The position numbers and the translations under genes are program-made. The notes under the pieces are model-generated. The model was not told the origin of the DNA, did no database searches, and worked only from the letters and a program-made list of their open reading frames with translations. This document shows, in pieces, positions 1 through 49,877 of a stretch of 49,877 nt of DNA. Source of the DNA: Boseongicola sp. SB0665_bin_10 (GTDB taxonomy: Bacteria; Pseudomonadota; Alphaproteobacteria; Rhodobacterales; Rhodobacteraceae). Within the stretch, counting starts at the first letter, position 1. Every line of letters starts with the position of its first letter. The DNA is taken from positions 1-49,877 of the forward strand of contig VXSG01000038.1 in assembly GCA_009838075.1 (NCBI GenBank). The letters are read 5' to 3'.

Positions 1-54
1 ACGCGCTCGGCGCAAGCGAAGAAGTTTGATACGAACTTAAGATTCGGGAGACTA

Positions 55-771
55 GTGTGCCAGTCCGTCATCATCGTCCATTCATTCGGCCATTACGTCG
101 TCGGTCGTTGGAGCGGCATCCGGGCAGAAGCATTTTCCATCGGAGTCGGGCCAGTGCTTGCGAGTCGCATCGACAGGCACGGCACGCGGTGGCAGCTCGC
201 GCTCGTGCCGTTCGGAACACGCCTCGAGTTTGGTTGCGATCAGGAGCGTATAGCCCCGCTTCCGGCGCGCGCAATCACGGCGTTGGCCGGGCCGGTGTTC
301 AACTTCGCGTTTTCCCTGGCACTGTTCGCGGCACTGCAGCTGATTCGCGACATGGCGATGGATCCGGATGACATTCGCGGCCTGATTGCTCCCAGTTTCG
401 AATCCGGCCTGGACGATCTCCGGTTGGCCATCCGTGCATTGCTCGCAGATGTTCAGCACATCGTCACCGACGAGACATCCCTCTGCAATTTCCCCGGTCC
501 GATCTCCATCGGCACGACTTACGTACTTGCTGCAAGCCAGAGCTGGGTCGCGCTTGTCATAATCATCGCGAGTGTCTCCACGATGTTCGGAGTCATCAAT
601 CTCTTTCCGGTACCGGGACTCGACGGTGGCGATCTCGTCTTTCACGCATGGGAATTCGTGACCGGCCGCCCACCAAGCGACGAGCTGAAGGGGCTTACTT
701 CCGCCATCGGGTTGACCATGATCTCTTGGTTCCTGCTGTTCTTGGTCGGGCTCGATATTTTCTGCCCGTGA
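55..771 (+). CDS. M50 site-2-protease-like membrane protein, catalytic Glu missing
   Basis: This is a membrane protein of the RseP/SpoIVFB-type M50 metalloprotease family, about 238 aa. The second zinc motif is intact as FPVPGLDGGD (residues 184-193), and the middle has AGPVFNF and GPISIG segments typical of the family. The first zinc motif, normally HExxH, reads HSFGH at residues 9-13, so the catalytic glutamate is replaced by serine. I infer that it is proteolytically inactive, or works as a scaffold. No PDZ domain fits in the short loop (about residues 100-150). The GTG start at 55 follows GGGAG (46-50), but the frame is open to the window edge, so the N-terminus could lie upstream and the usual first hydrophobic stretch is short. 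Hydrophobic segments lie near residues 78-95, 163-183 and 217-235. Confidence 0.72.
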   Translation: MCQSVIIVHSFGHYVVGRWSGIRAEAFSIGVGPVLASRIDRHGTRWQLALVPFGTRLEFGCDQERIAPLPARAITALAGPVFNFAFSLALFAALQLIRDMAMDPDDIRGLIAPSFESGLDDLRLAIRALLADVQHIVTDETSLCNFPGPISIGTTYVLAASQSWVALVIIIASVSTMFGVINLFPVPGLDGGDLVFHAWEFVTGRPPSDELKGLTSAIGLTMISWFLLFLVGLDIFCP

Positions 772-1006
772 CCTGGAGCCATTGGTGCATTGGCTGCTGA
801 TCATGCCGCCCACGTGCCGGGATAAGGCCGTCAGGCCGTGCATGACACTTGCTCGCCAATGCGACGACCAGGTTCTGCACAAGGCTGGAGACGGCACGGC
901 CAACGGGTGCCGCGATGTCCAGGCTTCGGCGACCGGCAACCATTTCGCGTTTTCATGCGCCCCGCATATGGTCGGCAGGCGTTGCGGAAAGCTGACGGGG
1001 GACAGG

Positions 1007-1552
1007 ATGCCGCGCCCGAAGAGACCTATCGAGGAACGCCTGGCAGTCGCCAGGACGCGCCGGGATGCAGCGGAGGCGAAGGTGCAGGCTCTCCAAGCCG
1101 AGATGGATGCGTTCGAACAAGCGGCATTCGCCGCGCTGGGCCGGGCGGTCGTGACGGCCGAAACGGATGCCGGAAACAACGACTTCGTGCTGTTGCGATA
1201 CCTTCCGGCGATCAAGAGCGACCTGCATCGCGAGTGGCTCGAAGGGCAGCTCCGACCGACGGTGTATTCTGCTCGTGAGCCAGGCGAAGCTGAACCACGA
1301 AGCTTGGAAGGCGCGCAGGAGACAGGGGCCGGAAATGCCACGGCGATCGCTGATGGCAACGGCGCGGGCGAGCGAGAAGCAGTAGGCAAGCAGGAGCTGG
1401 CGCCGGAAGCGGCGGACCCGCCGTCCCCTCTGGACGCGCTTGGCGACAAGATCGTGCCAATGGCGTCTCCTTTCCCCGACCTTGAGCTGTCCGCCGAAGA
1501 GTCTTCCGGGATGTACGAACTGCTGCGCGCCGTGGAGAAAGCCAACGGATGA
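1007..1552 (+). CDS. Coiled-coil hypothetical protein
   Basis: A soluble 181 aa protein that I do not recognise. Residues 5-50 are charged and heptad-like (RRDAAEAKVQALQAEMD), suggesting a coiled coil, followed by a linker rich in Gly, Ala and Glu. The ATG at 1007 is preceded by GGGGGACAGG; a longer reading from 782 gives a Cys-rich, non-native-looking N-terminus and was not used. The stop overlaps the ATG of the following lipoprotein gene (ATGA), so the two are probably co-translated. Small coiled-coil proteins of this kind often act as mobilisation accessories, but nothing here proves that role. Confidence 0.6.
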   Translation: MPRPKRPIEERLAVARTRRDAAEAKVQALQAEMDAFEQAAFAALGRAVVTAETDAGNNDFVLLRYLPAIKSDLHREWLEGQLRPTVYSAREPGEAEPRSLEGAQETGAGNATAIADGNGAGEREAVGKQELAPEAADPPSPLDALGDKIVPMASPFPDLELSAEESSGMYELLRAVEKANG

Positions 1553-2112
1553 AGCGCACCGGATTCGAGATCTCGCCAGGTCGCATTCCAGCCCATCCTC
1601 CGTCTGCGATGAAGGGCCTTTCGATTCGAATTCCCGCCATGCGTCCGGCCCTCCTGTTCGCAGCCCTCGCTCTTGCTGGCTGCTTGGGCACCGCCAGCCA
1701 AAATCCACCCCCGCTTCTCAATGAGGCCGAGGCATGTGCCGTCGGTTACGACCTCGCCCAACGCATCCACGAAGCCGTCCGAGTCAAGGATTCCGTGATC
1801 GTGAAGACCGCGGGCGCGAATGCCTGCGAGCGGCACGCCCTTGTCTATCTCGAACGGGCCGGGTTCACGCTTGTTCCCGGTCAGCGCGCGGGCGCGGCCA
1901 CGTTCAGCGTGGAGGTCGAATCCCTGCCACGGGCGCCCGGCGATTTTCCCAAGGTGCGGGCCGTGGCAATCGTGGGCGACGGGCTGCGCGTCGCGCGCAG
2001 CTACAGGCCGGCCAGGACCGGCGTCGTGCCCGTGACGCCGTTCGCCGTGCAGCATCTCGATCCGAAGTCTTACGGACGCGTCGAAACCTGGAAGTGGTGG
2101 GTCCGACCGTGA
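1549..2112 (+). CDS. Predicted outer-membrane lipoprotein
   Basis: Exported lipoprotein of up to 187 aa. A clear lipobox (LALAGC) follows a hydrophobic stretch, so the mature protein would start at the cysteine and be anchored in a membrane. The ATG at 1549 overlaps the upstream stop; an internal ATG at 1609 gives a more typical short signal peptide and may be the real start. The mature part (acidic start, then DSVIV and a GFTL strand, then alternating strands) looks like a small alpha/beta domain, the sort of fold found in DotD/TrbH-type lipoproteins of conjugation machines, but sequence similarity is too weak to name it. Its stop overlaps the next GTG start, tying it to the lysozyme-like gene. 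Confidence 0.65.
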   Translation: MKRTGFEISPGRIPAHPPSAMKGLSIRIPAMRPALLFAALALAGCLGTASQNPPPLLNEAEACAVGYDLAQRIHEAVRVKDSVIVKTAGANACERHALVYLERAGFTLVPGQRAGAATFSVEVESLPRAPGDFPKVRAVAIVGDGLRVARSYRPARTGVVPVTPFAVQHLDPKSYGRVETWKWWVRP

Positions 2113-2852
2113 CAGGGCGACCGGTCCGCGGGCGACGGTCGCTGCAGCGCCGGCGACCGGAATTGCTGGCAATCCTCGGGATCGCTCTTTCCCTGGGCAT
2201 GACCGGTGCCGTCGCGAACGCCAGAGCTGCAAGTGAGGACCTCCTGGCGTTCATCCGGGCGGTCGAGGCACCCGGGGGATACGACGACTACGAACGCAGG
2301 ATCCCGGTCGCGCCGCCGCGGAAGCTGACCCGCATGACGGTAAGCGAGGTGCTCGAATGGCAGCAGGTCATCCGTCGCAAGGGCGCGACCTCCTCCGCCG
2401 CGGGTGCATACCAGATCATCCATGCGACCCTGGCGGACCTGGTCGCCACCCATGGCATCTCCCGGCACGCGCTCTTCGACGCTGAGATGCAGGACAGGCT
2501 GGCAAGGCTCCTGCTGGCCCGCTGCGGCGCGCGGCCCAAGCCGAACGAAACCGCCCGCCATCCTCGATACGCCAACTGCCTGGCGCGCATTTGGGCAGGG
2601 CTGCCGCTCGTCTACGGGCCGGAACGTGGCCGGTCCGCCTACCACCGCGTCGCGGGCAACCGGGCGCTGGTCCTGCCCGAAGCGGTTCTCGCCCTCCTGG
2701 CCAGCCACAGTCCTACCAGTTGGAGGGCAGTGATCGTGGAAGCCAGGTCGCGGTCCGCCGCACGGCCCGTCGCCTTCCGCGTCGTTCCCGACAGTGTCCG
2801 GAAAGACATGAATGTCCGAGTCTGGACCGTGGACCCCTACGCAAGCCAGTGA
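2109..2852 (+). CDS. Exported lysozyme-like (GH104-like) peptidoglycan hydrolase
   Basis: A 247 aa secreted protein. A GTG start at 2109 (GTGA overlap with the lipoprotein stop) gives a basic n-region, a hydrophobic core and a cleavage site after ANARA. The mature domain carries the pattern of phage-type muramidases: an acidic residue in FIRAVEAPGGYDDY, then LTRMTVSEVLEWQ, then the strong AGAYQII segment, then LFDAEMQDRLARLLL. Such enzymes cut the glycan strand; in transfer systems they open the wall for the secretion channel. The C-terminal 60 aa (about residues 185-247) do not belong to the core domain. Longer reading frames starting upstream overlap the lipoprotein and were discarded. Confidence 0.7.
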   Translation: MTGRPVRGRRSLQRRRPELLAILGIALSLGMTGAVANARAASEDLLAFIRAVEAPGGYDDYERRIPVAPPRKLTRMTVSEVLEWQQVIRRKGATSSAAGAYQIIHATLADLVATHGISRHALFDAEMQDRLARLLLARCGARPKPNETARHPRYANCLARIWAGLPLVYGPERGRSAYHRVAGNRALVLPEAVLALLASHSPTSWRAVIVEARSRSAARPVAFRVVPDSVRKDMNVRVWTVDPYASQ

Positions 2853-2868
2853 CCAAACGGAGACACAC

Positions 2869-2943
2869 ATGAACAGGCCACTCGCCAATGAAGAAATGCA
2901 GCCCGTAAACAGGCTCCCTCCCTCGCGGTCGATTCCCGGATGA
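2869..2943 (+). CDS. Possible 24-aa leader peptide
   Basis: A very short frame with ATG at 2869 and a good ribosome site (CGGAG, 7 bases upstream). Its TGA overlaps the ATG of the next gene in an ATGA junction at 2940-2943, so translation of the NTPase gene may depend on it. The product is rich in Pro, Arg and Asn with no run of a single amino acid, so an attenuation mechanism is not obvious. The NTPase ATG has no ribosome site of its own that I can see, which supports coupling. Confidence 0.35.
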   Translation: MNRPLANEEMQPVNRLPPSRSIPG

Positions 2944-3908
2944 TGGCATCTTGGGCCGGCATCGATCGCGACCCCCGGATCGGGGATCTCGTCCTGGGGC
3001 GCGTGCTGCGCGTTGGCGAGAACGACAGCCTCGAGGACGGGCAGGGCCGCATGCATCCCCTGGACGTCGGCAGCCAGGCCGTGTTCGTCCACGCCACGCG
3101 CTACGCGCCCGACGTCTTCGAGGGGCATCTTTCGCAGGGCCGTCTCGGGGAGGTCGACATGTTGTCCCGGTCCGGCGTGGTCGGCATGATGGTGGCGAAG
3201 AACGACCTCGTCGAGAACCCGACGAGGGTCGAGATCCTGGGCCACGTCCTGGATGGCGACGGCACGCCGGTCAACACCCGCGACCACGCGTCTCCGATGC
3301 TTCGCCGGCAAGTGCGGCCCGGTCATCGCTTGGCCAGGATGATCCTGCATGTCGGCACGGGCATGAACGCGGGCAAGACCACCTCGGCAAGGGCCTGCTG
3401 CGCAGCCCTCGCAGGATTGGGCCATTCCGTCTCGGCGAGCAAGATCACCGGCACGGCAAGCGTGAAGGACATCCTCCGCATGAAGGATGCCGGGGCGGAA
3501 ACCGTGGCCGAATTCGCCAGGTTGGGTCATCCCTCGACCTACCTGCTCGACGAAGCGGAACTCGTCGGCATCTTCGCTAGCCTTGAAGCGCATTGCGCCC
3601 GTGATCCTGACGGCTTCTGGGTGTTGGAACTGGCCGACGGCATCCTGCAGCGCGAAACAGCGATGATGCTGCAGAACCCCCGGCTGCAGTCGCGGATCCA
3701 CCGGCTGGTCCTGTCCGCTGGCGACGCGCTGGGCGCACTTGGCGGCCTGCATGTCCTTCGGGAGAGGTTTGGCCTCGTGCCGGACACCGTGTCGGGTCGC
3801 GTTTCCTCGTCGCCGCTGGCGCTTCGGGAGCTTCAGGAACAGGCCGACATTCCCGTGTTCAGGAACGCCCGTCCCGACATCGGTCAGCTCCGCATCATCC
3901 TGCTGTAG
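2940..3908 (+). CDS. Two-domain P-loop NTPase (DUF1611/dethiobiotin-synthetase-like)
   Basis: A 322 aa protein with an N-terminal beta-rich domain (about residues 10-125) and a C-terminal NTPase. The P-loop GTGMNAGKTTS lies near residues 139-149 and is followed by the pattern LAGLGHSVSASKITGTAS, like the K-x-TG segment of SIMIBI-class enzymes such as dethiobiotin synthetase, MobB and DUF1611 proteins. The ELADG segment further on may supply the metal-binding acid. Substrate and pathway are unknown. It is not DotB: there is no secretion-ATPase signature. Its last codons and the following bases are repeated at 4672-4753 (see that entry). Confidence 0.6.
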   Translation: MMASWAGIDRDPRIGDLVLGRVLRVGENDSLEDGQGRMHPLDVGSQAVFVHATRYAPDVFEGHLSQGRLGEVDMLSRSGVVGMMVAKNDLVENPTRVEILGHVLDGDGTPVNTRDHASPMLRRQVRPGHRLARMILHVGTGMNAGKTTSARACCAALAGLGHSVSASKITGTASVKDILRMKDAGAETVAEFARLGHPSTYLLDEAELVGIFASLEAHCARDPDGFWVLELADGILQRETAMMLQNPRLQSRIHRLVLSAGDALGALGGLHVLRERFGLVPDTVSGRVSSSPLALRELQEQADIPVFRNARPDIGQLRIILL

Positions 3909-3919
3909 GGTCGGGCAGC
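3837..3919 (+). repeat. Direct repeat copy A (3' end of P-loop gene)
   Basis: An 83-base segment covering the last 24 codons, stop codon and 11 downstream bases of the P-loop NTPase gene. By hand alignment it matches 4672-4753 at about 80 percent with one single-base gap. This is the intact coding copy. Confidence 0.8.
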
Positions 3920-4030
3920 TTGCGGTGATCGTTCCCGACAACTTAGCGCAGGGAGTTTCATGACAGCGGCAATCAACACGGCTCAGCGAGAGTGCAATCC
4001 TGCTGGTCCAGGCACACCATGGAGAAACGG

Positions 4031-4669
4031 ATGGTGACGTCGCTTCGAGACCAACTGTTCCCCTACGCGGTGACTGCCGTCCTGACGCATTTCCCCACAT
4101 TTGCAACCGTCCTTGCCGTCGCGGTGCTGGCCGCCATCATCCTGGCAAGAGGCTGGCGCCGTCGGCCGCGTGTCCTGGCCGGCAAGGCGTACGTAACTGA
4201 CGGTGACGGGCTGCGCGTGCAGGGCAGGGAGGTGCGCTTTGCGGCCCTCGACGCGCCGGAATGGGACCAAAGGGCGAAGCATCAGGACGGCTACTGGTTC
4301 GCGCACGGCAAGCGCGTGAAGAGCGCTCTCATCCAGAAGATTGGCGGCAGGCGCGTGAAGGTCAAGGTCGAATCCTGGGACAAGTTTGGCCGCGCGGTAG
4401 GCACGGTCTTGTGCGAGGGCCGGGACATTGGCGAGTGGCTCGTTCGGGAAGGGCACGCAATCGCTGCCTATGGCGACAGGTACAGGAAGGTTGAAAGGCA
4501 GGCGCGCAAAGACAAGCGAGGAATGTGGGCGCATGAGCGCAACATTGACCCGCGCGTCTGGAGGCATGCCGTAAAGAAGCCCGCAGACAATCCCTCGCCG
4601 GAGCAACCGCGGGTGCGAGTCCTTGGCAAGAGCCAACACAACCGCAGGTCCAAGTGGAGCACCCGATGA
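4031..4669 (+). CDS. Membrane-anchored thermonuclease-family (SNase) nuclease
   Basis: A 212 aa staphylococcal-nuclease-fold protein. The family motifs are in order: DGDGL (metal and substrate site), FAALDAPE, KFGRAVGTV, REGHA and the closing KRGMW. An N-terminal hydrophobic helix (about residues 16-38, TVLAVAVLAAIIL) would anchor it in the inner membrane with the nuclease outside, as is common for SNase proteins carried on conjugative plasmids. The ATG at 4031 is chosen because GGAG lies six bases upstream; ATGs at 4019 and 3992 are poorer. The gene sits between two imperfect direct repeats, so it may have been inserted, or left behind, by a local duplication. Confidence 0.82.
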   Translation: MVTSLRDQLFPYAVTAVLTHFPTFATVLAVAVLAAIILARGWRRRPRVLAGKAYVTDGDGLRVQGREVRFAALDAPEWDQRAKHQDGYWFAHGKRVKSALIQKIGGRRVKVKVESWDKFGRAVGTVLCEGRDIGEWLVREGHAIAAYGDRYRKVERQARKDKRGMWAHERNIDPRVWRHAVKKPADNPSPEQPRVRVLGKSQHNRRSKWSTR

Positions 4670-4671
4670 GG

Positions 4672-4753
4672 GAGCAGCCCGAATTTCCCTGTTCAGGAGT
4701 GTTCGCCCCGACATCGGGCGGCTTGGCATCATATTGCTGTAGCGTCGGGCAGC
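4672..4753 (+). repeat. Direct repeat copy B (decayed 3' end of P-loop gene)
   Basis: An 82-base segment just after the nuclease stop. It matches the 3' end of the P-loop NTPase gene (3837-3919) codon by codon apart from one missing G. Read with that base restored it ends in RPDIGRLGIILL and a stop, against RPDIGQLRIILL in copy A. It is therefore a remnant of a second copy of that gene's end. Confidence 0.8.
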
Positions 4754-4774
4754 GTAGAAGGCTCCCTTGAAGAC

Positions 4775-5437
4775 TTGCGTTGGCTCTTCGCCATAGCCAT
4801 TGGCCTGCTGTCCTCGGCCGCCACGGCCGATCAGTTGCCGGAGGCGCCCTTTGCCGGGCTTGTGGGTACCAATGCAAGCCGCGACGGGCGCGCCATCTTC
4901 TTCCAGCTCCCTGCCTCGCAGGGCCGATTCCGGGTTCCCGGGCACACCCAGCCCTATCGTCTTGGCCACCAGGGCGCGCGTGTCGCGGCGCTGCTGATTT
5001 CCTGCCGGATCCCGGGGCCGAAGAATGCCGTGGGACCGGATCCGGGACATGCCTCCGCCGTCATCGTGTTCGATGATCATCCGAACCAGCCCGACGCGTG
5101 GAGCTTCCTCGACCCGAGGCACTGGGCCGCCGAACTCTTCGGCTTCGCTTCCCAGGAAACCGGAATGTCGATGCGCCTTCCAGACGGCCGAGATCAAACG
5201 GGCACGCTCGTTCGCCGGAGGGCCAGCTACGGCGGCGGAAGGCCGCGCCTTCAACTGGGCCTCGATCCCGAGAGCGTCGTGCACTGGCTCGACCAGCAAG
5301 TCTATCCGGTCACTTTCGGCATCAGCGCAACAGGGCACGAGGCCGCGATCAGCATGAGATTCGTGGCGACGCCGGCGCTGCGCGATGCCGTCCGGCGAAT
5401 GGCAGTTCACTGTCCCTTTTCGTTGTCGGAGCCTTGA
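4775..5437 (+). CDS. Secreted hypothetical protein
   Basis: A 220 aa protein with a signal peptide (MRWLFAIAIGLLSSAATA, cut before DQ) read from a TTG start at 4775. No ATG in this frame gives the signal sequence, which is why the TTG is preferred. The mature part is rich in Gly, Arg and Pro and has an evenly mixed strand-like pattern; I do not recognise a family. It lies just after repeat copy B and probably acts in the periplasm. The only in-frame stop is at 5435-5437. Confidence 0.55.
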   Translation: MRWLFAIAIGLLSSAATADQLPEAPFAGLVGTNASRDGRAIFFQLPASQGRFRVPGHTQPYRLGHQGARVAALLISCRIPGPKNAVGPDPGHASAVIVFDDHPNQPDAWSFLDPRHWAAELFGFASQETGMSMRLPDGRDQTGTLVRRRASYGGGRPRLQLGLDPESVVHWLDQQVYPVTFGISATGHEAAISMRFVATPALRDAVRRMAVHCPFSLSEP

Positions 5438-5526
5438 TCGCTTTGACCAGGCAACGGCGGTTTCCGGCTTTCATGCAATGCGATCATGTTTCGGTTGCAT
5501 TCATCCTGCTGGAAGAAACAAATGTA

Positions 5527-5676
5527 ATGCCCGACCCCCTGCCGGACATTATACTGGAAATCGAGCTGTTCCCGGACGATCCCGAATTCCGAAAGAGGCT
5601 TCGACTGCGGATACCCGTCGAGGAGGTGCTGTGCGCCGCCGCATTTGTCCTTGGTGTCATCCTCGCCGTCGCTTAG
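5527..5676 (+). CDS. Small single-span membrane protein
   Basis: A 49 aa frame, acidic at the N-terminus (DIILEIELFPDDPEF), with an Arg-rich middle and a C-terminal hydrophobic segment (VLCAAAFVLGVILAVA). A GGAAG sequence lies upstream. The base composition fits its neighbours. No family is recognised and it could be a chance frame. Confidence 0.35.
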   Translation: MPDPLPDIILEIELFPDDPEFRKRLRLRIPVEEVLCAAAFVLGVILAVA

Positions 5677-5779
5677 AGGCTTGGGCTTACCTTAGCGACG
5701 CCGGATGCGATCGAATGCATGACTTTGGAAGCATCAGGCGCAGTTCAGCATTTGAAGGTGTCGTTCGAAGGCCCTGATG

Positions 5780-6358
5780 CTACTGACTGATCGTGATTGG
5801 CACACCCGGCCCCTCTGAACCAGGAAACTGCCAACCCATGTGTGTGACCGAACTGATGACCGCGCACGAGATTTCCGCCACATGTCGTTGCACCTGTTCG
5901 AGGTATGCGCAGTCGATTCGCATGTCGAACACGTTTTGCTTCTGATCCACGAACAAGGGCATCGATGCACCATTCGCATCCGGGGTTGACCACGATCCGT
6001 GGCAGAGAACGTTTCTTTGCTTCGCCGCCTGTCGGAGAAGATGCAGCAGTTCGTCAAGGTCCTCCACGGTTGCTTCCGGGTGATCTCGCACAGCCCTTTC
6101 GTACTGCGCGATCAGGCTGCCCAAAGGGTTCGTCAATGCCTTCTGCAATGTGGGCAGCCACTCCTTGAATGCGGCGTCTACTTCAGCTTGTTCGTATCTT
6201 CTCGTCGCCGTGAAGGAAAAGACTGCCTTCCCGAGGATCTCTTCAAGGAAGCCAAATGTTGCGACCGTCCGTCCCAATTGCTCCCAGAAAGCAGGGCTAT
6301 GGCAATGGGTTGGAAAGCCGATGGGAAGAGCATCGACGTTCACAATACGCGCGGTCAT
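5780..6358 (-). CDS. HEPN-like protein with RX4H motif
   Basis: A 192 aa helical protein. Residues 20-50 form an amphipathic helix (FWEQLGRTVATFGFLEEIL) and a later helix carries RNVLCHG, which fits the R-N-x-x-x-H signature of HEPN ribonucleases and nucleotidyl-transfer targets. HEPN proteins are common toxins and RNases in defence and toxin-antitoxin modules; catalytic activity here is inferred only from the motif. GGAG lies six bases before the ATG. It follows scpA on the same strand with a 16-base gap, so the two form an operon in the place where scpB normally follows scpA. Confidence 0.55.
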   Translation of the reverse strand: MTARIVNVDALPIGFPTHCHSPAFWEQLGRTVATFGFLEEILGKAVFSFTATRRYEQAEVDAAFKEWLPTLQKALTNPLGSLIAQYERAVRDHPEATVEDLDELLHLLRQAAKQRNVLCHGSWSTPDANGASMPLFVDQKQNVFDMRIDCAYLEQVQRHVAEISCAVISSVTHMGWQFPGSEGPGVPITISQ

Positions 6359-6374
6359 TTCGTTCTCCTAATCG

Positions 6375-7163
6375 TCAGGCGGACTGGACCGCCTTGATCT
6401 GGACCGGCGCGAATGTCTCGCCCTGCCGGATTCGGATCGTGCCGCCCTTGGCGAGTTCCAGCGACGCTGCGAAGTGCGATGCCGTGACCGAACGGCGCCA
6501 TTTCGGGTCGGTTTCCCTGTCGTCCGGCAGGAATGACGTGAGATCGGTCCACTCGCCCGCATTCTTGACCAGAGCGCGCAGTCGCTCAAGGGCCTGCTCG
6601 GGCGTCATGGCGCGTTCACGGACGAACGTGAGAGGCCTCGGCTTGTCGCTGTTACGTTCGCATATCCGAACATAGCCTTCCAGGAGATCCATGAGTGTCG
6701 CGGTGCCGTTTACGTGACGCACGCGTGTCACGTCTTCCGGCATGCCGCGCACGAAGAAGTCCCTGCCAAGCCGGTCTCGCCCCATGAGCGTGCCCGCGCA
6801 GTCCCGCATTGCGGCCAGCCGTTCGAGCTGGAACGCGAGATGCGCCGCCAGTTCCTCGCCGGACCGTCCCTGGTCGTCCGCGTCTCGTGGCAGCAACAGC
6901 CGCGACTTCAAATAGGTCAGCCAGGCTGCCATGATCAGGTAGTCGGTCGCAAGCTCGATCCTGAGCGTCTTCGCGCGCTGGATGAACTGGAGGTACTGTT
7001 CCGCCAGCGCCAGCACGCTGATCCTGCGAAGGTCCACCTTCTGGTTGCGCGCCAGTTGAAGCAGGAGGTCAAGCGGCCCTTCGAACCCGTCGATGTCGAC
7101 AAGCAACGTGTCGGGCTCGATGCGAGCCTCGAAATCGTCGAAATCCGCTTCGCCGTCCGGCAT
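6375..7163 (-). CDS. scpA: Segregation and condensation protein A (kleisin)
   Basis: A 262 aa ScpA, the kleisin that bridges SMC heads. The conserved N-terminal block FEGPLDLLLQLARNQKVDL and the YLIMAAWLTYLKSRLLLP segment are present, and the acidic linker and C-terminal winged-helix region follow in order. Length is normal for the family. The ATG at 7163 is used; a TTG at 7229 would add 22 poorly conserved residues. No scpB follows: the next gene is the HEPN-like protein. No smc lies in the window. It is either a relocated host gene or an element-borne second kleisin. Confidence 0.85.
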   Translation of the reverse strand: MPDGEADFDDFEARIEPDTLLVDIDGFEGPLDLLLQLARNQKVDLRRISVLALAEQYLQFIQRAKTLRIELATDYLIMAAWLTYLKSRLLLPRDADDQGRSGEELAAHLAFQLERLAAMRDCAGTLMGRDRLGRDFFVRGMPEDVTRVRHVNGTATLMDLLEGYVRICERNSDKPRPLTFVRERAMTPEQALERLRALVKNAGEWTDLTSFLPDDRETDPKWRRSVTASHFAASLELAKGGTIRIRQGETFAPVQIKAVQSA

Positions 7164-7268
7164 CTCCGAGCGTCCTGATCCGCCAAGGTGCGTTCGTGGG
7201 GATCCTAATCGCGAGGCATGAAAGCCCAAAACCGCCGCTTAGTGCGGGCGCAAGTGCGGACGCAAAGG

Positions 7269-7297
7269 CTGTCATTCGGCCGCAGGCATGCTATGTT
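7269..7297 (+). promoter_or_regulatory. Sigma70-like promoter of the AAA ATPase gene
   Basis: CTGTCA (7269-7274) and TATGTT (7292-7297) are separated by 17 bases and end 35 bases before the ATG at 7333. The paralogous gene at 43595 has CTGACA and TATGGT with the same spacing at the same distance, so the elements are conserved between copies. Confidence 0.55.
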
Positions 7298-7332
7298 CAA
7301 TCCGCAACACGAGACCGGCGGAGGAATGCGCC

Positions 7333-8643
7333 ATGGCCGACATCGACCTTGAAGGCTTGCTCGAATTCTCCACTGCTGGAGATCGCGAAGCGCCGCCCTA
7401 CTTTGCGGGTCGGGCGGACGTCTTGCGCGACGTCGGTCGTGCCGCCGAGCGATGCTGGGACCATTGGACCGATGGACGAGGCAAGACGCCGGGAGCCACG
7501 CGTGTGATCTATGGTGCTCCCGGCGCCGGCAAGAGCTCGGTCCTGATGCACCTGGAGCGCAGCTGGACTGGGCCGGGTGGCGGCGCGCCGGTGATGCTGC
7601 GGCTCGGAGCACCGGCGGATTTCGAGGACGGGAGGACATTCGCCGAGCGGCTGGTCAACCTGCTGCGCCCCGGCAAAGGCGCGGAGATCCGCACCGAGAT
7701 CAGCAGGACCTGGAACCTGCAGGGCAACCTGCCAGGTGTCGGCGGGCAGCTCGGCCGAGAGTCCAGGACGGGTATCCCCGACGACCCGATCAACGCGGTC
7801 CTCTCTTACATTCCGGCCGAGACGTGGACATCCCCCGTGGTGATTGCCGTCGATGAGTTCCAGGCGGCGTCGGGTGACGAGACGGCGCCGCATGCCAAGG
7901 TGCTCCACAAGCTGCATACGCATGACTACGAAGCCCCGATCATGGCCGTGCTCGCCGGGTTGAGCAACACTCTCGGTACCGTTGACCGGCTCGGCATATC
8001 GCGGCGCTCCATCGACGCGTCATATTCGCTTGGCTGCCTGGAACCCGAAGAGTCCGAGGATCTCGCCGATGGCTGGAGCGCTCACTTCGGCCTTCCAAAG
8101 ATGGGACCGTTGCGTACGGCCATGCTGGCCCAGGTAGAGGCCGGCAGCCACTGGCCGGCCCATGCCCGCAACGCGCTCGCGTCTTTCGCCGAGGAAATTG
8201 CGCGGGTGCAAGGCGACATTACCCTCGTCGACATGCAACGCGTGGCGACCGGTGCACACGAGCGGCGCCAGAAGTACTACCAATCGCGCATGAGCGACGA
8301 GATGTGGAATTCGAAGTGGCTGCTCGGCGCGGTCGTGGCCGACTTGTGGGCGGGCGCAGACAGTGGCGATGTCATCAACCTGGTCAATCGGCACGCCGAC
8401 CCGGCGTCGAATGACGTCAAGTGGCGCATGCCCGAAGGAATGTCCGCGCGAGACTTCTACCACCACATCCTGCATCGCGGCGTCGTGCAGCAAGAGACAG
8501 ATTCAACCGTTTCGCGCCCGATCCCGAGTTTCCGGGACTGGATCATCGAGAATTGCATGCCACGACCGTTTTCGGATGCGGATGCCGATTCGGATCCCTA
8601 TGCGATCCCCGATCCCTGCACGCCGCCGACACCCTTTGACTGA
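7333..8643 (+). CDS. AAA/STAND-type ATPase, intact copy
   Basis: A 436 aa ATPase. Walker A is GAPGAGKSS (residues 61-69) and Walker B is VVIAVDEF (169-176), followed by an arginine-rich helical region with RLGISRRSID. The N-terminal MADIDLEGLLEF and the C-terminal part are helical and end in an acidic, Pro-rich tail. The ATG at 7333 has GGAGGA upstream. A second, frameshifted copy lies at 43595-44892 with strong similarity over the full length. The gene faces away from scpA and the HEPN-like gene, sharing a 169-base intergenic region. Function is unknown; ATPases of this form often act as sensors or motors in defence and transposition modules. Confidence 0.75.
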   Translation: MADIDLEGLLEFSTAGDREAPPYFAGRADVLRDVGRAAERCWDHWTDGRGKTPGATRVIYGAPGAGKSSVLMHLERSWTGPGGGAPVMLRLGAPADFEDGRTFAERLVNLLRPGKGAEIRTEISRTWNLQGNLPGVGGQLGRESRTGIPDDPINAVLSYIPAETWTSPVVIAVDEFQAASGDETAPHAKVLHKLHTHDYEAPIMAVLAGLSNTLGTVDRLGISRRSIDASYSLGCLEPEESEDLADGWSAHFGLPKMGPLRTAMLAQVEAGSHWPAHARNALASFAEEIARVQGDITLVDMQRVATGAHERRQKYYQSRMSDEMWNSKWLLGAVVADLWAGADSGDVINLVNRHADPASNDVKWRMPEGMSARDFYHHILHRGVVQQETDSTVSRPIPSFRDWIIENCMPRPFSDADADSDPYAIPDPCTPPTPFD

Positions 8644-8693
8644 GGCGTCAATCACGGCGCGTAATTGTTCGCCAGCCGATATGGAGAGTCGAG

Positions 8694-9074
8694 ATGAGAA
8701 AGTTCGTCATTGCGATGGTTCTGGCCGCGGCCGTTCAGCCGGCCTTTGCCGAGGAGGTGACGCGCGAGGAGATTCGACGGGTTCCCGTGCCGGGTTCGGA
8801 AGTCATGGTCGTGGTCGTCAGCAGGCTGACCGTTCCGATCGGTGCGACCATCCCGTTGCACACCCACCCCGGAGACGAGCACGCCGTTGTCGTCACGCCG
8901 TCGAGAGCGAAGACGCCAGCTGGCCGGACCATCGAATTTCCCGTCGGCGCGACGCTGTATTTTCCGGCGGGTCAGCCCCATGGCGGCCTGACGAATGTCG
9001 GAGACCGGCCAATGGTGGCAATCACCACAAGCGTCGTGAATTCCTCCGAGCCGTTTGCAACTCCCGCGGATTGA
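8694..9074 (+). CDS. Periplasmic cupin-fold protein
   Basis: A 126 aa exported protein. The signal peptide ends at AFA, and a single cupin domain follows. The metal-binding pattern HTHPGDEHAVV is complete and the second motif PAGQPHGG supplies the final histidine. The ATG at 8694 has GGAGA six bases upstream. Cupins of this small kind bind a metal and a small ligand; no specific reaction can be assigned. Confidence 0.75.
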   Translation: MRKFVIAMVLAAAVQPAFAEEVTREEIRRVPVPGSEVMVVVVSRLTVPIGATIPLHTHPGDEHAVVVTPSRAKTPAGRTIEFPVGATLYFPAGQPHGGLTNVGDRPMVAITTSVVNSSEPFATPAD

Positions 9075-9105
9075 ACTGATCGTCGCGCGGAGGAGTGGCG
9101 GGCAG

Positions 9106-9717
9106 ATGGCGGGATATTGGGTTGGTGCGGACCCTGGCGGCAGGGGCAAGTTCGGCGTGGCGTTTCTTAATGATAACGGGGTGTAGCCCAGATTGTTGCA
9201 AATCGGTGCTTCGAAAGGACTTTCATCCCGCAAAGACCGATCGGAAGCCACCTTCCTGCCAAGCACGGAAGGCTGAAGCGATTGCTCAAGCGTCTCATGT
9301 CAGCAATCTGGGGTGCACCCATAACGGGGAGTTGTCTTGCACCCGGGTTTCGTCTGTTGACGAGGCCTTGCAGGAGATCGTCGCCAAGGGAGAGCCGCTT
9401 GGCTTGGGCATAGATGCCCCGATGTGGTGGTCATCGGGCGTAGGCGGAGGCCGAAAGTCAGACGAGGCAGCCGCCTATTTTGGCGGGGTTCGGTGCGCGT
9501 TGAGTCTTGTGGCGCCCGGGGTTGTCGATCCCGGCACGACTGAGGGCCATGGCCAGAAATCCAGACAAGCCGCATCGCCGCGCGGACGCGAGGAGCAGGT
9601 CGAGCGCCGCCTTGCCAGGTTTTCGACAAGCCGAGCGCCTCAGGTTTGGAAGACTTTGAAGACAGCTACGAGCCCTCTTGGCAAGCTGCCTTTGATCGCC
9701 GGATGCTGGACCCATAG
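9106..9717 (+). pseudogene. DUF429-family (RNase H-like fold) gene, disrupted
   Basis: A GGAGGA site precedes an ATG at 9106 that reads GADPGGRGKFGVAFL, then hits a stop at 9184-9186 inside a 142-base inserted element. Removing the element and one target copy (148 bases) joins the first frame exactly to a second frame that reads VSSVDEALQEI and GIDAPMWWS, both typical of DUF429 proteins. A further frame change occurs downstream, because the plausible C-terminus ending in RRMLDP at 9717 is in the first frame, so the gene is decayed beyond the insertion. Confidence 0.65.
9179..9320. mobile_element. 142-bp MITE-like element with 20-bp terminal inverted repeats
   Basis: The ends are inverted repeats matching at 17 of 20 positions (left GGGTGTAGCCCAGATTGTTG, right end reversed GGGTGCACCCCAGATTGCTG). 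The flanks are a direct repeat ATAACG at 9173-9178 and 9321-9326, extendable to nine bases if the leading GGG belongs to the target. The element has no open frame of note, so it must be moved by a transposase elsewhere. It sits in the DUF429-like gene and excising it restores the frame. I do not recognise the transposase family. Confidence 0.75.
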
Positions 9718-9907
9718 AATACGTGAACTGCAAGTGAAGAGATTGTTATCCCTTCAGTTGTGGGCTGGTCCCTCACAATCGGGTTGGTCTACCTTCATGT
9801 TTCGGCTCGGATCGGTATCGCTTTGTGTCTAACGCACTTCTCGAACACCGCGATCACCTCCGACGAGCCCGACAGATTGTGTGGAGATGCAGAGGAAGGC
9901 AAGACCA

Positions 9908-10828
9908 ATGGACACTTACAGCGTCGAAGAACTCTATGGAGCGGTGGTGAAGGAGCTGTTTGTCAGTCGTGACAAGGCCAAAGCCACAGGCGGTCGGAAT
10001 AACATCCGCGCAAGAGGAGACGGGCCCGAGCAGGCGATTCGGAGTCTCATCGGGAACCTGGTAGGTGGCCTGTACCGGGTGACGCACGGACACGTGGTTC
10101 GGGCCGACGGTTTGAAGTCAGGGCAGATGGACGTCATTGTTGTAAAGGACGTCCCTGCAGCGACAATGCACAAGAGTGATGAAGGGGAAACTGAGTTGGT
10201 ACGGGTCGAGTGGGTGGCGGCCGTTGGCGAGGTAAAGGCCTCGTGGTGGGATCATGCGGAGGTCGTCAAGAGTTACTGCCGGGTCGTAAATGACATGGAA
10301 TGCTTGCAGAAAGGGCAGCTGGTCGCGAACAGGATGCGCTTTGGAGCTATGTCAGATGAGGTAACCGTAGAAGAGACTACGAGACCGATAACGGGTCGGC
10401 AGTGGAGCAATCGTTGCTACACCTTCTTGATCGCACTTGGGCAGGGCGCATGCAAGGTGAGAGACTTGGAAGCCGACATGCGGGCAAGCGGCATAAGGCC
10501 GAACAGTGCGTCAGTTCTGATTCTGGATGAAGGCGAAGGAGCGACGCTATGTACTCCGGCACGACTGCGCGAAAACGGGATCGAGATTGGTGTGGCTGCA
10601 GAGGTCAGCTTGGACACCTTGGATACCGCCAAGGCCATCGATTGGGCAACGGTGCAGGAAACTGGTCTAGAGTCGGGCGTGAGTTGTGCTCGACTTCTGC
10701 ACCGCTTCGTCACTGATCTCCAGCTTCACCTGGGAACCTGGTACGATGAGTACATCAACCCTAGTCACTATGCCAAGCTTGGTCCGGTATTGACGCGCCG
10801 GCATGCGGGGGAGAGGAAATTGGGGTGA
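9908..10828 (+). CDS. DUF6602-like protein, PD-(D/E)XK fold
   Basis: A 306 aa soluble protein. Near the N-terminus it shows the DUF6602 pattern: RARGDGPEQAIRSLIG, then HVVRADGLKSGQMDVIVV, then WVAAVGEVKASW. The D in MDVIVV and the E-x-K in GEVK resemble the catalytic core of restriction-type nucleases. Related proteins are seen near defence genes, but the target is unknown. The ATG at 9908 has GAGGAAGG upstream. Local GC content is lower than in the transfer genes, and it lies just after a decayed gene and an inserted element, which suggests recent acquisition. Confidence 0.6.
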   Translation: MDTYSVEELYGAVVKELFVSRDKAKATGGRNNIRARGDGPEQAIRSLIGNLVGGLYRVTHGHVVRADGLKSGQMDVIVVKDVPAATMHKSDEGETELVRVEWVAAVGEVKASWWDHAEVVKSYCRVVNDMECLQKGQLVANRMRFGAMSDEVTVEETTRPITGRQWSNRCYTFLIALGQGACKVRDLEADMRASGIRPNSASVLILDEGEGATLCTPARLRENGIEIGVAAEVSLDTLDTAKAIDWATVQETGLESGVSCARLLHRFVTDLQLHLGTWYDEYINPSHYAKLGPVLTRRHAGERKLG

Positions 10829-11085
10829 GCAGGAAGTCTAGGTACAGATGTTCGGCTGAATCTTTGGTGCGGCCGCACTGGTTCGTGACTTGGCCAGGCC
10901 AACGCCCTTCGCATCCTCGGACCGCAATCTCGAGCGCAACGCAACGAGCGTTTTGAGCTTTCATCAGGCGCGGATAGGTTGGCAACACACCGCTACGGAT
11001 CTGCAAAAGGTGACACGGAGTGACTTCGCCGCACCCACCAGGTGAGCATGATTGGGGACGCTGGACCGGACTGGAGGGACGCACC

Positions 11086-11793
11086 ATGAAGAAACCAAGC
11101 CGATCCCAAGCATTGGCGTGTCTTGTTAGCATGTTTCCCTTTGCCGCTTTCGTCGTCCTGCTTTCCTTGCCTGCACCCGTCATGGCCCAGGGCCAGGCCG
11201 GAACTCCCGCAGGCGACATCGTCTGGCTGACGGAGCTGACTTCCGAGACCTGCAGCGACGACGCCCGCCGCACGGTGGCGACCAACGCAAGGGGATCCAT
11301 CGAATCCAGCGTCGCACGGGCCGAAACCTCGATCCGGCCACCGTCGCCGGTCGCCGGACTGGGCTGCATCGGACCGCTCCTGCAGTCACCGATCGACATC
11401 TTCTCCTCCGCGCTCGGCGGCCTCTCCGGCATTTTCCAGGTATCGCCCGCAGGCGGCTTCGGCTTCGGCCTCGACCTGAACACGGCGATCTGCAAGTTCG
11501 CCGAGGAGAAGATCGGCGAGCTGTCCGTCGGGCCCGTCGGCTCCCTGAAAGACATCCAGTCGAGAAGCCAGCGCGAGATCGCCGCCATCACGCAGTTTTC
11601 CGACGGTTTCAGTTTCAATGTCGGCCAGCAGCAGGTTCAGGTCCCTGCCGCGCCGCAGCCGGCAACCACCTCGACCGGAGGTGCATTCCAGCCCAGCCCC
11701 GGCCAAGGCGGAACGCCGTCGGCCACGCAGCAGCAGCTCAACACCATCATCCGGCAGATCCAGAGCCGCACGGGTTCGGGGCAGTCGCCATGA
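11086..11793 (+). CDS. Secreted T4BSS-associated hypothetical protein
   Basis: A 235 aa exported protein. Residues 1-35 are a long signal peptide ending VMAQ; the mature protein has Cys in SETCSDD, GLGCIG and AICKF, possibly forming disulfides, and a Gln/Thr/Pro-rich C-terminal tail. GGAGGG precedes the ATG at 11086. It overlaps the next gene by ATGA and starts the block that leads to DotL, so I infer that it is a periplasmic part of the transfer machine. It cannot be matched to a named Dot or Tra protein. Confidence 0.55.
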   Translation: MKKPSRSQALACLVSMFPFAAFVVLLSLPAPVMAQGQAGTPAGDIVWLTELTSETCSDDARRTVATNARGSIESSVARAETSIRPPSPVAGLGCIGPLLQSPIDIFSSALGGLSGIFQVSPAGGFGFGLDLNTAICKFAEEKIGELSVGPVGSLKDIQSRSQREIAAITQFSDGFSFNVGQQQVQVPAAPQPATTSTGGAFQPSPGQGGTPSATQQQLNTIIRQIQSRTGSGQSP

Positions 11794-12947
11794 CGGACGG
11801 TCTCATCAAATGGTCTGGCACCAGTCGCGTGCTGGGCCCGGCGCTCGCCGTCCTGCTGCTCGTAGCGTCCCCGGCGCAGGCCATTTTCGGGGGTGGACGT
11901 GGATGCCCGTGGAACGTGGCGACAAAGCCCCACGTCACGAAGGAGAACGAACGGGTGCGCGCCCAGGTTCGCGATTCGATCGAGCAGCAGACGATCGAAC
12001 TGAACGATCACCTGACCGTCACCATGCAGCGCCACGCACAGGAAAACAGCGCCCACCAGCGCATGCAGGCGGAGGCGAACCAGCGCATCGAGGACGCCGC
12101 GCAGGTCAACGCGACGCAACGGATGCGGGACGAGTTCCGCGCCAAGGCGGAAAGCGGCACCTTCGATCCGGCGCGGGATTCCTGCCGGCTGGTGGACATG
12201 TTCGGGCGTTCCGGAGGGAGCGGCCCAGCCGTCACCGGCAGCGACGTCGTGGGCAAGGCCGCCAAGGAACTCTCGGGCGACGATCCGGCTGTCGCCGAAG
12301 GTGGTGTGCCCCTGACCCGGTCCCGGGTCGACGCGTGGCAGGACTACCACGACTGGAACGGTCGGCAGGACGCCACGACCGACTGGGGCATCGTGACGGA
12401 ACAGCCGACGCTGGACATGGGTGACCCCGACACGGAGGCCGTCATCACGGAGATCATTCTCAACACGATCGACAACACGCCGCCGCCAAGGCTCTCGGAC
12501 AGTGATCTCCTTTCGCCGGAAGGCCTCGACGAGCAGGTCCGCCGCAACGAGATTCGCGCGCGGCAGCGTGCCGCCGAGGAGGTCATAGCCATGGTGCTCA
12601 ACATGCGGACGGGACTGCCCGGGGCCGACACGGAAACCTTCAGGGCGATGGCGACGGAGTCCGCATACAACTCGGGCAGCTCGAGCGCTCCCGTCTTTAC
12701 GCGCCCGATCGGAGACAGCCTGTCCGAACTCCAGCAGCTGGATATCCTCACAGTGTGGAACTACGCGCCCAAGGGCGAACGTCTCGAAACGCTGACCAAC
12801 TCCGGCGGCATGAACGTGCAGGCCTGGCTCTACGAAATTCACCGACTTCTGGCGGTCTCCAACCGTCTCGACTATCTCGCGCTGGAACTGGCAAGCCGGG
12901 ACGCGCTCGTCAACGCGGCCCTCTTGGCTACCCTCAATGACAACTGA
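11790..12947 (+). CDS. Secreted coiled-coil transfer protein, perhaps TraW-like
   Basis: A 385 aa exported protein with a signal peptide ending PAQA. Residues 48-120 are a long charged coiled coil; the middle contains a Cys in RDSCRLVDMF, and the C-terminal third is helical (AWLYEIHRLLAVSNRLDYLAL). Size, export and place next to DotL fit the IncI TraW/VirB5-like group, but the assignment is tentative. It overlaps the preceding gene by four bases and the following gene by eleven, so the three are almost certainly one transcript. Confidence 0.5.
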   Translation: MTDGLIKWSGTSRVLGPALAVLLLVASPAQAIFGGGRGCPWNVATKPHVTKENERVRAQVRDSIEQQTIELNDHLTVTMQRHAQENSAHQRMQAEANQRIEDAAQVNATQRMRDEFRAKAESGTFDPARDSCRLVDMFGRSGGSGPAVTGSDVVGKAAKELSGDDPAVAEGGVPLTRSRVDAWQDYHDWNGRQDATTDWGIVTEQPTLDMGDPDTEAVITEIILNTIDNTPPPRLSDSDLLSPEGLDEQVRRNEIRARQRAAEEVIAMVLNMRTGLPGADTETFRAMATESAYNSGSSSAPVFTRPIGDSLSELQQLDILTVWNYAPKGERLETLTNSGGMNVQAWLYEIHRLLAVSNRLDYLALELASRDALVNAALLATLNDN

Positions 12948-13215
12948 CGTGCAGGGCCGCCGTCGCCGTTCGTCCCGGAACAAGATCCTGAAGGACCGCG
13001 TGGACAGGCTGCTGGCTATCCTGCCGGAACGCACGGAACGCACTCTCGGATACGACACGCCGCAGATGGTCCGAGCGACCGGAGACAACGATCTCGGCGT
13101 GGCCCAGGCGTGGGCGATCCTGGAGACTCTGGAACGGGAGGGTCGGTGCGCGTCCGTCTACGGGATCATGAAGAAGTCCGGCCGCACGATCCGCTACTGG
13201 CACAGGCCAGCGTGA
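12937..13215 (+). CDS. Small winged-helix-like protein
   Basis: A 92 aa basic protein. The C-terminal half (AWAILETLEREGRC then RTIRYWH) has the recognition-helix and wing layout of small winged-helix DNA binders, with an Arg-rich N-terminus. It sits between the TraW-like gene and dotL. A regulator or a DNA-processing accessory of transfer is plausible; neither is shown. Confidence 0.5.
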   Translation: MTTDVQGRRRRSSRNKILKDRVDRLLAILPERTERTLGYDTPQMVRATGDNDLGVAQAWAILETLEREGRCASVYGIMKKSGRTIRYWHRPA

Positions 13216-13310
13216 CTTCGTTCCGCACAGGCGGTCTCGAACTGCGGGGTGGACCGATCCGTGTGACGTCCGCATGATGCGACCTGTCGCATGACGTGAA
13301 GGATCTTCCG

Positions 13311-16300
13311 ATGGCGGATTTCAGCAGAACGAACCCATCGCTGCCGCAGGCGGGCGAGACGGTGGACAGCACGGCGATCCGCCGTCGTGTCGGCGGACCT
13401 GCCGCCGGGCTCGCGGACCTGCTGACGCATCCGGATACCGTCACCGTCCTGATGCTGTCATTCGCCGTCGCGACCTTTCTCATGCCAGCCCTCTGGACCT
13501 TCACCGGCGGGCTGTCCGCAGCCTACGTCTTCTGGGCCGCCGGACGACGCTACCGGCTTCCCTTCAAGGCGCCGATTACGTGGCGCGGCAAGGACTGGGG
13601 ATCGGAGGCGCCGGGACGGCCAGGCGTCTACAGGGACGCCGCCGCCATCCTGCATTTCGGCCAGGACGAGATCAGCCGTGAAGAGCTCTGGATCGACAAG
13701 GACGATGCCTGCCGGCATGGTTTCTTCATCGGAACCACGGGGTCGGGAAAGGCCCTGCCGCTCGACACGTTGATCCTGACGCCCGGGGGATGGGTGCCGA
13801 ACGGCGATCTCGCGCCCGGCGATAGCGTCTGTCATCCGGACGGCGGAACGGCGCAGGTGCATTCCGTCCACCCCCAAGGACGCGTTCCGGCGGTGCGTCT
13901 GCATTTCGAGGACGGGCGCATCGCCGACTGCTCCCGGGACCATCTCTGGCACGTCCGTCCGGGCCCGGGTGGCTTGGTGTCAGACGCCCCGACCGAGATT
14001 CCCCCGGAAGGGCGAATCATGGCGGCCGGGGACATCGGCATTCTCCTCGGCGTGTTTCCGCAGACGGACCTGCGCGTGCCTCTGGCCTGTCCCCGGACGG
14101 GACCGGACTTTGCCGACGATCCGGCGGAGGAAGGGCGGGAATGCGCGGCATCCGGGTTTTCGGCCGGAACATCCGATTCGCATCACATGCCGGCATTGCT
14201 GGGCAGCCCCGGCGATCGGCGCGCCTTCCTGGACGGCTATCTCGCGGCAACCAAGGCACGCGTGGAGACAGAGGACGGTGTCCAGCGGATTTCGCCCTTG
14301 GGCGAAGAGGAGGCCTGCCAGCTGAAGCATGTCGCCTGGTCGCTCGGCGGCATCGCGACCACGACACGTCGCACCGACGGCCGCTTTGCCCTCGACATGA
14401 CCTTCCAGGCGGATGACGCTTCGGAACCGGCGGGCGGTGCCGGGGAGGCAGGTGGCGAGGGCGGCGAAGCTGGCCTGGCGGGCCCCGGGCTGCGAGTCGT
14501 CTCTGTCGAAGCGCTCGACGAGGACCGCGAGATGTCCTGCATCCGGGTCGACCGCGCGGACGGGCTCTACGTGATGGAGAACTTCGTCACGACGCATAAC
14601 ACGGAGCTGCTGCTGGGCGTCGTCAGCCAGACGCTCACGTGGTCGTCCGGGTTCCTCTTCATCGACGGGAAGGGGACCACGGAATTCTATGCCCGCACCT
14701 GGACCCTCTGCAAGCGCTTCGGGCGGGAGGACGATCTTCGGGTGCTGAACTTCACCGATCCCGGCGACGATCCGGACGCGCCGGCGGGCGGCCCGTCCAC
14801 GCAGTCCAACACGCTCAACCCATTTGCCAAGGGATCTCCGGACCAGCTGATGAACATCATCGTCTCGCTCATGGGCGACGCCGGCGCCGGCAACGACATG
14901 TGGAAGTCCAGGGCCATGTCGCTCGTGACAGCCTTGATGATGGGGCTGTGCGAACTGAGGGACCGAGGGGAGATCCTGCTCAACGTGCAGACCATCCGCG
15001 ACTTCCTTTTCCTCGGCAAGGGACCCGACAAGGCGCTCGTGCCGAAGACCGTCAAGGGACCTGCAGACATCCCCGAGAAGGCATGGGAGGAGATGCGGTC
15101 GAGGGCCGGGCTGATCGAGCTTTACCTGCGCGCGCTGAACGGGGAGATGTCGGAGTCGACGCGACTGGCGCTGAAGGGCTTCTTCAACACGCTTCCCGGC
15201 TTCTCGGTGGAGAATGCGCTGGCCGGCGAACCCCAGGAGGCGAAATGCAAGGAACAGTACGGCTTCCTCAGCATGCAGCTGACCAAGCCCCTCGGCTCGC
15301 TGGCGGACGGCTACGGGCACATCTTCCGGACGCCCCTGGGCGAGATCGACATCGACGACGTGGTGCTCAACCGCCGCATCCTCGTCGTGCTGCTGCCGGC
15401 GCTGCAGAAGGCCCCGGAGGAGATGCAGAACTGCGGCAAGATCGTCGTGGCTCTTGTGAAGACCATGATGGGCAATTCATCGGGCTTCGAGTTGCAAGGA
15501 ACCCGCCAGGAGATCGTCGACGCCAAGCCCACGCGGTCGGCCTCGCCCTTCATCGTCGTCCTCGACGAGGCCGGCTACTACATGGTCAAAGGCATTGACG
15601 TGATGATGGCCCAGGCGCGCTCGCTCGGCTTCATGATCATCGTCGCTGGCCAGGACATGGCGGCGATGCAGTCGATCAGCCAGCAGATCGCCGAGACGGC
15701 GGCAGCCAACGCCAGCATCCTGGCCGTGGGCAAGACGGTTGACGGTGCCAGGACGGTCCAGTTCGTCCAGCAGATCGTCGGAAAGACGACGGTCTCGGTC
15801 TCGAGCGGATATTCGGCGAAGACCGGGCTGATGGGCAACACGAAGTGGATGGACCGGATGGACGTGTCCTTCCAGGAAGCCGAACGGATCAAGCTCCAGG
15901 AACTCCAGGCATTGACCGAAGGCCAGTTCTACTTCCTGTTCAACGGTCGACTCGTGCGGGCGGCGACCTTCTACATCGGCGACGAATTCGCGCGGAGCTT
16001 CTCGGTCAACAAGTTTCTCAAGGTCAGGGGGCCGTTGGACCGGGTGCCGGGTCTCGACCAATCGGTGGAAATCGATTTCCTGGACGGCTACGTCAAGGTC
16101 GCCGAACGCATCTGGGGCGATGGCGGGAACGCGCGGGACGACCGGAACGACCGGGAAGACGGGATTGACCGCGAATTCCCGGCCGCTCCGGATGACCGTC
16201 TTGCCAAGATCTCCGGGATCGCCCTTGCTGCCCTTGCCCGCGCGGGACGGGATTCCGGGTCCGCCATTCGCATGAACGCCTGGATTTCCGGCATCCTCGC

Positions 16301-16829
16301 CGTCTGCGGTCCGGGGCAGGATGGCGCGGAATGCGGGGATACGGCCTGGGACGAAGAGGAGGACGTCCGGCAGGCAATCATCCAGGACACGCTGGACGAC
16401 TTGCAGCGCGAAAGGCCAGGACGGGATCCGAACTACGTGCCGAAGAATCGACGGAAGCGGCAGATGACCATTGCCGACGCATTCCGCCAAGCGCGCAACG
16501 GGATGCACCCGCCGGACAGGCACGAAGGGATGGTCGAGATGCTGAAGGCCGAGAAGAGGAGCCTCGAACGGGCGGAGGCCTTGGGGCATATGGCGGACAA
16601 GGCCCGCCCTGCGGCGCCCGTGACGCTTCTTGACATGTTCGGCAGCATGGCGCGCCAGACGAAGGCGATCCATGACGTGCTGGTCGAGCAGGAGGCGGAA
16701 AACGACCTTGGCGCGCAGATCCTCGGCCGGGCCACCTGCCTTGATCCGTTCACCATTCCGGGCAAGGGGTCCGAGGGTCAGGAATGGGTGCGAAGCCAGT
16801 CCGAGAGCCTGGAGCGTGCCGTGTCCTGA
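13311..16829 (+). CDS. dotL: DotL/TrbC type IVB coupling ATPase carrying an intein
   Basis: The precursor is 1172 aa, the spliced protein 889 aa. The N-terminus has two hydrophobic segments (about residues 45-80), as in VirD4/DotL coupling proteins, then a P-loop GTTGSGK (141-147) that continues with T after the intein. The extein then shows FLFIDGKGT, LNPF, and the Walker B SPFIVVLDEAGYYM, followed by ARSLGFMIIVAGQDM. The C-terminal 200 aa are charged and variable, as in DotL, where adaptor proteins dock. It recruits DNA and protein substrates to the channel. The ATG at 13311 follows GAAGGA seven bases upstream. Confidence 0.85.
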   Translation: MADFSRTNPSLPQAGETVDSTAIRRRVGGPAAGLADLLTHPDTVTVLMLSFAVATFLMPALWTFTGGLSAAYVFWAAGRRYRLPFKAPITWRGKDWGSEAPGRPGVYRDAAAILHFGQDEISREELWIDKDDACRHGFFIGTTGSGKALPLDTLILTPGGWVPNGDLAPGDSVCHPDGGTAQVHSVHPQGRVPAVRLHFEDGRIADCSRDHLWHVRPGPGGLVSDAPTEIPPEGRIMAAGDIGILLGVFPQTDLRVPLACPRTGPDFADDPAEEGRECAASGFSAGTSDSHHMPALLGSPGDRRAFLDGYLAATKARVETEDGVQRISPLGEEEACQLKHVAWSLGGIATTTRRTDGRFALDMTFQADDASEPAGGAGEAGGEGGEAGLAGPGLRVVSVEALDEDREMSCIRVDRADGLYVMENFVTTHNTELLLGVVSQTLTWSSGFLFIDGKGTTEFYARTWTLCKRFGREDDLRVLNFTDPGDDPDAPAGGPSTQSNTLNPFAKGSPDQLMNIIVSLMGDAGAGNDMWKSRAMSLVTALMMGLCELRDRGEILLNVQTIRDFLFLGKGPDKALVPKTVKGPADIPEKAWEEMRSRAGLIELYLRALNGEMSESTRLALKGFFNTLPGFSVENALAGEPQEAKCKEQYGFLSMQLTKPLGSLADGYGHIFRTPLGEIDIDDVVLNRRILVVLLPALQKAPEEMQNCGKIVVALVKTMMGNSSGFELQGTRQEIVDAKPTRSASPFIVVLDEAGYYMVKGIDVMMAQARSLGFMIIVAGQDMAAMQSISQQIAETAAANASILAVGKTVDGARTVQFVQQIVGKTTVSVSSGYSAKTGLMGNTKWMDRMDVSFQEAERIKLQELQALTEGQFYFLFNGRLVRAATFYIGDEFARSFSVNKFLKVRGPLDRVPGLDQSVEIDFLDGYVKVAERIWGDGGNARDDRNDREDGIDREFPAAPDDRLAKISGIALAALARAGRDSGSAIRMNAWISGILAVCGPGQDGAECGDTAWDEEEDVRQAIIQDTLDDLQRERPGRDPNYVPKNRRKRQMTIADAFRQARNGMHPPDRHEGMVEMLKAEKRSLERAEALGHMADKARPAAPVTLLDMFGSMARQTKAIHDVLVEQEAENDLGAQILGRATCLDPFTIPGKGSEGQEWVRSQSESLERAVS
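13752..14600 (+). other. Class 3 intein in the DotL Walker A motif
   Basis: A 283-residue intein inserted between Lys and Thr of GTTGSGK/T. It starts with Ala (ALPLDTLILTPGGW), not Cys or Ser, and ends THN before Thr+1. Block B has DHLW (His64, Trp66), block F has SCIRV (Cys263) and block G has Thr281-His282-Asn283. Trp, Cys and Thr at these places are the WCT signature of class 3 inteins, in which the block F Cys makes the first attack because residue 1 cannot. The centre contains a weak LAGLIDADG-like segment (FLDGYLAATKA), probably a dead homing endonuclease. Confidence 0.88.
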
Positions 16830-16911
16830 CGATCGCGGTGTGGTGTGTCATCGAGGACGGAACTCGGCAGTTCCGATTGACGGGCGAGGCCGTCGAATGC
16901 AAGGTCGATGC

Positions 16912-17514
16912 ATGAACGAGGACGTGACAAGCATGATGCCCGCCGTCACGAGGCACCTGGAACGTCTCTCCGAGTCGATTGGAAAGCTGCCGTGTCGGGT
17001 CCATGCCTACGTGGCGGGCGGCGCGGCGGTGAACCATCATGTCGGAGGCCGGATTTCGAACGACGTGGACATCAAGTGGTCGCACAGGATCGCGATTCCG
17101 CCAGACCTGCAGGTGTTCACGATCGAGGGAGAAAGTCCGGAGACGCGCAACTTGATTGCCATGGACGGCGGCTTCACGGATGTCTTGGGCTCCTTTCCCC
17201 CCGGCTGGGAAGACAGGGCAGAGCACGTCGCCACGGCCGGAGACATCGTCATCCATGTCATCGACCCAGTCGACCTGGCGGCATCCAAGGTCGCGCGTTT
17301 CCAGGACCGCGACAGGGACGACATCCGTCGGCTCGCGCAGGCGGGCCTCGTCGATCCCGACTTGTTCGAGGCGAGGGTCCGGGAAGCCTTGGACTTCTAT
17401 GTCGGCGACACGACGTTCGTGCAATGGAATGCCCGGGACGCGGAGGAAATCGTTCGCGATGCCGCGCCCGGTCTATCGAACCGCGAGGACACTCTCGATG
17501 ATCCGTCGCCCTGA
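16912..17514 (+). CDS. Nucleotidyltransferase-like protein (DUF6036-type)
   Basis: A 200 aa protein whose N-terminal region reads VAGGAAVNHHVGGRISNDVDIKW, the GG and DxD pattern of minimal nucleotidyltransferases such as DUF6036 and AbiEii-like proteins. DPVDLAASKVARFQDRDRDDIRRL further on is typical of DUF6036, where a DxxDxxxL helix follows the fold. Relatives occur in abortive-infection and toxin-antitoxin settings. The ATG at 16912 is chosen for its position after AAGG; the frame runs further upstream through dotL without support. It follows dotL in the same direction. Confidence 0.6.
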   Translation: MNEDVTSMMPAVTRHLERLSESIGKLPCRVHAYVAGGAAVNHHVGGRISNDVDIKWSHRIAIPPDLQVFTIEGESPETRNLIAMDGGFTDVLGSFPPGWEDRAEHVATAGDIVIHVIDPVDLAASKVARFQDRDRDDIRRLAQAGLVDPDLFEARVREALDFYVGDTTFVQWNARDAEEIVRDAAPGLSNREDTLDDPSP

Positions 17515-17899
17515 TCCGTCCGCGAAGTCAGACCTGCGTCTCGCTTGCATGGAAGACGATTCCCGTGATCGGGAGGACCGAATGCTGCGCTTCCTTGCCG
17601 ACGTCATTGCGCGCGGTCGCGTTCTTTCGGGCGAAGAGTCGATCGAGGAAGTGCGACAGGTCGGGTACATGGCGGAACTCGCATGCGGCAGGGCCGCCGA
17701 TCCTGACCGGGCTCTTCGCGCTCTCGTGGCGGAGTGTCGCGCGAGGACGTCCGGGGTTCCGGTCCTTTCCCGCCGTTGGAGCAATCCAGTCCAGGAAGGA
17801 TGGGGCGCGCCGTGGCACATGGATCCGCGAAAGATCGCCGTCGAGCTTCCGCTTCATGTCATGGTTCGTCAGCCCTTGCTGCGGCCTGGAGCGTCGTGA
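17498..17899 (+). CDS. Hypothetical protein coupled to the nucleotidyltransferase-like gene
   Basis: A 133 aa basic protein overlapping the preceding gene by 17 bases. Residues 18-62 are helical and charged (EDDSRDREDRMLRFLADVIARG); the C-terminus contains SRRWSNPVQEGWG. No family is recognised. The tight overlap with a nucleotidyltransferase-like gene suggests a two-gene unit. Confidence 0.45.
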   Translation: MIRRPDPSAKSDLRLACMEDDSRDREDRMLRFLADVIARGRVLSGEESIEEVRQVGYMAELACGRAADPDRALRALVAECRARTSGVPVLSRRWSNPVQEGWGAPWHMDPRKIAVELPLHVMVRQPLLRPGAS

Positions 17900-18096
17900 G
17901 ACAGGGTTGAGCTTCGCTGCCCTTGCTTGTCCCCGGCCCCTGTGGCGGGTCCGCGAGGCGCGCGGCTCCGTGACCAGGAACCACTGCACTGTCAATAGGC
18001 GTCCAATTTTGCACGATCCCCGCAATCCCGAAGACGAGCCCAACAGCACACGCAATTGGGATCAGCGCGCTGAACGCTCTCTTGAGTAAAACTTCC

Positions 18097-18340
18097 CTAC
18101 GCCATTGATTCTGCCCCAATTGTCCCGTCCGGCCCTTCGCCCATCCTGACCAGCTGGTAGCCGAGCTGCTTGGCGCGCCGCCCGAGGTTCGAGACGGTGC
18201 GGTCCACGCGGCGCTGCTCGTAGGCCTCGATCCCGCGCTCCACGTATTCCTCCCCTCGGGTGACCAGCGTGTAGATCAGGCAGGCGAGCTCGCGCGCGGT
18301 TGCCGTGATCGCCACCGGCGCATCCTTCCGGGCGAGGCGC
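18097..18340 (-). pseudogene. IS110-family transposase C-terminal remnant
   Basis: About 75 residues read KDAPVAITATARELACLIY, then TRGEEYVERGIEAYE and RRAKQLGYQLV. This matches the end of IS110-type transposases (TARxLAxxxY, then YxE and an Arg-rich helix). The N-terminal catalytic part is absent and there is no sensible start, so only the tail of an old insertion remains. IS110 elements often leave such stumps. Confidence 0.55.
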
Positions 18341-18464
18341 CCACGATGCTACCAAGGGGATGACGACGGCCAGGGCGCTCCAGCCAAGCGTCCCGTTGAG
18401 CGCGGGTCCTCCCGTTGCTCCCGTGACCCCGTGCGCGAACCGCCGGACGGTCGTTTGTCAATCA

Positions 18465-18791
18465 TCATCGATCGCGAAGCATGCCCGCGAAGACGGCTGC
18501 AAGGACCGTCCAGTATGGCACCCAAAACGCAAGCGCGGTCCACATAACGAGCAAGTCTTCGTCGTGGGTGTTCCACCAAATGCCCGCACAAACAAGAACC
18601 AGGAAGGCGGCCATGAAAATCCAGTAGACGACAACGAAAATCTTCCAGGCACGCCCCCATTCCGCCTTCGCTTCGGCAATGTGTGACGCAACGCCCTTCC
18701 GCCAGTAGGGGGCCATGGAAAAACATATTGCGATCATTAAAAGCGTCAAGCCGAGGCTGAAGACGAAGGCCGCGAACTCCAGGTTGGTCAA
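18465..18791 (-). CDS. Three-span membrane protein
   Basis: A 108 aa hydrophobic protein with segments near residues 6-28, 46-68 and 82-102 (FAAFVFSLGLTLLMIAICF, IFVVVYWIFMAAFLVLVCAGIW, LAFWVPYWTVLAAVFAGML). A TTG at 18791 starts it within a TTGA junction that overlaps the stop of the nucleotidyltransferase-like gene, with AAGGGACAGG upstream; a longer start at 18854 is less likely. It is the third gene of a minus-strand unit. Function is unknown. Confidence 0.5.
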   Translation of the reverse strand: MTNLEFAAFVFSLGLTLLMIAICFSMAPYWRKGVASHIAEAKAEWGRAWKIFVVVYWIFMAAFLVLVCAGIWWNTHDEDLLVMWTALAFWVPYWTVLAAVFAGMLRDR

Positions 18792-19081
18792 GGGCCTGTC
18801 CCTTCTCTCATGCCAAGCTCCTTTCTGTGTGTGCGAACCCTCGCATCGATGCAACCCCGGACGTCGATGTCCACGAATACGTCCAGCCCGTCATTTTCCA
18901 GCAGTTGGATGTCCTGTCGGCAGATGTCTTCGATCACATCTTCGGTGTCCTGAAAGACGTCCAGATCGTCAGACAAACGTTCAGTGTTCTCGTTGAGGAC
19001 CGCACCGCCAGCGAAATAGCCTTTCTCCGACCTGTTTGCCGCCATGATCCGGGCGGCACGTGACTGCAGTTCAGTCAGCAT
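18788..19081 (-). CDS. Short AbiEii-like nucleotidyltransferase N-terminal domain
   Basis: A 97 aa protein carrying the start of the AbiEii/AbiGii toxin family: YFAGGAVLNENTERLSDDLDVF, where the GG and D-x-D pair form the nucleotidyltransferase site. Family members are about 250-300 aa, so this is either a truncated copy or a stand-alone minimal version. It overlaps its neighbours on both sides (ATG inside the previous stop region, TTGA with the next gene), which argues that the short form is translated. Confidence 0.5.
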   Translation of the reverse strand: MLTELQSRAARIMAANRSEKGYFAGGAVLNENTERLSDDLDVFQDTEDVIEDICRQDIQLLENDGLDVFVDIDVRGCIDARVRTHRKELGMREGTGP

Positions 19082-19293
19082 GGTCGATCCATCTCTTCGC
19101 CCGCAGAGACGAGCCTTCTCCCCAGGACATATCCCTCGTAGTCGGTTCGCTCCATCACGGCTCTGCCAATGACCTTCAGCCTGTCACGGAGTGGAAGATC
19201 CCTGACAGTTCGCTCGCAGATGTTTTCGAAGATTTTCAGGTGATACTTCTCTTCCGCACGGGCGAGAAGCGCGATGACGTCTTCATGTGCCAT
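19075..19293 (-). CDS. Small hypothetical protein upstream of the AbiEii-like gene
   Basis: A 72 aa charged, helical protein (HEDVIALLARAEEKYHLKIFENIC). The ATG at 19293 has GGAGG seven bases upstream, better than the longer start at 19344. It overlaps the AbiEii-like gene by seven bases. In toxin-antitoxin pairs of the AbiEii kind a small protein often precedes the nucleotidyltransferase, but no antitoxin family is recognised. Confidence 0.45.
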   Translation of the reverse strand: MAHEDVIALLARAEEKYHLKIFENICERTVRDLPLRDRLKVIGRAVMERTDYEGYVLGRRLVSAGEEMDRPC

Positions 19294-19414
19294 GCGTGAT
19301 CCTCCGATGCGAATTCTGTCCCCCACATGGGCAGCGTTCACCATAGATCAAGCCTAGCAGGGCGGCAAGGAACGCGAACGGCCGGAGGCATGGGCGGGGC
19401 GCAAGAACGCGCCC

Positions 19415-19987
19415 CTACCACTCGTCCTGCCACTCCCAATCCCAGTCGTACCATTCGTCGAAGAGGCCGACGCTACGCTCCTTGCGCGTCATGATGATCC
19501 AGGCCACGGCAATGCAGGCCGAGGAAGTCAGGACCAGGAACAGGAGCGACATCAGCGGCGCCGTGAACGGTTCCCAGTCCACGGCGAAGAGCGTCAGGAG
19601 CACGAACGGAACCGTGAAGATCGACAGGACCAGGAAATACCTCAATGCGAACCAGACAACGAAGTTGAACACTTTCCACAGAAGGAAGACGACAGGCAAC
19701 AGGCAGAACATGTACCGGGGCAGGGGAAACGGATCGAGGAGGGCGAGAAGGAGCAAGGCGAGACACGCGCCAACCACGGTCGGCGTGAGAAGCAGGAGAC
19801 CGCTTCCAGCCTCCAGGTGCCGACCCTCGTACCTCAGGAATTGCTCGATGCTGTCATACCTGATCAGCGCGTCGACCCACGCCGCGACCTCGACCAGGCA
19901 AACCACGATGGCCATGCACGCGATGACCTGGAGAATGCCCCTCGACTGGTCCACGGCCCATCGAAAGATGCAGAATATGACGGTCAT
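19415..19987 (-). CDS. Multi-span membrane protein
   Basis: A 190 aa integral membrane protein with about four to five hydrophobic segments (ILQVIACMAIVVCLVEVAAW, GLLLLTPTVVGACLALLLLALL, MFCLLPVVFLLWKVFNFVVWF, SIFTVPFVLLTLFAV, SLLFLVLTSSACIAVAWIIM) and an acidic, Trp-rich tail (FDEWYDWDWEWQDEW). The ATG at 19987 has GGGGGAAG upstream; the longer frame to 20395 is an artefact overlapping the divergent gene. No family is recognised. It faces away from the dotA block. Confidence 0.6.
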   Translation of the reverse strand: MTVIFCIFRWAVDQSRGILQVIACMAIVVCLVEVAAWVDALIRYDSIEQFLRYEGRHLEAGSGLLLLTPTVVGACLALLLLALLDPFPLPRYMFCLLPVVFLLWKVFNFVVWFALRYFLVLSIFTVPFVLLTLFAVDWEPFTAPLMSLLFLVLTSSACIAVAWIIMTRKERSVGLFDEWYDWDWEWQDEW

Positions 19988-20046
19988 GTTTCTTCCCCCG
20001 TGTTGCAATCGTGCGCGATGCAACTTTTGCATGATTGCAGGAAATA

Positions 20047-20074
20047 GAATTTCATATTTTTCAACGAATGTCAA
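20047..20074 (-). promoter_or_regulatory. Candidate promoter in AT-rich divergent region
   Basis: The stretch 20030-20075 is clearly AT-richer than its surroundings. On the minus strand TTGACA (20069-20074) is followed 16-19 bases later by ATTCTATTT-like -10 sequence, pointing to the membrane protein gene starting at 19987. A diffuse dyad based on TTGCA/TGCAA lies just downstream. Confidence 0.35.
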
Positions 20075-20176
20075 GATGCCCTGAGGATGGCCGAATCCGC
20101 TCCCTTGTTGGAGAGCCTGCCGGCAAGTAGAATCGGCGCTGAGTGACATGGCTGCGAAATGGCGGGAGTGATCCGC

Positions 20177-20467
20177 ATGAAGGACGGGGCAGGTCGAGAC
20201 GCGGACGCGCTCCCGCAGGATCCGGGCGCCGCAGTTCGCGACCTGGTCCGTGCACCGCTGAAGTCGCGGATGCAGAGGCTGGATGCCCTGTCCCGGTCCG
20301 CGCATCTGGACCAGCTGTTCGCTGTGGCAGAGGCGAACCCGGATCCGCGTGTCACGGCCGTCGTCGCCACGACCGCCGGCAGTCTTGTCAGGCAACGGAT
20401 GCTCGCCGACATTCTCTCCGTAGAGCGACGCGACCGGATCAGGCAGATCGTGGAACGGTGCGCATGA
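20177..20467 (+). CDS. Small protein preceding dotA
   Basis: A 96 aa helical protein. Its Arg- and Ala-rich C-terminal half includes LFAVAEANPDPRVTAVVATTAGSL. GGGAG lies eight bases before the ATG at 20177. The TGA overlaps the dotA ATG, so expression is coupled. No family is recognised; the position suggests a role in the same machine. Confidence 0.45.
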   Translation: MKDGAGRDADALPQDPGAAVRDLVRAPLKSRMQRLDALSRSAHLDQLFAVAEANPDPRVTAVVATTAGSLVRQRMLADILSVERRDRIRQIVERCA

Positions 20468-22902
20468 TCTCTCGGCGCGGCCCCATCAACGTGGCCTTGG
20501 TGATCCTTGCCGCGTGCCTGGTGGCCCACCCGGCCCTGGCCCAGGCACCGACAGTCCCGCCGGGTCCGCAGTCCAACACCGGCTTCCTGTCCGGCGTCGA
20601 TGCCTTCAGCCTGTTCAACGACATCGGCGATGCCTATTCCTCGCTTCTGCTGAACCAGGTCTTCGGCAACCTGTTTCCTTCTCCGGACGGCGTGGACAGG
20701 GGCACGGTGCTGCCGGGCGTCGTCGGTTTCTTCAACCTCGTCATCCTGGTCGTTGGCGGCGGCATGTTCTTCTGGAACGTTACGGTCGGGACGCTGCAGT
20801 CCGCCCATGAGGGCCAGGTTCTGGGCGCGCGCTGGTCGTCTCTCTGGGCGCCGATCCGCCTGATCTTTGCCGTTGGGCTGCTCGTGCCGGTCAATGACGG
20901 CTACAACCTTGGCCAGTCCGGCGTGGCCTGGGTCGTGCAGGGTGGCACGCGCCTTGCGTCCATGGTCTGGGGCGAGGCGGCAAGAATCGTTCTCGTCGAC
21001 GACGTTCCGGTCGTCGAGCCCTCGGTATCCTTCCCGCACGAAGTGACACGCCAGCTCTGGGACCAGGCTGTCTGCGCCACGATCGAGGATGCCAAGCACC
21101 GTACGGCAAGCCACGGGACCAGGAGTGTCGCCTGGAGCCCGTACGAGCAATCGGGGGATCCCGTGATCGTCCAAGGCATCACCACAGGGATCGATCTCCA
21201 CGGGATGAAGGGTTGGACGACCCGCAGCCATGTCCGCGAAACGGGATCCACGAGGAAGCGCAAGATGGACATCTGCGGCACGCGCTCAACGCCGGAGACG
21301 CCCGAGTACCTCCTGAACATCCATAACCGGAACGTCCATGGAGCCGACGCCACTCCGCAGACGATGGCATTCGCGGAGAGGATCAACACGGAGTTTCATG
21401 CACATCACGGCTTCCTGCTGGAAACGCTTTTCAGGGAGTTGAAGGCCGTGACGGACGGCCTGCATGACCGGATCAGGGACGGCGACCTTGGCGATACGAC
21501 CGTCGCCCTTGCAAGAACCGGAATCGCGGACGCCCACAGCACCGCATCAACCTACTTCAAGACCGACATCGTCGATCATGTCCGCGCGGAAGCCACCCAA
21601 CCTGGTTCGGGAGTCTCCACCGCGCGCGAACTGCTCCTGACGCGGATCACCGGCGGCAACGCCTGCGGCACCGTGATCAACGGGCAGGTGACCGGCATGG
21701 ACGAGACCTGCCGGGGCGAAGGCTGGATGATGGCCGGAGCCTGGTATGTTCTGCTCGCGCGGCTGAACAACGAGGCGATCAGCCTGTCCGAGGCCGTGGG
21801 TTCCTCGACCCCGCCGGAAAACGACATCGATGTCTCGCGCAAGAACGAAGAGTGGCGGTCCAGGCTTCGTTCAACGTCCAGGAGCGACGAAGGCCAGCCG
21901 TCCCATAAACATCAGGCCGAGATCGAGACCGGCCGATACAACCTGGTGTATGACGAGGCGGTCCTGGGACTCGCGGCACAGGGATTCGAAGTGCCCAACG
22001 ATCTCCTGACCCGGATCAACCAGGAGTCGCGCGGCGCGGATGACAGTTTCTTCTCGAAGCTCGTCGAAGGGGTGATGGTCGAGTGGGCGGACACGGTGCT
22101 GCAGATCATGGATCCGGCCAACAGGCACGACCCGATGATCGGCATCATGTGGTGGGGCCAGACCCTGATGGGCGCGGCGGCCGCATTGATGGGCTTCACG
22201 CTTGCCGTGGGTACGCAGGTCTTCGGAACCGGTCCTGGTGCAGGTCCGGCGATCTTCATGTTGCCGATCTTCTCGCTTCTTGTCGCCGCCGGCGCCGGCA
22301 TGGCCTTCATCCTGCCGCTGCTGCCGTTCTTTTACTGGATCCTGGCCCTCATGGGGTATTTCCTGCTCATCTGCGAGGCGATCATTGCCGTCTCGCTCTG
22401 GGCACTGTCGCATCTGCGCATGGATGGCGAGGGGATCTCCGGGGAGGCAGGACGCCAGGGCTGGATCATCATCCTGGCCCTCTTCATGACACCGGTCCTG
22501 ATGGTCATCGGGTTCCTGCTCGGCATGATCCTGTTCCGCGTCATGGCGAACCTGATCGACATAGGCATGCTGCCCGTCGTGTCCGCGATCATCGGCGCCA
22601 ACCCGATCATATTCATCTTCGGCATGATCGCCTACTCGATCGTCATGGTGACCGCCTATGTCCTGCTCCTCGAGCGGTCCTTCTCGCTGATTTCCGAGTT
22701 TCCCTCCCGCGTGCTCAGGTGGATGGGCGGCTCCGCCGAGATCGCGGGAGGCGAGGGTCGCGTCCAGGCCGCCGCCGCCGCGGGCGTGGCCGGTCTCAAC
22801 ATGGCGGGCAACAGGATCGAGGGTGGCGTGAAGTCGTTGATTGAGCGTCGGGCCGGGAATCGCGGCCAGGGCGGATCGGTGAGCAGGAGTGACAGGACAT
22901 GA
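20464..22902 (+). CDS. dotA: DotA/TraY-like type IVB secretion membrane protein
   Basis: A 812 aa polytopic protein. Residues 1-29 form a signal-like helix ending ALAQA; one hydrophobic segment lies near residues 88-110, then a large periplasmic region (about 180-540) with scattered Cys, then at least four closely packed hydrophobic segments in the last third (GQTLMGAAAALMGFTLAV, FMLPIFSLLVAAGAGMAFILPLLPFFYWILALMGYFLLI, IIILALFMTPVLMVIGFLLGMILF, PIIFIFGMIAYSIVMVTAYVLL). This plan and the LPFFYW motif match DotA/TraY. It is part of the inner-membrane transfer complex. It overlaps both neighbours by four bases. Confidence 0.82.
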   Translation: MISRRGPINVALVILAACLVAHPALAQAPTVPPGPQSNTGFLSGVDAFSLFNDIGDAYSSLLLNQVFGNLFPSPDGVDRGTVLPGVVGFFNLVILVVGGGMFFWNVTVGTLQSAHEGQVLGARWSSLWAPIRLIFAVGLLVPVNDGYNLGQSGVAWVVQGGTRLASMVWGEAARIVLVDDVPVVEPSVSFPHEVTRQLWDQAVCATIEDAKHRTASHGTRSVAWSPYEQSGDPVIVQGITTGIDLHGMKGWTTRSHVRETGSTRKRKMDICGTRSTPETPEYLLNIHNRNVHGADATPQTMAFAERINTEFHAHHGFLLETLFRELKAVTDGLHDRIRDGDLGDTTVALARTGIADAHSTASTYFKTDIVDHVRAEATQPGSGVSTARELLLTRITGGNACGTVINGQVTGMDETCRGEGWMMAGAWYVLLARLNNEAISLSEAVGSSTPPENDIDVSRKNEEWRSRLRSTSRSDEGQPSHKHQAEIETGRYNLVYDEAVLGLAAQGFEVPNDLLTRINQESRGADDSFFSKLVEGVMVEWADTVLQIMDPANRHDPMIGIMWWGQTLMGAAAALMGFTLAVGTQVFGTGPGAGPAIFMLPIFSLLVAAGAGMAFILPLLPFFYWILALMGYFLLICEAIIAVSLWALSHLRMDGEGISGEAGRQGWIIILALFMTPVLMVIGFLLGMILFRVMANLIDIGMLPVVSAIIGANPIIFIFGMIAYSIVMVTAYVLLLERSFSLISEFPSRVLRWMGGSAEIAGGEGRVQAAAAAGVAGLNMAGNRIEGGVKSLIERRAGNRGQGGSVSRSDRT

Positions 22903-23393
22903 CACAGTCTTCCGATGCGTCGCCGACAGGCTGGTCGGAGCATGCCCGCTGGATGACGGAAGTCGCCACCCTTTCCGACGTGTCCTTCGCGCTCGACGGG
23001 CCGGTCGTGCCGGCCATCCAGGCCATGACCGACAGCGCGCTCGTGGGAGATCTCGTTGACATGGGCCGCATGAGCCTGTCGCTCTCGGTCCAGGGCGTCC
23101 TCGGCCCGGAAGACATGGACGGCTTGCCGGGACATCCGCCGGACCCTGTCCTTGACGCTCTCCTGTTCGATTACGCCATCGAGGTCGCGCCTCGGAGGGA
23201 GGGGACACCTGATGTCGTTGACATGCACGAGCTTTGCCTGCGCGTGCAGGACATGCGCGCTGCGTTCGGCATGGCGCCCTCCGCACCGGCGCTCGCCTGT
23301 GCCGTCACGGTGGAGGCCTCCAGACGCCTGTCGGCGACCGACCCTGTCGAACGGGCCGACTCCACCCGACTCGATGAACCGGAGCGGACTTGA
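22899..23393 (+). CDS. Hypothetical protein between DotA and DotM
   Basis: A 164 aa acidic, soluble protein without membrane segments. It begins in an ATGA overlap with dotA and ends in a TGATG junction with the DotM gene. In IncI plasmids the traY-excA-trbA order puts an exclusion gene here; by position this could be an exclusion or adaptor protein, but sequence does not confirm it. Confidence 0.45.
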   Translation: MTQSSDASPTGWSEHARWMTEVATLSDVSFALDGPVVPAIQAMTDSALVGDLVDMGRMSLSLSVQGVLGPEDMDGLPGHPPDPVLDALLFDYAIEVAPRREGTPDVVDMHELCLRVQDMRAAFGMAPSAPALACAVTVEASRRLSATDPVERADSTRLDEPERT

Positions 23394-26300
23394 TGGCGGG
23401 GCCGTCCTCGTCCGGCCATGACGAGCAGACGATGACCCTCCTGGTCATCGCCGCGGCGCTGGCGGTCGCGCTCTTCGCGATTTCACGCATGCAGGAGGAG
23501 ATCAACGCGATCTCCGGCGCGTTGTCATGGCTCTGTCTCTGGCCCTTCGCCATGGCCGTGGACCACGTCCCGTCGCTGCGGTCGCTCCCGGTGCTGGGCG
23601 GGTTCTTCCAAGACGTCGAACTGGCAACGCAATTCCTGGCAGCAGGCAACTTCGCCTACATGTCACCGGCACAGCGTCTCGCCGTCCTGTCGGTGTCCGG
23701 ACGCGCCATCTTGCCCGTCCTGCTGCCCTTCATGGCCTGGGCCGCGTTTGCCCTGCGGAAGCTCCGCGTCGACCAGGCGCATCGCAGGTCCTACACGCTG
23801 GACACTATGATTCACGCACAGTCCGAGCACTGGAGCACGTCCCGTCTCGTGCGCCACGTCAACCCGCTGGAACAGCCCGAGACCGGGGCTGCCGCGCTCG
23901 CGCGCGCCGTCAGCGAGCCGGGGGCGGGACGATCCGTCGGGAGACTGGTGGTCGATCCCGGGCGGCAGGCGCCCGCATTGCCATGGCAGCGCGCGATGCG
24001 CCCCGAGGAATGGCTCGTGGCCGGCGGGCTGGCCATTGACCAGAACGTGATCGAAAGGGCTAAGGCTGTCGACTGGAGGATGCCGGACCAAGACATGGAA
24101 TCCCGCCATCTTTGGAAGGACCTGGACTTGGACAGTCTCATGGAGGTGCTGGCCGGGCAACTGCGCCGTGCCTGGACCGGGCACGAAACCCTGCGGCCGT
24201 GCCTCAAGGCACTGCTTGCGGTTCTGGCGCATTTCCACGCCTACGAGCTGGAGGAGGGGCGCACGATCCTCGACGACTTGGGCCGGCTGGTGGACGCGAT
24301 CCAGGCGCGGCCCGGGCTCGACGAGGCGATCCTGGCCGAACCGGGTTTCATGGGCCGGATCGAAGCGGTGCTGGCCAACGTGCAGGGGCAGGGGCTGATG
24401 GAGGTCGCGTCTCGCCACGCCTGGCTGGAGTCGGCGTTTCCTGCCATGCTGGCCGCCGCCCGGTACAGGCGCGGCGTTCTGCCGCCTGCGACCTTCCTCT
24501 GGCTCAAGACGGAAGACCGGGCGCTCTGGTACGTCCTGGACAGCGTGGGATCCGAGGCGGTCATGGTGGAAGCGGCCGGCGCCATGTCACACTACAGGGC
24601 CGAGATGCAGATCGGTGCGCCGATACGCCGTCCCGCCGTCTACCAGGCCGCGCGGGCACTCCTTGAGGACTACCTCGACATTACGCCGGAGCGCGTCCGA
24701 AGAAGTGCCGAGAAGGCGGATCGCGCCTTGGCACCGGGCGAGAGGATCGACGCCGTTGCGACGGGATCAGGCGCGAGGATGCATCTGTCCGGGCGTGGCC
24801 TTTCCTCCCTCCTGATCGTGATCCTCGTAGCGGGCCTGCTGGCCCAGATGGCGTTCGCCTGGAACCTGTCAGTGCGCGAGGAACGCGTGCATGGCGCTGC
24901 GACGACGCTCGCAGACGTCATTCGTGCCGAGGCCTACGGATTGCATCACTGGCTCCACCGTGAACGGGTGGACGGGCTGAACGAGCACCTGCCTCTGCAG
25001 GCCGACACGACGCGCTTCCTGGACGCGGACGAGAACGCGCGGCTCGCTGCGGATCCCGCGGTCACGCCCTGGCGCCGCGCCGCGGCCGACTCGACTCGCG
25101 TCATCATGCCCCGGGGCTGGACGTTGGTTCGCATGATCGCGAGGACCCGCGGCGACAACGCGGTGGAGGACGCGGTGCTCGTGCTGCGCGCGCCCGTCGG
25201 CGCGCCAGCCGCCCGGCTGGCGCCGGTGTTCCTGCATCTTGACAGCCTCATCGCGCGCGAAGGCGGGCAGGCGGAGACGCTGGCGACGACAGCCTTCGCC
25301 GTGACGGGTGACGCCGTTCCCGACTTCGATCCGGACCGTGACCGGGCATTCCTTGCCAGCAAGTTCGCGCGGATCGACAGCACGATCGTGCTCAGGGACA
25401 GGCACGCGGGGCAGCCCCGTCCCTCCATGGCCACGGATCTCGACGTGCCGGACATCTTCAACATCAACTCCATGACAGCCAAGGCGGCCGCCAACGACAC
25501 CCTGTTCGCCGCGGATTGCGACGGTTCCTCGGACCCGATCGAGGCGCCCGACAGCATCCTGTCGTGCCAGATGGCCCTGCGCATGGCCATGGATGACGGG
25601 CGCGGCATTCTGGACTGCCTGGATGCAGGTGGCACCCTGGTAGACGAGACGGCCTGCCATGGCTGGCTCGATTCCGACGTCATCGACCCGATTCTCGCCA
25701 CGTTCGAGCGCAAGTCCGGGCACATCCTGAATGCGCTGAACGCCAACGATGTCTGCACGTCCGGCAACGCAAGCCATGACGCGTGGCGCTGCCAGAACCT
25801 GGAAGCGCTCTACGGCAGGAACTGGTGGGACGGGTTCACCTCTCCGGACTGCGGCACGAGCACCCATGCCAGCGATGCTTGCAGGGCGGCAAAGCTGACC
25901 CATCTCCGCGAGATGCTGCGAACGCGGCTCGTGGATGCGGCGCCATCGCTGGCGCCGGGGCTCTGCGCCAGGGACATCCGGTCTGCCGCCTGCCTGGAGT
26001 GGGTGATTCATGCCGCGAACGTTCCGACGGGCGGCGGGACGCCGGAGACCTTCGCGGAAAGCTGCAGGACCGCGGGAACGACTTCGGCCGCTTGCGCTCG
26101 CCTCGTCGGCGTCCTTGCCGGCGCGCTCCCTGATCCGGACATGCTGTGCGCGGCCCCGATGGACGGGGTCTGTCGTGCGTGGATCAGCCAGCGCGCCACG
26201 ATGGCATCCTGGAGCCCAGAGGAGCTGTGCCGCCCGCTCTACGACCATGACGGCAGCGGGTCGCTCTGCGATGCCGCACTCGGCTCGGCCACGGACCCGA

Positions 26301-27304
26301 AGCGCCACGCATTCCGTCTCGGCCCTCACGATCTTTGCCGGTTCGAGCCGGGTCCAACTGGCGACCTGCCCCGGCGGGCCTGCCTGCAGGCACGCGTCAT
26401 GGACATGACGGCGACCGATGCCGAGAAGGAAGCCTGTCACGCCGTGCGGGCTGGAACGGCAACGAGTGCCCAGTCCAGGACCTGCCACGACGCACGGATG
26501 CAGCGGCTGAACGCCTACTGGTCAGGGAGTCCGACCTCCGCTGCGCCGCACATCAGGTACGACCTGCCAGCCCTGTCCTCCCTGAACGTACGCTACAACG
26601 CCCAGACAGGCAGGGACTACCCGGACAAGTCGCTTTACCCTGTGGGTACGACCGCTGGCGACCGGACGTCCTGGGAAGCCGTGCGCATGAAGATGGGAAC
26701 GTTTCCCGGCTGGCCTTCGGCAACCGCGCGTTCGGAGACCGTCGCAGTTGCGGGCGGCGTGCGCCTCGCAGACGGGCTGGCGCAGACACGGCTGGCGTCC
26801 GGGAGCGATCCCGCCGCCGGCGGCGCCCGCGTGGGCGGCGTCTTGGAGATAGAAGATGGCGGCACCCTCATGACGCTCAACCTGGTCAGCGACGGCGACA
26901 TGTGGCTCGGCCCGGCCCGGGATGCATCGGGCCTGCCCGTCTGGCAGGGCGATCCGGGCTACGTGGTTCCGCCGGGGATCCCGGACCCGGACGCGGGACC
27001 CCTCCTGAACTTCGACGAGATGACCATCGTCGGGACGGAGCTCGTCGTCGACGTGAGCGGCAATTTCCTGACTGACGGCACCCTGGCCCTCCTGCATTCG
27101 CCGCGCACGGCGTTCACGACGGCGCCGGAGGACATGTCGACATCGCCGTTCGCTGGTACGGCCGTGTTCACGGGCACGACGTCAGGTACAGCCGACGCCC
27201 TCGTGGCCGATCACGAGCTCGACGTGGGAACGCTGAACGTCTCCGGCTGCTTCCGCTCCGTCATTCCGTTCTTTTTGGGGCCTGGTTGCGGCAGCGCGCC
27301 GTAA
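23393..27304 (+). CDS. DotM/TrbA protein fused to a large exported Cys-rich, pilin-like domain
   Basis: A 1303 aa protein, against about 380 aa for ordinary DotM/IcmP. Residues 1-440 are DotM: N-terminal membrane segments, then FLWLKTEDRALWYVLDSVG and EAAGAMSHYRAEMQI, the family core. DotM with DotL forms the coupling complex. A hydrophobic helix near residues 468-490 (LLIVILVAGLLAQMAFAW) leads to about 810 further residues containing 22 cysteines in regularly spaced pairs, then a beta-rich end with GGVRLADG and GCFRSVIPFFLGPGCG. The layout after the helix (LADVIRAEAYG, GWTLVRMIARTRGD) recalls type IVb pilin PilV. The pilin reading is inference; the fusion is seen. Confidence 0.7.
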   Translation: MAGPSSSGHDEQTMTLLVIAAALAVALFAISRMQEEINAISGALSWLCLWPFAMAVDHVPSLRSLPVLGGFFQDVELATQFLAAGNFAYMSPAQRLAVLSVSGRAILPVLLPFMAWAAFALRKLRVDQAHRRSYTLDTMIHAQSEHWSTSRLVRHVNPLEQPETGAAALARAVSEPGAGRSVGRLVVDPGRQAPALPWQRAMRPEEWLVAGGLAIDQNVIERAKAVDWRMPDQDMESRHLWKDLDLDSLMEVLAGQLRRAWTGHETLRPCLKALLAVLAHFHAYELEEGRTILDDLGRLVDAIQARPGLDEAILAEPGFMGRIEAVLANVQGQGLMEVASRHAWLESAFPAMLAAARYRRGVLPPATFLWLKTEDRALWYVLDSVGSEAVMVEAAGAMSHYRAEMQIGAPIRRPAVYQAARALLEDYLDITPERVRRSAEKADRALAPGERIDAVATGSGARMHLSGRGLSSLLIVILVAGLLAQMAFAWNLSVREERVHGAATTLADVIRAEAYGLHHWLHRERVDGLNEHLPLQADTTRFLDADENARLAADPAVTPWRRAAADSTRVIMPRGWTLVRMIARTRGDNAVEDAVLVLRAPVGAPAARLAPVFLHLDSLIAREGGQAETLATTAFAVTGDAVPDFDPDRDRAFLASKFARIDSTIVLRDRHAGQPRPSMATDLDVPDIFNINSMTAKAAANDTLFAADCDGSSDPIEAPDSILSCQMALRMAMDDGRGILDCLDAGGTLVDETACHGWLDSDVIDPILATFERKSGHILNALNANDVCTSGNASHDAWRCQNLEALYGRNWWDGFTSPDCGTSTHASDACRAAKLTHLREMLRTRLVDAAPSLAPGLCARDIRSAACLEWVIHAANVPTGGGTPETFAESCRTAGTTSAACARLVGVLAGALPDPDMLCAAPMDGVCRAWISQRATMASWSPEELCRPLYDHDGSGSLCDAALGSATDPKRHAFRLGPHDLCRFEPGPTGDLPRRACLQARVMDMTATDAEKEACHAVRAGTATSAQSRTCHDARMQRLNAYWSGSPTSAAPHIRYDLPALSSLNVRYNAQTGRDYPDKSLYPVGTTAGDRTSWEAVRMKMGTFPGWPSATARSETVAVAGGVRLADGLAQTRLASGSDPAAGGARVGGVLEIEDGGTLMTLNLVSDGDMWLGPARDASGLPVWQGDPGYVVPPGIPDPDAGPLLNFDEMTIVGTELVVDVSGNFLTDGTLALLHSPRTAFTTAPEDMSTSPFAGTAVFTGTTSGTADALVADHELDVGTLNVSGCFRSVIPFFLGPGCGSAP

Positions 27305-27462
27305 CTCTCCCGGCGGGCAAGACGGAGAATTCGAACTGACATCGCGGCGGCAATGCGGCATGCCTCAGACGCTGTCCGGGCCGAAGGGGATGCGATCCGT
27401 CAACGTCGGGGAGCGTGAACCGCGCCCGACAATGGCCTTGCCGCCAAGCTTCACGGATTCCA

Positions 27463-27490
27463 TTGCGTTCATCATAATGAACGCTATAAA
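27463..27490 (+). promoter_or_regulatory. hipBA promoter with perfect palindromic operator
   Basis: TTGCGT (27463-27468) and TATAAA (27485-27490), 16 bases apart, form a promoter. Between them lies a perfect inverted repeat GCGTTCAT-cata-ATGAACGC (27465-27484). HipB antitoxins bind such palindromes over their own promoter, so autorepression is expected. Confidence 0.65.
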
Positions 27491-27521
27491 AGGTCACGAC
27501 CAACATGATGGACGTTATGTC

Positions 27522-27821
27522 ATGGGAACGCACCTGCCCATTTCCGCTCGTCGCGCACTCAGGAAACTGGGAGCCGATCTTGCCTTCGCGCGCAGAAGGC
27601 GCCGCATCTCGACCGCCAGCATGGCGGAGCGGTCCCTGATCTCACGAACGACGCTCAACAAGATCGAGAAGGGCGACGGCTCGGTATCGATGGCGGCCTA
27701 CCTGTCCGTGATGCTGATTCTCGGTTTCGAGAAGCGCTTGGCCAGCCTCGCCGCGGCAGAGACCGACGAAGTGGGTCTCGCGCTCGACGCCGAGCGCATT
27801 CCGCGGCGGATCAGGAGCTGA
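27522..27821 (+). CDS. hipB: HipB-like antitoxin, XRE-type helix-turn-helix
   Basis: A 99 aa DNA-binding protein. LGADLAFARRRRRIS then MAERSLISRTTLNKIEKGDGSVSMAAY is a complete Cro/XRE helix-turn-helix. The ATG at 27522 lies 32 bases past the -10 box, so the leader is short; longer starts overlap the operator and were rejected. It neutralises HipA and represses the operon. hipA follows after four bases. Confidence 0.75.
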   Translation: MGTHLPISARRALRKLGADLAFARRRRRISTASMAERSLISRTTLNKIEKGDGSVSMAAYLSVMLILGFEKRLASLAAAETDEVGLALDAERIPRRIRS

Positions 27822-27825
27822 CGCC

Positions 27826-29130
27826 ATGGCTGAAACGCTGGAAGTCCACGTTCAGGTCGGGAAGGTGACTCATCGCGTAGGGACGCTTTATTGTCATGTT
27901 CGAGGCGGATCGGAATCGTCCACTTTCGTCTATGGCCCCGGCTGGCTGAAGAACCCGAAGGCGTTTGCGATTCAGCCTGACATGCCGCTCGCACGGGACG
28001 GCTATCATGTCTCGGCAGAGAACGGGTCGTTGCCAGGCGCGGTGCGCGACGGCTCGCCTGACAGGTGGGGACGCAAGCTGATCATCCGCGCGATGCAGAG
28101 GCGTAAGGAGCAAGAGCCGTTGTCGGAGGCAGGGTTTCTCGTCTCCCTCGATGACTCCAGCCGGATTGGTGCACTTCGCTATCGCTTCGAAGCTGGTGAT
28201 GAATTCCTGCGCAAGTCGGCCGCGCGTTCGGTTCCTCCGATCATGAACATCGCCCGTCTGCTCAACGCGTCCGATGCCGTGCAGGAAGACACCGCTACCG
28301 CCGAGGACCTTCGTTTCCTGCTCGGATACGGATCACCGCTTGGTGGCGCGCGCCCAAAGAGTGCCGTGCTCGATTCCGATGGAGCTATCGCGATCGCCAA
28401 GTTTCCTGCGACGGACGACATTCGCAACGTCGCGGCCGGCGAAGTCCTTGCGGCCGAGCTGGCGGTTCGCGCCGGCATCACGGCATCACGGACGCGCCTT
28501 CTCCGCATAGAGGATCGTCCCGTCAGCCTTGTTCGACGTTTCGACCGAGATGCTGAATGCTCCCGAACGCACTTCATCTCCGCAATGACGATGACAGGCG
28601 CTCGCGAAGGCGATGATGGTACATACACGGACATCGCGCTCGCCGTCCGCCAGTTCTGCGCGGAACCGACAAGGGACGCCCATGAACTGTTCCGCCGTGC
28701 CGCGTTCAACGTTCTGGCGACGAACCTGGATGACCACCTCCGGAACCACGCATTCCTTTTCGATCATGTCTCGGGCAAGTGGCGTCTCTCGCCCGCCTAT
28801 GACATGAATCCCGTGCCGGTAACGGAGAGGCCGCGGCATCTGACCACATGGATTTCCGAGGCCGGAGACGAGGCCGCGCTCGACAACCTCCTGGAAGTCT
28901 GCCGGGATTTCTGCCTCGAACCTGACATGGCTCGTGAAATCGTGTGCGATGTCGCCGACGCGATCCGACAGTGGCGAGAAGTCGGGCGCGGCCTTGGCCT
29001 CTCCGAGTCTGACATCGCGCCTTACGAGACCGCTTTCGAACACAGGGAACTGGAAGCCGCCCTCGCCATGTCCCGACCCGTCACGAACCACGGGCAGAGA
29101 TTTCCTGAAAGCGAACTGCCAGCGCCATGA
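27826..29130 (+). CDS. hipA: HipA-family serine/threonine kinase toxin
   Basis: A 434 aa kinase toxin. The glycine-rich loop SPLGGARPK (170-178), the catalytic NLDDHLRNH (300-308) and the metal-binding YDMNP (325-329) are all present, and the N-terminal HipA subdomain (VGTLYCHVRGGSESSTFVYGP split over its strands) precedes them. HipA kinases phosphorylate aminoacyl-tRNA synthetases and stall translation; the target here is unknown. It is tightly linked to hipB upstream and overlaps the next gene by ATGA. In a mobile element this pair would serve as a stability module. Confidence 0.85.
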   Translation: MAETLEVHVQVGKVTHRVGTLYCHVRGGSESSTFVYGPGWLKNPKAFAIQPDMPLARDGYHVSAENGSLPGAVRDGSPDRWGRKLIIRAMQRRKEQEPLSEAGFLVSLDDSSRIGALRYRFEAGDEFLRKSAARSVPPIMNIARLLNASDAVQEDTATAEDLRFLLGYGSPLGGARPKSAVLDSDGAIAIAKFPATDDIRNVAAGEVLAAELAVRAGITASRTRLLRIEDRPVSLVRRFDRDAECSRTHFISAMTMTGAREGDDGTYTDIALAVRQFCAEPTRDAHELFRRAAFNVLATNLDDHLRNHAFLFDHVSGKWRLSPAYDMNPVPVTERPRHLTTWISEAGDEAALDNLLEVCRDFCLEPDMAREIVCDVADAIRQWREVGRGLGLSESDIAPYETAFEHRELEAALAMSRPVTNHGQRFPESELPAP

Positions 29131-29453
29131 GCGATTCGGATCAGAGTGAATTCCCGGACAATGACGAGGCTTCGGTTCGCCCAAGCATCGTGAGCGAACA
29201 CGAGAAAGTTGCCAATCAGCCGCCCGACATACCGGGTCGCCCGAAAGACTGGCGAGATCAGATCAAGGCAGATTTGGCAGCGCAGCCCGAGGCCGGCGGC
29301 ACGCTCTACGGAGTCCGCTCAGACGGGGCCTATATCGCACGGACCAGGGAAGGGGACCGGGTGTCAGACCCAGTCGTAGTCGGACCTGACCTGGCTGGTG
29401 TGATCGGCAATGTCCGCATCAGGGTGCTTTCTGGATGGTGCCCCGCCTTTTGA
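29127..29453 (+). CDS. Third gene of the hipBA operon, hypothetical
   Basis: A 108 aa acidic protein translationally coupled to hipA (ATGA). The N-terminal half is rich in Asp, Glu, Ser and Pro and likely disordered; the second half reads GTLYGVRSDGAYIARTREGD, a small strand-rich module. It does not resemble the split-kinase HipS. Its place suggests a helper or regulator of the toxin. Confidence 0.5.
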   Translation: MSDSDQSEFPDNDEASVRPSIVSEHEKVANQPPDIPGRPKDWRDQIKADLAAQPEAGGTLYGVRSDGAYIARTREGDRVSDPVVVGPDLAGVIGNVRIRVLSGWCPAF

Positions 29454-29504
29454 ACTTTCGTCCCCGTCGGATAGCATGCTCACTGACAACACCGGGGCGA
29501 ACCG

Positions 29505-30092
29505 ATGCCAGTGACCAAAGAGGGCCGTGATTCAGTTCAGGACCAGGATGGGAGCGGTCGGCAAGGCTTCTTCCGACGCAGGGTGCACGGTCTGGCGCGG
29601 GCCATCTCCCGCCCGATTCGCGGCGGACCTGCCCGAACGGAACTCCGGAAAAGCATCCGCGCGGGACTGACGCAGGTCCGTGACAGTCTTTGCCCGCGCC
29701 GGGCATCCCTGAGGGAACTCCTGGATGGGTACAGGGGCCGTCACCCCGACGGCGGACGGGCACGGTTCGACGCGCTGGTCGAGGAAGCCGGGATGGATGG
29801 TCCGGAGCTCGATCGTGTTGCCGAACATCATCGGCGAGCGGCACTGGTCTTCCAGGCCGGTGCCGCGATGTTCGTGGTCCTGGGCATCGTGGTGATCATC
29901 GTTGCGGACCGCCCGTCCGGGATCGCCTTCGGTGCCGGTACTGGCCTTGTCTCGCTCCTGTTCATAACGATGGCCGTGCAGGCCGGATACAGCCGATGGG
30001 CGATCCTGAACCGTCGTTTTGGTGGTCTCGGCGAATACCTGTCCGGCGGCGACGTGTCGAGGAAGGGCCAGCGCTCGGGAGGCAACCGATGA
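29505..30092 (+). CDS. TraX-like conjugation membrane protein
   Basis: A 195 aa protein with a basic N-terminal half and two adjacent hydrophobic helices (AALVFQAGAAMFVVLGIVVIIV and IAFGAGTGLVSLLFITMAVQAGY), followed by SRWAILNRRFGGLGEYL. Size and plan match TraX of IncI plasmids, which sits next to TraY in the transfer complex. Its stop overlaps the ATG of the M15-like gene. No conserved catalytic residues are expected. Confidence 0.6.
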   Translation: MPVTKEGRDSVQDQDGSGRQGFFRRRVHGLARAISRPIRGGPARTELRKSIRAGLTQVRDSLCPRRASLRELLDGYRGRHPDGGRARFDALVEEAGMDGPELDRVAEHHRRAALVFQAGAAMFVVLGIVVIIVADRPSGIAFGAGTGLVSLLFITMAVQAGYSRWAILNRRFGGLGEYLSGGDVSRKGQRSGGNR

Positions 30093-30634
30093 GACGCCGT
30101 GCCATGGTCCTGGGCGCCGTCGCCGGGATCCTGTCCGGCTCCGTTGCCGGCGCAAGGGCGATCAACCTGTCGGAGGCGGCCCCGAAGCCGTTTCTCCGGC
30201 TGCGACACGCCCATACCGGGGAGGTCATGTCCTCCCGATTCGAGGTCCGCGGCCGGCTGGACCCGGTCCAGGTACGTCGGCTGGAATGGTTCATGCGCGA
30301 CTGGCGCGAAGGCCGTTCAATGCCGATCGATCCCCATCTGCTGCGGTTCCTGGCCGTCCTTCGCCACATTGCGGTCCTGGAGGGCCACGAGGGCGAGATC
30401 CTGCTTCATTCCGGCTTCCGGACAAGACGGACGAACGACATGCTGCGGCGCAGGGGCAAGGGCGCTGCAGCGAACTCGCTGCACCTGCGTGCAAAGGCGG
30501 CAGACATCTCTCTGCCGGGTCTGTCGTCCGCGCGCCTGGCGATTCTCGCGCGAAGAACGCGACTTGGCGGTGTCGGCCGCTATCCCGGTTTCGTTCACGT
30601 CGACAGCGGTCGCCCGCGTCACTGGACGGGCTGA
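30089..30634 (+). CDS. Exported DUF882 / M15-like peptidase
   Basis: A 181 aa protein with an N-terminal MRRRAMVLG twin-arginine-like signal ending AGARA. The zinc motif is seen as HSGFRT, SLHLRAKAADI (His and Asp) and FVHVD (final His). DUF882 proteins resemble D,D-carboxypeptidases of the M15 family and act on peptidoglycan in the periplasm. It lies between TraX-like and a peptidoglycan-binding gene, so wall remodelling around the transfer channel is likely. Confidence 0.75.
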   Translation: MRRRAMVLGAVAGILSGSVAGARAINLSEAAPKPFLRLRHAHTGEVMSSRFEVRGRLDPVQVRRLEWFMRDWREGRSMPIDPHLLRFLAVLRHIAVLEGHEGEILLHSGFRTRRTNDMLRRRGKGAAANSLHLRAKAADISLPGLSSARLAILARRTRLGGVGRYPGFVHVDSGRPRHWTG

Positions 30635-30659
30635 CCTCTCCTCGAAGGGACAGATGTGC

Positions 30660-31058
30660 ATGAGAAACATCCTGCTCGTTGTCGCTGTCCTGGCGGCGTC
30701 ACAAGCCGAGGCGCATGAGGGATCCCATGGGTCTGCTGCATGTCCGGATCTCGTCCTGTCGAACACCGTGCTCGACGTGAACATGCGGGGCGTCGAAAGG
30801 ATGTTCCGACAGTTGCCGGAGGCATCTCGTCGCAACCTGCAGCATCTCCTGCGGCACGCGGGATTCTACCAAGGGATTGATGACGGTGCCTGGGGCAGGA
30901 AGACGGACTGCGCGCTCCGCGTCGTCGTCGGGCGCTTCGCCGGGCCGATGACCCGACATGACCTTGCGGACCTCTTCGACTACCTGCTGTCGGGTGGGCT
31001 GGCTGGCGAGTATCCCGGAACGCCGCATCCGGTTCGGCATCCGGGTCTCATCGATTGA
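30660..31058 (+). CDS. Secreted peptidoglycan-binding-like protein
   Basis: A 132 aa exported protein with a short signal peptide ending EAHEG. The RRNLQHLLRHAGFYQGIDDGAWGRKTDCAL stretch, seen in pieces, follows the PG_binding_1 plan (LQ..L...GFY.G..DG.WG..T..AL). Two Cys could form a disulfide. An ATG at 30660 with GAAGGGA upstream is used; ATG at 30654 is possible. Confidence 0.6.
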   Translation: MRNILLVVAVLAASQAEAHEGSHGSAACPDLVLSNTVLDVNMRGVERMFRQLPEASRRNLQHLLRHAGFYQGIDDGAWGRKTDCALRVVVGRFAGPMTRHDLADLFDYLLSGGLAGEYPGTPHPVRHPGLID

Positions 31059-31118
31059 ATTTCCGACATTCATGCCGCCATGGCATTATGCGGGCACTCG
31101 CAATCACGGAAGGCCGCG

Positions 31119-33524
31119 ATGACGTCGCCTGCCCTTGCATCGTTGTCCGAGGCCCAGGTTCGCGCGGCCACCCATGTCGACAGCCCGGTGCTGGCGTTGG
31201 CCGGCGCCGGTTCCGGCAAGACCCGCATGCTGGCGGGACGCCTTGCCTACCTGGTCTCGCCGCCGGAAGACGGCGGCCTCGGCGCCGACCCGTCTTCCGT
31301 GATGATGGTCACGTTCACGAAAAAGGCAGCCCACGAGATGCGCGAACGCATCACACCGATCATGGACGAGCTGCGCGCCCGTGGGAACGGGCGGGACCCG
31401 GGGCGCCCCTGGATCGGCACGTTTCACGGGCTTTCGCTGGGCATCCTGCGGATTGAATCGGGCAAGGCGGGCCTCGGCGAGGGGTTCTCGATCTTCGACG
31501 AGGCGGATTCGGAGGCGCTCGTCACGAGCGAGGTCGAGCGCATGAACCTGCGATCTTTCGACAGGGACCTGTTCTTCCGGGATCTCGAAAGGGCGAAGGC
31601 CCGGCTGCTCGATGCAGGGATGCTGTCGGAGCGCCAGGAGATGGTCGCTTCCGCGTCAAGCGGCGAAATCCAGGAAACCGAGGCGACGCGGCGCTGGGAG
31701 CGCATCCTGGGCCATTTCCGGTCCGAGCGCTTCGTCGAGGTCTATGCTGGCTACCAAGCGGCATTGCGTGAGCAGAATGCAGTCGACTTCAGTGACCTGT
31801 TGATCCGCACCGTCAACTTGATGAAAGATTGCTCGGACGTGCGCTCGTTCTGGCAATCCTCCTTCCGGCACTTCCTGGTCGACGAGGTCCAGGACATCAA
31901 CCGGGCGCAGGTCGCATGGCTGGAGGCGATCACGGGCGGCGGTCGCGAGACCGCGCCGCCGGGCGCGAGTGACGATCGCGTGGACGATGCGAGACGCGCG
32001 AACGTTCACGCCTTTCCCTGCCCGACCATCGCCTTCGTCGGCGATGACGACCAGTCCATCTACGGGTTTCGCGGATCCGAGGTGAAGGTCATGCTGGGTC
32101 TTGCCGAGCGTTTCCCTGGCCTGGAGAAGGTCACGCTCGATACGTCCTTTCGTTGTGCGCCAGCGATCCTGAACGTCGCCAACGCGCTCGTGCAACGCAA
32201 CAAGGTCCGTGCGGGCAAGACCTTGCGCTCGCCGAACGGCGTGAGCGGCCCCGGTCCGGTGGTCATGCGGCGAATGCCCTTGCCCGCCGACGAGACGGCG
32301 CGACTCGTTGGCGAGGCCCGTGCCTGGATCCGTGAGGGCGGGCCGCCCCGCGAGTTCGCCGTGCTCCTGCGCACCCGCGAGCACGTGCAGGCAGTGGCGG
32401 GCGAACTGCGCAAGGCCGGTCTGCCCGTGGCGGAGAACCGGTCGACGGACCTGCGTCGTGCGGCCGAAGTCCGCGACGCCTTGGCCTTTGCGTCCTTCCA
32501 CCTGAATCCCCTCAACGAGACCGCGTTTCGCCGCATCGCGAACAGGCCAGCGCGTGGACTTGGGCCAACGTCGATGAAGGCTGTTCAGGACAACGCCTGG
32601 CGGAATGACATCACGCTCCTCGAGGAGTTCCGTCGCGTGGCCGACGAGAGCGGCGGCGGCGAGGGTCGCTATGCGACGGCGTTCGTCAACAGCGCCCGGA
32701 AATTCATGCGGATGATGGACGGGATGAACGAGTGGGTCGCGGGAGCGACGAACGCAGGCGAGGCGCTCCTCGGCATCCTCCGTCGCACGGGTTACATGGA
32801 TTCGCTCTTTTTCCAGGCCCTGCGATCGGCTGGTCTCGACATCGATGAGCATGTCGACATGACCTGGGACCCGCCCCTGCGGTTCCTGGTCCGGCTTACG
32901 GAAAGGGCCGCGGGCAATGGACCGGAGTCCGGGGCGGGTGTCGGCATCCAGGACCTGGCGGCCTCAGCTGGCCGCCTGTCGGAGGCGGCCCGGCGCATCG
33001 GGAACGTGGCGCTGCTGCTGGAACAGGCGGCGCTCTGTTCCGACCTGGACGGCTTCGTCATGGACGCGCTTCTCGATGCCCCGGACTTGTCGCCGGCCGA
33101 GGGATTGCAGGTGATGACCGTTCACGCGGCGAAGGGACTGGAGTTCGACCATGTTCGCCTGCCGTTCTTAATTGAGGGCGTGATGCCACATCATCAGGCC
33201 GGGACGCCCGGGGAGATAGAGGAGGAGCGCCGCCTGGCCTATGTCGCCCTGACACGCGCACGCCAGACGGTGGAGATCAGCTGTCCGGTGCGGCTGACTG
33301 GATGCCCGTACATTCGCCAGCGCCGGGCCCGGGCTTCGCGTTTCGTGGGTGAGATGCAGCAGGCGGGAGCCGATTTCGAGCGGCGTTCCTGGAGGGAACT
33401 GACATTCGGCTTTCAGAAGGTGCCGCCCCGCACGCGTGAGGTGGACCCGTGCGAGACGCATGTCGTGGCTACGGATGGGGCCGTGATCGACGAGCCGGAC
33501 ATGGCGATGGAAGACCTGTTCTGA
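31119..33524 (+). CDS. UvrD/PcrA-type superfamily 1 DNA helicase
   Basis: An 801 aa helicase with all SF1A motifs in order: Walker A AGAGSGKT (28-35), GTFHG, the DEVQD Walker B, GDDDQSIYGFRGS, a Q/R-rich middle, VMTVHAAKGLEFDHV, and EEERRLAYVALTRAR near the end. It unwinds DNA 3' to 5'. Chromosomal uvrD or rep genes are similar in length, and the place between transfer and RNase HI genes suggests an element-encoded helicase for plasmid processing. GGAAGG lies before the ATG. Confidence 0.85.
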   Translation: MTSPALASLSEAQVRAATHVDSPVLALAGAGSGKTRMLAGRLAYLVSPPEDGGLGADPSSVMMVTFTKKAAHEMRERITPIMDELRARGNGRDPGRPWIGTFHGLSLGILRIESGKAGLGEGFSIFDEADSEALVTSEVERMNLRSFDRDLFFRDLERAKARLLDAGMLSERQEMVASASSGEIQETEATRRWERILGHFRSERFVEVYAGYQAALREQNAVDFSDLLIRTVNLMKDCSDVRSFWQSSFRHFLVDEVQDINRAQVAWLEAITGGGRETAPPGASDDRVDDARRANVHAFPCPTIAFVGDDDQSIYGFRGSEVKVMLGLAERFPGLEKVTLDTSFRCAPAILNVANALVQRNKVRAGKTLRSPNGVSGPGPVVMRRMPLPADETARLVGEARAWIREGGPPREFAVLLRTREHVQAVAGELRKAGLPVAENRSTDLRRAAEVRDALAFASFHLNPLNETAFRRIANRPARGLGPTSMKAVQDNAWRNDITLLEEFRRVADESGGGEGRYATAFVNSARKFMRMMDGMNEWVAGATNAGEALLGILRRTGYMDSLFFQALRSAGLDIDEHVDMTWDPPLRFLVRLTERAAGNGPESGAGVGIQDLAASAGRLSEAARRIGNVALLLEQAALCSDLDGFVMDALLDAPDLSPAEGLQVMTVHAAKGLEFDHVRLPFLIEGVMPHHQAGTPGEIEEERRLAYVALTRARQTVEISCPVRLTGCPYIRQRRARASRFVGEMQQAGADFERRSWRELTFGFQKVPPRTREVDPCETHVVATDGAVIDEPDMAMEDLF

Positions 33525-33546
33525 TGGTGGGGGACGGAGGGGATCG

Positions 33547-34692
33547 ATGAGCATGGAGAAGCTTGCCGGACGCGGCAACGCGGACGACGTGAACCGGGTC
33601 GAGCAGGTCGGCCGGTCTGGCCCTGGGTTGCCGGACTGGCTCAAGATGCCACCGGATTGGCCGAAATTCATGGGCCTGTCCCGGAACCAGGTTCGTGCGA
33701 TCCGGGCCGCTGAGCAGGCGGGATACGGTGGGGACGGAAGGCCGTTCGACAGGGACAAGGTCAACGCGGGCTTGGCGCAGATGGCTGCGCGCATGCAGGA
33801 ACGCGCGGCGCAGGTCGATGCCTGGCTTGCCGAAACGCATGCCCGAATCGCCGCGCAGGAACGGTTTGCCGCGAGGGCGTCCGTTGAGGACTGGAAGCGT
33901 GTTCATCAGCGGGAAATTCGCGGGCCCGCCATGAGCCTCGTTAAGAAGGCCAAGGCTGCGTTCAAGACGCCTTCGGCCGAGGACGACGCCTTCCACGGAA
34001 TCCGGTGGGCCATGCTGCTGGATTCGCGGCGGCGGCAAGGCGATCCGGCCTTCTCGAACGTCGCGCTCTGGAGCCGCGACATGCTGCTGACCCATGACGG
34101 GGGGCTGCTCGAAGTGAAGGGCGATGTCATCCGGGTGCCGGGCAGGGGTGGTGCGCGCACGGCGACCGCCCAGGCAGGAGAGCAGGCGATCCTGGAGGCG
34201 GCGGAGCGTGGCTGGGACGGGGTCGAGATTGTCGGCAATTCCGCCTTTGCCGCCGCCGCCAGGAGAAAGGCGGTCGAACTGGGACTCAGCGCAAGGGTGA
34301 CGGTCCTGGATGGCATCCGGAAGACCGTGGACCGGTTCGAGGCCCTGCCGCCGGAATTCGGGACAGGCGAGGGAGCGCCCGCGCGTGAGGAATCGGACAG
34401 GCCGGTGATGGACGCGTCAGAAGATGTGGCCCGGCTTGACCTGCCTGAGCGGCCTCGGGTCGAGTCGGCGTTCGGTGACGGCTACGCAAGGCTTCGGGCG
34501 GAGCAAGCCACCAATGATCGCGGCATGTCGCAAAGGGACTCCCTCGCGGCCGCATTTGCCCGCATTCCGGAAGGACGCATCCAGGAGCCGGAAACGGAGA
34601 TCGTGCCTGTCGACGACACGCCCGAAGGTTCCGTGGACCCGGAAGGCCGGCGCCGGGAACTGCAGGATGAGCCTGATCCGGCATTTGCCTGA
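33547..34692 (+). CDS. LPD7-domain protein, relaxase-associated type
   Basis: A 381 aa soluble protein. The middle (about residues 165-265) reads VALWSRDMLLTHDGGLLEVKGD, then AGEQAILEAAERGWDGVEIVGN, the pattern of the LPD7 domain found at the C-terminus of MobA/TraI-like relaxases. No relaxase tyrosine motif is seen, so this is not the relaxase. The N-terminal third has a coiled coil (GLAQMAARMQERAAQVDAWL). GGAGGGGA precedes the ATG at 33547. It follows the helicase by 22 bases. Confidence 0.6.
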   Translation: MSMEKLAGRGNADDVNRVEQVGRSGPGLPDWLKMPPDWPKFMGLSRNQVRAIRAAEQAGYGGDGRPFDRDKVNAGLAQMAARMQERAAQVDAWLAETHARIAAQERFAARASVEDWKRVHQREIRGPAMSLVKKAKAAFKTPSAEDDAFHGIRWAMLLDSRRRQGDPAFSNVALWSRDMLLTHDGGLLEVKGDVIRVPGRGGARTATAQAGEQAILEAAERGWDGVEIVGNSAFAAAARRKAVELGLSARVTVLDGIRKTVDRFEALPPEFGTGEGAPAREESDRPVMDASEDVARLDLPERPRVESAFGDGYARLRAEQATNDRGMSQRDSLAAAFARIPEGRIQEPETEIVPVDDTPEGSVDPEGRRRELQDEPDPAFA

Positions 34693-34778
34693 CGGCGAAC
34701 GCGTGGCCTGTGCCGGTGCGGATCGCGGCGAAAAGTGATACATTTTTGAATATTATGCATGAATGCTTTTTTGCAATC

Positions 34779-34808
34779 TTGACAAATAGACATCGTGCGT
34801 CTTTCAAT
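34779..34808 (+). promoter_or_regulatory. Candidate promoter of the rnhA operon
   Basis: TTGACA (34779-34784) with TTCAAT (34803-34808), 18 bases apart, in an unusually AT-rich patch (34738-34800) where the surrounding sequence is GC-rich. It lies 77 bases before the RNase HI ATG and is the best -35 hexamer I found in the window. Confidence 0.5.
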
Positions 34809-34884
34809 GCGCAACATGGTGCTGCGCTGCCGTCCGGAGACGCAGCTGCGGACAAGCGTGCCGCAAGTTCAGGGAGAGGAATTC

Positions 34885-35349
34885 ATGGTGGAGCATGTCA
34901 GGGCATTCATCGACGGGGCATGCGCACCGAACCCAGGCTCGGGCGGGTGGGGCGTGCTCCTGTTCTTCAAGGACGGCAACCGCGTCCTGCGCGAGCGGGA
35001 ACTGTCCGGTGGCGTGGCCCGGACCACGAACAACCGGATGGAGCTCCTGGCGGCGATTCACGCGCTTGAGGCGCTGGACAGCCCCTCCCGGATCACGGTC
35101 TGCACCGACTCGACCTACGTAAGGGAGGGCATCACGCGTTGGATACACAGGTGGAAGGTCAACGGCTGGCAGGCGGTGGACGGGCGACCGGTCAGGAACG
35201 CAGACCTGTGGCGCCGGCTGGACGCGGCTCGCAGCGCCCATGACGCGTCATGGGAATGGGTGAGGGGGCATGCCGGCAACCGGGGCAACGAACGCGCTGA
35301 CGGGCTCGCGCGTCAAGGCCGGGTCGGGCAGCTGGAGTCATGCCAATGA
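34885..35349 (+). CDS. rnhA: Ribonuclease HI
   Basis: A 154 aa RNase HI. The catalytic set is visible: Asp in AFIDGAC, Glu in NNRMELLAA, Asp in CTDSTYV and Asp in GNERADGLA with RGHAGN before it. It degrades RNA in RNA-DNA hybrids. The ATG at 34885 with GGAGAGGA upstream is preferred to the upstream 34795 start. Its stop overlaps the ASCH-domain gene. A plasmid-type copy may serve replication-primer removal. Confidence 0.85.
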
Positions 35350-35954
35350 CTTCTTCCAGGTCCCGCCTGCTTGAATTCGGCGACACCATCGTCGGCGCCG
35401 TCGGCGGGCAAATCCATTACTGGAAGCACGGGGCGGCATCCTTCCCGCACTTCCTGCTCTCGGTCAGGCCGCCACATGTCGAGAGCATCCTGGCCGGTCG
35501 GAAGACGGTCGAGTTCAGGCGCAGGTTCCAGGGCGGAACCACGCCTTGCGCCGTCTGGATCTACGAGACACGGCCTGCCGCCCGGGTCGTGGCCTGCGCA
35601 ACGTGCAGGCATCGGGAACGGGACCGTCCGGACCGCATCTGGTTGGGTCACGGCGAATCGGGCGGGATCGCCAAAGAGATCTTCGATGCCTATTGCGACG
35701 GCTGCGAGGCGGTACATGCGCTTGTCCTCAGTCTCGTGACGCCTCTGCCCCATCCCCTGTCGATCGACGTGTTGCGGGACGTTGCCGGCAAGGGCATGCC
35801 ACCGATGAACTTCCGGAGCCTGGAACGAAAGACGGCCGAGCAGTTCATGAAGCTTGGCGTTGAGGGACCGTCCGGGCGATCGGACCCGCTGGTGCCGGTT
35901 CAAGAGCACGTCGCGAATGCATGGCGGCCCTCTGACAGGAAAGAACGATCATGA
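35346..35954 (+). CDS. ASCH-domain protein
   Basis: A 202 aa protein. The segment [26 protein letters not shown] is the ASCH signature (the K-T-x-E-x-R pattern), with [13 protein letters not shown] continuing the small barrel fold. ASCH domains bind RNA or modified nucleotides; some hydrolyse acylated cytidine. The remaining 90 aa are helical and unknown. ATG at 35346 in an ATGA overlap with rnhA has GGAG eight bases upstream; ATG at 35340 is the alternative. Confidence 0.65.
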
Positions 35955-36295
35955 CGTCGGCGGATGACGTCACGGCCGAACTCGCCAAGGCTTGCGACCT
36001 CTTGGCGCGGCTCCGCGAGGTCTACGGCCTGGATCTGGATGAAGCGCAGCTCGACGATGACGACGAGAAGAGGAACCTCTGGGCCGAGGTCAGCGACATG
36101 AGGTGCCGGCCGGAAGGATTGGCGCGTTCGGCGCGTGTGATGGCCAGGGGATCGGCCGCCAGCTGCGCGGCGGTCGTGGCGCAGCGCGCTGGCAAGATCT
36201 GTGCCGCGGATGGCCAGCACCCGGACGAGGTTTCCGACATGCTCATCGCAAACGTTCTTGAAGGGTATTGGGCGGTCCGTGGCGGGGCGAACTGA
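35951..36295 (+). CDS. Hypothetical protein
   Basis: A 114 aa protein coupled to the ASCH gene by ATGA. It is acidic near the N-terminus (DLDLDEAQLDDDDEKR) and helical after that, with two Cys. I recognise no family. Confidence 0.45.
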   Translation: MTSADDVTAELAKACDLLARLREVYGLDLDEAQLDDDDEKRNLWAEVSDMRCRPEGLARSARVMARGSAASCAAVVAQRAGKICAADGQHPDEVSDMLIANVLEGYWAVRGGAN

Positions 36296-36331
36296 ACCTC
36301 CTCGAGGTTCGGCTTCAGCGAGGAGAGCATC

Positions 36332-36544
36332 GTGTTTTGCGACACTATGGAAACCAGGGGACCAGTCAGGCTTGTCCGGATCCGGTCGGTCGGGCCGGAC
36401 CGGCTACCGACCTACTGGCTGGTCCATGTGCAGGCGGAAGGGACAGGAGACTGGCATAGGGCATGCGAACCATGTTCCGAGACGGCCGCGAGAGAGCGTT
36501 TCGACGAAGTGTGCGGGCTGGTCGAGAAGGAGGAGGACGCGTGA
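36332..36544 (+). CDS. Small hypothetical protein
   Basis: A 70 aa product from a GTG start with GGAGAG upstream. It has two Cys in ACEPCSE, perhaps a metal pair, and an acidic tail. It overlaps the next GTG start by four bases. Confidence 0.45.
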   Translation: MFCDTMETRGPVRLVRIRSVGPDRLPTYWLVHVQAEGTGDWHRACEPCSETAARERFDEVCGLVEKEEDA

Positions 36545-36822
36545 GCGAGCGCATGCCGAATTGGTGGCTTCGTGTGCCGACGACCGCCATGCGGAGGGAC
36601 GACCTCCTGCAGATCGCGCTGGACGCCGCGGCCGACAATGCCAATGGCATGGCGGCGCAGCCGGACGACGCAGTTCGTGCGCAGTCGATGACCAAACGCC
36701 AGCTTCTGGCGTTCATCCAGAAGGGGCGCGAGGCGAAGCTCGAAGAGTGCGCCCGTCGCGGCGCGAAATCCGACGCCGTCCGACCTGCTGTGCCACGTCC
36801 GGAACGCATTTCGGCGAGCTAA
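36541..36822 (+). CDS. Small basic hypothetical protein
   Basis: A 93 aa product from a GTG start (GTGA junction) after GGAGGAGG. A helical segment (RRDDLLQIALDAAADNANG) is followed by KRQLLAFIQKGREAKLEE. No family recognised; likely part of the same operon as the two genes before. Confidence 0.45.
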   Translation: MSERMPNWWLRVPTTAMRRDDLLQIALDAAADNANGMAAQPDDAVRAQSMTKRQLLAFIQKGREAKLEECARRGAKSDAVRPAVPRPERISAS

Positions 36823-36976
36823 GTCGATGCCTGGCTGCGGACCCTACCGAAACCGGATCCGTGAGAGGCGCATGATTCCACCGGACGACTGACCGGCAAG
36901 GTCCGCAGGAACTGGACTGGTCACTTGCCGATTGTTTCAAACCCAATGAATCACCAGAAAAACGGGAGCCAATGAA

Positions 36977-37387
36977 ATGCAATCCACGGATGCGAAGACG
37001 CAAGAAACCTTCGAGTCACGGGTCGAGGTGATCCTCATCGGCATCAAGGATGCCGTGGAATCCAAGGGCGGTTTTCCGGTGTTCATGTGTGAATTCGATC
37101 TGGCGAAGACGTTCGTGAACCGCTTCGCAGACACATTCATGTTCAGTAGATCCAACCCCAAGTGGCACTTCCGTCAGAACGCCGGGCCGGGCAGGCAAAG
37201 ATTTGCGCATTTCGAGGTGCGACATGCCTGCATGCGCATGATATCCATCCTCACGACCGGCGGCGCAGCTTCCGGCCCGGACAGGGCACGGCTCGAAACG
37301 AGGAAGACTGTCGAAAACGTGCTCGAAATCGCCTCCTGGGATCCACGTTGCGCTTTCCACGAAGAGGAAGCGGGGAACGGATCTTGA
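36977..37387 (+). CDS. Hypothetical protein
   Basis: A 136 aa protein with GGGAG before the ATG. It mixes strands and helices (RVEVILIGIKDAVESKGG, FDLAKTFVNRFADTFMF). I recognise no family. It stands alone, 154 bases after the previous gene, and converges with the minus-strand block. Confidence 0.45.
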   Translation: MQSTDAKTQETFESRVEVILIGIKDAVESKGGFPVFMCEFDLAKTFVNRFADTFMFSRSNPKWHFRQNAGPGRQRFAHFEVRHACMRMISILTTGGAASGPDRARLETRKTVENVLEIASWDPRCAFHEEEAGNGS

Positions 37388-37397
37388 GTCGAGGCTG

Positions 37398-37694
37398 CTA
37401 GAATGGGCGCGATCCGAGCCTGAAAGTAGCATCATCAGGGTTCATTGTCCGCTTCCCGCTTCGCCTGCAGTGTCCGTCGAGTTCATCCAGTTCCGCCTCA
37501 AGCCGCTTGATTCGGGAAGTGGCGATTCGAATGTCCCACTGCAGCTGCTGAATCCTCTTCCGTTTCCTGATCCGTCGCCCTTCCAGGACCGCATCCAGCA
37601 GTTTCGCGACGGCCAGCGCCGGGATGAGCACGGGCAACAGGGCCAAGGGCAGCAGTTGTGGCCAGCCCGGCCACTTGAACTCGGTGATCATCAC
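37398..37694 (-). CDS. Small membrane protein with coiled coil
   Basis: A 98 aa protein: an N-terminal membrane helix (LLPLALLPVLIPALAVAKLL) followed by a basic loop and a coiled coil (QLQWDIRIATSRIKRLEAELDEL). Reminiscent of small phage- or plasmid-type anchoring proteins; no family named. GGGGGTG lies upstream of the ATG. Confidence 0.5.
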   Translation of the reverse strand: MMITEFKWPGWPQLLPLALLPVLIPALAVAKLLDAVLEGRRIRKRKRIQQLQWDIRIATSRIKRLEAELDELDGHCRRSGKRTMNPDDATFRLGSRPF

Positions 37695-37765
37695 TTTCGT
37701 TCACCCCCTCTCGCATCATCGTCCGGCCAGGAGAAAATGGAGACGCATCCGAATCCCGGATCGGA

Positions 37766-38023
37766 TCATCGGGCATTGCTCCCGTCGCCTGTCTTCCGCG
37801 CGTCATCGATGGCCTGTCGGATTTCCTTGAGCGCGCCGCCTACGGCGAAAAACGTGTCCAGGGCGGCCTCGCTTCTGCGCTCGCTGCCATTGCGGCGAGA
37901 CTCAGCCGTAAGGAAGAGCAGGGCAAGGATCACCACCACGCAGATCCCGACCAGGCACCAGGGCACCAAGACCTTGATGTACCACCACATGCCCTTGAAG
38001 GCGGGCGGGCTGGACGATGTCAT
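37766..38023 (-). CDS. Single-span membrane protein, duplicate 2
   Basis: An 85 aa protein: membrane helix VLVPWCLVGICVVVILALL and a downstream GALKEIRQAIDD helix. The ATG at 38023 has GAGGAG eight bases upstream. The preceding gene (38360-38028) has the same plan and closely similar motifs, so the two are tandem duplicates. Confidence 0.55.
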   Translation of the reverse strand: MTSSSPPAFKGMWWYIKVLVPWCLVGICVVVILALLFLTAESRRNGSERRSEAALDTFFAVGGALKEIRQAIDDARKTGDGSNAR

Positions 38024-38027
38024 GTCT

Positions 38028-38360
38028 TTACTCCTCTGATGACGCGGACGGAATCGCGGCATCCGGGTCATCGACCGTCGATTCTTCCCTTTCGAACTGG
38101 CTGACGCCGGCGGGGAAGTGGTCCGCGAATCCGTTCTCCGGAAGTCCGAGGGCGTCCTGAATGTCCCGCAACGTTCCGTCGATCGCGACCAGCTCGTCGG
38201 TGAATGGCCTGTATTTCTCGATCTCATCGAGGCCGACCCTGGCGAACGCCACGACCTGGACATAGATCACCGCCAATCCGACCCCGATCAGGCACCAAGG
38301 CAACAGCACCCTGAAGGAAGGTCTCTTTGACCTGAAGGAAAGCCAGTTGAGCTTGGTCAT
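38028..38360 (-). CDS. Single-span membrane protein, duplicate 1
   Basis: A 110 aa protein: membrane helix VLLPWCLIGVGLAVIYV, then GTLRDIQDALGL and an acidic tail. It shares PWCL(I/V)G and the G-x-L-(K/R)-(D/E)-I-(R/Q)-x-A pattern with the gene that follows. The ATG at 38360 is used rather than 38396 because upstream residues are not conserved in the twin. They lie downstream of a SNF2 helicase. Confidence 0.5.
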   Translation of the reverse strand: MTKLNWLSFRSKRPSFRVLLPWCLIGVGLAVIYVQVVAFARVGLDEIEKYRPFTDELVAIDGTLRDIQDALGLPENGFADHFPAGVSQFEREESTVDDPDAAIPSASSEE

Positions 38361-38415
38361 GCGGTCGCCCTTTCCGTGTTCTGCGCTTGCGGGCATGTCC
38401 GGGAGAGATGCCGAT

Positions 38416-40602
38416 TCATGGAGACGGGCTCGGGTGAAGCGGGTCGGGAGCCTTGTCGTGGAGGAACGCGACGCGGTTGAGGGTTCTCTCGTCGCTTTCC
38501 ATCTTCGAGACGAGCGCCGCCCCGATCCGCGCGTCCAGGGTTCCGGCCACGGACATGTAGCCGATCTCGACGTTGCGCTCCTGGCCGATCCGCCAAATAC
38601 GGTCCTCGACCTGGACCATGTTGGAGGGCGACCAGTCCGGCTCCACGACGCGCATCCGGGCGGCCTTGGTCAGCGTGATGCCGGTTGCGCCCGAAAGCGT
38701 GATGATCATGGCGCGGACATCGTCATCTTCCTGGAACCGGTCCACGATCTCCTGGCGACGCCTCGCGGCGATCGTGCCGTCATAGACGAGGCAGGCGCCT
38801 GGCATCCGCCGTTCGGCCTCTCCGTGCAGCGCTGCCACGACGTCCTTGTGATGTGCGAACATCACCGTCTTTGTGCGTTCGCATGGATCGAGATCGTTCT
38901 CCTCCTCGATCTCGTCGAGGATGAAGCGGGCGCAATGCGGCGCCTTGAGGCGCCCGAGGTTGAGCCGGACCCGGGACATCTCCGTGAAGTCCGGCCGGTC
39001 TGGATTCATCGTCGGCAGCTTGTCGATCACGGCCCCGGCCTTTTGCGCGCCCCCTTTCCGGACTTCGACCCGGCCGGTTCGGCCCAGCAGCCTTTCCAGG
39101 TCGAATTCTGCCTTGCGAAGCGACGCCTTCTCCTCCGCGGACAGGCGGACGGGGATGTCGATCCGGGAGCGGAACTTGTCAGGCAACTGGTCGCCCATGT
39201 CACGCTTCAGGCGTCGGACGAAGGAACCCGAACCGCGCAGCCGCAGCTGAAGCTCCGTTTCCCGGACAGGCTTGCCGTTCATGGGCACGATCACCTCGTT
39301 GCCTGGGCCAAAGGGTGACCTGCTGGTGGTCTTGACCAGGATGGGCGGTGCGTATCGGTTGCGGAACACGCGGTATGCTTCAGGCCCCCGCCCCCAGATG
39401 TCGGGGCGGGTCGATGAGAGAAGCGGCCAGAGCTCTTCGGGACGGTTTGGGCGCGGCGTGCCGGTCAGATGCAAGAGCCGGCCGTGTTTCGACAGGGGCA
39501 ACGGATTCCCGCCCGTCTCGTCCAGGATGTCGCCCATGAGCGCGCGGGTGCGCCTGGCCTCCGGGTTTTTCAGGTTGTGCGCCTCGTCGCAGATGACGAT
39601 GTCCCATTGCCTCGACCGCAGCCGTTCCTCGTGGCGTGCGAGGATGTCGTAGTTGATGACCACGACGGCCGTCTCCGGGAAATTGCTTCCTTCCGCCAAA
39701 CCGACATCAAGGTTCGGGTCCGTGCGCCATTTCTCGATCTCCTGGCCCCACTTGATGCGCATGCTGGCCTGGCAAACGACGAGGATGTTCCTCGCGCCCG
39801 GGCTGGCATTGATGACACCAATCCCCTGCAGCGTCTTTCCAAGCCCCATGTCATCGGCAATTATCGCGCCGCCTGGCGAGGCGATGGCCATGCCGACGCC
39901 GTTTTTCTGGAACGGGAAGAGGTCGAGACCTTCCGGCGTCGGGACGAACGAGTTGCTCTCGCGCGCCCGGCTTGCCGCGATGTGCTGTTTCGTGGCGTTT
40001 AGCATCTCCGCAAGTCGGCCGCGGACGGCGTCCGGCATGAAAGGTTCAAGGTTGGCTGCGACGATCGGATCGCGCGTGCGGTAGGGTCGGGTGCCCAGGC
40101 GATCCGCGAGGCGCTTCGGCACGTTGCCCAAGGGAATCCAGCCGGCGGCCTCCAGGAACGCAGTGCGCAGCGCATCGTCGTCATTGCAATTGGCCACGAA
40201 ATCCTTGCTGCTGGCCCGAACCGCAAGCCGTTGCCTGCCTGCGGGATGGTTTCGGAAAGCGGCGTTGCTGAGCGCATGGGAGAGTTCGCCGGACGACGCG
40301 TTTCCGCGTGGGCGCTGCCCGACAGGGAGTTGCACGTCCTCGACGCAGTCCCGCGCGATCCTGACGCCGTGCTTGTGTCGAAGGAGATGTGCCAGGTAGT
40401 AGGGCGGCGGGCCGGATGACGGCATCGCGCTCCAGATGGAGAAGCCTTCTTCGTCCTTGAACGGGGCAAGCCCGTGAAGTTCCAGCATCCTGCACAGGTC
40501 GGGCTTGAACGTCTCCCTTGGTCCGGAGACCACGGCATGGAAGCTCGGCTCGTCGCCCTTGAAACGGGGGGCCCGGCGCTTGATGTTCACTTGCAGCGGC
40601 AT
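38416..40602 (-). CDS. SNF2-family (SMARCAL1-like) DNA helicase/ATPase
   Basis: A 728 aa SF2 protein. FPFQKNGVGMAIASPGG leads to ADDMGLGKTLQ (Walker A), then ICDEAHNLKN (Walker B), then LHLTGTPRPNRPEELW, and the C-terminal lobe with VFA-type repeats, ATGITLTKAARM and DRIWRIGQERNVE. This order is that of Snf2-type translocases like SMARCAL1 that anneal or remodel DNA. The 220 aa N-terminus is unusual and may bind a substrate. The ATG at 40602 is used over 40668. It could reshape replication forks or act in DNA defence. Confidence 0.82.
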   Translation of the reverse strand: MPLQVNIKRRAPRFKGDEPSFHAVVSGPRETFKPDLCRMLELHGLAPFKDEEGFSIWSAMPSSGPPPYYLAHLLRHKHGVRIARDCVEDVQLPVGQRPRGNASSGELSHALSNAAFRNHPAGRQRLAVRASSKDFVANCNDDDALRTAFLEAAGWIPLGNVPKRLADRLGTRPYRTRDPIVAANLEPFMPDAVRGRLAEMLNATKQHIAASRARESNSFVPTPEGLDLFPFQKNGVGMAIASPGGAIIADDMGLGKTLQGIGVINASPGARNILVVCQASMRIKWGQEIEKWRTDPNLDVGLAEGSNFPETAVVVINYDILARHEERLRSRQWDIVICDEAHNLKNPEARRTRALMGDILDETGGNPLPLSKHGRLLHLTGTPRPNRPEELWPLLSSTRPDIWGRGPEAYRVFRNRYAPPILVKTTSRSPFGPGNEVIVPMNGKPVRETELQLRLRGSGSFVRRLKRDMGDQLPDKFRSRIDIPVRLSAEEKASLRKAEFDLERLLGRTGRVEVRKGGAQKAGAVIDKLPTMNPDRPDFTEMSRVRLNLGRLKAPHCARFILDEIEEENDLDPCERTKTVMFAHHKDVVAALHGEAERRMPGACLVYDGTIAARRRQEIVDRFQEDDDVRAMIITLSGATGITLTKAARMRVVEPDWSPSNMVQVEDRIWRIGQERNVEIGYMSVAGTLDARIGAALVSKMESDERTLNRVAFLHDKAPDPLHPSPSP

Positions 40603-40815
40603 TCGCTTTCGCTGACCTCGCCCTCCTCGCAACCGGAAACGTAATCCTTGGTCCCGGCCCCATTTCAATCCCCGTGGCGATCCAGATTGCCAGGATCCGC
40701 TTCCGAAGGATGCAGCACACGGATGAAAGCCCGAAACCCTTTCCGACTCGGTGCGCGGCGTTGATTCTTTCGTCGGTCACTGCGACCATCAGCGTGGCAG
40801 CATGGAGGCGGCCGC

Positions 40816-41127
40816 ATGCGCAACATCGCTGGCATTGCAGGACGGAACTTGAGACGTGCCGCGGCCCTTGTGGCGGTTCTTGCGCTGGCACTTGCGGCCT
40901 CCGTAGCCGACGCGGCGTTCATTCTCCAGGGACTGTCCGGCCATGCCGGACCGCCGAATTGCGCTGACCCCTACACGCGGAGCTGCGGGCGCCCGCACCC
41001 GGTGCCGCATGTTCCGGAGGGGGACGGCTCGTCAGGAGAGGAATCGATGTCCGTCACACCGGGTGTGTTGACCGAAGAGGCCGGCCAGCTTGGCAGAAAG
41101 AAGGGAGAGCCGGATGAAGAACAGTAA
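40816..41127 (+). CDS. Secreted small hypothetical protein
   Basis: A 103 aa protein with a clear signal peptide (LVAVLALALAASVADA). The mature part has Cys pair NCAD/SCGR and a Glu-rich tail. GGAGG lies eight bases before the ATG. It overlaps the next gene by 14 bases. Confidence 0.5.
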   Translation: MRNIAGIAGRNLRRAAALVAVLALALAASVADAAFILQGLSGHAGPPNCADPYTRSCGRPHPVPHVPEGDGSSGEESMSVTPGVLTEEAGQLGRKKGEPDEEQ

Positions 41128-41464
41128 GACAAATGAGTACGAGGGGAGCGACCTCGTCCCCCGTGCCGAGGTGGTGCTCGAGGAGTCTGGATCGCTCGCC
41201 TTCAGCGTGCGGCCGGAACTGCCGTTCGTTCCTCTTGGCATCCGCGCCGCGAAAGAGGGAATCCAGGTGTTCGGCGCCAGGCGCAAGGTGACGCTCCCGC
41301 TCGATGAAACCCTGGAGGACAAGTTCTTCAATCAGCATGGATCCCGGAGAAGCGCGCGCGACCTGCTCGACGCGGCGCCGGACGTCGCCCTGCATGAATT
41401 CAGCGCGGGCGACATGGATCCGGTACGATCGAACTACCTGGAAGTGGAAGAGATGGGCCTGTGA
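41114..41464 (+). CDS. Hypothetical protein
   Basis: A 116 aa acidic protein, GGGAG before the ATG at 41114. A strand-rich start (AEVVLEESGSLAFSVRPELPFVPLGI) leads to charged helices. It ends in a GTGA overlap with the decayed DnaQ-like gene. No family recognised. Confidence 0.45.
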   Translation: MKNSKTNEYEGSDLVPRAEVVLEESGSLAFSVRPELPFVPLGIRAAKEGIQVFGARRKVTLPLDETLEDKFFNQHGSRRSARDLLDAAPDVALHEFSAGDMDPVRSNYLEVEEMGL

Positions 41465-42177
41465 AGGAAGTCGACTGCCACCTCCAAAGGAATGCCGAAG
41501 TGGGAAACCAGTCGGATGGTGCCGGAGCAGGCTGGGGACCGAATGCGATCTTGTTTGCCGGGTTTGACGATGCGGTCGTGATCGCCGTCGAGACCACGGG
41601 CCGTGCCCCGAAGGGTGAAAGGCTCGGCTCCGTCGCGATGGTCCGTGCAAACTTCGGGAAGCTCAGGGACGTCGAGGACAAGCTGCATGGCGAGACTCTG
41701 CAGGTGGCGTTCAAGCCGGGGTGCCCGTTCGAGGAAGTGGCCGATCAGTTGCGGGAGTTCATCGGAACGCGCGCCGTCATCGCGCATGACGTGAAGTTTG
41801 CCAGGAAAGTCCTCGATGCAGAGTTCACGAAAGTTGGCGTCAGGACGCTCGATCGAAATCAGTGCTATTGCATCATGAGGCGGTTCTGGGACTTCAGTGG
41901 TCGCTATGGGCGTGCAAGCACGTTGGATGACGTCCTCTCGTGGTTGGGTCTCTTCGCGAGGCGGCGAGGGTGGCGGCTGACCAATGCGCTTGAAGACGTT
42001 CATCTGGCGTTCGTGGCTGCGTCGATGTTCTACAAGATCGACAATGGAATATCGATGCCTGGTGGCGAGCCCGGGCATGGTCCGAGCGGCACCGATCGCC
42101 GTTCATGGCCGTTCAACACGGCAGAAACTGTCGCCCTTGCAGCTGTCGTGTTCGCGCTGCTGGCGTGGTGGTTTTGA
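41461..42177 (+). CDS. DnaQ-like fold protein with catalytic residues lost and a C-terminal membrane tail
   Basis: A 238 aa relative of DEDDh exonucleases. Compared with the neighbour at 42320, exo I AVETTG has Ala42 where Asp is expected, exo II HDVKFARKV has Ala114 at the Asp position, and exo III NALEDVHLAF has Asn where the His should be. Only the Glu and one Asp remain, so it should not cut DNA. The last 20 residues (VALAAVVFALLAWWF) form a membrane tail. A non-catalytic binding or decoy role is inferred. GTG start within GTGA. Confidence 0.6.
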   Translation: MKEVDCHLQRNAEVGNQSDGAGAGWGPNAILFAGFDDAVVIAVETTGRAPKGERLGSVAMVRANFGKLRDVEDKLHGETLQVAFKPGCPFEEVADQLREFIGTRAVIAHDVKFARKVLDAEFTKVGVRTLDRNQCYCIMRRFWDFSGRYGRASTLDDVLSWLGLFARRRGWRLTNALEDVHLAFVAASMFYKIDNGISMPGGEPGHGPSGTDRRSWPFNTAETVALAAVVFALLAWWF

Positions 42178-42319
42178 CAGGAGCATTGCGTCTTCGCCTG
42201 TTGCGGCAACGCTTCTTTCCGGGCGCATTTCGGGTTTTCGCGGGACACGGATAGGCTCGTGTGGAGACACGGGAGAGCCGTCAGGCCGTTCGTGCGTGAT
42301 TCATCGGGGAGACGAGCTC

Positions 42320-43363
42320 ATGGCACTGACGAATGCGGAACGCCGAAGGAGGCTGGACGGGATCATCGCTGCGTGCCTGAAGAACGAGAGCACGACCCGG
42401 CTCCTCCACGAAAGCCTTGAACGGGTCGGGATTCAGGCGTTCACGACCGTGACGAAGGATGCCTTTCCGGTTCGCGAGACGGCGGAGGGCGAGGTTCGGA
42501 AAGGAGCCGTGCTCGATGTTGAGACGACAGGCCTGGATCCAAGGAAGGACCGGATTACCGAGCTGGCGATGCAGTTTTTCACCTACGACGATCATGGCAT
42601 CCTGGTGCTGGGGGAATCCTACGTTTCCTTCAACGATCCAGGCATCGCGATTCCCGAAGAGGTCACGGCGCTGACGGGAATCACGGATGACATGGTCAAG
42701 GGGGAGAGCATCGACGTTCCGGCAGTGAAGTTGATGATCAACGATGTCGACATGATCATCGCTCACAATGCAGCGTTCGACCGCCGGATGGTGGAAGCGA
42801 ACCTGCCTGAGTGCGGATTCGACAAGAAGGATTGGCATTGCTCGACGAACCAGGTCGACTGGCTGGCGCGCGGCACCGGTGGACGATCCATGGAGATCCT
42901 GGCGGCGCGGATGAAGCTCGCATATGGCGCTCACCGGGCGCATGACGACTGCCTGGCCACCTTGTTCGTCCTGGCTGACCGGAGCGGGGACGAGTCTCCA
43001 TTCGCGGAAATGCGGCGGAATGGGGAGGCTCCGAGCATGCTCGTTGTTGCCAAAGGATCCCCGTTCGAGACAAAGGACGCTTTGAAGGCCGCCGGCTACA
43101 GCTGGGATCCGGACGGCGAGTCCACAGGCGGCTACAAGGCCTGGTGGAAGGAGATTGAGGCGACTGGCGAAGCGAAGGGACGGGAAGCCGGATTCCTGCG
43201 GGACAAGGTGTATGGCGGCGACGTGACTGTTCCGGCATTTCTCGTTGATCCCCGGAGCCGCTATTCCGGTCGGTTGGTGGTGAAGGAACAGTTCCAGACT
43301 GCCACGCTTGGCCTGGACCAGTCTCTTGAGGCGGGCACGGGAACGGACGCCCTGGAAATGTGA
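42320..43363 (+). CDS. DnaQ-type 3'-5' exonuclease (DEDDh)
   Basis: A 347 aa protein with an intact exonuclease core: exo I LDVETTG (Asp66, Glu68), exo II AHNAAFDRR (Asp154) and exo III HRAHDDCLAT (His205, Asp210). It trims single-stranded 3' ends or proofreads. A C-terminal segment (DALKAAGYSWDPDGESTGGYKAW) is a small extra domain of the kind often joined to such exonucleases. The ATG at 42320 has GGGGAG upstream; the longer frame to 41984 is discarded. Confidence 0.8.
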   Translation: MALTNAERRRRLDGIIAACLKNESTTRLLHESLERVGIQAFTTVTKDAFPVRETAEGEVRKGAVLDVETTGLDPRKDRITELAMQFFTYDDHGILVLGESYVSFNDPGIAIPEEVTALTGITDDMVKGESIDVPAVKLMINDVDMIIAHNAAFDRRMVEANLPECGFDKKDWHCSTNQVDWLARGTGGRSMEILAARMKLAYGAHRAHDDCLATLFVLADRSGDESPFAEMRRNGEAPSMLVVAKGSPFETKDALKAAGYSWDPDGESTGGYKAWWKEIEATGEAKGREAGFLRDKVYGGDVTVPAFLVDPRSRYSGRLVVKEQFQTATLGLDQSLEAGTGTDALEM

Positions 43364-43375
43364 CCGTGACAAGAG

Positions 43376-43450
43376 TGGAGCGGGCGGGTGGGAATCGAAC
43401 CCCCGTCTTGAGCCCGGAAAGCTCACGCTCTTCCATTGAGCTACGCCCGC
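43376..43450 (-). tRNA. tRNA-Gly(UCC), one base longer than usual
   Basis: The minus strand folds as a tRNA with acceptor GCGGGCG pairing CGCCCGC, D-arm GCTC/GAGC, anticodon stem TGAGC/GCTCA with loop TTTCCGG (anticodon TCC, glycine), T-loop TTCGATT and an encoded CCA (43376-43378). Total length is 75 where tRNA-Gly with CCA is usually 74: the T-stem 3' side reads CCCACC, so one A is probably bulged. It may be functional or slightly decayed. Such tRNAs are classical integration sites of elements. Confidence 0.8.
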
Positions 43451-43532
43451 GCTTGCACGACCTATTCCGGGGAGTCGCATCGGTCAAGCAGTTGCGCGTT
43501 TCGCGAAGCAAGTCTGAATGCGAAGACCCTTG

Positions 43533-43561
43533 CTGACATAATGGCGTCGATGCGGTATGGT
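43533..43561 (+). promoter_or_regulatory. Sigma70-like promoter of the ATPase paralogue
   Basis: CTGACA (43533-43538), 17-base spacer, TATGGT (43556-43561), 33 bases before the ATG. It mirrors the promoter of the intact copy at 7269-7297. Confidence 0.55.
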
Positions 43562-43594
43562 TCTGCCGCACTAAAGGGGCCGCTGGAGACAGGG

Positions 43595-44892
43595 ATGTCC
43601 GATATCGACCTAGAAGGTCTGAACAGGTTCGCGAAGGCTGGCGATCGTGACGCTCCGCCCTACTTTGCTGGCCGGCAAGAAGTCCTGGAAGACATCGAGC
43701 ACGCCGCAGGAGAATGCTGGCGTGCGTGGCAGGACAGCCGTCGCACGACACCTGGTGCCACGCGCGTGATCCAAGGTGCGCCTGACGCTGGCAAAAGTTC
43801 GCTCCTGATGCACTTGGAGCGCAGTTGGTCTGGGCCGGGTGGTGGCGCGCCTGCGATGCTGCTGCTGCGCGATCCCACGGATTTCATGAACGGCAAGGCG
43901 TTCGCCGAGCGGCTGGTCAACATGCTTCGGCCCGGTCGGGGCAAGGAGATCCGAACCGAGATCAGCAAGAGTTGGCAACTGCAGGGACGTGTGCCGGGTG
44001 TTGGGGGGCAGCTTGGCGAGGAGTCGAGGACCGGCATTCCCGACGACCCGATAAATGCGGTCCTCGCCCATGTCCCAGGAGAGACATGGACGTCGCCCGT
44101 GGTGATTGCCATTGACGAGTTTCAAGCCGCGGTGGGCGACGAAACGTCGCCACACGCCATGGTGCTGCGGAAGCTGCACACCCAGGACTACGCAGCCCCG
44201 GTCGTGACCGTCCTCGCAGGCCTGAGCGACACGCGCTCGACGGTCGACCGGCTCGGCATTTCGAGAGCGAGCATCGACGCCGTGTCGGCGCTCGGATGCA
44301 TGAGTGAGGCTGAGACCGAAAACCTCATCGAGGGCTGGAGCGCACATTTCGGCCTGCCGGATGGGCATTGGCAGGTGACCATGCTTGAACTGGCCAGGGC
44401 CGGAGATTTCTGGCCAGCCCATGTCCGGAACGCACTCGCGTCCTTCGCGGAGGAGGTGGTGCGGCTCGAAGGCGACTGAGCTACGTTGACATGCACCGCG
44501 TGGACCAGCGCGCGCATGAGAGACGCCAGAAGTATTGCCAGTTGCGGATGAGCAGCGAGATGAAGGATTCAGAACTGCTGCTTGGCGCGGTCGTCGCGGA
44601 CTTGCGCACGGGCATGCGGATCGAGGATGTCAAGAACCTGATCAACAAGCATGCCGATCCCGCGTCGGATGACGTCATGTGGCAATTGCCGAAGGATATG
44701 GACGCCCACGACTACTACCGCCACATCCTGCACCGCGGCGTCATTCAGGAGGATGGCACGAAGGTCACGACGCCGATCCCGGGCTTCCGAAGATGGATCA
44801 TCGAGAACTGCACGGCGCAGCCCGCGGCGGAAGCGGAGGCGGATCCCACCGCAATTCTCGATCCCTACGCTCCTCCTTCACCATTCGATTGA
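43595..44892 (+). pseudogene. Frameshifted paralogue of the AAA ATPase
   Basis: The product is strongly similar to the 7333-8643 ATPase along its full length, with Walker A GAPDAGKSS and Walker B VVIAIDEF kept. At 44477-44479 the frame meets TGA (EGD stop), while the intact copy continues through DITLVDMQ. Adding one A after GAC gives D-M-S-Y-V-D-M and joins the rest to the end at 44892, so a single-base deletion broke the gene. The first part (43595-44479, 294 codons) could still be translated and would lose the C-terminal third. GGAG lies seven bases before the ATG. Confidence 0.75.
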
Positions 44893-45026
44893 AGGACGTT
44901 TCTTTCGCGCTTGGATTTACCTTTCTGGCCCCGCCTTCGTGGCGGGAGTGAGTTTTGTTGCTCTTGGATCTTTTCTGCATCTTGGATGCGAGAGCTTTCG
45001 GGATGCTTTTGGGGCTGCAATGCTCG

Positions 45027-45458
45027 TCAACCATCATCAACGTCATCGGAGAATTCGAGCTGTTCAGGCAAGGTCGCGCCTGTGACCAAAGTTCTGTCTA
45101 CGGTGAGCACGATGGAGGATGCGATAACGCTCACAATCAGGGCCGCGATCCATGCCCGATGGGCGAACAGCCTTCGGTACAGTTTTTCCTTCAAGGGGAG
45201 GGAATCGTAGTATTCCTTCCATATCAAGTGGATTGCCGGATCCAGTCGGTTGCAGTCGATTTCTTTACCCGACGTTCCTCCCTTAATGAAGACGGCAATG
45301 TGTGGCTTGCCATTGGCCCCGAGCGAGAATTGCCCAATGTGGGTGCCTCGATACGCCTCCAAGACTCTTCCGGAGATCGGACATGCTGTGTGCCAGCCGG
45401 ACGTCTCCTTGGTGTCCCTGATCGGGGTCATCTCTACCCAATACAGTGGTTCGATCAT
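45027..45458 (-). CDS. Single-span membrane protein
   Basis: A 143 aa protein. The N-terminal 95 aa are soluble (three Cys), then a hydrophobic helix (WIAALIVSVIASSIVLTV) and an acidic tail. GAAGG lies five bases before the ATG at 45458. No family recognised. It is divergent from the restriction-modification operon and AT-richer than the transfer genes. Confidence 0.5.
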   Translation of the reverse strand: MIEPLYWVEMTPIRDTKETSGWHTACPISGRVLEAYRGTHIGQFSLGANGKPHIAVFIKGGTSGKEIDCNRLDPAIHLIWKEYYDSLPLKEKLYRRLFAHRAWIAALIVSVIASSIVLTVDRTLVTGATLPEQLEFSDDVDDG

Positions 45459-45780
45459 TCGACCTTCGCTTCTTCATCAAATCTCATGTGAACCCGATGT
45501 AGGATCCTTGTGCCACGTGATCAATGTACAGACGTGGCCCGACAGACCGGTCCCAGCCACGACGCGGAGCGTCCACTTTTGGGATCCGGTTGACCCCGTG
45601 ACATGCGATGCCGATGCCATGACAGCCTTCATCCACAGTTCATGCAGAAGAGCCTGTGTTGTGTCCGAACGACACACCTTCGTAGGCATTATGCTATGAC
45701 ATCGCTGAACGGACCCAAAGAGACGGGACATGCAGAATTTCGCAATGGACAGCCGTTTGTTGCTGCAATAAACATCACTC
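45459..45780. other. Intergenic region, no gene seen, one dyad
   Basis: This divergent 322-base region between a membrane protein gene and the restriction-modification operon has no convincing frame; a 116-codon minus frame across it looks like chance. It holds an inverted repeat TGTGTC-cgaac-GACACA (45660-45676), about 105 bases before the regulator ATG, and a TATGCT -10-like box at 45690-45695. The dyad may be the operator for the ribbon-helix-helix protein. Confidence 0.45.
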
Positions 45781-46008
45781 ATGGCAAGGCCCAGAGGCAG
45801 GATCAAGACCGCGCGCGTGACGGTCAACCTGGACGACCGGGCGTATTCCGCGCTTCAGACCATTGCGGATCACGAGGATGCGCCGGTCGCGCAAATAGCG
45901 CGTCGCGCCATCATGGATTTCCTTGTTCGCGAAGGATCGAGGGTGCAGCAGCCGGTGCTTCCGCTGAGAGGATCTTTCGCGAGACAGTCCGCGGAGGAGC
46001 GTCGATGA
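45781..46008 (+). CDS. Ribbon-helix-helix regulator of the restriction-modification operon
   Basis: A 75 aa protein. ARVTVNLDDRAYSALQTIADHEDAPVAQIARRAIMDFLVRE follows the ribbon-helix-helix plan (here shown by its parts: strand ARVTVNL, then two helices). Such small proteins repress their own operon. It overlaps the first methyltransferase by ATGA. It may time methylase and endonuclease synthesis, as controller proteins do in other systems. Confidence 0.65.
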   Translation: MARPRGRIKTARVTVNLDDRAYSALQTIADHEDAPVAQIARRAIMDFLVREGSRVQQPVLPLRGSFARQSAEERR

Positions 46009-47162
46009 CTGTGGTTCCGAATTCCGCGCCGGTCAATCTTCCTGACATTGGCTCCCTTGCCGAGATAGATTGGGATTTTCCGGAGCGGATGAGCCACAGC
46101 GGCATTGAAGGGATTCATCCGTATCCCGCGAAATTCGTGACGGAGCTCCCGCGGACCCTTCTGAAGCTGCTGCCACTGCCTCGCAACACCGCGGTTCTTG
46201 ATCCATTCTGCGGCAGCGGAACCACGCTTGTCGAAAGCCAGCGGTTGGGCGTGCCGTCCGTCGGCGTCGACCTGAACCCGATCGCCTGCCTGATGACGCG
46301 GGTGAAGACCTCGCCGCTGCCCCCGGAATTCGGGAAGTGGGCAAGGAGGGTCGCGTCCGCGGCCAGGCGTGTCGGCGAACCCGAGGTGCCTGACATTCCG
46401 CGGCTGGATCACTGGTTCAACGGTCAGGTCCAGTCTGCGCTCGCGGCCCTGTCGACGGAGATCTCCGCGACGCCTTCGGTCCAGCAAGACGCACTGAGAC
46501 TGGCTCTCTCGAGCATCATCGTTCGCGTCTCCAACCAGGAAAGCGACACGCGCTACGCCGCCGTGGACAAGGGGTCTACGTCCGAAGACGTGTACCGGGG
46601 GTTCCTTCGCGCGGCCCATGGCCTGGAGGACGCGTTGCACGACCGCGACTATCCTTTCGCGCCAGCGACCGTTATCGAAGGAGACGTCTTGGAGACCCGG
46701 CATTCCGACATCGGGAAGAGGATCGGGATGGTCATCACCTCCCCACCGTATCCGAATGCCTACGAGTACTGGCTCTATCACAAGTACCGAATGTACTGGC
46801 TTGGATATGATCCCTTGAGAGTAAGGAGCAGGGAGATCGGGGCACGAGCCCACTTCTTCAAGAGAAACCACCATACCGCGGACGACTTCGCAAGGCAGAT
46901 GCAGCAAACCTTGCAACTGATCGGGCAGGTGATGGTCAGGGAGGGTTTCGCCTGCTTCGTGATCGGCCGCTCCCGCATTCACGGCCAGGACGTGGACAAC
47001 GCACGGGTGCTGGAGGACGTTGCGACCGCGGCCGGATTTGAACGCGTGTTCAGTGCCGAACGTGTGCTGGCCGCCACGCGGAAGTCGTTCAACCTTTCTC
47101 ATGCGAACATTAGGACGGAAACGGTGTTGGTCCTGAGGAGACGGTCGGCGCGATGCGACTGA
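46005..47162 (+). CDS. DNA (cytosine-N4)-type methyltransferase 1
   Basis: A 385 aa enzyme. Motif I, the AdoMet site, is DPFCGSGTT (66-74); the catalytic motif IV is SPPYP (246-250). SPPY is typical of N4-cytosine methylases, and the gap of about 170 aa after motif I holds the target recognition region. It protects the host DNA against the linked endonuclease. It overlaps the regulator and the second methylase by 4 and 10 bases. Two methylases fit an asymmetric target with one per strand. Confidence 0.82.
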   Translation: MTVVPNSAPVNLPDIGSLAEIDWDFPERMSHSGIEGIHPYPAKFVTELPRTLLKLLPLPRNTAVLDPFCGSGTTLVESQRLGVPSVGVDLNPIACLMTRVKTSPLPPEFGKWARRVASAARRVGEPEVPDIPRLDHWFNGQVQSALAALSTEISATPSVQQDALRLALSSIIVRVSNQESDTRYAAVDKGSTSEDVYRGFLRAAHGLEDALHDRDYPFAPATVIEGDVLETRHSDIGKRIGMVITSPPYPNAYEYWLYHKYRMYWLGYDPLRVRSREIGARAHFFKRNHHTADDFARQMQQTLQLIGQVMVREGFACFVIGRSRIHGQDVDNARVLEDVATAAGFERVFSAERVLAATRKSFNLSHANIRTETVLVLRRRSARCD

Positions 47163-48628
47163 CCTGGCACGACTACAGGTACTACCCTTACGAACGGGAG
47201 CTGGCCCGTCGCGAGATTGCAGGACTGTTCGCGAACCCCCGTCTCGCCGAGGCGCACAACGGCGTGGAGCTGCATGCGGATCCCGACCATCGGCTGGTGG
47301 ATCGTCTCACGTACTTTTCCAAGGCCGTCAACGGGACGTGCACGCTGCACACGGCACAAAGCCGTCTGGAGGGCGCGGTCCGGCGCGGGAAGTCGAGGCA
47401 GGCAACGCGATATTCGGTGCATGGCATGCACGAATACAAGGGGAAGTTCAATCCTCAGGTGGTCCGTGCGATGCTGAACATCTTCAACGTCGGGCAAGAT
47501 CAGACGGTGCTCGACCCGTTCTGCGGGAGCGGCACGACATTGGTGGAGTGTTCGCACATCGGCGCGAAGTCCTGCGGCGTGGACTTGAACCCCTTCGCGG
47601 TGTTCCTGACAAACGCGAAACTTCTGGCGTTGTCCTTTCCCGCTTCCAGGTTGATGAACATCCTGAAGGAGTTGGAACTCGCGATTGCCAGCACCACGGG
47701 GGACGAAGCGCCGGATGACGACAACGAAAGATGCCGGTACCTTCGTTCGTGGTTCTCTCATGAAGTCCTGTCGTCGATTGAGACGGTGCGACGGCTGACG
47801 GAGCGCGTGGCGGGAGACGTCTCCCCCGTCTTCCTGAGCATTGCCAGCAACCTGCTGCGCGACTACTCGCTCCAGGATCCGAAGGATCTGCGCATTCGCC
47901 GCCGGAGGTCGCCACTGCCTGAAACGTCGTTCGAAGACACCTTCATTGCAGGTGCACGTGAGTGCATCGACCGCATCGGAGCGACGCAGGAGATTCTGGG
48001 AATGCGGCCCCGGCTCGGCCAGGCCTGTCTTTCCGACGCGGCCAGCCTGGATTTGACGGAGACCTATGATGCCGCCATCACGAGCCCTCCCTACGCCATG
48101 GCGCTTCCTTACATCGACACGCAGCGGCTCTCGCTGGTCTGGCTGGATCTCGCGAAACCCCGGGACATCAGCGGGCTCGAGGCGGAGTTGATTGGGAGTC
48201 GCGAGATGCGGGGAAGTCCGCGGCGCAGTCTGGCGGACGCTCTGACCGACAACCATTCGGGGCTGCCGGATGCGCAGGCAGGGTTCTGTGTGCAGCTTCA
48301 GGACATGGTCGGCCGGGAAGACGGATTCCGCCGGCAAGCCGTGCCCGTGCTGCTCTACCGCTACTTCGCCTCGATGATGCGGAGCTTTCGGGCAGTTCGC
48401 GGAACCATGAGACCACGCGCGCCCTTCGCGCTGATCGTGGGTCACAATCACACGGTGCTTGACGGTGTCCGGCGCGACATAGACACTCCGGCACATCTGG
48501 CAGGCCTCGCGTCGCACTCCGGCTGGTTGGTCGAGGAAAGCGTCCCGCTCCAGACCTATCGGCGATACGGATACCACATGAACAATGCGGTGGGCGCGGA
48601 AACCCTGCTTGTCCTGAGGAAGCCGTGA
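47153..48628 (+). CDS. DNA (cytosine-N4)-type methyltransferase 2
   Basis: A 491 aa enzyme with motif I DPFCGSGTT (121-129) and motif IV SPPYA (311-315). It is about 100 aa longer than the first, chiefly at the N-terminus. The DPFCGSGTT region is near-identical to that of methylase 1, but the rest differs. With the first methylase it should modify the two strands of one asymmetric target. Overlaps the endonuclease by four bases (GTGA). Confidence 0.82.
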   Translation: MRLTWHDYRYYPYERELARREIAGLFANPRLAEAHNGVELHADPDHRLVDRLTYFSKAVNGTCTLHTAQSRLEGAVRRGKSRQATRYSVHGMHEYKGKFNPQVVRAMLNIFNVGQDQTVLDPFCGSGTTLVECSHIGAKSCGVDLNPFAVFLTNAKLLALSFPASRLMNILKELELAIASTTGDEAPDDDNERCRYLRSWFSHEVLSSIETVRRLTERVAGDVSPVFLSIASNLLRDYSLQDPKDLRIRRRRSPLPETSFEDTFIAGARECIDRIGATQEILGMRPRLGQACLSDAASLDLTETYDAAITSPPYAMALPYIDTQRLSLVWLDLAKPRDISGLEAELIGSREMRGSPRRSLADALTDNHSGLPDAQAGFCVQLQDMVGREDGFRRQAVPVLLYRYFASMMRSFRAVRGTMRPRAPFALIVGHNHTVLDGVRRDIDTPAHLAGLASHSGWLVEESVPLQTYRRYGYHMNNAVGAETLLVLRKP

Positions 48629-49701
48629 ACGAGCTGGCGGTTCATCCGAACGTCTACGCGACCGGCGGCAGCAAGGGCCTGGTGCCGATCCTGGAACGCG
48701 TGTGGCTTCGCGAACAGCAGGTGGGCGACGGGACGTACTACATTGTCTCCGGCTTTGCCAACTACAATGGTGGAGTGCGCTTCTTCCCCGTTTTCCGCCG
48801 GCACGTAGAGCATGGCGGGAAGGTTGTGGCGATTTTCGGGGGAAACGCGCGGCAGCGGCTGACAAGCCGCCAGGTAGTTCAGGAGATGCTGGAGTGCGGG
48901 GTCGATGTGCATGTCGTCAATCGCAAGCGTCTGATGCATGCCAAGAGCTACGGATCCCGGACGCCCGAAGGCGAAATGCTGGTCGTCACCAGCGGGAATT
49001 TCACTGGCCCGGGCATGGCGCAGAACGTGGAAATGTCACTGATGCTGGACCGTCCCACCACGAAGTCCATGGGCTTCTCGTGGGAGGGCTTGGTGAAGGG
49101 CATGTTCTCGCAGAACTGGGAGCTTTACCGCCCTCGCCTCGATGACATGGACGCGCCGGTCTGGCAGCTGCTCTATGACGAACGCAAGGCGGACCTGATT
49201 CTCGACGAGACCAACGAGGTCACGCTGGTCATCCGGCTCGGACACGCCGACACGGTCCGCGTCAATGCTGCTCCGGGCTCCGACGCTGGAAGGGGCACGC
49301 AGTATTTCTGGCTTAGCAAGGACTGCTACGATTTCTTTCCGGCGCTCACGATCCCCAACAGGCGAGGCTTGAAGAGGACGTACTCCTGCCAAGTCAGCAT
49401 GAGATTCGTTGATCTGGATCAGGAGCATCCCGTTCGAGTCACGTTTGAAGCGGAAAACAATCTGGACTTCCGGCTTGGGACGGGTCCCCTTCGCCATACA
49501 GGGCTGGCACGAGAGGGAGACATTGCCGCGATATCGAGGGTGGGCGAAAGCAGCTATGAGTTGAGGCTTTTTCGACAGTCAACCAAGACTGGAAGGGACC
49601 TGATGAAGCATGCGGTGAACTTCATTGGTCATCAGGGAAAGCGCTACGGGTTTATGGCGAACCAACGTTTTGAACGCGTGTCGGGTAGGAGTGTTGGATA
49701 A
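48625..49701 (+). CDS. BfiI-like phospholipase-D-type restriction endonuclease
   Basis: A 358 aa protein from a GTG start. The PLD-type site has His105 and Lys107 in MHAKSYG, Asn125 in TSGNFTG and Glu136 in QNVE. BfiI, a type IIS enzyme that works without metal, is also 358 aa with His105 as its catalytic residue, from memory. The C-terminal 170 aa read as strand-rich DNA-binding domain (KRTYSCQVSMRFVDLDQ, FRLGTGPLRHTG), like BfiI's B3-like domain. It cuts unmodified DNA. It is the last gene of a four-gene unit; nothing follows to the window end. Confidence 0.82.
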   Translation: MNELAVHPNVYATGGSKGLVPILERVWLREQQVGDGTYYIVSGFANYNGGVRFFPVFRRHVEHGGKVVAIFGGNARQRLTSRQVVQEMLECGVDVHVVNRKRLMHAKSYGSRTPEGEMLVVTSGNFTGPGMAQNVEMSLMLDRPTTKSMGFSWEGLVKGMFSQNWELYRPRLDDMDAPVWQLLYDERKADLILDETNEVTLVIRLGHADTVRVNAAPGSDAGRGTQYFWLSKDCYDFFPALTIPNRRGLKRTYSCQVSMRFVDLDQEHPVRVTFEAENNLDFRLGTGPLRHTGLAREGDIAAISRVGESSYELRLFRQSTKTGRDLMKHAVNFIGHQGKRYGFMANQRFERVSGRSVG

Positions 49702-49877
49702 ACGCTGTTTGAAGCGGCAATGATCACGCTGACTGGTATGGACTGGTGGCGACGGCGTTTGGCTACCGCAGCGAAGCAAAGGACAAGGGTGCACACTGTG
49801 CATGCTAAGCGCCACGGGAGCATCAGGGCGGATTTTTTCTGAGAGTGATCGGCCTTTTCTGGAAGGCTTGCCCTGAA

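Follow-up and report, generated by a model that had tools for sequence, protein, structure and literature searches.

A predicted class 3 intein that splits the Walker A motif of a DotL-type coupling ATPase from Rhodobacterales

The window, a stretch of 49,877 nucleotides of contig VXSG01000038.1 from Boseongicola sp. SB0665_bin_10, very probably (about 90%) encodes a class 3 intein that has been kept by descent inside the Walker A loop of a coupling ATPase of the DotL type, within a type IVB conjugation locus, and whose splicing would yield the active ATPase. Sequence comparison confirmed the open reading frame at 13296-16829 as a predicted DotL/IcmO/TrbC-type coupling ATPase with the intein between GTTGSGK and T. 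The frame stays open and stop-free across the 283-codon insert, whose junctions read ...FFIGTTGSGK on the N side and TELLLG... on the C side. The original prediction of a class 3 intein at 13752-14600 that splits the P-loop at GTTGSGK/T is thus borne out by the junctions; its coordinates are exact and the signature residues lie where it had placed them. The Lys|Thr bond of the P-loop is a classic intein insertion site. The parts of the gene are:

13296-16829, plus strand: coupling-protein precursor open reading frame, 1177 aa, GTG start
13311-13751, plus strand: N-extein, with the Walker A residues GTTGSGK at its C-terminal end; matched by tblastn in all 11 related loci (L052-L062)
13731-13751, plus strand: GTTGSGK, the Walker A motif up to the insertion
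13752-14600, plus strand: predicted class 3 intein, 283 aa, Ala1 to Asn283
13941-13949, plus strand: block B, with His64 (B:10), Leu65 and Trp66 (B:12)
14538-14540, plus strand: Cys263, block F:4, predicted first nucleophile
14592-14600, plus strand: Thr281-His282-Asn283, block G:5-7
14601-14603, plus strand: Thr+1, C-extein nucleophile and, by inference, the Walker A threonine after splicing
14601-16829, plus strand: C-extein, DotL/IcmO-like ATPase

The ATG at 13311, with AAGGA 7 bases upstream, is by eye probably a likelier start than the GTG at 13296.

The intein carries the full set of class 3 residues. Its first position is Ala, and therefore not Cys, Ser or Thr, and its C-terminal residues are Thr-Thr-His-Asn. 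With blocks named B:10, B:12, F:4 and G:5-7 as in the accessible text of PMC5222942, the Trp-Cys-Thr (WCT) signature is formed by W66 at B:12, C263 at F:4 and T281 at G:5, accompanied by H64 at B:10, H282 at G:6 and N283 at G:7; the +1 residue is Thr, class 3 inteins having Ser or Thr here (Cys in the IcmO intein of Burkholderia vietnamiensis). Thr281 was read from the printed sequence, while Ala1, His64, Trp66, Cys263, His282 and Asn283 are at the positions given in the original prediction. According to PMC7664689, the WCT residues belong to a catalytic triad that includes His. From this signature and from relatives that have been tested, we infer splicing by the class 3 route: in the unspliced precursor the ATP-binding loop would be discontinuous; Cys263 would attack the Lys-Ala1 bond, the N-extein would be transferred to Thr+1, Asn283 would cyclise, and ligation of the exteins would restore GTTGSGKT and give an active ATPase. 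DotL would accordingly be expected to bind ATP only after splicing.

Both sequence and predicted fold support a resemblance between the window intein and solved class 3 inteins. Among 177,635 distinct PDB sequences, its best phmmer match was the class 3 DnaB intein of Mycobacterium smegmatis (MsmDnaBi1, 6bs8, E 7e-8), and other matches included the engineered gp41-1 intein (6riz, 3.3e-6) and the DnaB inteins of M. chimaera (6rix, E 5.3e-6; 6riy, 1.3e-5). An AlphaFold model built on 23 aligned inteins (mean pLDDT 86.7) has the HINT splicing fold; Foldseek ranked PI-SceI first (E 1.3e-8), with the class 3 structures 6riy, 6rix and 6bs8 among ranks 6 to 20 (E 2e-7 to 6e-6, TM by target 0.76-0.79). 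MsmDnaBi1 (6bs8) and MchDnaB1 (6rix) are thus class 3 inteins like that of the window, matched by sequence and by fold, and MsmDnaBi1 is also a P-loop insertion with a Walker A hydroxyl residue at +1, according to PMC6195587. The mycobacterial inteins differ in being mini-inteins hosted by a replicative helicase, with Ser at +1 in M. smegmatis. The sole Pfam match, to Hint_2, did not reach the cut-off (E 0.054 over the complete intein, 0.0086 over its first 83 residues), and NCBIfam had no match to the intein, so that automatic annotation may overlook it.

The host protein is supported, by sequence comparison, as a predicted coupling ATPase of the DotL/IcmO/TrbC type, in line with what had been claimed for it. 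Residues 1-480 of the C-extein match Legionella pneumophila DotL/IcmO (6sz9, E 1.9e-97), a relationship that extends across the ATPase core; Pfam PF12696 (TraG-D_C) matches the whole frame above its cut-off, and NCBIfam NF041447 (TrbC) matches it with E 5e-101 and 339 bits, under a cut-off of 800. Neighbouring genes for DotA/TraY and a DotM domain place the coupling gene in a type IVB locus:

11020-12947, plus strand: two genes tending to travel with the window's DotL (tblastn, 9 of 11 loci L052-L062)
20143-22902, plus strand: DotA/TraY (TIGR04346, E 4.9e-84, above cut-off)
23390-27304, plus strand: protein with a DotM/IcmP domain and a long C-terminal part (PF23127, E 6.2e-37, above cut-off; NF033890, E 5.1e-30, below cut-off)

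By tblastn, the gene pair at 11020-12947 lies upstream in eight loci and downstream on the other strand in L057, and was not found in L056 or in the short L061. The DotM domain covers residues 252-424 of a 1304-residue protein, the long C-terminal part of which had no further Pfam, NCBIfam or PADLOC match. Elsewhere in the window, a DUF6036/AbiEii-like nucleotidyltransferase (16858-17514) lies immediately downstream of the coupling gene, a HipA-like protein is encoded at 27826-29130, two DNA methyltransferases and a BfiI-like metal-independent restriction enzyme occupy 45603-49701, and a tRNA-Gly (TCC) on the minus strand (43376-43450) is possibly an integration site.

The insert could in principle be a product of misassembly or of a frame error. 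It lies in a single open frame, and the same kind of junctions recurs in 11 other, independent assemblies, all closely related Rhodobacterales loci (L052-L062) with the identical insertion site occupied; less closely related DotL and TraD proteins carry an insert there as well. This recurrence leads us to reject an artefact, which the original prediction had named as a refutation and which we regard as having a negligible chance. The search of coupling ATPases for the same insertion site, proposed there, recovered P-loop inteins in L052-L062, in other DotL proteins and in TraD.

To describe these relatives, we searched plasmids, genomes and viral sequences. With the window intein as tblastn query, 27 of 72,556 plasmid records matched at E<=0.01, none of them from Burkholderia. 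Nine of the 27 look DotL-type (M. extorquens AM1, two Pseudomonas and six Xanthomonas); both Pseudomonas records are annotated as DotL, and five of the Xanthomonas records as 'TraM recognition domain' with one unannotated, at equal scores. A DotL with a P-loop insert was confirmed in all three records inspected of these nine, one per kind. Six further plasmid records share one common match, one of them annotated traD; two were inspected. The C-extein alone matches 3913 plasmid records (tblastn), taken as a set and not singly, and P-loop inteins thus seem rare among plasmid coupling proteins, as judged by this tblastn test only. The AM1 intein as query matched 37 plasmid records.

When 84,980 species genomes were scanned once with five aligned precursors as the query, which selects for the intein, 26 loci were returned. 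By C-extein comparison, 19 of these are DotL-type, including two distant ones (L063 and L065, 27-29% identity), and four are TraD-type, with a weak assignment for L066 (22% identity). L075 and L076 are presumably DnaB, by the look of the sequence, and L077, in which GTTGSGK is followed by ALALDT, carries no assignment; these three were left out of later counts. The remaining 23 loci, together with the window, L001, L002, L003 and L010, make up 28 parsed precursors. All 28 carry HLW at 64-66, Cys at -21 and THN, a count that for HLW and THN is partly by construction because these motifs were used to find and parse the sequences, which the Cys at -21 was not. The +1 residue is Thr in 26 and Ser in two, and the first residue of the intein is Ala in 21 and Pro in seven. 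In an alignment of 23 of these inteins, ten window columns are invariant, seven of them being H64, L65, W66, C263, T281, H282 and N283.

The DotL inteins of M. extorquens AM1, P. syringae, Xanthomonas and Pseudomonas and the TraD intein of pKAZ5 share the GK|T site and the signature residues with the window intein. They vary in architecture: the AM1 and pKAZ5 inteins retain both LAGLIDADG motifs, unlike the window intein, whereas the seven parsed Pseudomonas and Xanthomonas inteins are 145-150 aa long and begin with Pro, as against 283 aa and Ala in the window. Salipiger L068, from Rhodobacterales but outside the window's clade, has a 142-aa mini-intein. On the M. extorquens AM1 megaplasmid (L001, 5001-6095), DotL contains a class 3 intein of full length, both LAGLIDADG motifs included, at a place where the PLSDB table has no gene. 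The TraD-like gene of an IncC-type E. coli plasmid (L004, NZ_AP028311.1, 3446-5649) ends within its intein and adjoins an annotated IS3-family transposase gene. The TraD inteins of a Shewanella profunda contig (L064) and of plasmid pKAZ5 (L010) are identical in the splicing-domain columns of the tree, which, with C-exteins 99.8% identical, suggests recent spread.

Phage ATPases are likewise rich in similar inteins: of 50,697 phage records, 151 show a match to the window intein at E<=1e-3 and 690 to the AM1 intein minus its last 15 residues. Against viral contigs, the window intein alone gave 31 pattern matches with none confirmed, and the five-precursor alignment gave 41 loci (L011-L051). Class 3 residues were also seen in P-loop inteins of a T2SS/T4P/T4SS-family ATPase of Miltoncostaea oceani (L009, 3001-4014) and of an AAA ATPase of Gloeocapsa sp. 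PCC 7428 (L005, 4001-5074).

The window intein appears to have lost the means of homing. In the alignment with full-length relatives, its middle corresponds to their second LAGLIDADG half; the first half is absent, and in place of their GLMDTDG it has about GYLAATKA. A pattern search for the two LAGLIDADG motifs with catalytic acidic residues that mark a homing intein found no DOD motif in it. The remnant is:

14208-14402, plus strand: remnant of one LAGLIDADG half, catalytic Asp lost (alignment, clade motif check, predicted helix-strand-strand-helix-strand-strand)

In the model, this region comprises a helix at 153-167, strands at 170-174 and 177-183, a helix at 185-197 and strands at 201-206 and 212-217, and helix-strand-strand-helix-strand-strand is the order of one LAGLIDADG half. 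Folded alone, the middle gave the same order of elements at lower confidence (pLDDT 69.6) and no PDB match at E<=0.001; seven of the 50 listed matches were LAGLIDADG intein nucleases (E 0.087-0.36), so weak that the alignment and the full-length model are the chief grounds for the assignment. The half-domain is kept throughout the clade of the window and L052-L062, with R..(F/W) and WS(L/V)GG.A in 12 of 12 inteins (272-312 aa) and DTDG missing from all of them. A loose pattern matched L058 and L060 elsewhere in the middle, matches that we regard as fortuitous, since in the alignment they lie away from the motif helix. Both intact LAGLIDADG (DOD) motifs were found in four of the 28 parsed precursors (L001, L010, L064 and L065), whose inteins may possibly have a working nuclease. 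For the window intein we reject mobility by a working nuclease, given the missing DTDG and first half; with a single half left and the catalytic aspartate gone, it is no longer expected to home unaided. The P. horikoshii VMA intein likewise keeps a nuclease domain without catalytic aspartates, in another host protein, whereas the window intein has one half-domain only; PMC8966425, which describes it, also sets out a homing cycle with decay of the nuclease once the intein is fixed, along with the notion of a mutualism between nuclease and splicing domains.

Phylogenies were built from the C-exteins of 26 DotL proteins (23 with intein, three without) and from 28 intein splicing domains, the latter over 102 columns and with many weak branches. 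The 12-member clade of the window and L052-L062 was recovered in both (support 100/100 for exteins, 100/99 for inteins), as were the subclade of the window and L052-L055 (91/98 and 100/99) and the pairs L056-L057 and L059-L062; the remainder differs or is weak. Branches are long for L063, L065 and L008 in the extein tree and for L063 and L072 in the intein tree. Thus, the inteins of the 12-member clade appear, from these sequences, to be co-inherited with the host gene. Outside this clade, intein presence varies in the extein tree: the intein-free L006 and L007 cluster with the intein-bearing L001 and L068 (94/97), and so presence has changed inside that group. No intein-free member of the window's clade was found in viral contigs, a weak search in which no C-extein relative was confirmed at all, and none of the 3913 plasmid records matching the C-extein reached at least 60% identity.

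Selection was gauged from dN/dS by simple count for ten pairs, and ranges are reported for the window against L052-L055. Values were 0.13-0.22 for the C-extein (480 codons), 0.16-0.27 for the first 72 residues of the intein, 0.21-0.54 for its last 30 and 0.37-0.72 for its middle, all rough ratios since dS was near 1 or saturated in several pairs. By these estimates the splicing parts of the intein look constrained and the middle much looser. This bears on whether the intein is dead or splices poorly in a decaying conjugation module. The degenerate nuclease would fit such decay, as would the poor splicing, in a model precursor, of the B. vietnamiensis IcmO intein, the single DotL-type relative that has been assayed (PMC5222942); yet all splicing residues are retained, the C-extein and splicing blocks look constrained, and the DotA and DotM genes nearby are open, and we consider decay quite improbable. 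On the reading that we favour, the intein most probably persists because the host ATPase depends on splicing and precise loss seldom happens; support of the splicing fold by the remaining half-domain is perhaps a further reason.

The original prediction further held that no class 3 intein had been described in a type IVB coupling protein. This was mistaken: class 3 splicing was shown in 2016 for the plasmid-borne IcmO intein of B. vietnamiensis G4 (Tori and Perler, PMC5222942). As given in the accessible part of that paper, the intein needs Cys F:4, Trp B:12 and His B:10, less than half of the model precursor was converted, and the function of IcmO was not established; we take the protein to be a DotL from its name and from the flank ARSLGF, a conserved DotL stretch. 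The window intein is like it in class, WCT signature and IcmO/DotL host. The published description sets the B. vietnamiensis element apart as a 142-aa mini-intein at ARSLGF|CITFA with Cys+1, unlike the 283-aa window intein with its P-loop Lys|Thr site, Thr+1 and half nuclease domain. The equivalent of its site in the window is empty:

15615-15632, plus strand: ARSLGF, equivalent of the B. vietnamiensis IcmO intein site, empty in the window

Among the matches listed in open-licence literature (titles and abstract openings), we found no other inteins in coupling proteins or conjugation beyond PMC5222942, which is no proof of absence; the inteins of PMC4465626 are, in the text available, those of ribonucleotide reductases and not of coupling proteins. 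The window intein is therefore a further example of a class already known in coupling proteins, and what is new here is that in DotL the insertion falls in the P-loop, that this site is occupied repeatedly in proteobacteria, and that a clade of 12 members shows apparent co-inheritance.

It had also been proposed that splicing gates conjugation. This holds in the weak sense that the P-loop is interrupted until splicing; a regulatory gate is possible, and that part of the claim is speculative. Such a switch would have stress, for example oxidation of Cys263, slow splicing and hold conjugation until conditions permit. There is precedent in the P-loop class 3 DnaB intein of M. smegmatis, which oxidants inhibit reversibly through a disulfide of the catalytic Cys (available part of PMC6195587), but its partner Cys48 aligns with Ala47 of the window intein, and a transfer of the Cys48 redox switch to the window intein is not supported. 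Cys60, present in all 12 clade inteins, lies near block B in sequence. Retention across the clade without a working nuclease would suit a switch, but is also expected where precise loss is rare. Overall, we consider a regulated switch unlikely, if less so than decay. Comparably doubtful is the broader scenario of a Rhodobacterales lineage in which a nuclease-less class 3 intein was fixed in a conjugation motor gene, with the half-nuclease as splicing scaffold or sensor and splicing as a controlled step licensing DNA transfer.

An intein kept by descent in the coupling ATPase, the reading that we favour, bears on conjugation motors more widely. The Walker A loop of these motors, of both DotL and TraD types, is repeatedly occupied by the class of intein with which phage helicases and terminases are filled as well. 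The window's clade is a lineage in which an intein without a working nuclease seems to have been long retained, and whether such inteins are parasites only or controls of conjugation is a question now open to a simple splicing test.
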